NCBI GenBank assembly: GCA_039111635.1
Contig: JBCAQO010000002.1
Coordinates: 1,116,001-1,180,000 of the forward strand
DNA length: 64,000 nt
DNA from: Heterobasidion occidentale
Lineage: Eukaryota > Basidiomycota > Agaricomycetes > Russulales > Bondarzewiaceae
Direction: 5' to 3'
Translations under genes and position numbers: made by a program
In this document: positions 1 through 64,000 of the stretch, piece after piece
Position numbering within the stretch: position 1 is the stretch's first letter
Layout of the letters: each line of letters starts with the position of its first letter
Notes under the pieces: model-generated
Databases searched by the model: none
The model's input: the letters and a program-made list of their open reading frames with translations, nothing else
What the model was told of the DNA's origin: nothing

Positions 1-319
1 AACGGCTTGACCTTTCCTTGCATGACTTGCGTCTCGAACGCAATGACACTAGGCGGTTGCTCGACTGGAGCAGGTGGAGGGGGAGGGTGTACTGGTGGTG
101 CACCTGCTGCCGCCGCCGCCGCGGCGCGAGCTTGGGCATTCGGGTCGGGTTCATCGTGTATAACTGGCGCAGTCTGCGAAACGTTGTACACGTCCTCGAG
201 TCGTGAGGTCACGGCCTCGAGCCTGTGAATGATATACTCAGTCGTACATGGGGAGGTTGGCACGAGAAGCGTTGGTACCGTTTCAGTACGGTTGACAGGT
301 TGTGCAAGCCACTAGACAT
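1..319 (-). CDS. SRV2: Srv2/CAP adenylyl cyclase-associated protein, N-terminal part (runs off window)
   Basis: Partial gene on the minus strand, starting at the ATG at 319-317. Exon 1 (319-279) encodes MSSGLHNLSTVLKR and ends in a GT donor; the intron ends in CAG and exon 2 starts at 222 and leaves the window. Exon 2 begins with the CAP N-terminal signature LEAVTSRLED, followed by a linker rich in Ala and Pro (A-runs near 100-125, P-runs near 75-95) and then a segment matching the start of the CAP helical domain. In this family the N-terminal helix binds adenylyl cyclase and oligomerises, and the rest of the protein recycles cofilin-bound actin. The identification rests on the N-terminal motif and the poly-Pro linker only; the C-terminal domains are outside the window. 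Confidence 0.82.
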
Positions 320-505
320 TGTGTGATGGAGAGCGCAGCAACGAGCGACGCGACGCGGACGATAGAACAGAATGTCGCCAGGCATTGTGTTTACCGTAAA
401 TGGTATGTTTTTCTCACGGACAATTAAATAAGAGAACATGTGAGAATCCTCATGATTTGCGAAAGGGATTTTTACTTCAAACAAGCAAAAGGTAGCGGAC
501 GAAAT

Positions 506-1044
506 CTAGTTTTCATCATTATTATCAACTCCCGTCTCCTTCTCCGTGGCCTTTTTCTTTGCTTTCTTCCGTCTACGACGTTCTCTTTCGATCTGCTTGG
601 CTTTCTGCAACTCACTTTTCGACAGTCCAGGATTCTGGATTTTGTCCAGCTGCACACGTTTATTAGCGGGACGCAAGTACATATTGATATGCATCTCACT
701 TTATCTAATAGATGCCGCCGCGCAAACATGCGATTGAGTTCCAAGGAACGTGTTTCCTGGCATGAGACGCGAATCCCAGTGGGTTTATGCAGGAGCTGAA
801 CATTGTTCTCGGTCTTATTAACAGATTGTCCCCCGGGACCACTACCTAAGTATCCATGGTACAATGTAAGGCCCATGATGGGTATGAGCGTGACATGCAA
901 AGCAGGCGACGCGCACCTCGGACGAACGACTCCTCTAGATCGTCTTCTTTCAATTCAGGGATATTGCGTTGTTTGTGAGCTTTCTTGAGCTGGGAGTAAA
1001 ACCGTGGAACTGTGGGTGCTGAGGAATCGGAAGACGACGATGAG
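506..1044 (-). CDS. Mitochondrial class I release-factor-like protein with GGQ motif (RSO55/MTRFR type), 5' end unresolved
   Basis: Minus-strand gene of at least three exons: 1044-917, 845-700 and 649-506, with GT-AG introns at 916-846 and 699-650 (the latter only 50 nt with a CTAAT branch-like site). Joined exons read through an acidic IPELKEDDLEESFVRG segment into GSGPGGQSVNK, the peptidyl-tRNA hydrolysis GGQ loop of class I release factors, then a short C-terminal part ending in a strongly basic tail (RRRRKKAKKKA). The absence of codon-recognition domains and the basic tail fit the small rescue factors of the C12orf65/Rso55 group, which act on stalled mitochondrial ribosomes. No in-frame ATG was found in the first visible exon; an upstream exon carrying the targeting peptide is expected, but the MZM1 stop lies only about 24 nt away. 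Confidence 0.85.
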
Positions 1045-1067
1045 CTGGCGAGTCAGTGACACCTACA

Positions 1068-1666
1068 TCAATACGGTATATCAACGGACATTATGGCTGT
1101 CATAGAAGAGCTAACGTACTTCTGCACTTGCTCTCTCTTCCTTTGACTACGACTGGACAACTCTGGTATAGGCTCCGGACTTTTGATGGAATCGTTGTCC
1201 GCCAGCTCAGTATCTTTTGTTAGACGGAGTTCTACACGATACATCAGTATTGCCTTGATAATAATAGAAATCACGCTTACTCCAGGTCCCCTGCCCGTCC
1301 GTTGTAGACGGCTCCGCTATCTTCTGAGCTTGCACGATGTTTTTCCGAAGCACATCCGCGACTTCCCGAGCTAGAGTGACATTTTGCTCATAGAGTGAGG
1401 GATCTGTCTGTGACCTCCCAGCTAGCGTATCGTGACGCATCTTATCACGAAATGCTAAAGAAGCGAGAAACCATTCAGCGAAATGATGCAATGGGATACG
1501 CCAGCACATACCTCTGAGTACTCGTTCATCCCCTTCCGCGGTAATCAGTATGCAGAGGTCGCTACGTGTTTGAAGCAAGGCATACCAGAAACGTAGCTGC
1601 AGAAGCACGATATAATGAGCGATAGGCCGAACGAGCAGCAGCTTGGAGTGAAGGTGAGATGGACAT
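1068..1666 (-). CDS. MZM1: LYR-motif complex III assembly factor MZM1/LYRM7
   Basis: Starts at the ATG at 1666-1664. Exon 1 (1666-1586, 27 codons) has an N-terminal helix resembling the LYR family with SAYRSLYRA. Exon 2 is tiny (about 1531-1509, GDERVLR). Exon 3 begins after TTTAG with AFRDKMRHDT and contains LAREVADVLRKNIVQAQK. Exon 4 begins after GTAG with KLRLTKDTELADNDSIK, the conserved C-terminal block of Mzm1/LYRM7, and ends at 1068. The protein is a matrix chaperone that holds the Rieske iron-sulfur protein before its insertion into complex III. The exon 1/exon 2 junction is off by one base: a canonical GT-AG splice gives the wrong frame unless the GGGG run near 1530 had one more G. 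Either a consensus error or an unusual splice is possible. Confidence 0.85.
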
Positions 1667-2682
1667 CGTGGAGTTGAGAAAAACAGAAAACAGGAAGTCG
1701 GCATTGGGTAACTGATCGGTTATGTAAGACTTGGTACGGATACTTCCGTGCATTCCTTAGATCTCTCCTGAGATCTACTGCAAAGCTCCATGAACTTCCA
1801 TGAATCCATGAAGCACCCATAAACGTCAGTGGGAAAGAGAGCGTGGAGGCTGTCAACATCGAGATGATGTGCGCTGATCTCAACGATGAGTTGCCGAGTG
1901 CGTCAGGGGGAGGCGTGGGTTTCGATGTCCACTTCAGAGAAGCACGGAGCACGTTCGCTACCTTGGGTGCTTGCTAAGTGTTCAGACTCTAAAATGGTTC
2001 TGCTTTTAAGGTTGTCCTCTCTGGACCTGAATTGTAGAGAGAAGATGGTAAGACATATGGCAAGATGAAGAGGATGATGGCATGGTGCATGAGTTCAATT
2101 GCCATTTCATGAAGAGACATAAAGTAGGGTAAAGTGTATGAGGCTTCATAACGAATAAGACCACCATGGGGCAGTGAAATGAGTAAGGGACCTGAGGTGG
2201 TTCAGAGAACCTCAATGGCGGTCGAACAGCGAGAATTCCATTTTGAGCGAAAGAGCGATCACGCTCTGTCCGACGCGGCGGCCTGACTCCGGCGTACGCC
2301 ACCAAAGAGACAACGATCACATCAGCCGACACCGCAGTGACCAGTCCGAGCACGGTGCTGTGTCCAACGTTCAACGTTCAAGGCCCTTCGACGTCGATAC
2401 TCAAAACAGCGCCCACTTTCAGTGCTCGTTGGTCTGTACCCGTGCCACGGAAGAAGCTCAACGCTGTTCCACGTTCGGCTTCGGCTCACATCATGCCTAC
2501 CACGGTGCGACCCACTGCCACCGCTGCCTACACGCCGAGCTTCGCACGCTGACGCGCACCCTTTCCGTGTGCATCCATAGCGTCGCAAGCTGATCTCGAG
2601 GAGGCACCTGAGAAAGGCACGTTCGCGCGATGTTTCAAAGACCTCAGATCGCCTGGCTGACTGACATCCCGCAACGCATCAG
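1667..2682. other. Intergenic interval; no gene supported
   Basis: Upstream of MZM1 (minus) and of the bestrophin-like gene (plus), so it should hold both promoters. A missing first exon of the bestrophin-like gene probably lies in its right part, but no candidate ATG exon joined convincingly. The open frames here are short and have no recognisable motif. Confidence 0.4.
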
Positions 2683-4551
2683 TACTCATGGCTTCCCGAC
2701 GTGTTCCGCGTCAAAAACAGCGTACACGCCCTTCTGGTCTTCATGCGCGCGCGACGGATGGCTGATGCGTTTTGGAGTAGATCGTAGGACGCGTGTTCGG
2801 ACCCGTCCTGACGGTGACGATCTTCGCGACTTTGGTCGCCTATGCGAAGTCCAAGGGGAAAGCGGTAACGTTGACCAACTCTGTCACTCCCTTGCTCGCT
2901 GTCGTAGTGAGTAGTCATGATCCAAATCTGTTTTTTCTCGATGGTGAATACATTCTGGCGACCGCGATAGGTGGGTCTTATTCTAGTGTTCAGGAACGGG
3001 TGAGCGCACTCTTTCAGCTTAAAGCGCGTCGCTGCTTAACAGGCCTCGCGTGACGCAGTACGTCGTACGATCGGTACTACGAAGGCCGCAAATCCTTCGG
3101 CGCATTGACCGCCCATGTGCGTCGAGATCTCTCTCCCGCCTTGCCTCTGTGTTTACAGCAGACCAGGTACGCAACCTGTCCCGCATGATATGGGTCAACG
3201 TCGCCCTCCCACCCACGGACGACGCGCCCCCCAACACCAAGGGCAAGACGCCCACCACGACCGTGACGGCCGCCCAGCTGCACCGCACCAAGGCCGACGC
3301 GCTCAAGATCTGCCTCGCGTTCTCGTTCGCCGTTAAGCACTACCTCCGCGAGGAGGACGGGCTCGACTGGGACGACTACACCGGCGTCATCCCCGACTCG
3401 TTCTACAAGGCGCACGGCATGGGCCGCCTGCGGTCGCGGAAGAGCTCCGCCGCGGCGTCGTACAACGCCGTCACCGACGCCGCGCTGACCGCGAGCCCGG
3501 AGACCTCCCGCACGGCGAGTCCGGATAAGCACTTGGGCTCTGATAGTGTGGGTCAGACGCGACGGCGACCAAGAGGGTGAGGGTGAAGAGGAGCGTGGAT
3601 AAACTGCCTGGGTCGAAAACGCCGCTGATGAGCTCCGAGCATCGCACCATCAACTTCAACCCGTACACGGAGGCCACCATTCCCTTGCCACTCATGTCCG
3701 TTCGATCGACGTGCTCGAAACACCGAACACCATCGCTGACTTTGTTTTCTTCTTCAGCTTGGCTCACGAAATATCGAGAATGTTGTTTGGGTTTCGTAAA
3801 AACGGGTTCTTGGAAACCGTTGGGCCTGCAGGCAAGTCGATCCGTTGGTCTTGTTGTCTCGTTAACTGAGCAGTGAACCTCCCCAGGCGCGAATGCGATG
3901 AATCAGATGTAGGAATCTGACTGTTATCTTGATACCTTGTTTCTCATCTGTTTATCCAGCGTGCACGGTATGGTGGAACAAATGACCAACTTGGAACGGA
4001 TCGCGAATACCCCAATACCCAAGTCTTGTAAGCATCCTTCTTAGGCTTCGCAATCAAAGTTTCCTGACAACGACTTACTCGCGAGCGCAGATAGCATCCA
4101 CCTGAAGCAATGCGTCTCGCTGTACCTGTTCGCCTTGCCGTTCACCCTCATCAAGGAGTTGGGCTGGTCGATGATACCCGTGGTCACTGTGGTCGCGTTC
4201 ACTTTCATGGGTATTGAGGGAATAGCAGACGAGATTGAGATGCCCTTCGGTGAGCGACGGACATCCTCTGCGATAAATTTGTTTCTCACATGCGTGTCGT
4301 TTTTTTTGAACGCAGGACTCGACGATGCTGACTTGCCACTAGGTTTTTACTTTTGCATACTGAAAGATCCTGGGTCGCTGAACTTTCATCACAGATCGCT
4401 ATTGCTCTGACCTCAAGGAAGAAGTCGAGTACGTGGAAATATCACCTTCACGATTCGCCCACTGACGAGGCATCACAGCTACATGATCGAGAGACTGCCT
4501 GAAGGCGGGCGAGGCGGCTATGGCTATGATGACGGTGAGGGAGATGACTGA
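2683..4551 (+). CDS. Bestrophin-family (UPF0187) anion channel protein, first exon unresolved
   Basis: Multi-exon gene. The first visible exon (from 2683 after CATCAG) reads YSWLPDVFRVKNS; next come GRVFGPVLTVTIFATLVAY and LTNSVTPLLAVV (about 2787-2910), then GLILVFRNGTSYDRYYEGRK (about 2971-3090), then a long exon from about 3172 with NLSRMIWVNVALPP and AVKHYLREEDGLDWDDY. Further exons give LAHEISRMLFGFRKNGF (about 3762-3830), MVEQMTNLERIANTPIP (about 3970-4025), LKQCVSLYLFALPFTL and VVAFTFMGIEGIADEIEMPFG (4095-4245), and a C-terminal EEVEYMIERLPEGG ending at 4551. These blocks are typical of fungal bestrophin-like membrane proteins with four membrane helices; chloride transport is inferred from the family. 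It converges tail to tail with the complex I gene. A frame change near 3530-3560 implies a short intron there. Confidence 0.9.
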
Positions 4552-4768
4552 CGAGAACGCCTTGATGATATTGTTATCAACTTGCACGGATTTTGCATGC
4601 ATATATACAACCCATGATTCATGAATGCGATGACAGACTTCACTAGTATAGTCTTCAATCGATGGACAAGGCGAAATGTTGACGATTGTCAACATATGGC
4701 TGGGGTTTTGAGCTTTGAGATTCACGGGGAACGATAGTAGTCAACAGATCATTGACCAACGTCTACAA

Positions 4769-5795
4769 CTAACTAAACTCCGGTGTACAAAACTCTCCCG
4801 GACCGTAAGGCTGTGGACTCGCTCAGTCACTAAGTTTATCGAGGATAGACTAAGGACTGACCTTCGACGTGAGCGCTGTCAGGCCTGCAGAGTTCTCACT
4901 CGTCTGGCGGCCGCTCTGGGGGCCAGGCTTGGGCTTCTCTCCCTTGGAGAACGCATCCAGATCTTCTTCGTCGTCTCCGAAGTGAGGTCCTCCTTCGTCC
5001 GAGGTCAGCTTGGCGGACGCGATCCGTCGAGAGGAAACGTACATAGAAATCATCGCCCACGGCCATCATTGGTGCATTGCTGCAAGCGCCCTGGCACTCG
5101 ACCTCGATGACCGTGAATTTTCCGTCCTTCGTCGTCTCGCCCGGCTTGATCCCGCCCAAGTGGCTGCAGACGGTGTTGAGATCTCGGTCGAGCCTCGGAG
5201 CATGCACGGCGTCGTCGTGCAGACTTGCACAAAGTTGTCCCCGATGGGCTCGCTGCGACGCAAACACGAAACGAGACGATGAGGCACGGAGCATCGCAGA
5301 GCCCGAGAGCGTCACGCACCGGTTGAACATGGTGTAGAACGTCGCGACCTCGTACACCCGCATCGGAGGCATCCCGAGCAGCTTAGCTACGTAGTTCATC
5401 ACGCTGATGCTAGTCCATCCCTTGTTCTGCCGTTGGCCGAGGTCGAGGAGGGGAATGACGGCCGCTTTCTTGTACTGTGGTGGGTAATGCGAGATGATCT
5501 CCTCCGCGCGCTTCAAGTTCTCCGCGCTGAACTCAAATGGGATCTAAAAAGGGACGTAGTGAGACCCCATGGAGCGTCGCGAGATGTCCCGCGCACCTTG
5601 GGGTTGTTGTAGGTAGTGTCGCGGTGCTGAACGTCGCGAGAGGTGTGAGCGTCACCGACAGCATTCGAGTCTGACGAAAGTGCTACCGACCACAAAGAGG
5701 GCGTCCGAGCGCCTTGGTGCAGAGGTGGAGACAAACCTCGCCGGCCTCGCCGGTCGTGGCAGAGGAATGCGTTTGGGGAGTCTGGCGGCGAACAT
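4769..5795 (-). CDS. nuo-24: NADH:ubiquinone oxidoreductase 24 kDa subunit (NDUFV2/Nuo24), with two apparent 1-nt frameshifts
   Basis: Exons read 5795-5691 (basic, Arg-rich mitochondrial presequence beginning [18 protein letters not shown]), 5626-5597, 5543-5320, 5252-5043, 4992-4862 and 4810-4769, all with GT-AG introns. Conserved blocks are [56 protein letters not shown] (first [2Fe-2S] Cys), [16 protein letters not shown] (remaining Cys ligands) and [20 protein letters not shown], ending [13 protein letters not shown]. The protein carries cluster N1a in the matrix arm of complex I. The frame breaks twice by one missing base, near 5186 (after GAGATC) and near 4944 (after AAGATC); restoring one C at each would continue the family alignment. 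The protein is required for respiration, so an assembly error is the simpler reading. Confidence 0.93.
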
Positions 5796-6345
5796 GGTGT
5801 GCGCTCGCTGTGATGAACGGCTTCAAGTCGACCGTGGCGACTGCTCCGGCTGTTTCCGAACCAATCGTATTCCGCGCATCTTGCGTGAACGAGCAGCGCT
5901 CGACTCGGTATCTCGAAAAATGCGAACGACAAAAACACAATTCTTAAGTCTGTCAACGGAATCTGAGTTGGTTTGTCTCCGTGCACTCATCATTCTGTAC
6001 ATACATAATCGGTTGAATAGTTCAAGGCTTATCGCAAGATGTAAGTAAAAGTACAAGATCATGAGCCATGACCACAAAGTCTTCTCCACAATATAAGTAT
6101 GAGCCCAACGATCTTACTAAATAAACAAGTACAGCGACTCACACTGAGTCGAAGCGGCGGAGAAAAAACATCGTTCGTATCGTATCGTACAGTATACCTG
6201 GAGTCGTAGTTTCCGACCGCGAAATAATACAGCCCAGAAGAAACGTAGCACATCTCATGCCTTGGTACATACCATATTACACAGACACTGGAGTCTGCTC
6301 ATGGAACGTTAGACATACATTTATTTCGTATGATACCATTCAAGC
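5796..6345. other. Intergenic interval between the complex I gene and histone H1
   Basis: Contains the promoter of the complex I gene (minus strand) and the 3' flank of histone H1. AT-rich compared with the genes. No conserved open frame, RNA gene or repeat was seen. Confidence 0.4.
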
Positions 6346-7424
6346 TCAAGGACTTGCCTTCTTCGTCGTCATTTTCTTGTTTGCGCCCTTCCTGCCAACG
6401 GGGGCTGGCTTCTCCTTCGCCGAAGCCTTCACGGAGCCTCCCTTGGACCGGGTCTTCCTAGTGATACCTCTCGCTGCCTTCGTCACGGGTCCTCTCTTCC
6501 TAGTAGCAGCGATTCGAGACTTCTTTGCAGCAGCAACCTTCCGCGAAGTATAAGTCTTCTTGATGCCCGGCTTGACACTGGGCGTAGCCTTGGCTGCTGC
6601 CATTTTCTTCTTCATGGCAGCGCTGGTCGGCTGGACTTTCGCAGATGCAGGTTTTTTGGTGATCGCTTTCGTCGTACTGATCGGTGCTTTCGCACCCGCG
6701 GAGGTATTCTGCCAAACGAGCGGACATGGAGAGTTAAAGGCAACGGACGCCAGGTAAAATGGAAGTATACCTCTTTAGTCGTTTCATGAGGGCTAGAGCC
6801 CTTCGGGGGAAGCTTAATCTTGCCAGAAGGGCCTAACATGGTGGTGTAAGCTCAATAACGCCTAAGCGGGGGATATGGGTGTGACCTTTGGGCAAGACAA
6901 AGATGCCTTTCTCAGCGCCATGCGTGATAGCACGGGCAAGTTGACTGTTACTCGTCTGGTTCGGGTGTATTTTGTACTTCGTTTCGACGAACTGTATTTC
7001 GAAACGTTGAGAGCCAGGTGGGAGAAGGCGAGGTATAGAACACGCAGACCTTCTTGATCGTCGGACGAGATACACCATGGCGAGCTTCGTCTGGGTGGGC
7101 AGTGATACATTCCTGGAGATGGTTTAGAGCACGGGTTAGAAGAGACAGCCGTATGAAAGCGATCGATATGTATTAGGAGATGATGGGCCATCGCTTGGTC
7201 CGTGCGCTCTGTGTATCATCATATGGTGATATAGCCCCTGACAGCCCGGGTGAAGAACAGAGCGCACAAAGAGACAATGAAGTCGGCTGCAGCTTCTGAC
7301 ATACCTTGACCATGTCTACCCAGGAGGGATGGTTGGTATGGTGGTCTTTGCTACTCTCAGTAACCTTCTTCTCAGTGACCCCGGTGTTCGCCTTCGTAGA
7401 GGCCTTCTTATGAGCGGTGACCAT
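6346..7424 (-). CDS. Linker histone H1
   Basis: Five exons: 7424-7305, 7112-7050, 6991-6886, 6832-6771 and 6708-6346, with GT-AG introns and consistent phases. Exon 1 encodes a short Lys/Thr-rich tail and the first helix of the winged-helix domain (HPSWVDMVK). Exons 2-4 continue with ARHGVSRPTIKK, QLARAITHGAEKGIFVLPKG and PSGKIKLPPKG, the globular H15 fold. The last exon is a long basic tail of Lys, Ala, Ser and Pro (KKKMAAAKATPSVKPGIKK and similar), about 120 residues, with scattered AKK and TRK motifs. It binds linker DNA at the nucleosome dyad. The single H15 domain with a long C-terminal tail is the normal filamentous-fungus arrangement, unlike the two-domain yeast Hho1. Confidence 0.95.
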
Positions 7425-8122
7425 GGCTTAGACAAAAATCAAAACAGAGGCAAGAGTAGGAGCTGGTTGTGATACGGGTTCGAGTAAAGTCAGATAGAGT
7501 GTTAGGCTGTTGAGGGGAGATAGGTCGAAAGAAAGCGAAGGGCGGTTCAGGTGCGAGATCCGCGAGTTTCGCCCGTTATATTAGAGTGCACATCACGTGG
7601 TTGGATAGAATCTACGCACGAGCCAAGCGGCCAGAAAAAACAAAGAAAACCAGGATGTGGTTCCGTGGGCTACAGCCTGAAGCGATATGGACAGCACCGT
7701 CTTGAGAGAGAATGGAGAATGTCAGCAATGGAAGTTATATCCGATTGAAACGAGCAAACTTTAGCTACCGAGCACCACAGCCCAATGCTCTGGCCAAAAC
7801 TTTGACGATCTTTAGTGAGAAAGAAAATCTGAATACATGGTCGTGTCATGCCGGCAAATGCTCTGATATTCCAGGACAGTCTCACACGAGCTGTTTCAAT
7901 ATGAGGAGGCGGCCGACCATGGTGGGAGGAAAAGGCAAGTGAAGGCCATTTTGCATACAAGGCTGTTACTCCGAACCGAAAGCCCGGCGAAGAGCGGGGA
8001 ACACATCATCCGTCATACACGCAACCAGGTTCTAAACGCTGAGGTCGTCTGATTCATCCTTTTCTCTCCCACCACAGCGACAGCTGTCTGTGCACATACC
8101 GGTATCTGACGAGAACTGCACT
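7425..8122. promoter_or_regulatory. Divergent promoter region between histone H1 (-) and the AMP-binding gene (+)
   Basis: About 700 bp separating two divergently transcribed genes, so it must hold both promoters. No convincing TATA box or repeat was recognised, and the open frames inside it show no conserved motif. Confidence 0.35.
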
Positions 8123-10086
8123 ATGCCGCTCTCCGAACATCTCGTCACCGACGACCTGACCATCCTCCTCGGTCTCATCACCGCGTCGGTGTTCTTGCTT
8201 GCTAATCTGTACAAACCGCAACCCCTTGTGCACCCAATTTTGCTCGGAAGACAGAGTGATGTCGGTCGGGTCAGGAACCCGGGAGAAAGCGCTGTGTACA
8301 GAAACTATGGGACCGGGTTGATGGGCAGGGTACGTCGCCCTTGACAGCCACGCGGCGCCTCAGTCGTCTCATCTGATCATCTTTGCTGGCGGTCTCGGCT
8401 ATAGTTTCCTGTGAGACCGACAAAGGAGGTGCAGACCCTTTTGGACCTGGTCAAGCCTGAATCTGATGCCCCGCGGACCCTTTGGTCAACGAAGGCAAGA
8501 GGCTTGTCGCGCATCAATAAGCAGCCGATTATTTACATGTCATTTTTAGATTTCGAATCCCGAACTGCTTAGCCGCGTAGCTGCCTTTGGTGCTGGCCTG
8601 CTCAGGGCTGGCCTCACACGCGAGTCAAATGTGCTGTTACTACTGAATGATGGTCTCGGTACGGGTTGTTCTTGCTTGAAAGCTCTCCTGGCTCTGATGA
8701 CGTATGGTCTTGACCAGAGTTTATCATCACCGACTTGGCTCTTGCTTCGAACTCCATCCCTTCATTCACGCTTTCCTCACTGTCGCTTCTCTCTCACGTT
8801 CTCGAGGTCCATCCTCCCACTGCCATTGTCATTGATGCAGCCTTCCTTCCTCACGTGCTAGAGCTCATCTACGACTCAAATGAGGACTCGCATCATGTCG
8901 TCATCGTAGTCGGCGAGCCTGACAGTAAGGCTTTAGCCGGCGCAGCGAGGCATATCAAACTGGTTCGGTGGGCTGACGTTGAGACGGAAGGCCAGGCTAG
9001 CCCCGCCCCGGCAACTACTCCTGGTGGGAGTTCATATAATTCCTTCTTTACCAATATTGATTTTGTTTTCAGACCCGAATGATGTCTTTACTGTATCATT
9101 CTACCAGGACCACCACGGCAGAATTCAAGCTGCACAACTCACGCACCTGAATATCACAGCCGGGGTTACCGCGACGCGGTCTCTGTTACCTCTTTCTACC
9201 CCCATGTCTGCATTGGATACCCTTGTCTCTGCCCACTCCTTGAGCACGGCGTTTGGTAGAACGGTCGCATATACCGCACTTTATGAAGGAACCAGCTTTG
9301 CAACCCTCAGTAGCACCACTTTGTACAAGACCGACGATAGTACGTCCGTGATCTCTATCAAGTGTGTCCTCCATTAACATCGATCTCGATGCAGCTGTTA
9401 CACTTACAGGGATTCCAGACATCTTGTCAACGAAGCAATACCCCCTCCCTTCGCCTACAATCTTATTCTTGACCCCAAGGCACCTCACAGATTTGACGAC
9501 TGCCGTCGTGCGCGAAGCTGAAAAGAGCGTCGTGTTCAGACTTGCATGGCGACACAAGCTCGCTGGCATCATAGACGGCTACATGAACAAAGACAGCCTT
9601 TGGGACCGTCTAGTCTTCGAAGGTGCCAGAACCAAGGTCTTGGGCGAGGGCGCTGCGACCCTTCGAGGCTTAGTAGTCAGCGGCGGTATCGATTCTACAG
9701 TGGTCACTCCTACGCGCATCGCGCTCTCTGTTCCCTTCGTGAACGCATTCACACACCCTGTCGTCGCGGCGCCCATCTTCGCGTCTCATCCCCTCGACCT
9801 GCAAACTTTCGCGCCTTCCGCGAATGCGCACGTTGGCCCTCCCGTCATCAATGTCGAGACGAAGTTGACTGGGGTGGAAGATGACGTTGTCGAGAAGGGC
9901 GGCGATCCCGTCGGCCATCTGCACGTGCGCGGCCCCATCGTGGGACGGATTTTGACCGTGAGCGACAACGCGGAACCGGAGCAGAAGGATCAGGAAGAGC
10001 CGTGGGTGCCGACCGGGTACAAGTCGCGCGCGCAGACGAATGGGTCGTTCAAGGTCTGGCCGTTGGTCGAGTCGTTGAGCAAGTAA
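8123..10086 (+). CDS. AMP-dependent synthetase/acyl-CoA ligase-like protein with degenerate catalytic motifs
   Basis: Start taken at 8123 (an in-frame ATG at 8090 is possible). The N-terminus has a hydrophobic helix (LTILLGLITASVFLLANLY), followed by HPILLGRQSDVGRVRNPGES and AVYRNYGTGLMGR as in fungal long-chain acyl-CoA synthetases. Introns are short; the one beginning near 8494 appears to be GC-AG (AAG|GCAAGA). The fold continues to KVWPLVESLSK at 10086. Two signature motifs are missing. The Gly/Ser/Thr-rich P-loop is replaced by VSFYQDHHGRIQAAQLTHLN (near 9090-9150), and the TGD motif before the hinge reads PTGYKSRAQTNGSFKVWP. The C-terminal lid domain is absent. It is therefore probably a non-catalytic family member anchored to a membrane; that role is an inference. 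Confidence 0.8.
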
Positions 10087-10860
10087 AAATCGCATTGTTG
10101 TGGCCTATGTGGTAGTCGCTCTGGTGAAATTTGGGCATGTTGGACTTCGCACATACTTATACTTCCGCGTGGTGGTTGAGTATATTCTCCGAGCGTGCCA
10201 TCCTTGCTATCGTTTTGCAATAGATCTTTTACAGCTCTCTGTATATCTTGTACCCATTATCGTCGGTCATTGGAAAGTAGATCTCTTCCTGTAGGCCCAC
10301 GGCTTTACAGTATCGTGTGATTAGCAGGCCAGGACGATGGCGGCGTGGACCGGCAGAATGCGCCAATCATATTACTGCTGGTTCAGCAGGGAGGAAGGAA
10401 GGGGGGGAAGGAGAGGCGGGATGAAATGAGCTAAAACCAAAAAAGAAATGGAACAAGGCCTGCGTGGGTCTGCATGACAGGCCTTGCGTGGTCTGCAATG
10501 TCTGATTGGTGAGGCCGTCTTTCATGGCCGTGGCACAGTAAATCATATCTATTCTCGGGTCCTGGCTGACATGGGTCGCCGTTTCGAGCGGTCATCAGCA
10601 CGGGCAGGGCAAGGATTTGAATTCCATCGCGGTTATTCCAAGCGCTCAGACGACAAGGACCACGACGGGTCACCAGATAACGATTACAGGGTTGGTCATA
10701 AAATCGACTTCAATGACACTTAAGGTGGATGGGACGGGTGAGCAGTTGAGAGGAGAACCAACAATATATACTATCTGGTGACTAGGTAAGAAATGAGGCC
10801 GTTGATGATTGATGCTATCCATGCACGCCATCCGCCAGCTCCCACATGCTGGTTGCCCTC
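10087..10860. other. Intergenic interval; no gene supported
   Basis: Lies between the 3' ends of the AMP-binding gene (+) and the APH-like gene (-). Contains small G-rich and A-rich tracts near 10380-10450. No coding pattern, repeat or RNA gene was recognised. Confidence 0.4.
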
Positions 10861-12016
10861 TCAACTTGAATGCAACCCCACACTAGCTGCTTAGACCGAT
10901 GAGTTCAGTCCGGCAATGCAGACCACCACCTTTACTCACCTGTTTGCGTCGTCCAAAGTGTCAGAGTGACCGACTCGAGGTAACGCAAGCCATCAAATCC
11001 CTCACTGGCGGGGAACTTGACCCCATCTTTCCACTCGAAACCATTGGCCAAGAACAGGCCAACCAGTCTCGATACATCGATGAGCTTCTTCTGCTCCTCG
11101 GAGACGCCTCCCATCTCCTGGTACAATGTCTCCCAGAACAGGTCCCGCAGTTCCTGCTGGTTTGGATGGTAGCGCCAGCCCCAGCTCACCGTCTCTGTCC
11201 CAAGCATGGTCTCGAGGCCCCCGAGCGACATCCCGAAAGGACCGATGGTGGTGTCCTTCCAGTCGCAAATTCCCATGATGTGGCCCGTCTCCATGCTCAC
11301 GTGGATGTTGTTCTCCAGGAGGTCGGTGTGGTTGGGCACCAGAGGCCAATTGGCGTCCAAGAGACTCGGGAGCATTGAGATGAGATGGCTCAGCGTCGGG
11401 CGAAAGCGCTCGGGCAGCCCTGTCTGGAGCTGGGAGAGTTCCGATGAGTATTCGTCAAGCAGCGAGGCGCGACTTGGACATGGCATCTGCTTGGGCGTGT
11501 TGTTCCATGCCGAGGCGAAAAATCTGTATGGCCAGAGCCAAGTCAGCTGGACGTTTCTTCCACGTAGGTAGATAGAGGGGGGTATGGGACTTTGGGATCG
11601 ACGTACCTAGCAAAATCCTGCACCGTACACTTCCGAAGGCTGAAGTTATTCCGGTTTAACGCATCCCGCGCAAGATACATCGAGACCCCTCCCACATTGA
11701 GCATCGTATAGACATGGAGCTGGCCCAGTTTTCCGCTGGACTCGTGATGTGGCGTGAATCGACCGTATGCTTGCTCAATATATCCGAGAAACCCCATGTC
11801 GAGGGCAGCGTAGCCGGCGCGAAACTGAACGACACGTGTCTCATCGTTGGTGAGGACGGTGTAGCTCTGCCCGCCTTGGAGAGATGTCGTGTGTATAGAC
11901 GTGCCTGTAATCCGTTCGGCCTCGAGGTCGCATTCCCGTTGCGTCGCAGGAGCGTTCTTCTTGAAGAAGTTCGAGATCTGAAATTTGGATAGTTTAGCAA
12001 GATTAGCCTCCATCAC
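10861..12016 (-). CDS. APH/choline-kinase-fold (protein kinase-like) family protein
   Basis: Starts with ATGATG at 12016. The first exon has the N-lobe features: ITGTSIHTTSLQGGQSYTVL then RVVQFRAGY, resembling the nucleotide-binding sheet of fungal aminoglycoside-phosphotransferase-like proteins. A GT-AG intron near 11608-11526 leads to the second exon. This has the catalytic loop NHTDLLENNIHV (the family D and N are present) and the metal-binding DWKDTTIGP (near 11260-11330). The second exon reads to a stop at 10932, but a good donor (ACAG|GTGAGT) just before it suggests a last small exon ending at 10861. Family members are widespread in fungi with no agreed substrate. Bases and splice signals look normal, so this is probably a functional host gene. 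Confidence 0.75.
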
Positions 12017-12952
12017 GTCTGTCGTCGTGGATGATAATGGATGCTTGGGGACAGTAAGATCGAGGTGATGATGGGTACTAGAGGAAAGGAAGAGAAAGAA
12101 AGAAAGCAGGCATCAGGAAAAGGGCAAGATGGCTTACCGAACTTAGGGGCCTTACATCGTACTTGCTTCTTGGCAGGAGGTTGTAGGTCCTGGTCAGGAC
12201 TTTGGGCTTGTATAAGCCCAAAGTCTTATGGTCAAGTTCATTCGGTCAATCTCATTTCTTACAAGTCCTCGAGTACCCCAGTAAGTATCGTAAGTACAGA
12301 TTCCTGTTCCTTACGTAGTCGACATCACAGAGATAATTATGCAAGCCCTTATTGACGAGGTATACATACAGCATGTAGCAAACGAGCGGCTTGCTTGCCG
12401 TTGCAGGAGTGAACTGTGGACAATGAACACAGTCGTGAGTGTGTATCGCGGTTGGCAAGGACGTCGGGGGCTGGTGGGTGTAGCCATTGTCATCTAGATC
12501 TTCATCCTTGTCGGACTGTCATCCTTGTACGCAGGGCTGGTCTTGTGTGGTTGACGAGGTTGATAGTATGGAATGTTGAGGGGTTGGCAAGGAGTGATAT
12601 AAATGAAAGAAAGTATGTCAATAAGAGGGGCAGGCGTCTGGGCAGAGGTAGAAACTCAAAACATAGCACGCACTGTCATCAGCAAAAGTGCCAGAACGTG
12701 AGATTCCCTTACCGGGATTACGGATTATATAATCTGCGGACGACCGTCATTACCTTGCTTGCCAAGGTTTCTCCCACCACCCGTAATTGTCGCGCGCTCG
12801 TCTCTCCTGGTACACAAGTACAAATAGTCACGTCACTTGTCACGTCACTGATCAATCGCTAGTCACATTAGTTACTAGTCACTGGTTATCACTGGTTACT
12901 AGTCAACGTCACAATACTATCATGGTCACGGTCACAAGTAGGAAAAGATATA
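12017..12952. other. Interval between the last host gene and the Helitron helicase remnant
   Basis: Holds the promoter of the APH-like gene and the region where the RepHel Helitron should end (its 3' end lies to the left). A long perfect hairpin is at 12198-12225. From 12825 to 12945 there are overlapping direct and inverted copies of GTCAC, CTAGTCAC and CACTGGTTA, including a near-palindrome around 12870-12910. No open frame is convincing. Confidence 0.4.
12198..12225. repeat. Perfect 12-bp hairpin next to a CTGA, possible Helitron 3' terminus
   Basis: GACTTTGGGCTT, a four-base loop GTAT, then its exact complement. Read on the minus strand the hairpin is directly followed by CTGA, which fits the CTRR end of a Helitron, and it lies downstream of the minus-strand helicase remnant. 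Two things argue against it: the usual spacer of about 10 nt is absent and the next flanking base is C rather than T. Confidence 0.35.
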
Positions 12953-13113
12953 CTACGAAGTTGAAGACCCATCCCTGCGCCAGATTCTATCCCATAACAA
13001 CTTTGTAGCCTGATCTAAGCGAACCAAACGATCATCTTCCTCCGAAAGTGCTGTTGAATGTGAAGCCAGAAAAGCTGCTTCGTCAAAATCTCGTAAAAGG
13101 CGGATTGTGTCCC
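12953..13113 (-). pseudogene. Helitron RepHel helicase, C-terminal end (cut off by LTR-C insertion)
   Basis: Minus-strand frame running from the left junction of the LTR-C insertion into DTIRLLRDFDEAAFL and EEDDRLVRLDQATKLLWDRI, stopping at 12953. It continues exactly where the other piece stops at 25792 (ALSHSSGRD): the 5-bp duplication GTCCC (GGGAC on this strand) encodes the shared Gly-Arg-Asp. The segment is the last part of a Pif1-like helicase after motif VI. Before the insertion the two pieces were one exon. Confidence 0.85.
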
Positions 13114-14291
13114 TGTTAGGACCGCGTCCTAACACGTGCTTTGCACGTGAATGGATGGGCTGGTCAAGTGCTTCGGATGTGCTTCAGACTCGGACCGCTC
13201 CATATGACTTGTTACCATTTACATGCTTGCTGCATGAACACTTACTTACGGTTCCTAGTTCTTGATGTGGACAGACTCTGGTTCCTGGCCCTGTCCCTGG
13301 TTCCTGATCGATCGTGATATGCCTCGGTATTTGATATGGATGTGGACAGACATTAGAGGACCCCTGAAAATAGGGGGGTAGGCCTGAGTCAAATTTTTGG
13401 TAAATCCTGAAAAAAGTTCGGACAAGTGAGCCAAATTTTGCTCAAAATGTTCGGATTTGCCTCTGGTTTTTGGGCCAATATCCATAATTTTGCCGGATGG
13501 AGACATCAGGCATCCCAGATGCCCAAAATGTTCGGATTGCTGGGGTCAGGCCTCAAAAGAGCCAAATTTTTGGGACAACATAGATCAGCCTTTAAAGACA
13601 CAATTTTGTTAGAATCTACATTAGAATGTTATTTTTGAACTGATAATATACAAGAGAGCATATGTGAGAGTGTCTGTGAGCTATCCTCATTAGCAATATC
13701 TTGATTCACCGCTGCGTGCTTTCATCAGTGCCTCAACGTCTGTAACTCCTTCACCGCTACAGTGAGGTTCCGAGCATACTTATTTAGGTGTGTGTAGGTA
13801 ACCAGTGATAATACTAATATTGGCATAGTAACACTGAGCTTACAAATAAGTCTATAGTGGCCTCTGACTAGTATGAGATTGTAAATCAAAAACAGGGAAG
13901 ATATCTCGGGTGAACAGCTTTAGAAAGATGGTTGAACATAAAGAAAGATGAAGTAGAGACGAGCGTGAGAGAAGCGCCTGTTCTACGTAACGAATAAAGT
14001 CGAAGCATTTTCGGGACTTCCTGGACCCGACTGGCCTTCTACTCCTTGGGCTAAAAAACTGCCGTGCTTGTGGCTCAAACCTCGTATCTTGCATACTCTT
14101 GTGTTCAAATCAAACTGGTCATTCCATTGCACCACAAGACCGATACAAAAGTTCGGACTCATCATCCATATTACTGCCAAAAGATCCGGACCCGGCATCA
14201 GCTTTTCCGTGATAACAGCCCAAAAAATCTGGACCACGGCACAGGCCTACCACCACAGCGTGGCATTTTTATCCGGACGGACTCTGGTTTT

Positions 14292-14911
14292 TGTTATGAC
14301 TTGACCGATCGGGACCCTTTGGGGTCGGTCTATCCGATGGATCAAGCATCACATGCTAGGCGGCTCCACTACGGAGCGTACACCAAGGTATTCGGCATGT
14401 CCTTAGGAGCCGACAAGACCGATGGTTCTTCAAGACATCGGTAAAGGCTATATGAGAGGGACATGAGGCTCACAGAGTTCACACAGTAATGAGAGGCGTA
14501 TTCACATGCCATGGGCTTAGGGCTTACGGGTAAGCACCTCGTCGCACCATGATGGATCAGTGCGACTGGAGAAGTACAAGAGTAGGCACCGGCTGAGAGA
14601 GACGGCGACCACAGCTCTCCTAGGATGGAAACCTGGAGAAGCACACGGACTCTTACCCTATACCCTATACAGTATATAAGGCCCATAGAATAGGCTGAGG
14701 ATCTTCAGTCTATTCTCTTCGTTCATTCGTATCTTCGAATACGAATCTCTTCGTTCCCCTGTATCTACACATACAGGATTCTTAGAGCCAATCATTATTC
14801 CCTCCTGTATCAACGCCTGATACAGTCGAGACTTCGCCCACCACTCAGTCCATTGTGCGACCTAGGGAAGAACCTGTTACTCTTGGGTTACTGAACGAGC
14901 AGTTCGTAACA
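14292..14911 (+). repeat. Gypsy-1 5' LTR
   Basis: 620 bp from TGTTATGACTTGACC to GTTCGTAACA. Contains a TATA-like TATACAGTATATAAGG near 14664-14680. Differs from the 3' LTR at only a few positions (mostly C/T transitions and a 2-nt length change in a T/C run near 14755). The right end carries an imperfect inverted repeat GTTACTGAAC/AGTTCGTAAC that includes the terminal bases. Confidence 0.93.
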
Positions 14912-15382
14912 CTAGAATAGACTCGCTTTTGCCCCTACCTTGCACCACACTCTGCTTGCTGCCACACTCTTTCTCACAACCCTCATCGGTGGCATAGACC
15001 CCCACCGAAGAGAGTTACTTCACACACCCTGGAGCAAGACCTAGGCCTAGGATTTCCACCAGGCACTAGACGAACCAATAACCAACTCCGACAGAACAAT
15101 CGTCCTATCCATCAAAGAGAAAATCGCTGGTATTATTCCGATACCAATCGGCCAGCACCCCCAAACTTTGATAACTGCTCGTACCGAGAAGGACGATACT
15201 TCTTCACAAGGGAAGACGAAACAGAAGCTGAGTGGGCCTGGGACGAAATAGCAGAAGACTGGGTAGCACCTCCCCAGTACAGGAACCCCGAACCGGAAAT
15301 CCCGGACACATCGGAGGAAGAAGAAGGAACATCCGAGTCCGAATCCTCGGATATTCAAACACCGATCAACGCCCGAAACATT

Positions 15383-16591
15383 ATGTCAAATCCTACAGAC
15401 CCCCCCGTCTCGTCGGGAAGGGGCAAGCTCAAGCTCCCTGATAACTTCGAAGGGGACCGAACACAATCACAGAAATTCATCATGAATTGCCTCCTCCTTT
15501 TCACAACAGAATCAGACCGATACAAGACGGATACAGACAAGGTTTCCCTCGCCCTCTCTTGCATGAGATATGGAACGGCCGGCGTATGGGCGGAAAGCTT
15601 CCTAAAGAAGACAGTAGGGGCGACCCCGCCCAAAACCGTAGGAACTTGGGACGATTTCCTTAACAAGTTCAAACTCCAGTTCAAGGAAACGAACCTTACG
15701 GACAAGGCCCGAAGCGCCCTCATGTCTTTCTCTCAGGGGAAGATGACGGTGGATGAATATTCAAACCAATTCATCCTTATCGCCGCCGACGCCGACATCA
15801 CCGACAAGGAACAGGTTCCTTACTTCCAAAGAGGGCTTGATCCAAAGGTCATGGACAAAATCTATGACAAGGAAACTCCGCCGAAGGACACGATCCAAGA
15901 TTGGGTCAACACTGCCTGTGAAATAGATGGACGCCTAAGAGCCCGAAGTGCTCAAAAGGCGATCCTCGCCAACTCCACCTCATTCCGAAGTGATTTCCTC
16001 AATCGTTTCCACCTCCAACCAGCTCGTCGCTACAACTCTACCACAGCTCCTCGAAGAATGAACAACCAGGTAGTCGACATGGATATTGACGCCTCCCGAA
16101 AAAGAGATGCCGAGCGCCAGAAGCGCACTTACGATGGCAAGCTCACCACTCGTTGTTTTAACTGTGGAAAGCTAGGGCATTGGGCGTCTGACTGCCGATC
16201 TACTCGTAGAGGCGTTCCCCCGTCTCGAGGAAATTCGCGCAAGCCGATGGGCAGAGGAGGTAGACGAACTTGCGCTGCAGACATGGAGGATGAAGACGAG
16301 CAAGAATCCCCGGTGGGAAACGATGCGCGACTACATCGAGGACTGGAGGAGGGGAGTTCTCATGGCCACCACCGTCGGGTACCACAACCTGGTAATTCGG
16401 TGGAACGTGAGGACCCTTCCGCGAGAAGGGGAGGATCACACCCGAGCGATGGAGAGCGCTACGTACCGCCTAACGGACGACGAAGAAACAGACCCATCAG
16501 TGATACTAATGGCGTCCGAGCGCTCTTCCAAGAAGTAGGGGAGGCTGAGGCAAAGAAGATGTTGGTGGATCTGGCAGAGGATTTTTCCTGA
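15383..16591 (+). CDS. Gypsy-1 Gag with CCHC zinc knuckle
   Basis: The first ATG gives 402 codons. The central part (about 15420-15930) is the capsid-like retrotransposon Gag region, with KFIMNCLLLFTTESDRYK, KFKLQFKETNLTDKARSAL and DEYSNQFILIAADADI. A zinc knuckle CFNCGKLGHWASDC lies at about 16153-16194, for binding genomic RNA, followed by an Arg/Gly-rich tail. The frame is open without a stop back to about 14924, just inside the LTR, and that part encodes an acidic stretch (DTSEEEEGTSESESS near 15306-15350). The true start may therefore be upstream at a non-ATG codon or a lost ATG. Confidence 0.88.
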   Translation: MSNPTDPPVSSGRGKLKLPDNFEGDRTQSQKFIMNCLLLFTTESDRYKTDTDKVSLALSCMRYGTAGVWAESFLKKTVGATPPKTVGTWDDFLNKFKLQFKETNLTDKARSALMSFSQGKMTVDEYSNQFILIAADADITDKEQVPYFQRGLDPKVMDKIYDKETPPKDTIQDWVNTACEIDGRLRARSAQKAILANSTSFRSDFLNRFHLQPARRYNSTTAPRRMNNQVVDMDIDASRKRDAERQKRTYDGKLTTRCFNCGKLGHWASDCRSTRRGVPPSRGNSRKPMGRGGRRTCAADMEDEDEQESPVGNDARLHRGLEEGSSHGHHRRVPQPGNSVEREDPSARRGGSHPSDGERYVPPNGRRRNRPISDTNGVRALFQEVGEAEAKKMLVDLAEDFS

Positions 16592-16599
16592 CCTCTCCT

Positions 16600-19500
16600 T
16601 CACCAGCCGAAGAGAGAGGGTCGAGGAAACTCGAGTATGATTCCCCGTCATATATTCGAATCGGAGCAATGAACAGTCACATTATTACCCCCATTCGACT
16701 TGACGTGCGATTGACAACTCGAGGAAGAAGCGCTGGAGCCAGAGCCGCCATCGACTCAGCATGCGAAGGGATTTTGGTAAACGAAGAGTGGGTACAGAAG
16801 CACAATCTCCCCACCTATCCTTTAAACCGCCTCATCCGCGTTCGCAACGTCGATGACACCATCAACAAGGCAGGTCTCATTCGATGAGGCCTAGACGCGA
16901 ATCTCACCGTCAAAGACAGACGGGGGAGAACTCACACCGAACGCGTCCAGATGTTCATCACCAATCTAGGGAAGGACGACATGCTCCTAGGAACGGATTG
17001 GTTGAAATACCACGACCCCTCCATCGGGTGGAGGCGCCGTGAAGTACACTTTGATCGGTGCCCCAGAGATTGCCAACAACCATATGGGTTTACCAAGGCA
17101 AGGGAAGAGCCTACCAGAAAGGCATGGCTAGCAAAACTACGCGGCGACAAGATTCCCCAGCGGACGAAACCGCATCTTGTCTCAGAACCGGTAGGACCTT
17201 CATGGACTTGGACTAAAGAACAATGGAGCCAAGTACCCGCGAAGGAGTGGAAAACTCGGTTCATGGAGTTACTCGAGCACAAATCCCGACAGCGCAAGGC
17301 TCGGAAGTGGCTCGAAGAGCAAATAACCGAAAGGAAGGAACGCCGGCAAGCTCAACAAGAGGCAACCCAGGGCGAAGCTTCAGGAAAAGTCGCTGAAGAA
17401 GCGCAAACGCCGTTCGACTCCTCCGCAATGGAAAGCGCAGGAGAACCCGTCATTAGGAAGGTAGCTCCAGAACCCTCGGGGTTCGCAAGCTTTGACGAAG
17501 ACCTAGAGGAAGAAATCGATACCACCAACTTGAAAGGTCGAGTGCCGACAGAATATCATTCTTACCTCGACATCTTCAGCGAACGACGATCGCAGAGGCT
17601 TCCCCAACATACAATATGGGACCATGCGATAAACCTCAAACCATCTTTTGTACCCCAGGCCCCGCGGATATTTCCTCTGAGCCCGGAAAAGCATGATGAG
17701 TTAGGGAAGTTCGTCAAGGAGCACCTTTCCAGAGGAACAATACGTCGGTCAACAGCGCATAGCGCGGCCTCTTTCTTTTTTGTAAGCAAGAAAGATGGGA
17801 AACTCCGTCCGGTACAAGACTATCGTCACCTTAACGAACACACCATCCGAGACGTCACCCCCCTGCCATTAATCCAAGAACTATTGGATATTATTAAAGG
17901 CGCAACGGTGTTCTCGAAGCTCGATGTTCGGTGGGGGTATAACAACGTGCGCATCAAGAAAGGAGACGAATCCAAGGCGGCCTTCGTCACACCCTTGGGG
18001 CTCTTTGAACCCACAGTGATGTTCTTTGGGCTCTGCAATTCCCCAGGGACCTTCCAAGCCATGATGAACATGATTTCCAGGAACTCATCTTGGCTCGGAA
18101 AATAGCGATATATATGGACGACATCCTCATCTTCACGAAGACCACAGCGGAACACATTGTGATTCTCAAACGAGTCCTCCAAATCCTGCGCGACAACGAT
18201 CTTTACCTCAAACCAGAGAAATGCGAATTCCACAAGGAGAAGCTAAATTACCTTGGGTACACGATTTCAAAAGACCACGTCGCTATGGAAGACTCGAAGA
18301 TTGAAGCTATCCAAGAATGGCCCATCCCACGCACAGTTCGCGACATCCGCTCTTTCTTGGGCCTAGGGAACTTCTATCGACGATTCATTGATAAATTCTC
18401 CTTGATCGCTCGACCGTTGCATAACCTCACGAAGAAAGATATGAGATGGGACTGGACCACGGAGTGCCAACAGGCGTTTGATCGACTGAAGAGAGCCTTT
18501 GTCAGTCAACCCGTCCTGCTGTACCCTGACCCGATGCGCCCCTATCGGCTCATTACCGACGCTTCCCTCGCGGCATACGGTGCAGTCCTCTTACAGGAAG
18601 GACCTGATAACGACTGGCACCCCGTGGCATACCTCTCCGGATCGTTCTCACCGGCCGAACGGAATTACGACGTACATGATCGCGAACTCCTTGCTATTAT
18701 CAAGGCGATGGAGCACTGGAAACACTACCTCGAAGGCGCTCGACACCCTTTTGAAGTCTGGACGGACCATAAGAACCTGGAACACTTTCAGACGGCGCGC
18801 GACCTGTCAAGGCGACAAGCGCGCTGGAGCCTGTTTTTGTCCCGATTTGACTTCCAGCTCAGTTACAAGGCTGGAACTACGAATCATGCCGATGCTCTGT
18901 CCAGGCGTCCAGACCTTAGTGAGGGGGTGGAATCTGACAACAAAGCACAGACTCTGCTCCCGTCCAGACTTTTCACCGAGTCCAGCGAAACTCTAGTAGA
19001 GCCAAGCGAAGGCATACACGTCAAGGCAACGGAACTCGTATCCTCGGACATCCTCGCCCTTATCCGACACTCGCGCTCGGAACACGATTTGCTAGTCGAC
19101 GTCGCCCTCAAGAAACTGCTGGAAAAAGGTCCAAACGCAATGAAGGGCGACCTAGGAAAATGGACACATGAAGAGGGCATCACAAGACGCGACGGTTACA
19201 TATGCGTCCCAAAGGACGACCTCCTTCGACGAATGATTGTCAAAACGCACCATGACACTATGGCTACAGGACACCCGGGCCGAGCAAAGACCTTAGAATT
19301 GGTCCAACGCCATTACTGGTGGTCAAGCATGACCAAATTTGTACACGCATATGTGGATGGATGTGCAGTCTGCCAATCTACCAAGAACCTTCCCCATAGG
19401 ACCCACCCACCGATCCAACCGCTGGAAACCACAAACGCCCCTTGGCGTTTCATCTCCACCGACTTCGTGACAGACCTCCCGGAAAGCAGAGGCTACGACT

Positions 19501-20516
19501 CGATCAACGTAGTGGTCGATCAAGGTCTGTCAAAAGGAATAGTCATAACTCCGTGTAAGAAACAATCACGGCCGAGGAAACCACGACACTCTTCCAGGAC
19601 AACGTGTTCAAACGATACGGACTACCAACCAAAGTGGTGTCCGACAGAGGTCCTCAATTTGCGGCAAAATTCACAAGGGAACTATGGAAAGGAATGGGAA
19701 TCACCCCTGCCCTCAGCACGGCGTACCACCCCCAAACGGACGGAGAAACGGAACGGGTAAACCAAGAGATCGAACAATTCCTGCGAGTGTTCTGCAACTA
19801 CCATCAAGATAACTGGGTAGACTTGATTCCCTTTGCAGAGTTCTCCCACAATACCCGAAGACACTCCGCCACTGGAAAGTCGCCGTTTGAAGTCCTTTAT
19901 GGGTTCAATCCACCATACTCGGTCGACTCAGCCTGGAACCAAGGTGCCCGCAGTACTGAACGTTTGCAGCTAATCAAAGAAGTCCAAGAAGATGCGGCCG
20001 CAAGTCTACAAATAGCAGCGCAGCACGCCAAGGACCGGGACCTGCACAGGAAACTCCCACAGTGGGAAGTAGGAACCCAAGTTTGGTTAGAAGGAACCCA
20101 CATTCGGACGACTCACCCGAAGTTCAAGTTGGCACCTCGACGCTATGGCCCCTTTTCAGTGACCGAAAGAATCGGTCCTGGCTTATCGGTTGGAAATACC
20201 CGAAACATGGAAGATACACCCGGTGTTTCATGCCTCCATACTCACGGAATATCATGAGACAGAGGCCCACGGAAGGAACTTCCCCAGACCTGCCCCAGAG
20301 ATCTTGAATGAAGAAGAACACTACGAAGTGGAGGCCATTCTAGATTCAAAACGCCAGGGACGAGGGACCAAGTACCTTGTCAAGTGGGTCGGATACTCCG
20401 AGGCCGATAACACCTGGGAACCCTTTGCCCTCCTCAAGGATACGGCCGACGAGGCGCTTCGTGAATTCCACGAAAGCTACCCAGACAAACCCCGACCTGC
20501 GACGATTAAGCTTTAG
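16600..20516 (+). pseudogene. Gypsy-1 Pol (protease, RT, RNase H, integrase, chromodomain), broken by one stop and three frameshifts
   Basis: Protease: AAIDSACEG near 16747, where the usual DSG/DTG is DSA; an in-frame TGA follows at 16885 (CGA to TGA), then GTDWLKYHDPSIGW. RT: KDGKLRPVQDYRHLN, then a break near 18070, then YMDDILIF at about 18111. RNase H: acidic residues in LITDASLAAYGAVL, HDRELLAII, VWTDHKNLEHF and NHADALSR. Integrase: HHCC zinc site (19249-19385), first Asp in STDFVTDLP, break near 19562, then VVSDRGPQF and YHPQTDGETERVNQEIEQFL. After another break near 20185 comes a chromodomain (VEAILDSKRQGRGTKYLVKW, VGYSEADNTWEP) ending at 20516. Each break is one base short, and two of them fall in T or A runs. 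The chromodomain is expected to steer integration to modified histones. Confidence 0.9.
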
Positions 20517-20521
20517 AAAGG

Positions 20522-20528
20522 TATAAAA
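20522..20528 (+). promoter_or_regulatory. TATA box before the extra Gypsy-1 ORF
   Basis: TATAAAA followed by GGGGGAG, just after the Pol stop and about 50 bp before the ATG at 20575. Position and sequence suggest a separate internal transcript for the downstream ORF; no experimental signal can be seen from sequence. Confidence 0.4.
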
Positions 20529-20574
20529 GGGGGAGACGCCCCACCCCTTTAAAGGCAAGAATCCTCCCCAGTAC

Positions 20575-21951
20575 ATGTCCGACCACTCCTCCCTTGACTA
20601 TTCCCCTGGACGTGCCATGCTCATCGATGACGGAACTACCTCCTCCCCTTCAAGAAACCCCTCACCAGACATCGTTCTGGCCGTGGCCAACCCCGACACT
20701 GGACGCCCTAGCCGAAGCAGCCGCCCAGCGACTCCGGAAGGAATTCCCATACCGATCACCGTCCACCAAACCGCGCTCGCCGTCGAAGATCGAACGGGTC
20801 CTCGAACCTCACCACGGATTGAGAGAGCTCATGACGAGCACGATGAAGGACGTCAAGAAGAAGGAAGGCCTACTCCGTCAACGCCTCCGCGACCGACGAC
20901 AACGTTGGCTCAAGGAGACACAAGACAGGAAACGAGAGGCGGAAGAAGACCAGGAAACCCTGCGGACCTGGCATCGCCTACAGTTGCTGAGACAGGTGTA
21001 CAAGAACCAACAACGGCTGGTACATCAACTGCCAGGACCAGAGGACCCCCTACCGGTAGTCGAGATCTGCACCCCGGAGAGTTGGAAGGGCTAGGAAACG
21101 CGCTGCTCCAGCGCACCACCATCTCCGCGGTAATTCAGATGGCCACAGCGCTAGCCTTACAAAGGCTCGCTAACTACTTCGCAGGGCAACCAGGGAGCGA
21201 GGGCGACGACATACCCCGACGCCTCGCTGACGCGAGCGACCAGGTCAGGCTTTTGGCCTATGCAGATGATCATAGGGCCGCCTCCTGGTACGCCCGAGGA
21301 AACAATGGGGCTTACGCCCTACTCATTCATCCGGACGAGTTCTCCTCTTTCATCAATCTGGAGCTCCTCCCCGCCCTCATATCGCGCACCGACACAGGAC
21401 ACTCCTCCCACGCCCGTCCGGTTCAGATTGACCCATTCCGCGTCCAACCATGGAGCAAAGCTAGCAGAGCGATACCGGCTACAAGTAGCCGAGACGCAGC
21501 CGTCCAGACAGAACACGTCTGGACTACGGTTCAACGACAAGCACGAAGAGATCGAGAGGCCCTTCCTCCCACTTCGACAGGACAATCCGCCGGGCAGGAC
21601 GCCGGAGGCAGCAATGAGGAGCACCCTCCAAGGTATAGGAGAAACGAGGTACGAGGAAGCCAGAGGACAAGGGCAATTCTTCAGCCCAGGCGAAGCAGTC
21701 CTAGAAGAACTCGACCAAGAGATCCGCCGACTCCAAACCGTCCTCGAGATAATCGAGCTGAAGGAGCGCATCCACACATTGGTAGAAGAACTCCAATCCG
21801 CCAGCGCCCGACTCAGCGAACTACTTCCTGGACTCGAGCGGAACTAGACGCCTGGGACGAGGTCGAAGACGGCAATTACGATGACATCGACCCCTATTAC
21901 AGGCCAGATGAAGGATACGGGGACTACGGAGACATTGGCGGAGGATACTAG
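20575..21951 (+). CDS. Gypsy-1 extra ORF downstream of the chromodomain (function unknown)
   Basis: 458 open codons in one frame, starting MSDHSSLDYSPGRAML and ending in an acidic Gly/Tyr-rich tail (DDIDPYYRPDEGYGDYGD). No known domain was recognised. A second frame (20594-21094 and 21260-21847) is also long and looks more protein-like in places: a charged helical stretch (MKDVKKKEGLLRQRLRDRR near 20843) and EELDQEIRRLQTVLEII near 21707, both with coiled-coil character. In the first frame the best segments are 21080-21390 (LGNALLQRTTISAVIQMATA and following). Either the real protein switches frame because of base errors, or one frame is a shadow. It sits where env or a Gag-like ORF would be. 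Confidence 0.5.
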   Translation: MSDHSSLDYSPGRAMLIDDGTTSSPSRNPSPDIVLAVANPDTGRPSRSSRPATPEGIPIPITVHQTALAVEDRTGPRTSPRIERAHDEHDEGRQEEGRPTPSTPPRPTTTLAQGDTRQETRGGRRPGNPADLASPTVAETGVQEPTTAGTSTARTRGPPTGSRDLHPGELEGLGNALLQRTTISAVIQMATALALQRLANYFAGQPGSEGDDIPRRLADASDQVRLLAYADDHRAASWYARGNNGAYALLIHPDEFSSFINLELLPALISRTDTGHSSHARPVQIDPFRVQPWSKASRAIPATSSRDAAVQTEHVWTTVQRQARRDREALPPTSTGQSAGQDAGGSNEEHPPRYRRNEVRGSQRTRAILQPRRSSPRRTRPRDPPTPNRPRDNRAEGAHPHIGRRTPIRQRPTQRTTSWTRAELDAWDEVEDGNYDDIDPYYRPDEGYGDYGDIGGGY

Positions 21952-22052
21952 ACCAGGGAGTTGAGGAACCCCTGGTTTTTTCAACATGATGACGGAGAGG
22001 GAAGGACCCTCCGCATCACAGGTACCGGTTTCACGCACAGGACGCCGGAACG

Positions 22053-23670
22053 AACGTCCTGCATGACGTTAAACTGTGAAAAGATAAGAAGGGGGAAGTA
22101 CCTGACCATTTCGCGTTGCAGCCCTCCGGTCTCAAGATGAAGGACAAGCATTCAACACTCTCGTTGTCAAGAGGTATTCTGACAAGCGAATCGGGCGTCC
22201 CGCTTGGATCCCCAGTTTTACAGGGCCCTTTCCGCATTAGGAGGCCCTTAGGATTCACAACATAACCTTGGTACTGGTACATGAATGATGCATGAATATT
22301 GGTGGGAAATCGTGTTGCATGTTCACCGTTGGGGAACGGTGGACCAACCTCGCTGTCAAGGTCTGACAGGTGTCTTGGACGTCCCACTTTGGATCTCCGG
22401 TTTTACAGGGTCTTTTCCGCATTAGGGGACCCTATCTGCGATGCAGGAACTGATGGCCGCACTCCATTAGTACCCAAAACGGAGAAAATACATCCGCAAC
22501 GATGTAAAACTACGAAAGGCTTGGTCCGCAATGACGATAAACTAGTTACCGTCTGGAACGACGCTAAAGCTACCAAGACCCTCGGAGCGTGGTTGTATTC
22601 TGGCAGACGGTGGAAGTGAGGGCCTCCACCGTTGCAGAACCCTGCCGACTAGGTTGAGGCGCTTCCATATTCCATACGCCCTACAGTAAAAGAATATGGG
22701 GTCGACACGGTTCAATTCCGTGCGAGGGGTTTGGGGACATGGAGCGGGTTGTCATCCTTCCGACAAGGCCACGACTACTCCATGGCGCTCCCATTCTACC
22801 CTTGAAGTCCGAAGCAAGGATTCCGCTTCAAGGGCCAGTCAAGAGGCAACTGGGATCGTGCCTCATGATTCATAGCGTCCGCAACGACGGTAAACTACGG
22901 ACGCCCTCCATGGCGTTAAACTGGGACTACCCTTACCTTACAGGGTCATGAGCAGTGTCCAAACATGAGATATGTTTCGACATTGCTGCGTCCGCAAAGA
23001 CGTTAAACTACCACTCCTTTCGGCATAGGAGATGTCGATCGACTTCGTTGTTGACGCCATGATGTTGATCTAGTCCGCAATGACGATAAACTATTATCCC
23101 CTGTTCTAGGGGCCATATTGGAGCTGGGATTACCGCTTCCAGCTGCAATAGTCCGAAATGACCTTAAACTACCCTCACCCCGGAGGATTAAATCTATCGA
23201 GGCTCGGGAGGTTCAAGCCAGGCGATAGCGGACGTCCGCAATGACTATAAACTAGTTGCCGTCCTTCATGACGATAAACTGAGCTGCCCTTCTGTCTACA
23301 GGGCCATGTGAGTTGTGTCAAAATAGGCTTAAAGTCTATTCTCGCAACTCTATAAGTTATCCGGTTTGATATAGTATAAACCGTCACCATCTTACCTCAA
23401 TGGGAACCCTGTCAAGAAGGAGGAACTGGTCTACGGCCCTATGCGCATCACCGATGAATGTTCCGGCGCGCAGAAACGCCTGCTATCTTGTTTACAGGTA
23501 CTCCTACGTTGGAAGATGGATAGGTCCGCAACGACCTTGGCGTAAACTAGCAGGGCAGTCCGCAACGACTTATGTATAAACTAGCCTCAGTCCGCAATGA
23601 CTTAAGGATAAACTAGCGTACGTCCGCAAAGACGCAAAACTATGGACGTCCGGCACGACGTTAAACTACC
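22053..23670 (+). repeat. Array of sixteen short covarying hairpins in the Gypsy-1 3' non-coding region
   Basis: Sixteen units follow the plan stem (3-6 bp), hexaloop close to CGCAAY, complementary stem, 0-11 nt, then TAAACT(A/G). Hairpin positions: 22053-22070, 22489-22506, 22524-22535, 22550-22563, 22876-22889, 22901-22916, 22989-23002, 23073-23084, 23151-23162, 23234-23245, 23260-23273, 23522-23537, 23557-23570, 23589-23602, 23621-23634 and 23646-23661. Stem sequences differ but stay paired: AACGTC/GACGTT, TACATC/GATGTA, ACGCC/GGCGT, AGGTC/GACCT, AGTC/GACT, CGTC/GACG. Twelve have at least four pairs. The region has no long open frame. The pattern implies an RNA element on the element's plus strand, possibly a protein-binding or packaging array; the role is unknown. 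Confidence 0.8.
22195..22434 (+). repeat. Two copies of a larger hairpin unit in the Gypsy-1 3' region
   Basis: A block of about 55 bp occurs at about 22195-22250 and again at about 22379-22434. Both share GTTTTACAGGG and TCCGCATTAGG. The stem is AGGGCC (22222-22227) with GGCCCT (22243-22248) in the first, and AGGGTC (22407-22412) with GACCCT (22428-22433) in the second, so one C:G pair became T:A while pairing was kept. The word TTACAGG or CTACAGG recurs near 22937, 23297 and 23492. Confidence 0.6.
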
Positions 23671-24465
23671 AGGACATACCTTACGCTGACCCCACATAAT
23701 TACCGTCAATGTGGATACCGTGGTATATTCAAGAGACCATGAGGTTCAAAGTCTATTCTTCAAAGTCCTTACCTCGTGTCCAATACCCTTGGTGAAAAAC
23801 AAACTCTGGACGAACACTCAATCTCTAACCTGACAAGGCCACCGTATGGGGCTGACAGAGTTAGGGATCTTCAAAGGGGTCTTGCCGGACTCAAAACAAG
23901 TCAAGAAAAGTCTATTCTTGATAGGTTGGTGGGCCTAAGCCTTAGTAAAGCGATCAACCCACACACCTGGAGTCCCCCTCGATACCGGAGATCAAGGAGA
24001 TGAAGATCTATCCTGGAAACACTGAGACATGGCCTTCGGCACTTTGGAAGAAGAACGACACACACCCATCCACAGACGAGTTTCTATTTCATCCTATAAT
24101 CATTCGCACACCTTTCTGCATCGTCGCCAGATGACACTGGCTCATCAACCTACCAGGGAGCCCTGGTCGAGTAGCTGCCTATTGACTCTAGGAGTGTACT
24201 CACACAAAACGTGCGGTGAAGGAAGAACACCGGGAGAAGGGACAGGGCATTGTGGCTATGCCCCGAACTTCAAATCAAACAGCTCAACGGAGAAGGAAAA
24301 CTCCTAGGCGTTGTAAACGACGTAGGTCGGTCTTCGCCCCAGAAAACGAAGTGATATTGGGAAGACGCATCCCAATCTATTTGACGACCAGCAAGCAATT
24401 GTATGTGGAATGACGATGAAGCTTGTTTCTGCTCAAGCGAGTAGTCCCCTCAGGAGTTGGGACCT
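23671..24465 (+). other. Remaining Gypsy-1 3' non-coding sequence
   Basis: Short open frames only (for example 23776-24003 and 24216-24413), none with a recognisable domain. The sequence lies between the hairpin array and the polypurine tract and belongs to the element. Confidence 0.4.
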
Positions 24466-24478
24466 AGAAAGGGGGTAA
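24466..24478 (+). promoter_or_regulatory. Gypsy-1 polypurine tract
   Basis: AGAAAGGGGGTAA directly before the 3' LTR at 24479: the plus-strand primer site for reverse transcription. Gypsy-2 has the very similar GAAAGGGGGTGG before its 3' LTR. Confidence 0.75.
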
Positions 24479-25100
24479 TGTTATGACTTGACCGATCGGG
24501 ACCCTTTGGGGTCGGTCTATCCGATGGATCAAGCATCACATGCTAGGCGGCTCCACTACGGAGCGTACACCAAGGTATTCGGCATGTCCTTAGGAGCCGA
24601 CAAGACCGATGGTTCTTCAAGACATCGGTAAAGGCTATATGAGAGGGACATGAGGCTCACAGAGTTCACACAGTAATGAGAGGCGTATTCACATGCCATG
24701 GGCTTAGGGCTTACGGGTAAGCACCTCGTCGCACCATGATGGATCAGTGCGACTGGAGAAGTACAAGAGTAGGCACCGGCTGAGAGAGACGGCGACCACA
24801 GCTCTCCTAGGATGGAAACCTGGAGAAGCACACGGACTCTTACCCTATACCCTATACAGTATATAAGGCCCATAGAATAGGCTGAGGATCTTCAGTCTAT
24901 TCTCTTCGTTCATTCGTATCTTCGAATACGAATCTCTTCGTTTCCCCCTGTATCTACACATACAGGATTCCTAGAGCCAATCATTATTCCCTCCTGTATC
25001 AACGCCTGATACAGTCGAGACTTCGCCCACCACTCAGTCCATTGTGTGACCTAGGGAAGAACCTGTTACTCTTGAGTTACTGAACGAGCAGTTCGTAACA
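24479..25100 (+). repeat. Gypsy-1 3' LTR
   Basis: 622 bp, ends TGTTATGACTT and GTTCGTAACA, almost identical to the 5' LTR at 14292. Followed by the target duplication GTTTT and then by the right arm of the TIR element. Confidence 0.93.
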
Positions 25101-25791
25101 GTTTTTAGGCCTTTTTTCACAATTTTTCTCCAGATAGGGGGTCAGGCCTCCCCCCTATTTTCGGGGGTCCTGACATTAGTGATTTGGTACTATACTTAGA
25201 TCAATGACGCATCTTAGCTTACGGATCTCGATCATTGACTTCGGTACCTAAGAAGCGCACAGACCAGATCGTGATCCTGCCCTAGATACTTCTTTGTATA
25301 TTTAGCCGAGATGAGCTTCTAAGAAGCTCAGCTCATTCACCTGTAATATATTCGATCTCTGCACTGCACCCGGTGTCTGGCTACCTTCCTAGCCCACACT
25401 TCGTGATCTCTGTTAGATCTGAAACTCCTTTACACGGTCTGACGACGCACTGGCTTTGTCTCCCTTCTCTTCTTACACCCTCTTCACACACTACTACACT
25501 GGACTCGCCGCCTTCCGCGTTCTCAGTTGGACACCTCCCCGTGTTATCTGTTGGACAGGAGAAGATCATCTAGTTCCTCCTCATCATTGAGAAGACCTCG
25601 AAGATCATCTCCTTAACCTCTTTGAGGACAAGGCAGAGAACAACCCCGAGTTCCTCGAAAGAGCCCAAAGACGGTCGGTCGTCTTCATTCATTGGAGCCT
25701 CCGACTCTACGACGCTGTGGACGTATTAGCCTAGGGATCCCCTTCGTGCATCGGTGCACGTGATAGGTCTCTGACCTAACAGTCCCGACCA

Positions 25792-26993
25792 GAACTGTGT
25801 GAGAGTGCAACATAAAGATTAAACAAACTGAGTTTACCAGATGGCGGTGATGCAATGTCAATGACAACAAATGGTATCGTTTGGCCTTGCGACCGGTAAT
25901 CTGTAAATGCATACGACGCAGTCATCGGGAACTGGCGACGACGAACACGTCTAGTAATAATCTTGCGACGCTGTGTTGGAATCTTGATCTGGAAGGTCCG
26001 GGATGTAGGCTCAATTGGTATGACAGAATCCTCCAGTCCTGGCAATTGCGTGGCTCGTGTGCAGTGCATCTTCACAAGGATGTATATTGGCACAAATTTC
26101 AGGTGCACAACCATTGCATCACTAAAGTCCGGTTCTTCTGGATGAAGAACAATCTTGACAATCTCTCCTTGAGCACCGTTTGTTAAGTCAAGATCAGTCG
26201 CGACATTTGTCGTGACCATAACTTTCATCCCAACGGCAAACTCAGTCCTGTCTGGAAGATTGTTCCGCTTATTTCGCCGCTTCCCTTGTGTGTTACTATG
26301 CCAACTTGCAACTCCATACCATTCAGCTAAGGTAAGAGGTCGATATGATCGGTCCTTTATGGTGTCTTCTGCCATGCATACAAAGAGTTGAGAACCAATA
26401 TCCTGACAATGTTTTTTCAGTGCGGCATCATTCCATTGTCGGCGGACAGCATGTCGGGGGGTAACGAGGGCTGCTGTGCTCCAGGGAGATGATGAGAAGT
26501 CAGTTTTGGGGCAGGATGGGTTCGAGATAATGAGACCACGGAGCATGGTCAGGTTTTCTTGTGTAACATGACCATATCGTAAATTTCTCAGAAAATCACA
26601 CCAGACAGGATCCATGACACGCATCTGCTCCGTAAGCAGAACAACATCTTGAAATTCCGAGTAGATGCCTTGTCCTATCTGAGAATCAACAGAGTCATGG
26701 GCAGGGTTTGCCGGAAAATAAAGGGCCTCCCCTGGTCCACATGCAACTGGAGGAAATTGGTGGAAATTGCCACATAATATAACGCTGATCCCACCAAATG
26801 ACCGGTCGGAGTTCGATTGACCAGGCGGCTGCTTTCCGGTACCGATGTTGTGCGAGAGTTGTGCCAGGAATGACTTTGAGAGCATAGAGCATTCGTCAAG
26901 AATCAGATACTGGAACGGCCTCCAAAACTGGTATAGTTTAGCCTTTGTTTCGTCTCCAATAGCATGACCGGATTGTGAGATCATTCTGATTGT
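25792..26993 (-). pseudogene. Helitron RepHel helicase, middle part
   Basis: Open minus-strand frame between the LTR-C and LINE insertions. It has ISQSGHAIGDETKAKL, Walker B LILDECSM, motif III VILCGNFHQFPPV, TEQMRVMDPVWCDFL, and motifs V/VI near 25800-25870 (FTDYRSQGQTIPFVVID and NLYVALSHSSGRD). These are the hallmarks of the Pif1-like SF1B helicase of Helitrons, which unwinds DNA during rolling-circle transposition. The frame is undamaged inside this piece. The Walker A part lies on the other side of the LINE at 33255-33437 and the last part at 12953-13113. Confidence 0.92.
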
Positions 26994-27203
26994 GTGTGTG
27001 TGTGTGTGTGAAGTCATGTATTAACGTCTAGTGGTGGCGTGCCGCATGTCTAGACGTGTAGCTGTATGTACTCTACGGTAGTGTGAATGTATGTAAGCAT
27101 GATCCAACTCTATGCTCTGCATTGGCCCTCAAGGGGCATGTGTTTACCTCAGGGAGGTTGGGTCGCATGGCGAGAATTATGGTGGTATAGTAAGGTATCG
27201 TAC

Positions 27204-30200
27204 TTAACTGTTGTTTGGTCCGGTAGCAGGTGCTGTGTTTAACCAGCTGCGTAACGTGGCCGCCATCTGTCTCTGTTCCGTGGTTCGAATCTGCACGAGT
27301 CTCGTCGCTCCTCTATGTCCGCCTCCTCCTCGCGCTCGGGGTGTGGTTGCTTGTGTTCGTCGCTCGTTTCGGCTCCTAGGTCTGTCCAGCTCCGTCTCCA
27401 TGGTCTTTGGCAGGTTCAGGTCTCCGAATGTCTTCTTGAAGCGCTGGGTTTCGTGTATGAACTCGAATAGGTGTTTGAACATCGATGGGTTGGATAATAG
27501 TTCGGAAAGGTTACGGCTCGCTCGCCCTACCGCTTGCTCAAGGCGGTGTCGACTGTCGGTAAAGCTTCGGCATTCGAGAAGGAAGTGGGCCACCGTCTCA
27601 TCGCGCTGCCCACACGCGGGACAGGTGGGGTTCTCGAACTCGTCTGGACGTATACGGTGTAGATGACGTTGTAATGGTGCGTGGCCAGTGCGTAGTTGCA
27701 TAAGGTAGCGGCATGTCGACGTGGGAGAGAAGAAGTGATTTTCCGAAACCTGTTCGAAGGTGCTGTGGGATCTATCCTCTGCAGCTTTTGCCATCTCGGT
27801 GACTGTTCCATGAGTTTTTTCCAGCGCTTCTTGAGTCCATCGTTGAACCTTTGCCTTGCCGCCGACCGGCTGAAGGGAAGCTGTCCCCTGATCGCCTTTG
27901 GTAGTACTGTGTCCATGCTCGTGATTCCTCTCGCTGCCGCCTTCGCTTCCTCGTCACTTCTCTCGTTTCCTACAATATCGACGTGCCCTGGTACCCATCG
28001 TAAGGTTGGTTGTCCTCTGCCTCTGCCTCTGAACTCCTTCTCTACCTTGTCGTGAATTGCATCGACAAGATACGATCCTGGGGTGCTCCTGGCTATCTTT
28101 GTGGCCTGTATTGCAGCGACGTTGTCCAGTGCTATCGATGCCGAGCGATGCGGTGGTTCGTTTTGTATGAGCTGTAAAGCAAGAAGGATGCCGGTAAGTT
28201 CTGCTTCGTATACGGTGTGATGTTCTGCTCTGCCAAGGTGCTTGTGCAGCCTCGCTTTTTCGTTACCGTGTCTGAACAGGACCGCCGCTGCCCCTACTCC
28301 CCCTTCTATTAGAGATCCATCTGAATATACCTGTATTTCGTCTCTGTTTTGTTTCTCGGCTTCGATGGCTCCATCTTTGTTGGGTGCAATGCTCGTTTGG
28401 ATGGCTGACTGCCACTTTGGATCGAGTCGCACGGCTTTGATGTCTTCAAATTGGCTCGGAAAGATGGCGTAGGCTTCGTTTAGGAGCCTATGGAGAGGGG
28501 AGCGATCTGGTGTACGGGTTGTCGCGTCTGCGGCCGCTATGGTGTGTCTGTAGAGGGGATGCTCGTCGGCTAGTGTTGCCAGTCTGGTGGCTTCGTCATG
28601 GCACTTTTTGTCGACCAATAGGCTGAATGGTAAAAGATCTGCGTGTGCATCAAGAATATCAGTAGCGGTGGTGCGCATGGCACCGGTTATGTGTATGGCT
28701 GCCTGTCTCTGGACTCTGGCTAGCTTCTCTATCATGCCTTTGGAGCCTTTGCCCTCACGCGATGGTGGGGACAAGAAAATGTCCACCCCATACAGCATTC
28801 TCGGCAGCGCAACGCTGGTGTAAAATTGTCTCATGTATCTCGTAGAGACGCCTTTAGAAGGGCGCGCCAGCCGTCTGTAGTGTGTCACCCACTTTGTGCC
28901 TTTGGCTAGTGCAGACGCGGCGTGCTCCTTGAAATTTAGCTCCTGATCGATTATAATGCCGAGGAATTTGTGAGATTTTGATGGGTGGATGTGCGTACCT
29001 CTCAGAGTGATGCTTGGTCTTTCCAGCGCCCTGTACTCGAACTTCTTGTCTTTCTTTCCCCTGTTGCGTGCCTCCTCTCTCGTGCGAACACGATGTCTCG
29101 CTTTCACCTTCTCTTTTTTCCTTGTGAACCCCACCAATGCAAACTTATCGACAGCGAAAGTGCAGTTGTGTGTGTCAGCCCAGTTGAAGGCTCCGCCTGC
29201 TCGTTCCATCATATCCTGCAGCTTGTCAGCTGCCTCTGCCATCGTCTCAGCTGTTGCGATGTATGCGGTATCATCTACGAAGGCCACTCCGTCTTCTCAA
29301 TTGGCCCTGTTTGGGACATCTAGCAGGTCAGCATTGTAAAACTGAAATAAAATTCCGGACAGCGGGCACCCCTGGTCCGCGCCACAAGGGAATGTGAGCC
29401 AGTCTGATGTGTATCCATCGAAGATGAGTTTTGTGCGTCTGTGTCCTGTCTTGATACGAATCCACTCCGTGTACTCCTTTGGGACGCCTCGTTTTCGCAT
29501 ATTGTGGACGAGACGGTCTAAATTAATGCTTGGAAACGCTCCCTTTATGTCCAAGAAAAGGACACATGCCGCTTCTTTGTTGTCCATGGCGTCGTGTAGT
29601 TTGCGCGTGACATAGTGAAGTGAGTCTGTCGTCTTCCGGCCGGCTCTGCAGCCAAAATGTGTGTCGGGAAGGAGGTGATGGAGTTCGGCTAGTTGCATTA
29701 GTTCAGACGCGATGCAGGCTGAAAGAATTTTGGCGATAGTGCGGAGTAGGGCGATTGGCCTGTATGCATTAGGATTGGAGTAGTCTGGTTTGCCGAGTTT
29801 TCGTAGTACGAGCGTCCGCGAGTCTTTCCAGTCCTGAGGGTAGATGCCAAGCGAGAATGTGGCGCGGAAGATGGGTCCAAGAAATGGGACTAGGATGCTT
29901 GCGCAGTTTTTGTAGACAATATTTGGGATGCCGTCGTCGCCGGGGGCTTTGAGGCCATGGAGTCTCTCTATGGCTCTGTAGATTTGAGCGTTGGTTACAG
30001 GACGGAAGGGAAATGCTGGTTCAGGGTAGCTGTGGTCCATCGGGCTGGGTGCCTGAGTCTCGTCCTGTGAAAAGAAGCTTTCAAATAAAAAATGGCTCTT
30101 GGCCTCGTTAGTCTCCACTTCTACTACTGCGCCATTCTCTTCTTTGCGCTTGAGTGTCGGAACGCGCGCCTGAGCCCCATCTGATGAAGTTTTATCCACG

Positions 30201-31393
30201 TACTTATTTGCTATCCATATTTCCTCGCCCTGCAGGTTCTCTAACCATTCCTCCCAATGTGTCTTCTTAGCCTTTTCAATTGCATCTGCGTAGTTCCTCC
30301 GTGCCTGCTCATGCTCCTCATGCGCCGTGTGTTCCGGGTCGGCTCTGTGCCTGTAGGCTCATCTTGCGAGTGTTTTGTTTGTTTTCTTCATTTCGGTGAG
30401 TTCTGTTGTCCACCACCTTTTTGAGTACGGGGATGGCCTGGACTTGGGAACATTACGCTCGACAGCTTTTTCGATAGCTTCCGTGACGCATTTGAGTGCA
30501 GCATGAAATTCTTGTGGGGTTTGTAGCTCCGGTGGTACGCTGTCCCGTGTGTCTGGGAGATGGGCGCGTAGCGTGTCCTTGGAGTCCTTCCAGTCTACCT
30601 TGCGAAAGTTGAATTTCGGGGTGTTGATCTCGAGGTGCCGCTCGATGTCCAGGCTCGTGAGGATTGGGATGTGGTCGGTTTTCGGTGGCCTAAGTTCGGG
30701 AAAGGTTTTACATTGAAGTATCCTGTCGCGAAAGTCGTCAGTAATGAATACATTATCCGTTCTCGTGTAATTTCCAGAGTTCATGGCACGTAAGGTGGGG
30801 ATATACTTCTCTAAAGCCATCACTAAGCCGTGGTTTGCTGTGATCTCGATCAGTTCCTCCGCACTTTCCAGGTTCGACGACGTAAACAGGTGTTGGTTGC
30901 GTGGCTCATCCCACATGGGGTGATGCCGATTGAAATCTCCTACCCATAGGGAAGCGACTCTTTCATTTGGTGCATTGCGTCGCCTGGTTCGCACGTATGT
31001 GTCTACTGTGCGTATCGTCTCCGAGTGGGTGCAGTCATTGTAGATGTTGACTATCTCCAGCGTGCCTGCAGCGCTCGTTAAGCGGATTGCTGTCGCGTCT
31101 TGGGAGTCTATTGGTACTATCGTCCATTGGTCGGTACTGATGCGGGTCCTGATCATAATGACGGAGCGCGTCTTTGTGTGGTCCTTACGGTGTGATGGGG
31201 GGTATACCGTTCGCCAGTGTGTGTTTGCTCTCGTGTTACCCCAGTGGTCGAGGTATGGTTCTTGGATGCACGCTATGTCTACGTCTTGTTCTTGCAGGGT
31301 TTCTAGTAGATCTTGTTGCGCATACATTGATTTATTCGTATTCTGTTGCCAAATTTTCAGTAGTATGGGTGCGGGTGAAGGTGTGTCGTTCAT
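27204..31393 (-). pseudogene. LINE ORF2: endonuclease, reverse transcriptase, RNase H; two TGA stops and a frameshift
   Basis: Endonuclease (31393-30600): QQNTNKSM, DIACIQEPYLD, SLWVGDFNRHHPMWD and KTDHIPILTSL carry the EEP catalytic residues. RT (about 30000-29200): HGLKAPGDDGIPNIVYK, LDIKGAFPSINLDRL, GADQGCPLSGILFQFYNADL and FVDDTAYIA. RNase H (about 28350-27950): VYSDGSLIEGGVGAAAVLF, EAELTGILLALQLI, LDNVAAIQA and WVPGHVDIVGNERSDEEA. The C-terminus has CPACGQRDETVAHFLLEC. TGA at 30359 and 29297 each replace a likely CGA, typical of 5-methylcytosine deamination. A frame change near 27745 moves the last domain to another frame. Confidence 0.92.
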
Positions 31394-33102
31394 TGGGAGG
31401 GGGTAAGGAATCTGTTACCGTCGTTGGGCTCTGTGCTCGCGCCCCTTCTAGTCTCTATCTCTTGCGTGTGTGGCATTGGTGTATTCTGTCTGGACGGTGC
31501 TGTGGACCATCCTCTGCCTTGCGATCCTATGGGCGGGTTCGGATCCTGTGTCGTGGTTCCGTATCGGCGTCTTGGTACTGTCGTCCATTCTCCCGCGTTA
31601 TGTTGCTGGGGTGGTTTCCTCGGCATCGTGGGATTCTGTTCCCATGTCCATTGTGCGGTATCTATTGGGAAGAAGCGGTAAGTGGATTCTGGGTCGCGTC
31701 GCTTTAAGCGTTCTGCCTCTTCACGGAAACGTGGGCACATTCTGTCCCAGGAGGCATGGCCTCCAACTTTGCAATTTACGCACCAAAAGTGATCGGGATT
31801 CTGCTCTCGACAGTCCTTCGTTGCGTGATTCTTCCCGCATGTCCCGCATGATTCTCCCTCTTGGTGGCACTGCGCCGCGAAATGCTGCCCTATCTGCTGG
31901 CACTTCAGACATCTCCTCGGTTCTTGCTGCGATTTCCTTCCATACACCAGCTTCCCGGCTATCGTGAGTCCTTCGCGTATTGCCTTGTTGGCTGCGTTTG
32001 CAGATTTGAATTTCGCGAGGAGGTGCGCCGTTCTTTGACCTTCCATCCTTCTTTCTACCGGTTTCATCCACTTCGTGCTAACCAGATGTCCCGGGTCGAT
32101 GTGGGATATGCCCTCGATGTGTCTGTACTCGGTGTGGTTGCCAGTCTTGTGGGCGATGGGGACGAATTCTATTATGACGCTGTAAGTCTTGTCTTTGATT
32201 TGTGCTTGGCCACCGTTGAACGCATTTTGAAACTCTTCCCGTCTCAGGTCGTCTTGGATCCAAGCTATGAGAGCCTCTTCGTTCGCTTCAATGAGTACTC
32301 CTCCGTTGCGTAAGATCCTGGCGCCCGTGAATTGACCAGCCGGCGTAGTTTCATCTCCCATCTGCTCGAGTGCGATGTTTGCCTTAGCGACAATCTGTGC
32401 CTCTGAGAGGTCGCTGATGCTGCGTGTCGAATCGGCGGTGCTGTCCATCAAGATGCGCTTGCGCTGAGTTTTCTGCCTGGCGAGGTTCGATAGGTGAGAT
32501 GTGGGTAGGTGGCTATGTACTACTGAGGCGTATGACGGATTGCTGAGTGGTATGTCAGGCATATGGAAGGGCGGCGACATGGGAGATGTGTGGGATGCGT
32601 GGGCAGTGACGTTCTTGATCGAACTCTCTAGGGTAGCTGTAGCCTGCTGTATCTTGCTGTAGGCCTGGTCGACCATGCTGAGGATTACTGAGGTCTTCTC
32701 GTCCAGTTGTTTCTCTAAGTTGATCATCTGGGACTCTATCTCCTCGTTGAGTTTCTCTTCTGCTGTCTCAGCTAAGCGTGTAGCTAGCGCCCGTGTCGTC
32801 TGTTCCAAGTGTATTGCTGCCAAGACCATAGCCAGCGCGTTTATTCCCTCTAACAGCTCCTTGCCCTGTGCGTACGCCGCTATACCGAAGAGAGCGTTGC
32901 TCACCGCTATCCCGTCCAATTCTTTCGGATCTCTGCTCGGAATATAGCCCCTCTTATGTAGAAAATCTCCTGCTGCTGTTGCGTTCGCAAATCCTGACTG
33001 TCGTCTGAGCTCGTCTATGTCATCTAACGGCGACACGTCGGATCTCCTTAGGGAGCTTCTTGTCCCCCCGGCCTTGGAAGGCAGGGCAGACTGTTTAGAC
33101 AT
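31390..33102 (-). CDS. LINE ORF1 nucleic-acid-binding protein with zinc knuckles
   Basis: 570 codons, intact. N-terminal half is helical (EETAEEKLNEEIESQM-type segment predicted coiled coil, reading from about 32780 downward). The C-terminal half has three CCHC-type knuckles in a row: CLKCQQIGQHFAAQC, CGTCGKNHATKDC and CVNCKVGGHASWDRMC (about 31735-31915). Such proteins bind the LINE RNA and form the RNP. The stop TGA (31392-31390) overlaps the ORF2 ATG (31393-31391) as ATGA, so ORF2 is probably translated by reinitiation. Confidence 0.9.
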   Translation of the reverse strand: MSKQSALPSKAGGTRSSLRRSDVSPLDDIDELRRQSGFANATAAGDFLHKRGYIPSRDPKELDGIAVSNALFGIAAYAQGKELLEGINALAMVLAAIHLEQTTRALATRLAETAEEKLNEEIESQMINLEKQLDEKTSVILSMVDQAYSKIQQATATLESSIKNVTAHASHTSPMSPPFHMPDIPLSNPSYASVVHSHLPTSHLSNLARQKTQRKRILMDSTADSTRSISDLSEAQIVAKANIALEQMGDETTPAGQFTGARILRNGGVLIEANEEALIAWIQDDLRREEFQNAFNGGQAQIKDKTYSVIIEFVPIAHKTGNHTEYRHIEGISHIDPGHLVSTKWMKPVERRMEGQRTAHLLAKFKSANAANKAIREGLTIAGKLVYGRKSQQEPRRCLKCQQIGQHFAAQCHQEGESCGTCGKNHATKDCREQNPDHFWCVNCKVGGHASWDRMCPRFREEAERLKRRDPESTYRFFPIDTAQWTWEQNPTMPRKPPQQHNAGEWTTVPRRRYGTTTQDPNPPIGSQGRGWSTAPSRQNTPMPHTQEIETRRGASTEPNDGNRFLTPSQ

Positions 33103-33254
33103 AGTCGGGTCGTGCTCTTAATGACCTTAAGTGTAATTAAGTGAAGCTCAGAGTAGTATTTTGTGAGTAAGGAAGCAAAGAGGTCGCCACGTCCAGTTGT
33201 CGCTTAGGGTGCTGGTGGTGGTTGCCTAGAAAGGAAGTCACCCATTCTGATTGT

Positions 33255-36200
33255 ATGCATCATTTTCCCGTCAATGAGCGAGGCCGCAACACCAGTGTAT
33301 GCAGCTTTGAGTAGCATATGACTAGCCTGCCAATCTGCAAAATAATTGGTCACAGTTTGTATGACCTTTGATTTGCCAGTTCCGCCTTCGCTGTGAATCA
33401 ATAATCGTAGGGGTGGGATGTTCTTCCCTCCCAACAACTCGCTAAGATGCCATGTGATGATGTCGTATGCACGTCACTGGTCGACTTTTAGCTTGGATGG
33501 TGCTGCCGCCGAAAGCGATGGTTCCGACAATTCAGGACCGTGTATAGTAGTCACAGATGGCAGAGCCGGAACTTCGAGTGGGGCAACTTGTGGGGGCACA
33601 TTGGTGACATCAGTTGTCGGTGCAACTGGACCCTCGAACTGAACATTTGACGCATAAGATCCTCATTCATCTGCTTTTTCCATCGTGCAAGCTCATCAAA
33701 TTTGTCGACGGAAGCTACTGAGACTGCGCCCTCCCGAGCTTCTGTGATGTTCCAAGAAGAAGAATCCTGCTCGCAAGAGAAAATACCAGCGTAGAGTGCA
33801 TGTTTGATGGTGATTCGGGCATGGTTCTCTTCACGGGGAGCCCCTTGGGAAGCCTGAAGCACCAAAAGGCCTTCTTCCGTAAATGCGGGGTCTGGCAATT
33901 CAGCGCTGTCCTCGGGAAGATCAAGGTCACCGTTGTCAACATCAGAGGGAAGAGTCGGGACAAGCTGATCGCGAAGAATGTATGTTTCGCGTCGCGTACG
34001 AGCAGCAGTCTCGCACTTGTGATAATGTTGGATGCCACTCAAAATACGCCGAGTGACAGCAGATGCTTCGGCACAGAACTCTGCAAAAGCTGCCTCCCAT
34101 GTTTTTCCGGGAGGCTTGAGATCTGAACAAAGATCTCTCCAAGGCTTCAATAGCATTAACATGCACGTACAATAGAAAGGATAGATCTCGGGGTCATTGT
34201 TTCGAGGAAATGGGCGCCCTATAAAATTAGGTAGGGTGTTATGCCTTGTGCTGCGCAGGATGCGAAGGACCTTTTTGGATCTTGGATGCATAGCTCGGTA
34301 GCGTACGCGCTCGTTTAGCGGTCGGCCAGGGTGACGGCGCTGCTCTTCTACGGATGTTGCGGCAGAGTCTTGAGCTCTCTCCTTTGGCGTAATTTCGCTC
34401 TCATAGGTGTTGACGAAATAATCTAGAACGTGGCGATCATTTAGATCATCTCCGTGAAGCTCATAGTCGACCACTTGAGACTTAATGTACAGTTGTCCCG
34501 ATCCATCTGTATCGAGTGTAGTCACATCATCTCCATTCTACAAGAAATATAAGTGAGATCGCAATGAATCAGTGAGTGCTGACACACCTCAGCGTCAGCC
34601 GCGTCGGCATCAGCCTGTGTCTGCAAGTGCCACTCGCTATCAGATTCGGCTTCGTGTTCCTCAGACACATCATCTGGCGACTCGCGCTGTTCCGATTCTG
34701 TTGTCGATGGTGCGTGTTCATCCAGCGCAGATCTACCGACAGAATTACAACCAAACAGTATAGGATAGAATTCGTTTACTTACTCGGGTGTTTGTGCCTT
34801 TTTCAACTCTGGGAAAGCCTTGAGTAGAGCCCCGACAAACGAGGACCAGAAGATTACTGTGTAATGGTGAGATTTGTAGGTGTCCCCCCAGCCCATGAGA
34901 TACGAGATGACCATGGGAGCGGACAATTCTTGATGGTGATTGATGGTGGAGATAACGTGTATTAGCAATTTTCGTTGGTCATCTTGAACTGTGTCCATGT
35001 AGTCTGACCTGGCTAGATGGAACGCGTGTCCTTTAGCCATCAAAGCCGACATATTGTGGCTCTTGTTCTGCTTTTTCGCAGCATAGCTCGTCACGTAGAA
35101 GGTCACATTTTTTGTATCACCGCCGTTCGTGAGGAGCTTGCAGTCATTGTTACACCACATGTTCACTGCAATCGCTGGGTTCCAGCCATTCACATTCTCC
35201 CACAGGTGTTTTGGTCCCCATTTCCCCTCTTCATCAACATGATCCTTTGGCGATAACCCGAAGGGAACCCCACGCTTGCATCAATAGCTGCCCTTCCCAT
35301 CTGGTAAAAGACAACGCCGCGTGTTGCAAGTATGGACCTACTTCGCACGGGCCACACGAAGTTCGAAGCGAGACAACTCGTCCATGTAGTTTGGGGAAGA
35401 AGGATTTGGGGGTGTGAGTACCCAATTTCTGTCTTGTTTGGAACCGCACTAACTTCTTCCTTTGATCCTAGGCCTGGGAGGTATGCATGAACGTTCACTC
35501 AAATGTAGTCCTTGACTCTCTGATGAAATTCTTCCGACTTCAAGAGCTCTTGCACCTCCTCAGCAGATGGGGAATGCTTGAGCCAAATCAGCATATGAAG
35601 GTGGAGCGTACCATGACCTTGCGATTCGACTGTTCCAAAGTATGCCGACACCTCTCTGAGAATGCCTGTACCGCTCACAACACGGCCTCCGCCTGTAACG
35701 GTGATTTGAAACAAGGTGCATAGAACTGTTGCAATTATAAAGTGAAAAAATTTAGCCGCCACATAAGGATCCATTGCAACATTTGATGCCCATTTCTCCT
35801 TATCTGGGCTCAGGGTCTCCATGAATTGGTCCATGTCAATATTTCTCTGGCAAAAATCTGTACAATTGGGTCATGAAGATCACACTGATTTATTGTGATC
35901 CATATCCAAGGTGGGCCCTTCTTGATTATGGTTGACCAAATCTGACTGCGAAGCAGATATCGTGATTGGTCAGATCCCATGACACGTCCCCCAGCAGCGT
36001 GAACATGTTGTTGCAGGAGTTGAACAGCAGGATCCGAAATCGGTTGGTGATTTTCTTCCTCTTGTATAGCCTTCTCTAATGCGGTAGTAGTAATGCTTGC
36101 CAGGGTTTGAGCTTCAGATGCAAATTTTTTCCGCCGCATCTGGATTCTAGCCAAATTTAGAGCTTGTTGGCACTGCTCGATTCCGAATGCGAGAAATGGA

Positions 36201-38128
36201 AATGTTTCATGGCGGCAAAAACGGCAGTCATGATACTGAATTGCCCATCAAACATGCTCTAGGAATAAAACTGCTGTTTCGCGATCAGCCTCAATCCCCC
36301 CTCGACTGTAAGGGAACAAGAACAGAAAGGCCTTTTCGAAAAAATTGTTGTGATTTGGATCAAAAGGTCTGTCTTCCCCTTGTCTTGGATGGCCAAAATC
36401 GTTTACAGGATTTGAGCCATGTCTCACTGCATAGCCACCTTCTGATCCTTCTCTCCACAAGTTTGTCAGCCCATAAAGCATTAGCTCGCTAGCTGACACA
36501 TTTGACAGGTCTGTGTCGATGGCACCAGATGCCTGCAATGGAATCACATCAGGTTCCGTCAGGTCTGTGATTTCCAAATCTACATGTGAGTCCTTGGCGT
36601 TCACTCTATGTGCAATACTCACCTTCGCCATTGCGGTTACCACTTCCAGATGCTTGGCGATGAGCGCCCGTGGCTCCCTCTTCACCTGGGTACACCATCG
36701 GCAAAGCTTCCCACATCTGTCTTTTGATCAATGAAACTTACCGTAATCAGGTTCCGCATCTTCATCTGGAATATACCCGGCACTTTCTTGTTCTACAATC
36801 CCAACATCGGTACTCTGGCACACATTCGTGACAATTTCATCTGGTACGTCATCTTCCAGGAGCTCTCCAATTCGTGCCTCGCTGATATCAATGTCGCCGT
36901 AGTATTTGAGATTATGTCGTTTCAACCATACAAGTGCATCACAAACAGCAGCGCGCTGAACACGGAAAGTTGAATGCAACCATCCCTTCGGCAGTGGACC
37001 AACACCAATGAATGTCACGGAGATGATAGACGGCAGAATCAACATAGGCCTGGGCATCAGTTTTCCTTCAGTCATCCCGGCAATCCCACGCATGTCTTGC
37101 TCGTATGTGCAGACATTTCCTTGCATGCCTCATTGCAACACTGTCAGAACAGCGCCGCGACCTCCATGCATGCGCTTCGGATACAGCTTGAAGACATAAA
37201 CACGAGGGTACAGCTGGGTGATAAGAATCTGCTCTGGAAAAGTAAGCCGCCGAAGTTCCCATGGTATGTTACTAATCCAAAGATTGTTCACTAATGAAAA
37301 TTTCGGAGATTTTGTGGCACCTCTCGCCTGCGGGGATCCAAGGCATTGTTTAAAAATTGAGGCTGTGACCGATCCCAAGCTGTTGCGTTGCATACCCCTC
37401 TCCTCGAGCAGCATCCCTTTGACAATATTTTGTGCAGGATGATTGAGCCCAGGCTTCGGGGCAAGGAGATGAGGATTGGGAATGTCACCGATCACAACAG
37501 AGGTCAACTCGTCATCACGAATGCTTTGTTCCCGGGCGCACACCGCGCAAACTGCAATTGCAACTGCCTGGTTCGAAGTCGCCTTGTAGAATTGTTGATA
37601 ACAGCTGCGGACAATGTCCTCGGTTGGAAGCTGCAGGAATTTCGAAGGATTGTGATGCTCAATAGGGGCGGTGGCAATCTCAACACGACGTGCTGTTTGA
37701 CGAGCTGCTAGATCTTCGTCGTGCTTGCGTTTTCACTCAGTCGCCGTCTCCGTATGTGGGCTCTGCTTCTGCCTTCCTAGATCTCGAAGAAAGCTGACGG
37801 TATGGGCCAGAGCTCTAGCAATAACTGCTTCGATGGCCTTTGCCTTTTGACCCTGTTCCTCCTGACTGAAAACCACCAGGCCTTTTAGTCTTGCAAAGAT
37901 CTCCTTCAGGCTGAGATGCGAGATTTCTTCAATGGCAGTGGTGTCCGCCATTGTTCGGACTTCAACAGCAGTGGTGTCCGCCATTGTTCGGACTTCAACA
38001 GCAGTGGTGTCCGCCATCGCTGAGGTGAGCAGTGAAGAATATATTTGGCAATATTCTAGACTAATGATCCTTGCCACCGCTTGCCCAACACACGCCACAC
38101 GCCCTTTTTTTCCCTGTGCATGGGCCAT
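33255..38128 (-). pseudogene. Helitron RepHel, Rep domain and start of helicase (5' part of the gene)
   Basis: Reads leftwards in several frames, with introns and damage. From the 5' side: a start region with three direct repeats (37932-38017); a PRVYVFKLYPK block (near 37190); LPKGWLHSTFRVQRAAV near 36960; the Helitron-like N domain (AFLFLFPYSRGGIEAD, then AIQYHDCRF, 36310-36220); the HUH motif FGTVESQGHGTLHLHMLIWL with H-L-H (35560-35640); the paired catalytic tyrosines in FYVTSYAAKKQ (about 35080); and Walker A HSEGGTGKSKVIQTV near 33380. Rep nicks and joins single-stranded DNA at Helitron ends. Damage includes TGA codons near 36247 and 33471 (probable CGA) and a one-base loss in an A run near 33652. 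The helicase then continues beyond the LINE. Confidence 0.88.
37932..38017 (-). repeat. Triple 33-bp direct repeat at the RepHel N-terminus
   Basis: Three tandem units encoding MADTTAVEVRT, MADTTAVEVRT and MADTTAIEE on the minus strand. The first two units are nearly identical at the DNA level. Each starts with ATG, so translation could begin at any unit. Confidence 0.8.
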
Positions 38129-38137
38129 CGAGACATG

Positions 38138-38144
38138 TATAAAA
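38138..38144 (+). promoter_or_regulatory. TATA box of the gene divergent from RepHel
   Basis: TATAAAA followed by GGGCC, 64 bp before the plus-strand ATG at 38208. It overlaps the far 5' end of the RepHel reading frame on the other strand, so the two genes share a very short divergent promoter. Confidence 0.5.
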
Positions 38145-38207
38145 GGGCCTACCCCTCCTCGCAGTCAGTATCAACCCACTTTCATCTCATCTTCCATCTC
38201 ATCCTCC

Positions 38208-39434
38208 ATGTCTCAGAATTCCATCCTCAACAACTCTATCTCGTGTACACCCCCTCCGTCGACGCAGCCCCCTCGTCCTTCTACACCAGATTTTGACGTG
38301 CGCCCGGCAGACCATGCTCTACTTGCTACACCGGGACGTCCTACACCCTCCCATGGTGGCTCCGTCCTCTCCCCACCACCGTCACCGACACCGACCAGGC
38401 CACGATACTTCACCACTGAGGAGTGCCTCGAGTTCAACCGTCAGCGCCTCAATGAAACTTGTCAGCGCCTCATGAAGACGGGCTTTTACCTGGGAGACAG
38501 GAACATCCGCGAGAAACTCGTATGGCACCGGGAGGGAAGAATGGATAAACTCATGCGTCAGGAGGATGTGAAGGCCAACGGCACATTGTTGTCTCGCAAC
38601 ACCGCCGTGCTGTGTGTGGTCACCACGATCAGCTCATCCAAGTTCTGGATGACCTCCGATGATGGATATTGTGGGCCGAGTAGGTTTTGCTCAGATCTAG
38701 CAAAGGTGAAGCCGAGCTGCGCTTTGGAACGGCCTGACGTTGTGCCCTTCGACTCAGACTTTGGTGAGGTTCTTTCAAACATCAATTAGCTTCAAAAGGA
38801 GATCGAGACCACCGGTTTTGCTGGTAAACGTGGTTTGATGATCGGCGCTAATCATATAAAGATCCGTCACAAACTTTTTGAGGTAAGTTCTTCTCCGCCG
38901 CAGTACTAACTCAAAAACATGCAGCCCAAGGAGCTAGAGGAGGAGAACACAGAGGAGACATCGTCGCAGCAGAGTGAGAATGGTACGCTTCACATGCAAC
39001 TCTAGTCTTTTTACCCGCCTTCACATCCTTCCACAGCTCTGAATCCAGTCTTTGCTACCGAGAATTGGCCCACCATGTCCCAGGCTGTCAAAGAGGAGCT
39101 TCAGGCCTTGTCAGCCACTCATTGCGTCGTCCCCATCCCTGCCTATGATATGCATGGTTTACTTATTGCACCAAGCTTCTACCGCCTTCGTTTGGAGAAT
39201 GCTCTGGTTGAGGTTTACTTCACCCTCGTGCACTGGAGTATTGCGGGCAGGGATGGGGCACCGTCTTATGACACATTTTTGGCTGATGTTGTGTCCATTC
39301 GGGTCATCACACCTCCTAAGCCGACCGTCGTCACGCCTCAGAGGAAGCGCACAATTGCCCCATTTGATCCTATGGCTGATCCGTTTGAGAGGCCGGGAAA
39401 GAAGATCCGTGTCCTTGCGCCTTATAATTCCTAG
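38208..39434 (+). CDS. Unknown gene divergently paired with Helitron RepHel (three exons)
   Basis: Starts MSQNSILNNSISC at 38208, then a Pro/Ser/Thr-rich linker, then a folded-looking part (TEECLEFNRQRLNETCQRLM, GDRNIREKLVWHREGRMDKL, TISSSKFWMTSDDGYCGPSR). A TAG at 38787-38789 interrupts (probable CAG), after which the same frame runs on through KEIETTGFAGKRGLMIGANH to a GTAAGT donor at 38883. A middle exon (about 38925-38980) and a last exon (about 39037-39434; NPVFATENWPTMSQAVKEEL, FYRLRLENALVEVYFTLVHW) end at 39434 with a basic patch (PGKKIRV). I do not recognise the family. Its position, head to head with RepHel, suggests it belongs to the Helitron as an accessory or captured gene. Confidence 0.6.
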
Positions 39435-40930
39435 ATTAGGATCCCTACTATATATGGCTACCCTCTATGCTTGTCATGTGTCATGACTCATGCTTCCATG
39501 CTCACACTCCTTTCAAAGCCGCATTTTCATACATACATATTTCACCTAATCTCAACTAATCGGTGTCGTAGCATCATTTAGTAGTATTTACTTTATTGCT
39601 TAATTCACTTTTGCAGCGAGCACTCAGCCTTGATATAAGAAAAACAGAACTCAGTAATTGTCGACCAAATAGCTGCAAGCAAGGTTTTTGCTGATGAAGT
39701 CAGCACTTCCCTAGTATCTTGTCCTATCTCGGTACCCCATGACATCGGTCGAGCTTGCATTGCGATCCCATCCGGGCAGTGGTGTTGCGAGGTGAGGGCC
39801 ATGATTGCAGGTGAGTGACCATTCAAGGCCTTTTCTGATAGGTGAATATATTGTTGGGCTAATCTCATATGTTGTCATACCACTTTCAGTAAGTAGAAAA
39901 CATAGCAATGTGTCCGAGGTGAGTTCTGCCTCGATCACTTGTTATGAGCCTCCCTCAAGATGCCCTCATCGTTCCTGTTATTCCTCATTGAGCATTCGGG
40001 CTACCCACCTCTACTTCCCTCTGTTGATTCGCTTCTACCGTCATCGGGCCTTCTTGCCATCCCAGATCAACTAGTATTGTAGGGATGGAACTCCAACTTC
40101 GAGGAGTTACCAATGAATTGAAGAACCCTATTGGTAAGTCTTGATAGCTTGATAGCTGAGCATGCTTTCAATTTATGCAAGGGTGGCAGCAGAGCATACA
40201 CACGGAGTTCTGCTTTGTAAATCAGAGTTTGTACAGAGTGACAGGTCCAGAAACACGAAGTCCTGCAAAGTCGCACTGGCATGGTCACGTTATCCCGCTG
40301 TCAAGTCACGACAGATCGCTACGCGTCATCAAACACATCTTCTTCCTGACCTCCATCATGTCCCCTTGTCGTTGTCCCTTTTCCTTTGAGAGCTCGCAAC
40401 CTGTCGACGACGAGAGACTACTGACACCAGCTTTGGAAGTCCAGTGATGCAGCATCGGAAAAGTCAACAGAGGCTCCAGTAACAACTGTTCAAGGGCAAA
40501 AAAGGCCAAGACAACATCAGCTGCTTTCCCCGCATATACTAACCTCTTTTGCCAGCAAGCCATTGAACCTCTTTCAAGATCATTTTCCTCCTCTTTGCAT
40601 TCTCTGCAAACACGGCTCTTTCAATGCTCCCTGCTGCCTCAATGTCCATATATATGCGCTCTTCAGCACATGTTGTGCTCACTGCTATCTAGGTGTGTCG
40701 ACAGAGGTTGTGCCGTAGTCACCTGTTGGTCCATGTGAGTTTTTCTGTCATTGTATCCATGTATCTCAAAGTCAGAGATGGTAGCACTAATCAATGGACT
40801 GCATGTACAACTCTGAGACTGAGCATCAGGCTGGGATCCAAGGCTTGTTTGTCACGCAGATCATCCTTGGCTGATGTGGGCTTTGTAAGTGTCTGTTCAG
40901 CTTTGAGGTGATCAGCTCACGGACCCCATC
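39435..40930. other. Interval downstream of the Helitron-linked gene; nothing recognised
   Basis: Short frames on both strands (for example minus 39605-39868 and plus 40175-40447), some bordered by splice-like GTAAGT/CAG signals, but no conserved motif was identified. The 5' end of the RepHel Helitron (TC after an A) should be in or beyond this stretch; it could not be located. Confidence 0.35.
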
Positions 40931-41510
40931 TGTTACGAACTGCTTGTTCAGTAACCCAAGAGTAACAGGTTCTTCCCTAGGTCGCACAATGGACTGAGTG
41001 GTGGATGAAGTCTCGACTGTATCAGGCAATAATACAGGAGGGAATAATGATTGTTTCTACAAAGATAGGTATAGGGAGATACCTAAGAACGAAGAGAATA
41101 GACTGGAGATCCCCAGCCTATTCTATGGGCCTTATATACTGTATAGGGTATAGGGTAAGAGTCCGTATGCTTCTCCGGGTTTCCATCCCAGGAGAGCTGT
41201 GGTCGCCGTCTCTCTCAGCCAGTGCCTACTCTTGTACTTCTCCAGTTGCACCAATCCATCCTGGTGCGACGAGGGGCTTACCCATAAGCCCTAAGCCCAT
41301 GGCATGTGAATGCCTCCCTTATCAATCCGCTATACCCATGACCCTCCCATATATCCTATACCGATGTTTTGAAGAACCATTGGTCCAGTTGGCTCCTAAG
41401 GACATGCCAAATACCTTGATGTATGCTCCGTAGTGGAGCCGCCTAGCATGTGATGCTTGAACCATTGGATAGACCGGCCCCGAAGGGCTCCGATCGGTCA
41501 AGCCATAATA
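40931..41510 (-). mobile_element. Solo LTR of Gypsy-1
   Basis: Inverted copy of the Gypsy-1 LTR: begins TGTTACGAACTG and ends CAAGCCATAATA (the terminal CA has become TA). Flanked by the 5-bp duplication CCATC (40926-40930 and 41511-41515). Formed by recombination between the LTRs of an earlier insertion. Clearly older than Gypsy-1 because it differs at many positions. Confidence 0.9.
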
Positions 41511-41826
41511 CCATCGGTTGCAGCGTGTGTAGATCCTGATCAACACGACCTTCCCAACGCGTACGTGCGAAGCAGGGTTCAATCGCCGCAGCGTCAAACT
41601 GGCTGTAAAAATTTCTGCTCAAATTCTTCATGCCAATCATCATGTACAACCGTACAGGTTCGTGTCCGCAGGTGCGTGTGCTGTCCATCTCACCAAGTTG
41701 TGACCAGTGTGCTGAGATGTTGTTGCAGCGTGTGACTTGCTGGGCGTGGTTGTGGTGCACTTCTTTTTGTAAGGGTTGACTGAGATGTCGCTTGAGGACA
41801 TCAGCCAGGTGCTTTCTCATGCTCAT
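41511..41826 (-). other. Unidentified minus-strand coding-like fragment
   Basis: Frame beginning MSMRKHLADVLKRHLSQPLQ and continuing through HWSQLGEMDSTRTCGHEPVR and MIGMKNLSRNFYSQFD until it runs into the solo LTR. The composition is protein-like and the LTR insertion cut it, so it probably was part of a larger gene or transposase. No family was recognised. Confidence 0.35.
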
Positions 41827-42195
41827 GCGACTATATGTACCTCCTTGTATTATATTTCCTTGTTATGCAATATATTACTTTTTTAATTCTACTTCAGCAA
41901 TGCACTGTGACATATCATACTCATGTGGGATATCACAAGGTATTATGTTTGCACCTTGTAGCACAACATATTACTCTTTGAAAAGGCAAGGTAATATATT
42001 TCACTCGAGAATGGGCCCGAATGCCAATGTCAACATTCATTATCAATAATATATTTTTTTCTAGTTGCCCACATACCCTCCCCTCTGATTATGGTATTGT
42101 GGTCATTGTGGGGTATATAGGGCAATATATACTTATATATGGTTTTGGCACTTTTGCTGATGGTGGTCCGCTGCTGTCGCTGTTGTAGCCGCCGT
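41827..42195. other. AT-rich interval
   Basis: Rich in TATTAC and ATATAT words, with no coding pattern. At about 42196 sequence homologous to Gypsy-2 (end of RNase H) begins abruptly. Confidence 0.4.
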
Positions 42196-42232
42196 TGGTC
42201 TGTCTCAGAGGCCAGACCATAAAGAGGGGGTG

Positions 42233-43060
42233 TGTTAAGAGCCGGCTCATAACACATGATATATGATCATCTGATCATATGACATGTGGTCTATGACTAA
42301 CGGATATGACCTATACCCAGTGACCGACCTCTTGACTTCACCAACAGACATTCAGTTATCTTATCTTATCTTCTACCCCTGATCAGCGATCATGTCATCA
42401 CAGTTACCTGAACGGTTCCTGACCCTGACCCTGTTCCTGGTTCCTGTTCCTGCCCCAACGGTTTGTTCATTGATTGTTTGCTTCTGTTAGATCATTTACC
42501 TCGGTACCTTAAGAAGCACGGACCTTCTGTAGATCATGCCCTAAAGTAGACTACGTATATATAGAACAAGCCAGAGACCTGTCTCACTAGCTCATTCACC
42601 TTTGTTACCCCCACCTGTTCTTACTCTTAACCTTTGGTACTAGCCATACCTCTGCTACATCATAGTCTTTGCCATTAGGCCAGACCTTTGATTGTCAATA
42701 GAACATCTGATTAAACATTGGTTTAACTTGTCTCTGCACTTCTCTTTATCATCATCCTCAACCACTCAGTCGTTATCTCAATACTGGCTGAGTTCTATAC
42801 ATGACTAGCAGTATTCTATCTCAACTTTAGTGGGCAGCATATCTACTGTCATCCAGGCCCACATCAGGTCATACCCTCACACCTGTGGGAAAACCTTTGT
42901 GCATTCTTGGAGACACGATACCATCACAAATCCCTTGTGCATCCCGAATTACGCACACAGTTAGCCGCTGGTGCTTTTATCGGATGCACTTGGATTTGGC
43001 ACGTCCCTCAGTGACTCAGGAGCCTCCTGGCACATCACGTGCAAAGACCAGGTCTTAACA
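42233..43060 (+). mobile_element. Solo LTR of Gypsy-2 inserted into copy A
   Basis: 828 bp from TGTTAAGAGCCGGCTC to CCAGGTCTTAACA, flanked by the duplication GGGTG (42228-42232 and 43061-43065). Copy B at the same place (about 56254) has a single GGGTGG, confirming the insertion. TATA-like TATATATAGAAC near 42554. Confidence 0.92.
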
Positions 43061-46000
43061 GGGTGGAATTAGACAATTTAGGAGAAGTCCTCCTGGGGCC
43101 GGAAAATTTCAATAAAACAGCCCAGCCAAACTCCTGGACCCCCTTCATAGAAGCAACAAACATCTGATCTGTCCATCTCAGCGCAACAGATCCAATAGAA
43201 CCTCTTGATCCACAAAAGATCTTCCACCTTAGGGCAACGGAAAGAATGGCGGTTACCATGATCAAAACAGAGCTTAGGGACCGCATCATAGCAGGAAACA
43301 AAGAAGACCCCTGGCTATTGGAAATACTGAAATAGGTCAATGAACTCGGACCAAGATCCCTCAAGAAAGGCTTGCAGGAATGGAACGAAGAGGACGGCCT
43401 CATACTATATTGTGGAAAGGTTTACGTACCGTCAAACAGAGAACTACAAAGGAACATAATCAAACGGCATCACGACAGCCAAACAGCGGGACATCCAGGA
43501 GTTAGAAGTACCCTGGCGTCAGTCAGTCAAGACTATACTTGGCCCGGAATTTCTATCACAGTACAGCAATACGTTGATACGCTAGAGGTGGCTCTAAGTG
43601 CTGAGCACAATACCAAAACAACCTCTAATGCAAGGAGTGCTGGAGCTAGTATCTGATACACAAGGAATTGTTAGTTAGGACTTGAGAAGGCGAGGGCACA
43701 CTAAAGAGTAATGAGGAGGGTGAGATTAAAGCACCTGAACGGTTTCGGGACTGCACCAAACACCAACCAAGTGTTTGGTCGGTCGGGTCAGGTTGGGGAG
43801 TTGATCGGTGACGAGAGGGTAGTGTCGTGATCGACAACTACGTGGTTCAAGAGTCACACGGGACTCTGACAATATACAAAGACGGACGAGGGGTACGAGC
43901 GAGGGGACAAGTACAAATGTGAACAAGGCCAAACAACAAGGAGGACGAGTCTGCTAAAGTCGGCGAAGACAATTTCAATGTTTGAGATGAGTGCAAATGA
44001 GCTCTGAACTGTGGGGTGCAAAAGCTGGTTTATTCCAGAGTTGTATGTAGGTTTTTGTAGTAAACGGAGCCCCTAAGTAAAATATCGAAAGCAAAATGAG
44101 AGTAAATGCCGAACAGGCGCCAAGACCTAGTGAACATGGAGGATAAGAAGGTAGGTGAGATGTCATATGGGTTCCGAAGGTGATAAGGTAAAAGTCTATC
44201 AGCAATGATGAAATCCTGACCGTTCAGTATGTGTTGTCCGAGCGTAGGTAGCAGGAACAGGCGTTGGAGAACCAATAAAATCAAGAAGCAGTAAACGTAC
44301 CACCCGGGTGGCCAAGTGATGGTGCAAGATTGTGTTTGACCAACCATGCGGAAGTTGGGAAGATAAGTGATAAGGACTGACCAACTTACAGAGCACATTG
44401 GCCAAAACGGACTACTGGCTCCGATCTCATAAACACCTATTGTCACACTCCTGTATGGTCATGGTAAGTACGTGAAGTATGGTCAAACTGACCCAAGTGC
44501 TGCCGAACGTCCTTCGGTGGCTTGCAGTCAGTTGGGTAGGGACCGACCGTGTTTGGTAAGAGTCGGTGTCTTTGGTACTTGTCTAGAGCTGTTCGGTATC
44601 TCCCCAAAGCTTCCCGAATACCTCCCTCGGACCCTAGCCCGGGTGCATACTCATCAATGTGGAAGGATGCGTAATATGTCAATCAACGAAGAACAACACA
44701 CACCCAACAATGGTGCTGTTACAACCGACGGAGATTCTGGACCGACCATTTGGAACAATCACTATGGATTTTATTACAGATCTCCCGGAGTCAAATGGAT
44801 ACGACTCAATACACGTGGTCACAGATCAGTTGACAAAGACAGCGATCATCACCCCTTGCAAGAAGACAATCGATTCCAACGGTACGGCAAAATTACTCTT
44901 AGATCACACATGGCGATGGTACAAATTACTGGACAAGATAATTTCAGACCGCGGAACACAATTCACATCTAAAGTAGCACAGGCGCTACTAGAAGAATTA
45001 GGAATCAAGTCATCCCTCAGCACAGCTTACCACCCACAGACGGATGGAGCAACGGAGCGGATGGACCAGGAACTGGAGCAATACCTCAGGGCATTTTGCA
45101 GCTCCACACAGGACGACTGGGCCAAACTTATTCCCTATGCAGAATATGCCCACAACTCACACCAGCACTCAGCGACAAAGATCTCGCCATTCAAGCTCCT
45201 TCATGGAGACCAACCAAGAGCTTACCCTGCAATCGTCGGAAACACAAATGTACCCACTGCCAACAAGCACCTAGAACTGTTGAAGAAAGCACAGAAAGAA
45301 GCACAGGCCAGTCTGGAAATTGCAGCAGAATCCATGAAGACTCGGCACGACAAGTTTGGGGTAGAACTTCCCCCATTCAAGACAGGCGATCAAGTATGGC
45401 TCAATGGAAAGATCATACACACAGATCACCCCTTGGAGAAGTTAAGGCCAAAAAGATTTGGGCCATTCAAGATTTTGGACACCATAGGAACGGTTAACTA
45501 TTGGCTGGAGTTGCCGAAGAATTGGAGGAAGATACACAACGTCTTCCATGCCTCATAGTTAACCATGTACAAGGAGAACACCACTCACGGTCCAAACCAT
45601 AGAAAACCTCCACCCGACCTCATTGAAGGACAGGAAGAATTTGAGGTCGAAAGAATTATAGCATCCTGCCGCTTTGGACATTGGAAGACCCTACAATACC
45701 TAGTCAAATGGAAAGGGTACCCGGAATCTGACAACTCATGGGAATCAGCGGATGCGGTCAAGAACGCAAAGGATGAAGTTAGCAACTTCCACAGGAAATA
45801 ACCACTAGCAGTCCAAGGCATAGGGCTGTCTACTCAGGAATTACAACTCGCACTTGACAGAAACCAAATAGTGGAACTATGCAACAGACAAATTCGGCTG
45901 ATGAAGACCTCGCCAGGGAAGAAATTACTTGACGCAGGTTTAACGGTCAAACAGGCAGAGACTGCAATACAAGGAGAAACCTCAAGACGGGAGCTGACAC

Positions 46001-47580
46001 AGACGTCAGCAGGAAGGAAACTACTAGGTGCAGGACTAACAGTTAAACAGGCAGAAACCGCTATACAGGAAGAATCCATAAGGCGCAAGTTACTCGTTCA
46101 CCCAATAGGGAAGAAACTACTAGCCACGGGAGCCACGGTCGTACACATACAAGCATCCATAGTAGATGAAGAATACAGGCAAAAGCTCAGGAAAACAAAG
46201 CTAGGAAGATGGCTTCTAGCTACCGGTGCAACATCAACAGAAATCAGGTTGGGAATCAAGAAAGCCCAACCATTGTTACCCAGTGGACAGATACTTATGC
46301 ATCGACAAGGGAAGAACCTCACCTACGACACAGAGAGTCTAGGAAAGAGCACTCAGATGAATAAACGCAAACGCGCTCGGGAAACGAAGGTGGCCCCTTC
46401 CCCCTCCTCTCGCACACCGACATATTCCTCTGGAGTCAAACACAAGTCAAGGAAATCCCAGAAATCAACATGGGCCAGGAAGGATGTGGGCGAACAAGTA
46501 TCAAATTGGAGATACCGTGCAGTCAAGGACCTGGAGAGACAAATGACAAAGGGACTCGCTTGGAAGAAAGACTCGCTTTGTCAAAACGCCGATGAAGACT
46601 ACGGATCAGAAGAAGGCTCAGTCCACACACCGGAACCAGAAGAAATGTCTTATCAAAATGCCGATGAAGACTACATGGACGAAGGCTCGGATTACTCACT
46701 GGACGGAGAAGTATACAAAGATGCTATGGACCTAAACAGCATCAATGGAGAATGGAGGAAAGGACCCCTCTCTGCAATCCTTGAAGAAGAAGAAAAAGAA
46801 GAAAAAACAGACTCAGGAATGTCCTACTCACCGACAGGATTCACCCCTTCCTCCACGCCTACGGAACAGACACCCCCCACACCATACACACTATATAGAA
46901 GTGGTGCTTGGCGCGGCTCAGCAAAAGACATCGACTCAGACAAGGACACACCTCCTTGTACCCCCAGTACCCCCAACTCTGACGGAGACATACAGGTAAC
47001 CTCCGAAGACGAGCAACATGAATTTGACACGGCCGAAGAATTGGGAGACCTATCAATTAAAGACACCCCTGGACGGCTACCAGGTGGTGTGGATCTTGAC
47101 AGTCTAAACACATGCACAGAATGGCCGGTGCTATCTATCAAGATACCGCAGGAAACAGATTACCCCACCCCTCGCTCAAGCACTATGAGCAGTGCTTCAA
47201 CAGACGAAGCCCCTTGGAGAACCACCCCAACTAGCAAACTGCTATGGAAAGATGTTGAAAGTAATCTTGGCCAATTAACTACCGACTCCAATGCCATGGA
47301 CACCAAAGACAATCTTGGCTGATCACCTATCACGGAGTTGGAACCAGAAATATCTAGAGAGGAGCAGCGATGGCAAGAGATCCAAACCCAGCAGATTGGC
47401 CAAGCAGGACCAAATGAAGCAAGGCCTATATTAGAGAGCCCGACACCTGGAATCTCCCCACTCTCACTTGACCACCCTCTACTCGCACCCCCTCCTCTGC
47501 TAGACAGCAAGTGGTACAATAACCCAGAGCTGTACAAACCACTAGATCTCTCCTACCAACCCCCCAAGGAGAATGCCTAA
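43061..47580 (+). pseudogene. Gypsy-2 copy A Pol: integrase, chromodomain, 32-residue repeats and 3' extension
   Basis: Corresponds to copy B 56254-59505. The integrase zinc region (KRHHDSQTAGHPGV) is cut by the 43575-44656 insertion and resumes as EGCVICQSTKNN. The catalytic core has STAYHPQTDGATERMDQELE (45024-45085). It is stopped by TAG at about 45556 where copy B has CGG. The chromodomain (QYLVKWKGYPESDNSWESAD, 45690-45755) is closed by TAA where copy B has TAC. The next open frame (45871-47322) holds the four 32-residue repeats and an acidic extension and ends in TGA where copy B has CGA; the rest runs to 47580. Confidence 0.88.
43575..44656. mobile_element. 1.08-kb LTR-like insertion in Gypsy-2 copy A
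   Basis: Starts TGATACGCTAGAGG and ends GCATACTCATCA, with short terminal inverted repeat TGAT/ATCA. It is flanked by ACGT on the left and ATGT on the right where copy B has one ACGT. The absence of a coding frame and the TG...CA ends suggest a solo LTR of a fourth family, with a 4-bp duplication changed by one C to T. Confidence 0.7.
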
Positions 47581-47797
47581 CAAACGGGACCCGCGTGTTG
47601 CCATATACAACGCAGTCAAGGTCATGCTCGAGCTCGCGCTCCACGCTCTGCACAACATCAACACATATGCACACACGCCACCATCTGAGCCATCCCCTCA
47701 GATCTTCCCCACCAGTCCTGACTCCTTGTCATCACCATCTTTACCCTCACTCCCCATTCCACCCATGCCACACCCACCGACACCAGCTAGACGCTAG
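47573..47797 (+). CDS. Gypsy-2 copy A small overlapping ORF (74 codons)
   Basis: Begins at the ATG inside the last codons of the Pol extension, in a different frame, and ends PPTPARR. Same length and layout as the copy B ORF at 59498-59722. Starts MPNKRDPRVAIYNAVKVMLE, then a Ser/Pro-rich tail. Function unknown. Confidence 0.5.
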   Translation: MPNKRDPRVAIYNAVKVMLELALHALHNINTYAHTPPSEPSPQIFPTSPDSLSSPSLPSLPIPPMPHPPTPARR

Positions 47798-47978
47798 TCA
47801 AACCAACGTCCCGGACCATGCATCATTATGCTTCTACTTTGCCTGACTCACGCCTAGTCGATCCCCACTCTATCATTGCACAGCACTACCGGACTTCTGC
47901 CTTGGCCTACATATTGCACAACCCAACCGACTGTCACTCATTGTGCTATATGTGAGGCCGAGGTTAGAAAGGGGGTGG

Positions 47979-48541
47979 TGTTAAGAGCCAGCTCATAACA
48001 CATGATATATGATCACCTGATCATATGACACATGGTCTGTGACCAACGGATATGACCTATACCTACGATCACATCATCACAGTTACCTGAATGGTTCTTG
48101 TTCCTGGTTCCTGTTCCTGCCCCAATGGTTTGTTTGTTGATTGTTTGCCTCCATTTGACCATTTACTTGGAACCTTAAAGAAGCACAGACCTTCTGTAGA
48201 TCATGCCCTAAAGTAGACTACATATATATAGAACAAGCCAGAGACCTGTCTCACCAGCTCATTCACCTTTGTTACTTGCCCACCTGTTCTTACTCTTGAC
48301 CTTTGGTACTAGCCATACCTCTGCCACATCATAGTCTTTGCCATTAGGCCAGACCTTTGATTGCCAATAGAACATCTGATTAAACATTGGTTTAACTTGC
48401 TCTTGTGCTTCTCTCTATTATCATCCTCAACTGCTCAGTCGTCATATTAATACTGGCTGAGTTCTACACAGGACTAGCAGTATTCTATCTTAACTTTAGT
48501 GGGCAGCATATCTACTGTCACCCAGGCCCGCATCAGGTCGT
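47979..48541 (+). repeat. Gypsy-2 copy A 3' LTR, truncated
   Basis: Starts TGTTAAGAGCCAGCTC and matches the other LTRs up to CATCAGGTCGT, where the next complete LTR begins. About the last 260 bp are missing. Confidence 0.85.
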
Positions 48542-49368
48542 TGTTAAGAGCCGGCTCATAACACATGATATATGATCATCTGATCATATGACACACGGTC
48601 TATGACCAACGGATATGGCCTATACCCGGTGACCGACCCTTGACTTCACCAACAGACATTCAGTTATCTTATCTTATCTTCTACCCCTGATCAGCGATCA
48701 TGTCATCACAGTTACCTGAACGGTTCCTGCCCCTGTTCCTGTTCCTGGTTCCTGTCCCTACCCCAACAGTTTGTTTGTTGATTGTTTGCTTCTGTTAGAT
48801 CGTTTACCTCGGTCCCTTAAGAAGCACAGACCTTCTGTCGATCTTGCCCTAAAGCAGTTTACGTATATATAGAATGAGCCAGATACCTGTATCGCCAGCT
48901 CGTTCACCTTTGTTACTCCCACCTGTTCTTACTCTTGACCTTTGGTACTAGCCATACCTCTGCTACATCATAGTCTTTGCCATTAGGCCAGACCTTTGAT
49001 TGTCAATAGAACATCTGATTAAACATTGGTTTAACTTGTCTCTGTGCTTCTCTCTACTATCATCCTCAACCACTCAGTTGTCGTCTCAATACTGGCTGAG
49101 TTCTATACAAGACTAGCAGTATTCTATCTCGACTTTAGTGGGCAGCATATCTACTGCCATCCAGGCCCGCATCAGGTCGTACCCTCATACCTGTGGGAAA
49201 ACCTTTGTGCATTCCTGGAGACACGATACCACCACAAGTCCCTCGTGCATTCCGAATTACGCACGCAGTTAGCCGCTGGTGCTTTCATCGGATGCACTTG
49301 GATTTGGCACGTCCCTCAGTGACTCAGGAGCCTCCTGGTACATCACGTGTGGAGACCAGGTCTTAACA
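48542..49368 (+). mobile_element. Second Gypsy-2 LTR in tandem
   Basis: Complete LTR (TGTTAAGAGCC to GGTCTTAACA) abutting the truncated 3' LTR of copy A. The flanks (GTCGT and TGTGT) do not form a duplication, so it is probably the product of recombination rather than a simple insertion. Confidence 0.85.
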
Positions 49369-49535
49369 TGTGTCCCCCGTGTCATTATCCATCAGGAGTC
49401 CATATAGTAGCTTGAATGGTCTATATAGCTGCACTAGACCACTAGAGGCCAAAAGTAAGACCCCAGTTTGACAGTGTTCACTAGATGTGATTTACAGCTA
49501 GTGGTGTCTCCCTAGTCATCACTAGATCACCCTCT

Positions 49536-50379
49536 TGTTAGGTCGGAGACCTATCACGTACACCGATGCACGAAGGGGATCCCTAGGCTAAACTTCCACA
49601 GTGTCGTAGAGTCATAGACTCTAATGGATGAAGATGACCAATCGTCTTTGAGCCCTTTTGAGGAACTCGGGGTCGCTTTCTGCCTTGTCCTCAAAGAGGT
49701 TAAGAGGATGATCTTTGAGGTCCTCTCAATGGTGAGGAGGAACTGGATGATCTTCTCCTGTCCAACAGATGACACGAGGGGGTGTCCAACTAAAAACATG
49801 GAAGGTGGCAAGGCCGATGTAGTAGTGGGTAAATAGAGAGAGGGATGAGAAGTGAGACAAGTCCAGTGCGTTGTCAGACCATGCAAAGGATTCTCAGATC
49901 TGACAGAGATCACGAAGTGTGGGCTAGGAAGGTAGCCAGATACCAGGCGCAGTGCAGAGATCGAGTGTATTACAGGTGAATGAGCTGAGCTTCTTCAAAG
50001 CTCATCTCGGCTATTTATACAAAGAAGTATCTAGGGCAGGATTGAGATCTGGTCTGTGCACTTCTCAGGTACCAAAGTAAACGATCAAGATCCATAAGCA
50101 AAGACGCATCATCGATCTAAGTATAGTACAAGATCACTAATGTCCATCCACATCCATATCAAATGTCTAGCCACATCATGATTGATCAGGAACCAGGGAC
50201 AGGGCCAGGAACCAATGTCTATCCACATCAAGAACCAGGAACCGTAAGTAAGTGTTCATGCAGTTAGCATGTCAATGGTAATGAGTCATCAAGAACAGTC
50301 TGAATCTGAATCACGTCCGAAGCACTTGACCAGCCTATCCACTCATGTGCAAAGCACGTGTTAGGACGCGGTCCTAACA
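49536..50379 (-). mobile_element. Intact solo LTR of family C
   Basis: 844 bp, inverted relative to the interrupted copy at 13114-25791. Ends TGTTAGGTCGGAGACC and CGGTCCTAACA, flanked by the duplication CCTCT (49531-49535 and 50380-50384). It holds the empty site for the TIR element: one GACATTAG (as CTAATGTC near 50136-50143). Confidence 0.92.
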
Positions 50380-50619
50380 CCTCTACTTGTCTTAGACTTC
50401 ACTTCTAGAGATGTCTTAGGAGATGCCTGTCTTCTGGACAATCTTGAGAGATTTCCTCATCTAGACAGTCTCTATAGACCACGCTAATAGTAACTAAACC
50501 CAGAATATTTATTCTATTCCCGCCAATGAATTGGCTCTTGCTCCCATAATTATGAAACCACAGATAAAATTGTAATTTATAGAGCTTTACATGCTCTTGT
50601 ATACAGGCCTTACTACTTT

Positions 50620-51990
50620 ACAAAGTGAGTGCCAAAACAGTAAGGAAGAGTGAGGAATAAGAAAGCAAGGGAAAACAGCAGAGACAAGCACAAGCAGAGG
50701 CAGACGGCGGTGACAGTGAGAGGAGACAAGCACAGGCCTAGGTAGGCAGTGGCATCAAAAGAAGGCAAGCCTAAAGTCACCGTGTGCGAGCACAGGGATC
50801 GGCGGTAGCAGAAGCGAGATGGCACGGTCATGGTCACAAGTGGTGGCGGCAGCGAGAAGGTCAGCGAGAGGTCGCGGGCACGGACAGGGCAGCAAGAGAA
50901 TATGGGCCTGCACTTGTCCTATGCAAGCACAGGGATCGGCAGCGGCAGAAGCGAGAGGTCACTGTTACGAACTGCTCGTTCAGTAACCCAAGAGTAACAG
51001 GTTCTTCCCTAGGTCGCACAATGGACTGAGTGGTGGACGAAGTCTCGACTGTTCTAGGCAAGGATACAGGAGGGAATAATGATTATTTCTCCAAAGGTCA
51101 GTATGTGGAGATACCAAGGAACGAAGTACACAGTGTGAGGACTGTGTAGGAACAAAGAGAATAGACTGAAGATCCTCAGCCTATTCTATGGGCCTTATAT
51201 ACTGTATAGGGTATAGGGTAAGAGTCCGTATGCTTCTCCGGGTTCCCATCCCAGGAGAGCTGCGGTCGCCATCTCTCTCAGCCGGTGCCTACTCTTGTAC
51301 TTCTCCAGTCGCACCAATCCATCTAGGTGCGACGAGGTGCTTACCCATAAGCCCTAAGCCCATGGCATGTGAATGCTTATCTTATCAATCTGCTATTCCC
51401 ATGACCCTGTCATATAACCTCTACCGATGTCTTGAAGAACCATCGGTCCAGTCGGCTCCTAAGAACATGCCAAATACCTTGATGTATGCTCCGTAGTGGA
51501 GCCGCCTAGCATGTGATGCTTGAACCATCAGATAGACCGGCCCTGAAGGGCCCCGATCAGTCAAGTCATAACAGTCACGAGCACACATGGGCAGCGGAAG
51601 TGAGAGGGTATGGGCATGGGTATGAGGCAGCAAGAGAATACAGGCCCATACTTGTCTTGTGCAAGCACAGGCTAGATCGGCAGCAGCAGCGAGAGGGTAT
51701 GAGTACAGACAGGGTTGGACAGTGGCAGCGAGAGAATACTACGCAGCAGCATCCAGAAAAGACAAGCCCGTACTCGTCTTGTGCAAGCACAGGCAGGGAT
51801 TGGCAGCGGCAGCATGAGAGTATGGGCATGGGCGCAGGTAGGCGGTAGCATGGAGAGATAATGAACCCGCACTCGTTTTGTACGAGTAGTGCACAGCAGT
51901 GAGAGCAAGAAGCAGAGCAGCACACGCAACAACACATTGACGTCGTGAGTTCATACATTCGTGCGTCTAGGATAACCGTTGCTGTCTTCG
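50620..51990. repeat. Degenerate tandem array, split by a Gypsy-1 solo LTR
   Basis: Imperfect units of roughly 90-150 bp built from the words GCAAGCACAGG, GATCGGCAGCGGCAG, GCGAGAGGGTATG and GAGAATA. They run through 50690-50962 and again 51574-51910 on the other side of the solo LTR (50963-51573), so the LTR landed inside an existing array. No open frame with a known domain. Confidence 0.6.
50963..51573 (-). mobile_element. Solo LTR of Gypsy-1
   Basis: Inverted Gypsy-1 LTR from TGTTACGAACTGCTCG to AGTCATAACA, 611 bp, with the duplication GTCAC at 50958-50962 and 51574-51578. Has an extra internal segment near 51120-51155 relative to the copy at 40931. Confidence 0.92.
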
Positions 51991-52000
51991 GTTGAGTTCC

Positions 52001-52800
52001 TGTTAAGAGCCGGCTCATAACACATGATATATGATCACCTGATCATATGACACGCGGTCTATGACCAACGGATACCTATACCCGGTGACCGACCCCTTGA
52101 CTTCACCAACAGACATTGAGTTATCTTATCTTATCTTTCGTTCCTGGATTAACGATCAGTTACATCACTGACATCATTGATTGCATCATGCTTCTCTGAT
52201 CGCATCATAGATTACATCATTCCGATCGTTGATCGTTTGCTTCTATTTGGTGCCTTAGCACAGACCTTCTGTAGATCTTGCCCTAAAGCGGATCGCGTAT
52301 ATATAGAACGAGCCAGATACCTGTATCGCCAGCTCGTTCACCTTTGTTACTCCCCACCTGTTCTTACTCTTGACCTTTGGTACTAGCCATACCTCTGCTA
52401 CATCATAGTCTTTGCCAATAGGCCAGACTCTTGATTGTCAATAGAACATCTGCTTGAGCATCGGTTTACTTGCCCTGCGCTTCTCTCTATCGTCATCCTC
52501 AACCACTCAGTCGTCATCTCAATACTGGCTGAGTTCTACACAGGACTAGCAGTATTCTATCTCGACTTTAGTGGGCAGCATATCTACTGCCATCCAGGTC
52601 CGCATCAGGTCGTACCCGCACATCTGTGGGAAAACCTTTGTGCATTCCTGGAGACACGATACCATCACGAATCCCTCGTACATCCCGAATTACGCACAAG
52701 TAGCCGCTGGTGCCTTTCATCGGACGTACTTGGATTTGGCACGTCCCTCAGTGACTCAGGAGCCTCCTGGCACATCACGTGCGAAGACCAGGTCTTAACA
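52001..52800 (+). repeat. Gypsy-2 copy B 5' LTR
   Basis: 800 bp, TGTTAAGAGCCGGCTC to CCAGGTCTTAACA, with TATATATAGAACG near 52299 as promoter. Shorter than the 3' LTR by a few small deletions (near 52071 and 52240). Confidence 0.92.
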
Positions 52801-54300
52801 CTTGAACGAGCTCACCTGCCCCTGCCTCACTCTGGACGGACTACCCTCCCCAAATACCGAGATCGTCGGCGTCATCACCTTCCATTTACACGAAGGCGAT
52901 TTACGCCGAACACATACTCTCCATCACCCTTGTAGCAGAACCACCCGAGGTCATTAGCAGTGCGCTTAACCAAATCACCGACAGTTTGTTCAGACCGCTA
53001 CTCCATCATCCCCATACGATACCTACTCGAAAGGGACGGATACGTTACGTTCCCCATCTCTATCCGGATCACGCCCCACTACTCCAACCTTCGCCCAGCC
53101 AGCGAAGATGAGTACCGCCAAGACCCCGGAACCGGAACCCCCGGACAAAGCCTTTCACTGCCCAGCGTACCAGACCGACTACTGAAAGTCACCAAGGAAA
53201 CAGAAATTGGGTCCAGTACACGCAGAGTTCGGGGCGGTCGCCCTCCTAGCCAGAGCAGACGACCTCAAAAGAAATACTACCTGAGAGGACTCAAGAAAGA
53301 ACTCGCCGTGCGAGTCCTTCAGGACGGAGTACCAGATCGTTTTGAAGATCTAATAACTCAAACAGGGAAGCACGCGGAGTCAATGGAAGAAGAAGCTTTT
53401 CAAGAAGCCTACAGACCAATCCTATCACCATACCAGGAAGGAAAAGGAAGCGCGAAGGTACTGACAACGACATTTGTTTTAGTTGCAGTGAACCAGGACA
53501 CTGGGCAAGGAACTGCCCAAACCGAAGGAACAAGAAGCCGAAGAAAACCCTATGGGAAAGGATGCAAGGAACCCCAGAACGGAACCGATACCAGGAAAAG
53601 AAGCTCACGGAAGCTTCGGAGATACAGCATCTCTTGGAACAGATCTCGGATAGGCGCCAGCCAACGCCTATTCCGACAAGCAATCGGTTCTCGCCAATCG
53701 CACACTTATGTGAAGAAGTCGAAGTCAAGAAGATCCCAGACCAGCCATCTCGATCTCTTCGATCTCTCAGATTGTAAAAAAGGGGCACCATCACTTCGAA
53801 TTGAATAGATCTCATAGGACCAATAGGACGGCAAGAACCTGCGTTAATCGACAGCGGAGCAACCGGCAACTTCATTAATCGCCGGTTCGTAGAGAAACAT
53901 CGAGTTGCGACTATCCCCACTCGACCCATCCCCATAAATCATGTGGGAGGAGAATCACTAGGAAACATTACCGCACGGGTAAACATAGGCGTCGCATTCA
54001 CGGAGAAAATCGCGGAACACCAGGAACGACCTTACTATTTGTCTCGGACATAGGAAAGGAGGACGTGATTCTAGGAACCGACTGGTTGTTAAAGCACAAC
54101 CCAGAAGTCGACTGGCATGCCTACGGGCTGCACCTCACGAGATGCCCACCCTCCTGCTAATACAAGGAGGGCCGGTCAAGGCCAAAAGAGCCTTTAGAAG
54201 AAACAATATTCCCCACCCTCGAGGAGAACAGGATAGAGGCCGAGGGCTATCAGCGCCGGGACTACAGCATCCCGTCACAAAAGGCGGGAATACCTAGGAA
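52801..54300 (+). pseudogene. Gypsy-2 copy B gag and protease remnants
   Basis: Most of the capsid region is absent. What remains is a C-terminal Gag segment (KKYYLRGLKKELAVRVLQDG, 53266-53330), a zinc knuckle CFSCSEPGHWARNC at 53475-53516 in a shifted frame, and a Lys/Arg-rich tail. The protease follows from about 53814 with the active site ALIDSGATGNFINRRFVEKH (about 53837-53896). After a further frame break comes GKEDVILGTDWLLKHNPEVD (54055-54115). Frameshifts near 53465 and 54030 prevent a continuous product. Confidence 0.75.
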
Positions 54301-54310
54301 AGGCCGGAAA

Positions 54311-56386
54311 GTGGGAAACACCACAGTACCACATCCGTGGACAATACCTAAAGATCCGGGGTTCACAACCCAAAGGTTGAATGCGCATCTTCGCGCCCGG
54401 GCTAAACAAATGGACGCCCCGACATGGGCCGAAGAAGATGCAACGGAAGACGGTGGCGGCAATCCCGCACTTTCCTCCACGAACCTAGACGAAGATGGAG
54501 TATACCTCGTCAGGTACCTAGAAACGGGAGCTCTAGAAGCGCTGGAATTATACAACGACTCCGAAGAAGGAGTAGACATCCACAGAGCCGAAACCCAGGA
54601 AAAGTCGCAGCCTTGGGGCATGCGCGAAGAAAAGTCGCGACCTTGGGGTACGCGCGAAGACAAATCGCGGCCTAGGGGCACGCGTGAAGACAAAGAAAAT
54701 CAGTCGCCTTGGGGTGCGCGCAAAGAATTTAGGAACAAGTCGCTGCCTAGGGGCAAGCGCGAAGACCTGCTCAGGCCGGAACCAAAGAAACAGACCAAGC
54801 ACACTAACTCACAGCGCTTAGCGGAAGAAGCCGCAAAAGGAAAGCCGGAGTTATCATTCGAAGAAATCGTACCAAAGGAATACTGGGACTATAAAGAAGT
54901 ATTCACCGGACGACCCAAAGGACGGCTCCCACCGGAAAGACCATGGGACCATCACATTGACATCAAGGAGGGCATGGAACACTCGTTACGCCCCAAACTT
55001 TACAGTCTAAGTCCTGTCGAACAGGCTGAGCTCAAGAAATTCATAGAAGAAAATCTGGCCAAGGGATTCATCAGGGAATCCAAGTCACACATCGCATCAC
55101 CCTTCTTTTTCGTCAAAAAGAAGAACGGAAAATTGCGGCCAGTCATGGATTATCGACGGTTAAATGAAATAACCGTGAAGAACAAGTACCCCCTGCCGAT
55201 AATCCAGGAACTTTTAGACCTACTCAAGGATGCGGAATACCTCTCGCTCATGGATGTTGACACAGGGTTCAACAACATAAAGATGTTCGAGAAGGATATT
55301 CACAAGGCGGCATTCCTAACGAATCTAGGAATGTACGAACCCCTCGTCATGTACTTCGGATTACGAACTCGCCGGCAACCTTCCAAACAATGATGAACTC
55401 GCTTTCAAGGACCTCATCTACTCAGGGAAGGTAGCGATCTACATGGACGACATCTTGGTATTTACCAAGACCATGGAAGAACACATCCGAATCGTACGGA
55501 AGGTCCTCCAAACATTGAAGGACAATGATCTCTACCTGCAACCACCGAAATGCCATTTCCACAAGAACAAACTGACGTACTTGGGGTACGTCATATCGCA
55601 TGGACACTGGAAATGGACCCAGTCAAGGTAGAAGGAATCGCGCAGTGGCCGACGCCCACTCGCGTCAAGGAAGTACAGTCCTTCCTTGGATTCTGCAATT
55701 TTTATCGCAGATTTATAAAGGATTACTCGAAAGTAGCGCGACCGCTATTCGAGTTAACACAGAAGGAACACGCCTGGGAATGGACCCCAGGATGCGAGGA
55801 GGCTTTCCAACGACTTCGGAAAGCATTCACAGAGTCACCTGTACTAATCATGCCGGATACGGAACAGCCATTCCGCATCGAATGTGATGCCTCTGATTTT
55901 GCTACAGGTGCAGTACTCTCGCAACAGGCCAAAGATGGCAAGTGGCACCCATGTGCCTATATATCGAAATCCCTTGCACCCGCAGAACGAAACTACCCGA
56001 TATACGACAAGGAACTTCTGGCGGTAGTACGGTCGTTCGAAGCATGGAGACATTACTTGGAAGGCGCCACACACCAGGTCGACGTCTGGACCGATCACAA
56101 GAATCTGGAATGGTTCAGGACATCGCAGAAACTAAATCGTCGACAAGCCCGGTGGTCGCTTTATTTGTCACGCTTCGACTACAAACTCACACACAAGGCG
56201 GGGACCACAAATAAATCGGACGGTCTGTCTCGGAGGCCAGACCATAAAGAGGGGGTGGAATTAGACAATTCGGGAGAAGTCCTCCTGGGGCCGGAAATTT
56301 TCGATAAAACAACCCAGCCAAACTCCCGGACCCCTTCACAGAAGCAACGAACATCAGATCCGTCCATCTCGGCGCAACAGATCTGA
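54311..56386 (+). pseudogene. Gypsy-2 copy B reverse transcriptase and RNase H, frameshifted
   Basis: The 54311-55393 frame holds a spacer with a coded minisatellite (54598-54770) and the RT fingers and palm (KKKNGKLRPVMDYRRLNEIT). RT breaks at 55367, where TTA is followed by CGAAC and one A seems lost, again near 55405 (one T), and again near 55608. The pieces contain YMDDILVFTK (55440) and, from 55630, RNase H with ECDASDFATGAVLSQQ, YDKELLAVVRSFEAWRHYLE and WTDHKNLEWF. Near 56332 copy B has CCCC where copy A has CCCCC (43134-43138), again one base short, which prematurely ends the frame at 56386. Confidence 0.9.
54598..54770 (+). repeat. In-frame minisatellite in the Gypsy-2 Pol spacer
   Basis: Five or so imperfect units of 30-39 bp encoding variants of EEKSRPWGTR, EDKSRPRGTR and KSLPRGKR. 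The core DNA word is AAGTCGCGACCTTGGGG with CGCGAAGA. Lies between protease and RT. Confidence 0.75.
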
Positions 56387-56448
56387 TAGAACCTCTCGAT
56401 CCACAGAAGATCTTCCACCTTAGGGCAACGGGAAGAACGGCGGTTACC

Positions 56449-59400
56449 ATGATCGAGACAGAGCTTAGGGACCGCATCATAGCAGGAAACAGGGACCCCT
56501 GGCTATTGGAAATACTGAAACAGGTCAATGAACTCGGACCAAGATCCCTCAAGAAAGGCTTGCAGGAATGGAACGAAGAGGACGGCCTTGTACTACATCG
56601 CGGAAAGGTTTACGTACCGTCAAACGGAGAACTACGAAGGGACATAATCAAACGACATCACGACAACCAAACAGCGGGACATCCAGGAGTTAGAGGTACC
56701 CTGGCGTCAGTCGGTCAAGACTATACTTGGCCCGGAATGTCTAACACGGTACAACAATACGTGGAAGGATGCGCAGTATGTCAATCAACAAAGAACGACA
56801 CACACCCAACAATGGTGCCGTTACAACCTACGGAGATACCGAACCGACCATTCGGAACAATCACAATGGATTTTATTACAGATCTCCCGGAGTCGAAAGG
56901 ATACGACTCAATACACGTGGTCACGGATCGGTTAACAAAAACAACGATCATCACCCCTTGCAAGAAGACGATCGATTCCGACGGCACAGCGAAATTACTC
57001 TTAGATCACACATGGCGACGGTACGGATTACCAGACAAGATAATTTCGGACCGCGGAACACAATTTGCGTCTAAAGTAGCGCAAGCGCTACTAAAGGAAT
57101 TAGGAATCAAGTCATCCCTTAGCACAGCCTACCACCCACAGACGGATGGAGCAACGGAACGGATGAACCAGGAACTGGAGCAATACCTTAGGGCATTTTG
57201 CAGCTCCACACAGGACGACTGGGCCGAACTCATTCCCTATGCGGAATACGCCCACAACTCACACCAGCACTCGGCGACAAAGATCTCGCCGTTCGAGCTC
57301 CTTCATGGATACCAACCGAGGGCATACCCTGCAATCGTCGGAAACACGAATGTACCCACCGCCAACAAGCGCCTAGAACTGTTAAAGAAAGCACAGCAAG
57401 AAGCACGGGCCAGTTTGGAAATTGCAGCCGAATCCATGAAGACTCAGCACGACAGGTTTGGGGTAGAACTCCCCCCATTCAAGAAAGGCGATCAAGTATG
57501 GCTCGACGGAAAGAACATACACACGGATCACCCCTCGGAGAAGTTAAGACCAAAAAGATTTGGGCCATTCAAGATTTTGGACACCATAGGAACGGTTAAC
57601 TATCGGCTGGAATTGCCGAAGAATTGGAAGAAGATACATAATGTCTTCCACGCCTCACGGTTAACCATGTACAAGGAGAACACCACTCACGGTCCAAACT
57701 ATAGAAAACCTCCACCCGACCTCATTGAAGGACAGGAAGAATTCGAGGTCGAAAGAATTATAGCATCCCGCCGCTTTGGACGTTGGAAGACCCTACAATA
57801 CCTAGTCAAATGGAAAGGGTACCCGGAATCCGACAACTCATGGGAATCAGCGGACGCGGTCAAGAACGCAAAGGAGGAAGTTAGCGACTTCCACAAGAAA
57901 TACCCATTGGCAGTCCGAGGCATGGGGCCGTCTATTCAGGAATTACAACTCGCACTCGATAGGAACCAAATAGTGGAACTATGCGACAGACAAATTCGGC
58001 TGATGAAGACCTCGGCAGGGAAGAAACTACTCGACACAGGTTTAACGGTCAAACAGGCGGAGACCACAATACAGGAAGAAACCTCGAGACGGAAGCTGAC
58101 ACAGACATCAGCAGGAAAGAAACTACTAGGCGCAGGACTAACGGTTAAACAGGCAGAAACCGCTATACAGGAAGAATCCATAAGGCGCAAGTTACTCGTT
58201 CACCCAATAGGGAAGAAACTACTAGCCACGGGAGCCACGGTCGCACACATACAAGCATCCATGGTGGATAAAGAATACAGGCGAAAGCTCAGGAAGACAA
58301 AGCTAGGAAGACGACTCCTAGCTACCGGCGCAACACCAGCAGAAATCAGGTTGGGACTCAAGAAAGCCCAACCATTGTTACCCAGTGGACAGATCATTAC
58401 GCATCGACAAGGGAAGAACCTCACCTACGACACAGAGAGTCTAGGAAAGAGCACTCGGACGAATAAACGCGAACGCGCTCGGGAAGTGAAGGTGGCCCCT
58501 TCCTCTTCCTCTCGCACATCGACATATTCCCCTGGAGTCAAGCACGAGTCAAGGAAATCCCAGAAATCAACATGGGCCAGGAAGAATGCGGACGAACAAG
58601 TATCAAATTGGAGATACCGCGCAGTCAAAGACCTGGAGAGACAAATGACCAAGGGACTCGCTTGGAAGAAAGATTCACTTCGTCAAAATGCCGACGAAGA
58701 CGACGGATCAGAGGAAGGCTCGGTTTACACACCGGAACCAGAAGATACGTCTTATCAAAATGCCGATAAAGACTACATGGACGAAGGCTCGGATTACTCG
58801 CCGGACGGAGAAGAATACGAAGACGCTATGGACCTAAACAGTGTCAGTGGAGAACGGAGGAAAGGACCCCTCTCCACGGTTTCTGAGGAAGAAGAAGAAG
58901 AAACAGACTCGGACGAGGACACGCTTCCTCGTACCCCCAGTACCCCCGACTCTGACGGAAACATACAGGTAACCTCTGAAGATGAGCAACGAAAATTCGA
59001 CATGGCCGAAGAAATAGGAGACCTATCGATTAAGGACACCCCTGGACGGCTACCAGGTGGCATGGATATTGACAGTCTAAACACACACGCAGAACGACCA
59101 GCGCTATCTATTACGATACCACAGGAAACAGGATACCCCACGCCCCACTCGAGCACGGCGGGCAGCGCTTCGACGAACGAAGCCCCTTGGAGAACCACTC
59201 CAACCAGCAAATTGTTATGGAAGGACACCGATGATGATCTTGGCCGATCACCTATCGCGGAGTTAGAACCAGAAACATCCAGGAAGGAACAGCGATGGCA
59301 AGAGATTCAAACCCAGCAGATTGGCCAAGCAGGACCAAACGAAGCAGGGCCTATATCAGAGAGCCCCACACCTGGAACCTCCCCATTCTCCCCTGACCAC

Positions 59401-59505
59401 CCTCTACTCGCACCCCCTCCTCTGCTAGATAGCAAGTGGTACAATAACCCAGAGCTGTACAAACCACTAGATCTCTCCTATCGACCCCCAAAGGAGAATG
59501 CCTGA
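56449..59505 (+). CDS. Gypsy-2 copy B integrase, chromodomain, 32-residue repeat domain and acidic extension
   Basis: 1,018 open codons. Integrase zinc site (KRHHDNQTAGHPGVRGTL, then CAVCQSTK; residues about 65-115), catalytic core (TMDFITDLPES, ISDRGTQFASK, YHPQTDGATERMNQELEQYL, about 140-245), then a GPF-type C-terminal segment (KLRPKRFGPFKILDTIGTVN). The chromodomain is at about residues 430-480 (QYLVKWKGYPESDNSWESAD). Residues about 519-640 are four tandem repeats of exactly 32 residues with the core G-K-K-L-L-x-x-G-x-T. The rest is a Ser/Glu/Asp/Pro-rich tail with a duplicated QNADEDxxxEGS motif. The reading frame continues the upstream Pol; the ATG at 56449 is only the first Met after the break. 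Confidence 0.93.
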   Translation: MIETELRDRIIAGNRDPWLLEILKQVNELGPRSLKKGLQEWNEEDGLVLHRGKVYVPSNGELRRDIIKRHHDNQTAGHPGVRGTLASVGQDYTWPGMSNTVQQYVEGCAVCQSTKNDTHPTMVPLQPTEIPNRPFGTITMDFITDLPESKGYDSIHVVTDRLTKTTIITPCKKTIDSDGTAKLLLDHTWRRYGLPDKIISDRGTQFASKVAQALLKELGIKSSLSTAYHPQTDGATERMNQELEQYLRAFCSSTQDDWAELIPYAEYAHNSHQHSATKISPFELLHGYQPRAYPAIVGNTNVPTANKRLELLKKAQQEARASLEIAAESMKTQHDRFGVELPPFKKGDQVWLDGKNIHTDHPSEKLRPKRFGPFKILDTIGTVNYRLELPKNWKKIHNVFHASRLTMYKENTTHGPNYRKPPPDLIEGQEEFEVERIIASRRFGRWKTLQYLVKWKGYPESDNSWESADAVKNAKEEVSDFHKKYPLAVRGMGPSIQELQLALDRNQIVELCDRQIRLMKTSAGKKLLDTGLTVKQAETTIQEETSRRKLTQTSAGKKLLGAGLTVKQAETAIQEESIRRKLLVHPIGKKLLATGATVAHIQASMVDKEYRRKLRKTKLGRRLLATGATPAEIRLGLKKAQPLLPSGQIITHRQGKNLTYDTESLGKSTRTNKRERAREVKVAPSSSSRTSTYSPGVKHESRKSQKSTWARKNADEQVSNWRYRAVKDLERQMTKGLAWKKDSLRQNADEDDGSEEGSVYTPEPEDTSYQNADKDYMDEGSDYSPDGEEYEDAMDLNSVSGERRKGPLSTVSEEEEEETDSDEDTLPRTPSTPDSDGNIQVTSEDEQRKFDMAEEIGDLSIKDTPGRLPGGMDIDSLNTHAERPALSITIPQETGYPTPHSSTAGSASTNEAPWRTTPTSKLLWKDTDDDLGRSPIAELEPETSRKEQRWQEIQTQQIGQAGPNEAGPISESPTPGTSPFSPDHPLLAPPPLLDSKWYNNPELYKPLDLSYRPPKENA
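58003..58390 (+). other. Four-unit 32-residue tandem repeat domain
   Basis: Units start at GKKLLDTG, GKKLLGAG, GKKLLATG and GRRLLATG, each 32 residues apart, with consensus GKKLL-x-x-G-x-T, a variable helix, and RRKL near the end. The first two units are close to identical (LTVKQAET shared) and the last is incomplete. Predicted as a helix-turn-helix solenoid from its spacing. Present in copy A at 45913-46290 with the same unit count. Confidence 0.8.
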
Positions 59506-59722
59506 CGAACGGGATCCGCGCGTTGCCATATACAACGCAGTCAAGGTCATGCTCGAGCTCGCGCTCCGCACTCTGCACGACATCGACACATATGCACACA
59601 CGCCACCATCTGAGCCATCCCCTCAGGTTTTCCCTACCAGTCCTGAGTCCTCCTCATCACCGTCTTTACCGTCACTCCCGGTTCCACCCATGCCACGCCC
59701 ACCGACACCGGCTAGACGCTAG
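59498..59722 (+). CDS. Gypsy-2 copy B small overlapping ORF (74 codons)
   Basis: The ATG lies within the last codons of the Pol extension (ATGCCTGA holds both the new start and the Pol stop). The protein starts MPDERDPRVAIYNAVKVMLE, has a helical N-terminal half (LELALRTLHDIDTYA) and a Pro/Ser-rich C-terminal half, and ends PPTPARR. Same length in copy A. It may be translated by reinitiation. Function unknown. Confidence 0.5.
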   Translation: MPDERDPRVAIYNAVKVMLELALRTLHDIDTYAHTPPSEPSPQVFPTSPESSSSPSLPSLPVPPMPRPPTPARR

Positions 59723-59890
59723 TCAAACCAACGTCCCGGACCATGCATCATTATGCTTTCCCTTCGCCTGACTCACGCCTAGTCAATTCCCACTCTATCA
59801 TTGCACAGCACTACCCAACTTCTGCCTTGGCCTACATATCGCACAACCAAACCGGCCATTACCCATTGCGCTATATGTGAGGCCGAGGTT

Positions 59891-59903
59891 AGAAAGGGGG
59901 TGG
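59891..59903 (+). promoter_or_regulatory. Gypsy-2 polypurine tract
   Basis: AGAAAGGGGGTGG immediately before the 3' LTR at 59904. Confidence 0.7.
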
Positions 59904-60715
59904 TGTTAAGAGCCGGCTCATAACACATGATATATGATCACCTGATCATATGACATGCGGTCTATGACCAACGGAGATGACCTATACCCGGTGACCGACC
60001 CCTTGACTTCACCAACAGACATTGAGTTATCTTATCTTATCTTTCGTTCCTGGATTAACGATCAGTTACATCACTGACATCATTGATTGCATCATGCTTC
60101 CCTGATCGCATCATAGATTACATCATTTCGATCGTTGATTGTTTACTTCTATTTTGCCTCGGTGCCTTAAGCACAGACCTTCTGTAGATCTTGCCCTAAA
60201 GCGGATCGCGTATATATAGAACGAGCCAGAGACCTGTCTCGCCAGCTCGTTCACCTTTGTTACTCCCCACCTGTTCTTACTCTTGACCTTTGGTACTAGC
60301 CATACCTCTGCTACATCATAGTCTTTGCCAGTAGGCCAGATTATTGATTGTCAATAGAACATCTGCTTGAGCACCGGTTTGACTTGCCCTGCGCTTCTCT
60401 CTATCATCATCCTCAACCACTCAGTCGTCATCTCAATACTGGCTGAGTTCTATACAGGACTGGCAGTATTCTATCTCGACTTTAGTGGGCAGCATATCTA
60501 CTGTCATCCAGGACCGCATCAGGTTGTACCCTCACATCTGTGGGAAAACCTTTGTGCTTTCTTGGAGACACGATACCATCACGAATCCCTCGTGCATTCC
60601 GAATTGCGCATACAGTTAGCCGCTGGTGCTTTCATCGGACGCACTTGGATTTGGCACGTCCCTCAGTGACTCAGGAGCCTCCTGGCACATCACGTGCGAA
60701 GACCAGGTCTTAACA
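59904..60715 (+). repeat. Gypsy-2 copy B 3' LTR
   Basis: 812 bp, TGTTAAGAGCCGGCTC to CCAGGTCTTAACA. TATA-like TATATATAGAACG near 60211. Followed by the duplication GTTCC. Confidence 0.93.
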
Positions 60716-60720
60716 GTTCC

Positions 60721-61055
60721 TGTCCCTCTCGTTGGAATACGCAATGTGGGGGCTGTGGATTGGTCCCCGGTTGGCGCCGTCGTGCAGCCGGGGACGAGAG
60801 AAAGGGGGAGTGGTTCCATGGTACGGGCCGTGCGAGCTTCTCCTAAGCTGCCGGCCCGTCCCCATTTCCCAACTCATCTGTGGTGTTTTTCCAGCTCGTG
60901 TTATTGTACGCCTCTTCATAGGGGTTGTAGTACTCAGTGGGCTGGATGTACACGTACCGCACAGCAGTTGGAGGTGGTGGGTGGCTGATGGTGGATGCGA
61001 TCATGCGCCACCTGCGCTCATTCTCCGGGACGGCTCGCCCTGTGCACTCGTCGCC
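60721..61055. other. Flank of Gypsy-2 copy B, probably part of the third Gypsy element
   Basis: GC-rich sequence between the copy B insertion site and the zinc-knuckle end of the gag on the minus strand. No motif was identified; the gag or protease of that element should continue here but frames are broken. Confidence 0.35.
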
Positions 61056-62054
61056 TCAGTGGCGGGGTTCCGACATTCCGCATTTCCAGCACTCTCCGGA
61101 TGCGATTGGTGCGGTGCCTGGGGTCAGGGGATAGGGGCGGTGTTTGTCGGTTCTGCCGTTTGGGTTGTTTGTGTGCCAAGTGGCAATTTGTCGTTGGTAC
61201 AGCGATAGACCGGGCGGCGTATTAGCATGTTGTGGAACTTGGTTCCGGTGTGCAATCGCTAGGCGTTCCGTGTTGGAGATGCGCTGAGGTCGGAGTGTGG
61301 GGGGTGTCATGTCCTGGTATGGGCTGGGTGTGGGGACGGCACCTCAGTTTGGGGGGTAGGGGGTCGTTCGCGGAGCGGGAATGGGGGATGTGATAGACAT
61401 TTGTTCCATCATTTGTTGGAGAGAGGCGGTGGGTACGTTCTGGCGGGAATTGGGGCGTCAAAGCTCCTGCTCTACAGTGGCTAGGTGAGCATTGTTGACT
61501 TGAGCTCGGAGCAGGTCATCGGGGTGTATCTGCCGCACCGCATTGGTGAATTCGGCCCATGTTGTGTAGGTTCCAGTGACGAGAGTAGCTACACTCGAGG
61601 GCAGGTCCTTCCTGATCCCTTCAATGAGCATGCCGTTGGTATCGACTACGGCGTTTGCGAGGACTAGGGCCCGATCCGCCCAGCGGATGTACCCCCATTC
61701 CTCCGTTCCGTCCATTTCTATCTTCTTCACTGCTTCGGCTTCCATCAACCTGTGTGCTTGAAGTGCCATGATCTTCTCGGCGCGCGTCTTGAGAATGGGT
61801 TTGAGCTTTGGCCATTGCACGAAGAAGGCTGTCTTGAAGGTTTTCCAGGTGGCGCTGTCGCTAGGGGTTAGTTCGTCTTCGTACCATTTCTCTGCCGGGC
61901 TGCCTGACTTCAGGTACTGGCCAACCTTGTCGACCTTGTGGTTGTCGGTGGTTTTTTCTGTGAAGCCTTGTTCGACCTGTTTAATAAAATCACCCGGGTT
62001 CTCGCCGCTGCAGCCGTCTCCGTAGAACCATGTGGAAGTTAGGGCTGTTGACAT
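61056..62054 (-). pseudogene. Third Gypsy family (Gypsy-3) Gag fragment
   Basis: Minus-strand frame 62054-61458 starts MSTALTSTWFYGDGCSGENP, then DFIKQVEQGFTEKTTDNHKV, a Gag capsid-type region (WKTFKTAFFVQWPKLKPILK and TWAEFTNAVRQIHPDDLLRA). After a frame change near 61458 a Pro-rich linker follows and a partial zinc knuckle CWKCGMSEPRH is at about 61060-61095. The open frame continues upstream of the ATG through an acidic DDSDDSDSE stretch, so the start may be further right. No pol of this family is visible. Confidence 0.75.
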
Positions 62055-62299
62055 TGTACGTTCAGAGTCCGAGTCGTCTGAGTCGTCGGGGGAGGTGAGG
62101 GTGGGAGAATGTTTGTGTAGGTGAGTATAGGTAAGTTTGTGAGTAGTGGTAATGGCGAGGTGATTGGGGAATTGAGGTTAATGACCGTGGAGGGGAAGGA
62201 AGGGGGTGTGTTCGTAGTATGGGTGGATGGGAATGATAGCGGGAATGTGATGTCGCTTTCTGCGGGGCTGGATGGTTGGGGGCTGTTATCAATGTCTGT

Positions 62300-63180
62300 A
62301 AAGGAGAATTCTGAGCTTTGTGGGGAGTTGTCTATGGACGGTGCAGAGCGGAAGCGGCCTGCTTTGTCTCGGAGGGGTGCCAGGGTGGGGTAGTTGGATG
62401 TTTTACTGTGATGTTCTGTTTCTGACGGCAGTGTTCTTATCTGATGGTTTGGTGTTGGTCTTGTCGGCAGTGTTCTCGGTGTTGTTCACGTTGGGATGGT
62501 CCGAATGGTACTGTTGTCGCCAGATGGACTAGCCAGAAGTGAAGGCGCAGTGGTGGTGTGTTGTGTGTGCGCTGGTGCTACAAGCTGTCTACGACAATGA
62601 CCCTAACCCTGTGTCGCTTCCCGATCCCTCTATCCTCCTGTTTCCTTCTCTCATCTGGTCTTGTCTCGCCTCGTCTCGTTCTCCGGCTCTGTCTTCCTTT
62701 CTTCCTGGTATGGAGTTCTACTACTCCACCAACGGTCCCTTTAACTTCCCTCCTCCTGATCCTTTCGTCATTCCCTTCGAAAACAAGCAAATTGCCTAGT
62801 GCTACCAATACCTGATCATAATCAGTCTACCTGGCAGAAAACCTGAGCTTACCACATGACAAGTCCATTACGTATGGCAAGTCAATCTCACAGGCTTCCA
62901 GCCCTCCGAGCATGAAAACGATCTATACAACTAGTATGTACCACTTATTACTGACAGATTTGAGTACTAACATGTCCATATGATGATAAATAGGTCTTGA
63001 TTGGCGAGTCTACAAAGAGCCAAAGATGACGCAGTTTGTCTCTATTGATACTCAACCTCCCTGTTTTAGTCCCAGACCTACAATGGCCTCTATGCCGACC
63101 TCAAGTGCCAATCAAGCAAGCATCGAGCATGCTTTTGGCAAGCCGGTTCATGGATTGCACCCTTCCACCATGAAAGTATG
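62300..63180. other. Interval with unrecognised short frames
   Basis: Includes a plus-strand frame at 62539-62799 (ending ENKQIA) and another at 63026-63211 (MTQFVSIDTQPPCFSPRPTM), neither of which I recognise. The second has a GT donor-like GTATGTATAT at its end and lies inside the Helitron whose 3' end is at 63270, so it may be a captured exon. Confidence 0.35.
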
Positions 63181-63234
63181 TATATATTGTCAGTGTTCTA
63201 TTGTATGCTAATGTTTTAGCCTAGCGCAAGCTCA

Positions 63235-63270
63235 AGCGCAAGGTGATTGCCTTGCGCTAAGCACCGCTAG
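63235..63270 (+). mobile_element. Helitron 3' terminus (hairpin plus CTAG)
   Basis: Nine-base-pair hairpin AGCGCAAGG, loop TGATTG, CCTTGCGCT, then eight bases and CTAG at 63267-63270, followed by T. Hairpin, short spacer, CTRR end and insertion before a T fit the Helitron 3' end rules. Orientation is plus, opposite to the RepHel gene, so this is a different, probably non-autonomous copy. Its 5' end was not found. Confidence 0.65.
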
Positions 63271-63474
63271 TGTGTGCTGTGTGTGTGCGGTTGAGTACAG
63301 CCGGCCACGCCAGCCTTGTATGCTTTGGTGGCCTCTTTTTTTTTTTCATACGAGTCTTCCCAATCATTCTCCATTCAAACAGAGGTCGGCAGGAGAAGGG
63401 CAGCCTCAAAAATTAGTAGTCACAACATTGCTTGGACGCCCGCTACAACTTCAATAATACTTTGTTTATCTCAC

Positions 63475-63870
63475 ACAATACTGCATGTTGACTTTGACTT
63501 GACTTTATATCTGACTAGCTTGGACTATTTGACGACGCTCATATGACTTTACTTGACTCCGGCTCAACTTTTCTTGACAACAAACTGACTTTTTGATGAC
63601 CTTAAATGTACTTGACTATTTCTGACCAAACACGACGTACACGTGACTTTAAGTTGACTGTAGTTGAACCCACATTCTTGCTCCTCAACAAACATCAAGT
63701 TGACTTCAACTTGACTTCAACTTGACCGAGTTTCAGCACTTTCAGCGCCAAGAATGTTTAAAAATAGATGGATCTTGATGGTGACTTTTGCATGACTTTG
63801 TCAGTCAAATCTCAGTCAAAAAATTGGTATTTTGTCAAATTTTAGTCAAGTTTGACTAGGACGTGACAGT
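63475..63870. repeat. Degenerate TTGACTT/AAGTCAA-rich region
   Basis: About 20 copies of TTGACT or its complement AGTCAA, in both orientations, including the nearly palindromic CAAGTTGACTTCAACTTGAC around 63696-63720. No coding frame. Origin unknown. Confidence 0.5.
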
Positions 63871-64000
63871 ACCATGCCTATCACATGAATTCTGTTTTTA
63901 CTGAGAGTGAGCCCAGCTGGTCTCCCATGGGGACCTGTCGGAGCGTCAGCAGAGCAACGGAATGTGAAATGACCAGCTGTGTCCGAGCCTACTCATTGCC

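Follow-up and report, generated by a model that had tools for sequence, protein, structure and literature searches.

Sixteen short hairpin units, all on the + strand at 22053–23668 of the window (the whole 64,000-nt stretch of Heterobasidion occidentale DNA analysed here), were found in the 3′ non-coding region of a Ty3/Gypsy element, as a preliminary description of this DNA had claimed. The units form paired stems, are under selection, and are identical in stem, loop and spacer to coremin, a motif otherwise known from RNA viruses. Judging from this sequence identity, we infer that the units are probably coremin-type xrRNA-C, forming a redundant array that would stall the exoribonuclease Xrn1 and leave stable 3′ fragments of the retrotransposon RNA. 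The same motif, with covarying stems, was also found in viral contigs and in prokaryotic genomes.

The carrier is a full-length Ty3/Gypsy element at 14292–25100 of the window, in which target site duplication (TSD), LTRs, gag and the order RT–RNase H–integrase are all present. It is flanked by a 5-bp TSD (GTTTT, at 14287–14291 and 25101–25105), and its LTRs are 620 and 622 nt long (5′ LTR, TGTTATGA...TCGTAACA, 14292–14911; 3′ LTR, 24479–25100; both + strand), the 3′ copy differing from the 5′ copy by three substitutions and one 2-nt indel. The gag ORF (14921–16591, +) encodes a Retrotrans_gag domain and a CCHC knuckle, and pol (16888–20257, +) encodes RT, RNase H, integrase H2C2, rve and a Tf2-type SH3 domain in three overlapping frames. 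The pol of this copy is probably damaged, its frames being split in three, and longer open frames cover the same part of pol in other genomic copies. No chromodomain was found in the four pol and extra ORF frames of the element that were examined, so that it does not classify as a chromovirus; a neighboring Gypsy at 56308–59505 does carry a chromodomain. Behind pol lies an extra ORF of 474 aa (20527–21951, +) without a Pfam match, the C-terminal part of which is Arg/Pro-rich as judged by eye. This ORF scored at 90 places in the genome (437 candidates), the other 89 being 74–92% identical and many of them containing stops, and it showed no similarity to the ORF behind the integrase of another Gypsy element (45802–47319). 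The array occupies the 2.5 kb separating the extra ORF from the 3′ LTR, which is preceded by a polypurine tract region assigned by eye (24456–24478, +). Two other Gypsy elements in the window, with 46–51% identity in the aligned integrase parts, had no units.

Directly past the 5′ LTR, AGAATAGACT (14914–14923) is the exact complement of AGTCTATTCT (14707–14716), located near the likely mRNA start. Three further copies of AGTCTATTCT occur in the 3′ region (23333, 23750, and 23909), and members of the family have zero to three copies ahead of the LTR. We take this complementarity to resemble Tf1-type self-priming. Ty3/Gypsy elements of the Tf1/sushi type are self-priming; the present element has the same post-LTR complement to the putative mRNA start and the Tf2-type SH3 in pol, and differs from them in its long 3′ non-coding region with the xrRNA-like array and in its extra ORF. 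Adjoining the element on the − strand (25776–30358) are PIF1-like helicase, RNase H and RT ORFs, which look like other mobile elements.

Each unit consists of a 3-bp stem, a six-base loop, a gap and a tail. Measured from the 3-bp core, the gap has one of two lengths, 2 nt (13 units) or 7 nt (three units), in contrast to the 0–11 nt given earlier for the distance between stem and TAAACT. The tail had been described as fixed, which holds for 13 units (TAAACTA in 10, TAAACTG in 3) and fails in the other three (AAAACTA in 2, TAAAGCT in 1). Unit 1 (22056–22076) has the loop CTGCAT and the tail TAAACTG; together with unit 6 (22903–22923; stem GCC/GGC, loop CTCCAT, tail TAAACTG) and unit 11 (23261–23281; loop CTTCAT, tail TAAACTG) it makes up the three units of class B in the window, defined by a CTNCAT loop and a TAAACTG tail. 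Loops of the form YGNNAD were found in 7 of the 16 units, namely unit 3 (22524–22544, CGCAAT), unit 7 (22990–23010, CGCAAA), unit 8 (23073–23093, CGCAAT), unit 9 (23151–23171, CGAAAT), unit 10 (23234–23254, CGCAAT), unit 14 (23590–23615, CGCAAT, 7-nt gap) and unit 15 (23622–23642, CGCAAA, tail AAAACTA), and were combined with a 2-nt gap in six. A loop ending in C occurs in unit 2 (22492–22512; stem ATC/GAT, loop CGCAAC, tail AAAACTA), unit 4 (22551–22571; loop TGGAAC, in most copies CGGAAC; tail TAAAGCT), unit 5 (22877–22897, CGCAAC), units 12 and 13 (23524–23549 and 23558–23583; both CGCAAC with a 7-nt gap) and unit 16 (23648–23668, CGGCAC). All are on the + strand. Between units 1 and 2, outside the hairpin units, a 45-nt block is duplicated at 22204–22248 and 22389–22433 (87% identical). 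A hairpin resembling a tRNA T-arm, CACGG-TTCAATT-CCGTG, was seen at 22708–22724; a tRNA scan of the whole window found no tRNA.

Pairing within the array was stronger than expected by chance. When the 3′ arms were permuted among the 16 units, the mean number of core pairs was 46.1, compared to the observed 48 of 48 (p = 0.004), and a fourth pair was formed in 12 of 16 units compared to 8.25 (p = 0.03); the fifth and sixth pairs, each taken alone, were not significant (p = 0.27 and 0.12). The stem covariation reported in the preliminary description is thus significant within the window yet thin, and the decisive covariation lies outside it. The ATC/GAT stem alone could stem from two CpG transitions, which the GCC/GGC stem could not. 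A scan of the 3.8-kb region gave no unit on the opposite strand and none in the reversed sequence. A sequence-only scan of the + strand returned 26 hits. Fifteen of these were array units (unit 4 escapes owing to its tail); the remaining 11 lay outside the array in 8 cases and inside it in 3, two of the latter being register shadows, and none of the 11 had all three core pairs. As controls, the − strand gave 7 hits, no hit being fully paired, and the reversed sequence gave 21, of which 2 were fully paired. Generic folding z-scores averaged −1.1 (+ strand) and −0.9 (− strand) for the array, 0.0 and −0.4 for pol, and −1.8 to −2.1 for the LTRs, and are too blunt to bear an argument.

Coremin, GUCCGAAGACGUUAAACUAC, blocks Xrn1, which stalls one nucleotide ahead of its first hairpin, hp1 (Dilweg et al., 2023; PMC10520033). 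It has been described from plant viruses, mycoviruses and other RNA viruses, usually in 3′ UTRs; examples are BNYVV RNA3 and the cucumoviruses, and, for forms with a hexaloop, ETBTV, AEV-1/2, CjTLV, HnlV-4, FgDFV1, hypoviruses and chrysoviruses (PMC10520033). According to the same source, hexaloop forms need the loop YGNNAD (YGAD for tetraloops), a change of the spacer abolishes the block, and a small second hairpin (hp2) of at least 2 bp is needed. The Gypsy units share with coremin the GUC/GAC core, the spacing, the spacer UUAAACUA, several loops (CGCAAU and CGAAAU) and the 3′ non-coding location. Coremin hp1 is a hairpin of about 4 bp; in the window, its 3-bp core is paired in 16 of 16 units, and the spacer UUAAACUA(C) follows hp1 at a 2-nt gap in 13 of 16. 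Over all 16 units, the spacer reads TAAACTA in 10, a one-letter variant in 5 and TAAAGCT in 1. The loops CGCAAU, CGAAAU and CGCGAA were reported to be Xrn1-resistant in vitro in the BNYVV context and CGAAAC was not (PMC10520033); CGCAAU is the loop of units 3, 8, 10, and 14, CGAAAU is that of unit 9, and CGCGAA was found in other genomic copies. On this sequence evidence, the Gypsy motif is taken to be coremin itself and not a mere resemblance. Known coremin cases include fungal viruses; here, the carrier is an LTR retrotransposon, each element of which has about 16 units. In the main text of PMC10520033, the words retro, phage, bacteri, and transpos are absent. Among the matches listed, no title in the open-licence PMC literature reported coremin in retrotransposons or phages, earlier reports elsewhere being possible, and the string GUCCGCAAUGAC had no match in that literature.

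The array also departs from published coremin in its class B loops, in the 7-nt gap of three units and in an hp2 that is often the next unit. With regard to the loops, 6 of 16 end in C, and in 3 of 16 the G at position 2 is replaced by T; natural loops ending in C exist in CcCV1 (PMC10520033), and the loop CGCAAA of units 7 and 15 fits YGNNAD. With regard to hp2, units 4, 6, 11, and 16 closely follow units 3, 5, 10, and 15 as doublets, and the hairpin of the second member can act as hp2 for the first; units 7 (CTCCT/AGGAG) and 8 have an hp2 of their own. A candidate hp2 of −2.4 kcal/mol or better was present downstream of 13 of the 16 units, an enrichment relative to pol and the extra ORF (p = 0.01) and to the region past the array (p = 0.008), though not relative to random places within the array (p = 0.11).

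The motif points to a fold that blocks 5′–3′ exoribonucleases without the aid of a protein. Retrotransposon RNA, once decapped or cleaved, would be degraded from its 5′ end by Xrn1 (or the nuclear Rat1) until the exonuclease met the array and halted one nucleotide ahead of a hairpin. The first competent unit would stop decay and, where it was leaky, the next would do so, the second unit of a doublet possibly serving as the hp2 brace of the preceding one. The surviving 3′ fragments would contain LTR sequence and 0.8–2.4 kb of the non-coding region, including both the polypurine tract and R. Sixteen blocks seem to exceed what stalling needs; they would make the block redundant and leave the array free to evolve through gain and loss. 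Use of the fragments is guesswork: the product may shield the 3′ portion of the genomic RNA, or may be a non-coding RNA that occupies Xrn1 or dampens RNA silencing, as has been reported for BNYVV ncRNA3. In the host genome, two loci match XRN_N and several matches to Piwi were found, and fungal Xrn1 is a fitting target because BNYVV RNA3 with coremin gives rise to a stable RNA in yeast in an Xrn1-dependent manner (PMC5869530). A processing signal, offered as a minor option in the preliminary description, is supported.

Comparable strategies are known from viral RNAs. Tandem structures in the flavivirus 3′ UTR (xrRNA, yielding sfRNA) likewise block 5′–3′ exoribonucleases and leave 3′ RNA, differing in their larger ring-like fold, and we know of no sequence relation between flavivirus xrRNA and coremin-type units. 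The xrRNA-LT type of plant viruses, including that of the ST9a crystal structure, also blocks exoribonucleases by a local RNA fold, and differs in its larger pseudoknotted ring and other sequence (PMC12412911).

Beyond the fungal genome, the exact pattern was detected in 65 stretches of IMG/VR viral contigs, compared to none with the backwards pattern. Scans in which one stem pair was left free yielded 77 stretches for pair 3, 89 for pair 2, and 66 for pair 1, and altogether 94 viral sites were distinct by flank, the pairing filter having removed none. According to a crude ORF call, 15 of the 94 sites were inside an ORF, compared to 1354 of 1880 positions drawn at random from these loci, and of the 79 sites outside crude ORFs, 52 lay between two ORFs of their own direction. 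The position of these 79 sites, some of them beside tRNAs, would also fit processing, and coremin has been reported to stall scanning ribosomes in vitro (PMC10520033). The motif could accordingly be a general roadblock selected for a use other than against Xrn1, that is, against scanning ribosomes, as a landmark for endonuclease processing, or as a barrier to a helicase or to RT. We consider this unlikely for the Gypsy array, which follows the last ORF and is out of reach of capped scanning. The viral sites showed no enrichment of hp2 (p = 0.86 for 92 of the 94 sites), in which they differ from coremin; phages, then, either do without the last element that coremin needs or provide it in another way, and these sites may not behave as coremin proper.

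Stalling of Xrn1 by the array remains the preferred reading when binding proteins are considered. The preliminary description had favored a multivalent binding site for Gag (its NC part) or for the extra ORF product, acting in packaging or export, and the array does lie directly behind an ORF with an Arg-rich C-terminal part (by eye), its units being many and family-wide. The unit-less Gypsy relatives are neutral in this respect, since the post-integrase ORF of one relative is unrelated to the extra ORF. However, loop and tail of the 20–21 nt motif, with covarying stems, also occur in phage and prophage contigs, where the flanks are mostly unrelated and the base after the pattern is nonetheless A in 66 of 67 sites, and a family-specific protein cannot explain this. 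To our knowledge, no such Gag or ORF is to be expected in phage or prophage contigs. Protein binding is therefore regarded as quite improbable, and the earlier interpretation as a whole as partly supported. Matches to annotated phages supported a cyanophage as the source of one locus and a lactobacillus phage as that of another; a third query and a shorter one had no match.

The stems of the viral sites provided the decisive covariation. At the 94 sites, which represent fewer independent events as some come from related phages, pair 2 was T-A in 68, A-T in 15, C-G in 7, G-C in 3 and T-G in 1, and pair 3 was G-C in 85, C-G in 8 and T-G in 1, with no unpaired case at either position. The search pattern had N for both letters of these pairs and so introduced no bias into the two distributions. 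Pair 1 was C-G in 92 sites and unpaired in 2, the latter being the only new sites found when this pair was freed (L213 and L214), which are taken as chance but were kept in the alignment and the counts. For 50 distinct viral sites of 22 nt, the covariation score was 0.610, compared to 0.136 for shuffled alignments (0 of 500) and at most 0.143 for slid ones. With a covariance model built only from the 50 viral-contig sites, 12 of the 16 units in the window were recovered at E ≤ 0.26, E-values here being rough, and unit 1 at E = 6.7, units 4, 6, and 11 being missed; a single match outside the array had E = 6.5. A short inverted repeat with fixed spacing and many copies might also be bound by a protein dimer at the DNA level, as in the array of Su(Hw) sites in the Drosophila gypsy element. 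A dimer site would keep the letters of its half-sites, though, whereas at pair 2 all four Watson–Crick combinations occur and none of the 94 sites is mispaired, and all 16 units of the window have one orientation, which makes such an array very improbable.

Within the 45-Mb genome, the motif was abundant, with 1,773 matches (892 + 881) at up to two mismatches compared to 5 (3 + 2) for the backwards pattern. Spacing was nearly fixed: in a sequence-only scan with free stems, covering the 3′ region of the window, 60 copies and 6 further loci, loop and tail combined 522 times at a gap of 2 and 151 times at a gap of 7, with all remaining gap lengths adding up to 105. In 61 3′ regions (that of the window and of 60 fetched copies), the units were present in 59 and absent from two (L032 and L038), and 57 regions had 7–22 units mostly or wholly in one orientation, the top count of 22 including 2 that lie past the LTR. 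Orientation was mixed in L027 and L031, L063 had 5 additional units on the other strand, and two further regions had 1 each. By a strict count, each of the 54 of 61 regions with a recognized LTR start contained 8–17 units. Six extra loci chosen around sparse exact hits all turned out to be arrays belonging to copies of greater divergence, in which the identity of aligned pieces falls as low as about 75%.

Nucleotide diversity was then compared in an alignment of 53 of the 61 regions (L027, L031, L032, L036, L038, L041, L043, and L052 were left out). Mean diversity over all sites was 0.034 in unit cores (285 columns) and 0.106 between units (1204 columns; p = 1e-16), while outside CG/TG/CA it was 0.0115 (181 columns) and 0.0935 (773 columns; p = 3.5e-20), so that cores are conserved threefold overall and eightfold outside these dinucleotides. 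The two or seven gap bases had a diversity of 0.103 over all sites and 0.061 outside CG/TG/CA. Because the unit cores vary less than the DNA between them, selection acts on the units and not on the array DNA as a whole. Together with the covariation of the viral sites, this upholds the earlier view of a selected RNA hairpin as opposed to a plain DNA repeat; some units are clearly local duplicates, but a neutral repeat arisen by accidental duplication is next to impossible given the three- to eightfold conservation of cores and a motif common to viral contigs.

Loop and tail were associated in both settings. In the Gypsy copies, T at loop position 2 went with a tail G in 148 of 153 units and other loops with a tail A in 667 of 667, the class B units across copies descending from few ancestral units. 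In the viral contigs, CTNCAT was found with tail G in six stretches and with tail A in none, while CGCAAY had tail A in 66 of 67. This covariation hints at a contact between loop and tail, and a loop–spacer contact has been proposed by the authors of the coremin study (PMC10520033). As the link also holds in viral contigs, class B units need not be defective, and CUNCAU with UAAACUG would be a second loop–tail solution, outside the rule as worded in PMC10520033. The six viral contigs (L224–L229) carry class B hairpins of the form GTC-CTNCAT-GAC-NN-TAAACTG, five of them outside crude ORFs.

In the prokaryote collection, 35 stretches contained the motif; going by their titles, to which we assigned the phyla, they correspond to 29 Bacillota and 6 Patescibacteria. 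A protein above the TIGR00649 (MG423) cut-off, which we take to represent the RNase J family, was present in 28 of 28 searchable motif-bearing genomes, compared to 9 of 14 controls; the search drew on 29 of the 35 loci. This survey agrees with a role against RNase J but proves no link. Use by phages is plausible because a tested flavivirus xrRNA also blocks bacterial RNase J1 (PMC5760640).

A wider proposal, for which we see the chances as evenly balanced, is that coremin may be a general, protein-independent stop for 5′–3′ exoribonucleases across mobile elements of different kingdoms. It would act in RNA viruses against Xrn1/XRN4, in fungal LTR retrotransposons as an array giving a stable non-coding 3′ RNA, and in DNA phages of RNase J-bearing bacteria by sparing the mRNA of downstream genes, with the CUNCAU/UAAACUG class belonging to the same family. 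Exoribonuclease-resistant RNAs are regarded as devices of RNA viruses. If true, a retrotransposon with about 16 of them would imply that retrotransposons are under selection by host 5′–3′ decay, and transposons would be predicted to give rise to sfRNA-like non-coding RNAs. Natural candidates for RNase J blocking would likewise be provided by the phage and prophage sites, and this viral trick against decay may reach far beyond RNA viruses.

Several further observations were made on the viral and prokaryotic loci. In the IMG/VR loci (L075–L177) and the genome contigs (L178–L212), the motif was mostly outside ORFs, often just ahead of a start codon or past a stop. One site (L122:4698–4718) lies exactly between two tRNAs, those in L080, L096, L110, and L118 lie 1–2 bases past a tRNA-like gene, and L195:3988–4008 is 18 bases ahead of a tRNA; the tRNA scan covered 41 of the fetched loci. 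Rfam searches gave no match in the window at the gathering score and left the motif uncovered in the 14 loci scanned at the gathering score and in the 8 scanned at E up to 1. The phage motif was also considered as a promoter, tmRNA tag, hammerhead, preQ1 or Pistol RNA. These readings were dropped, given the free covariation of the stem and the lack of an Rfam match on the motif; a Pistol match exists elsewhere in L127, away from the motif. Finally, nine viral contigs (L215–L223) contain the classic tetraloop coremin, GTCCGAAGAC-NN-TAAACTA, located by eye after terminator-like U runs and followed in most by small hairpins with the loop AGACA and the tail AAACTG, possibly a further class.
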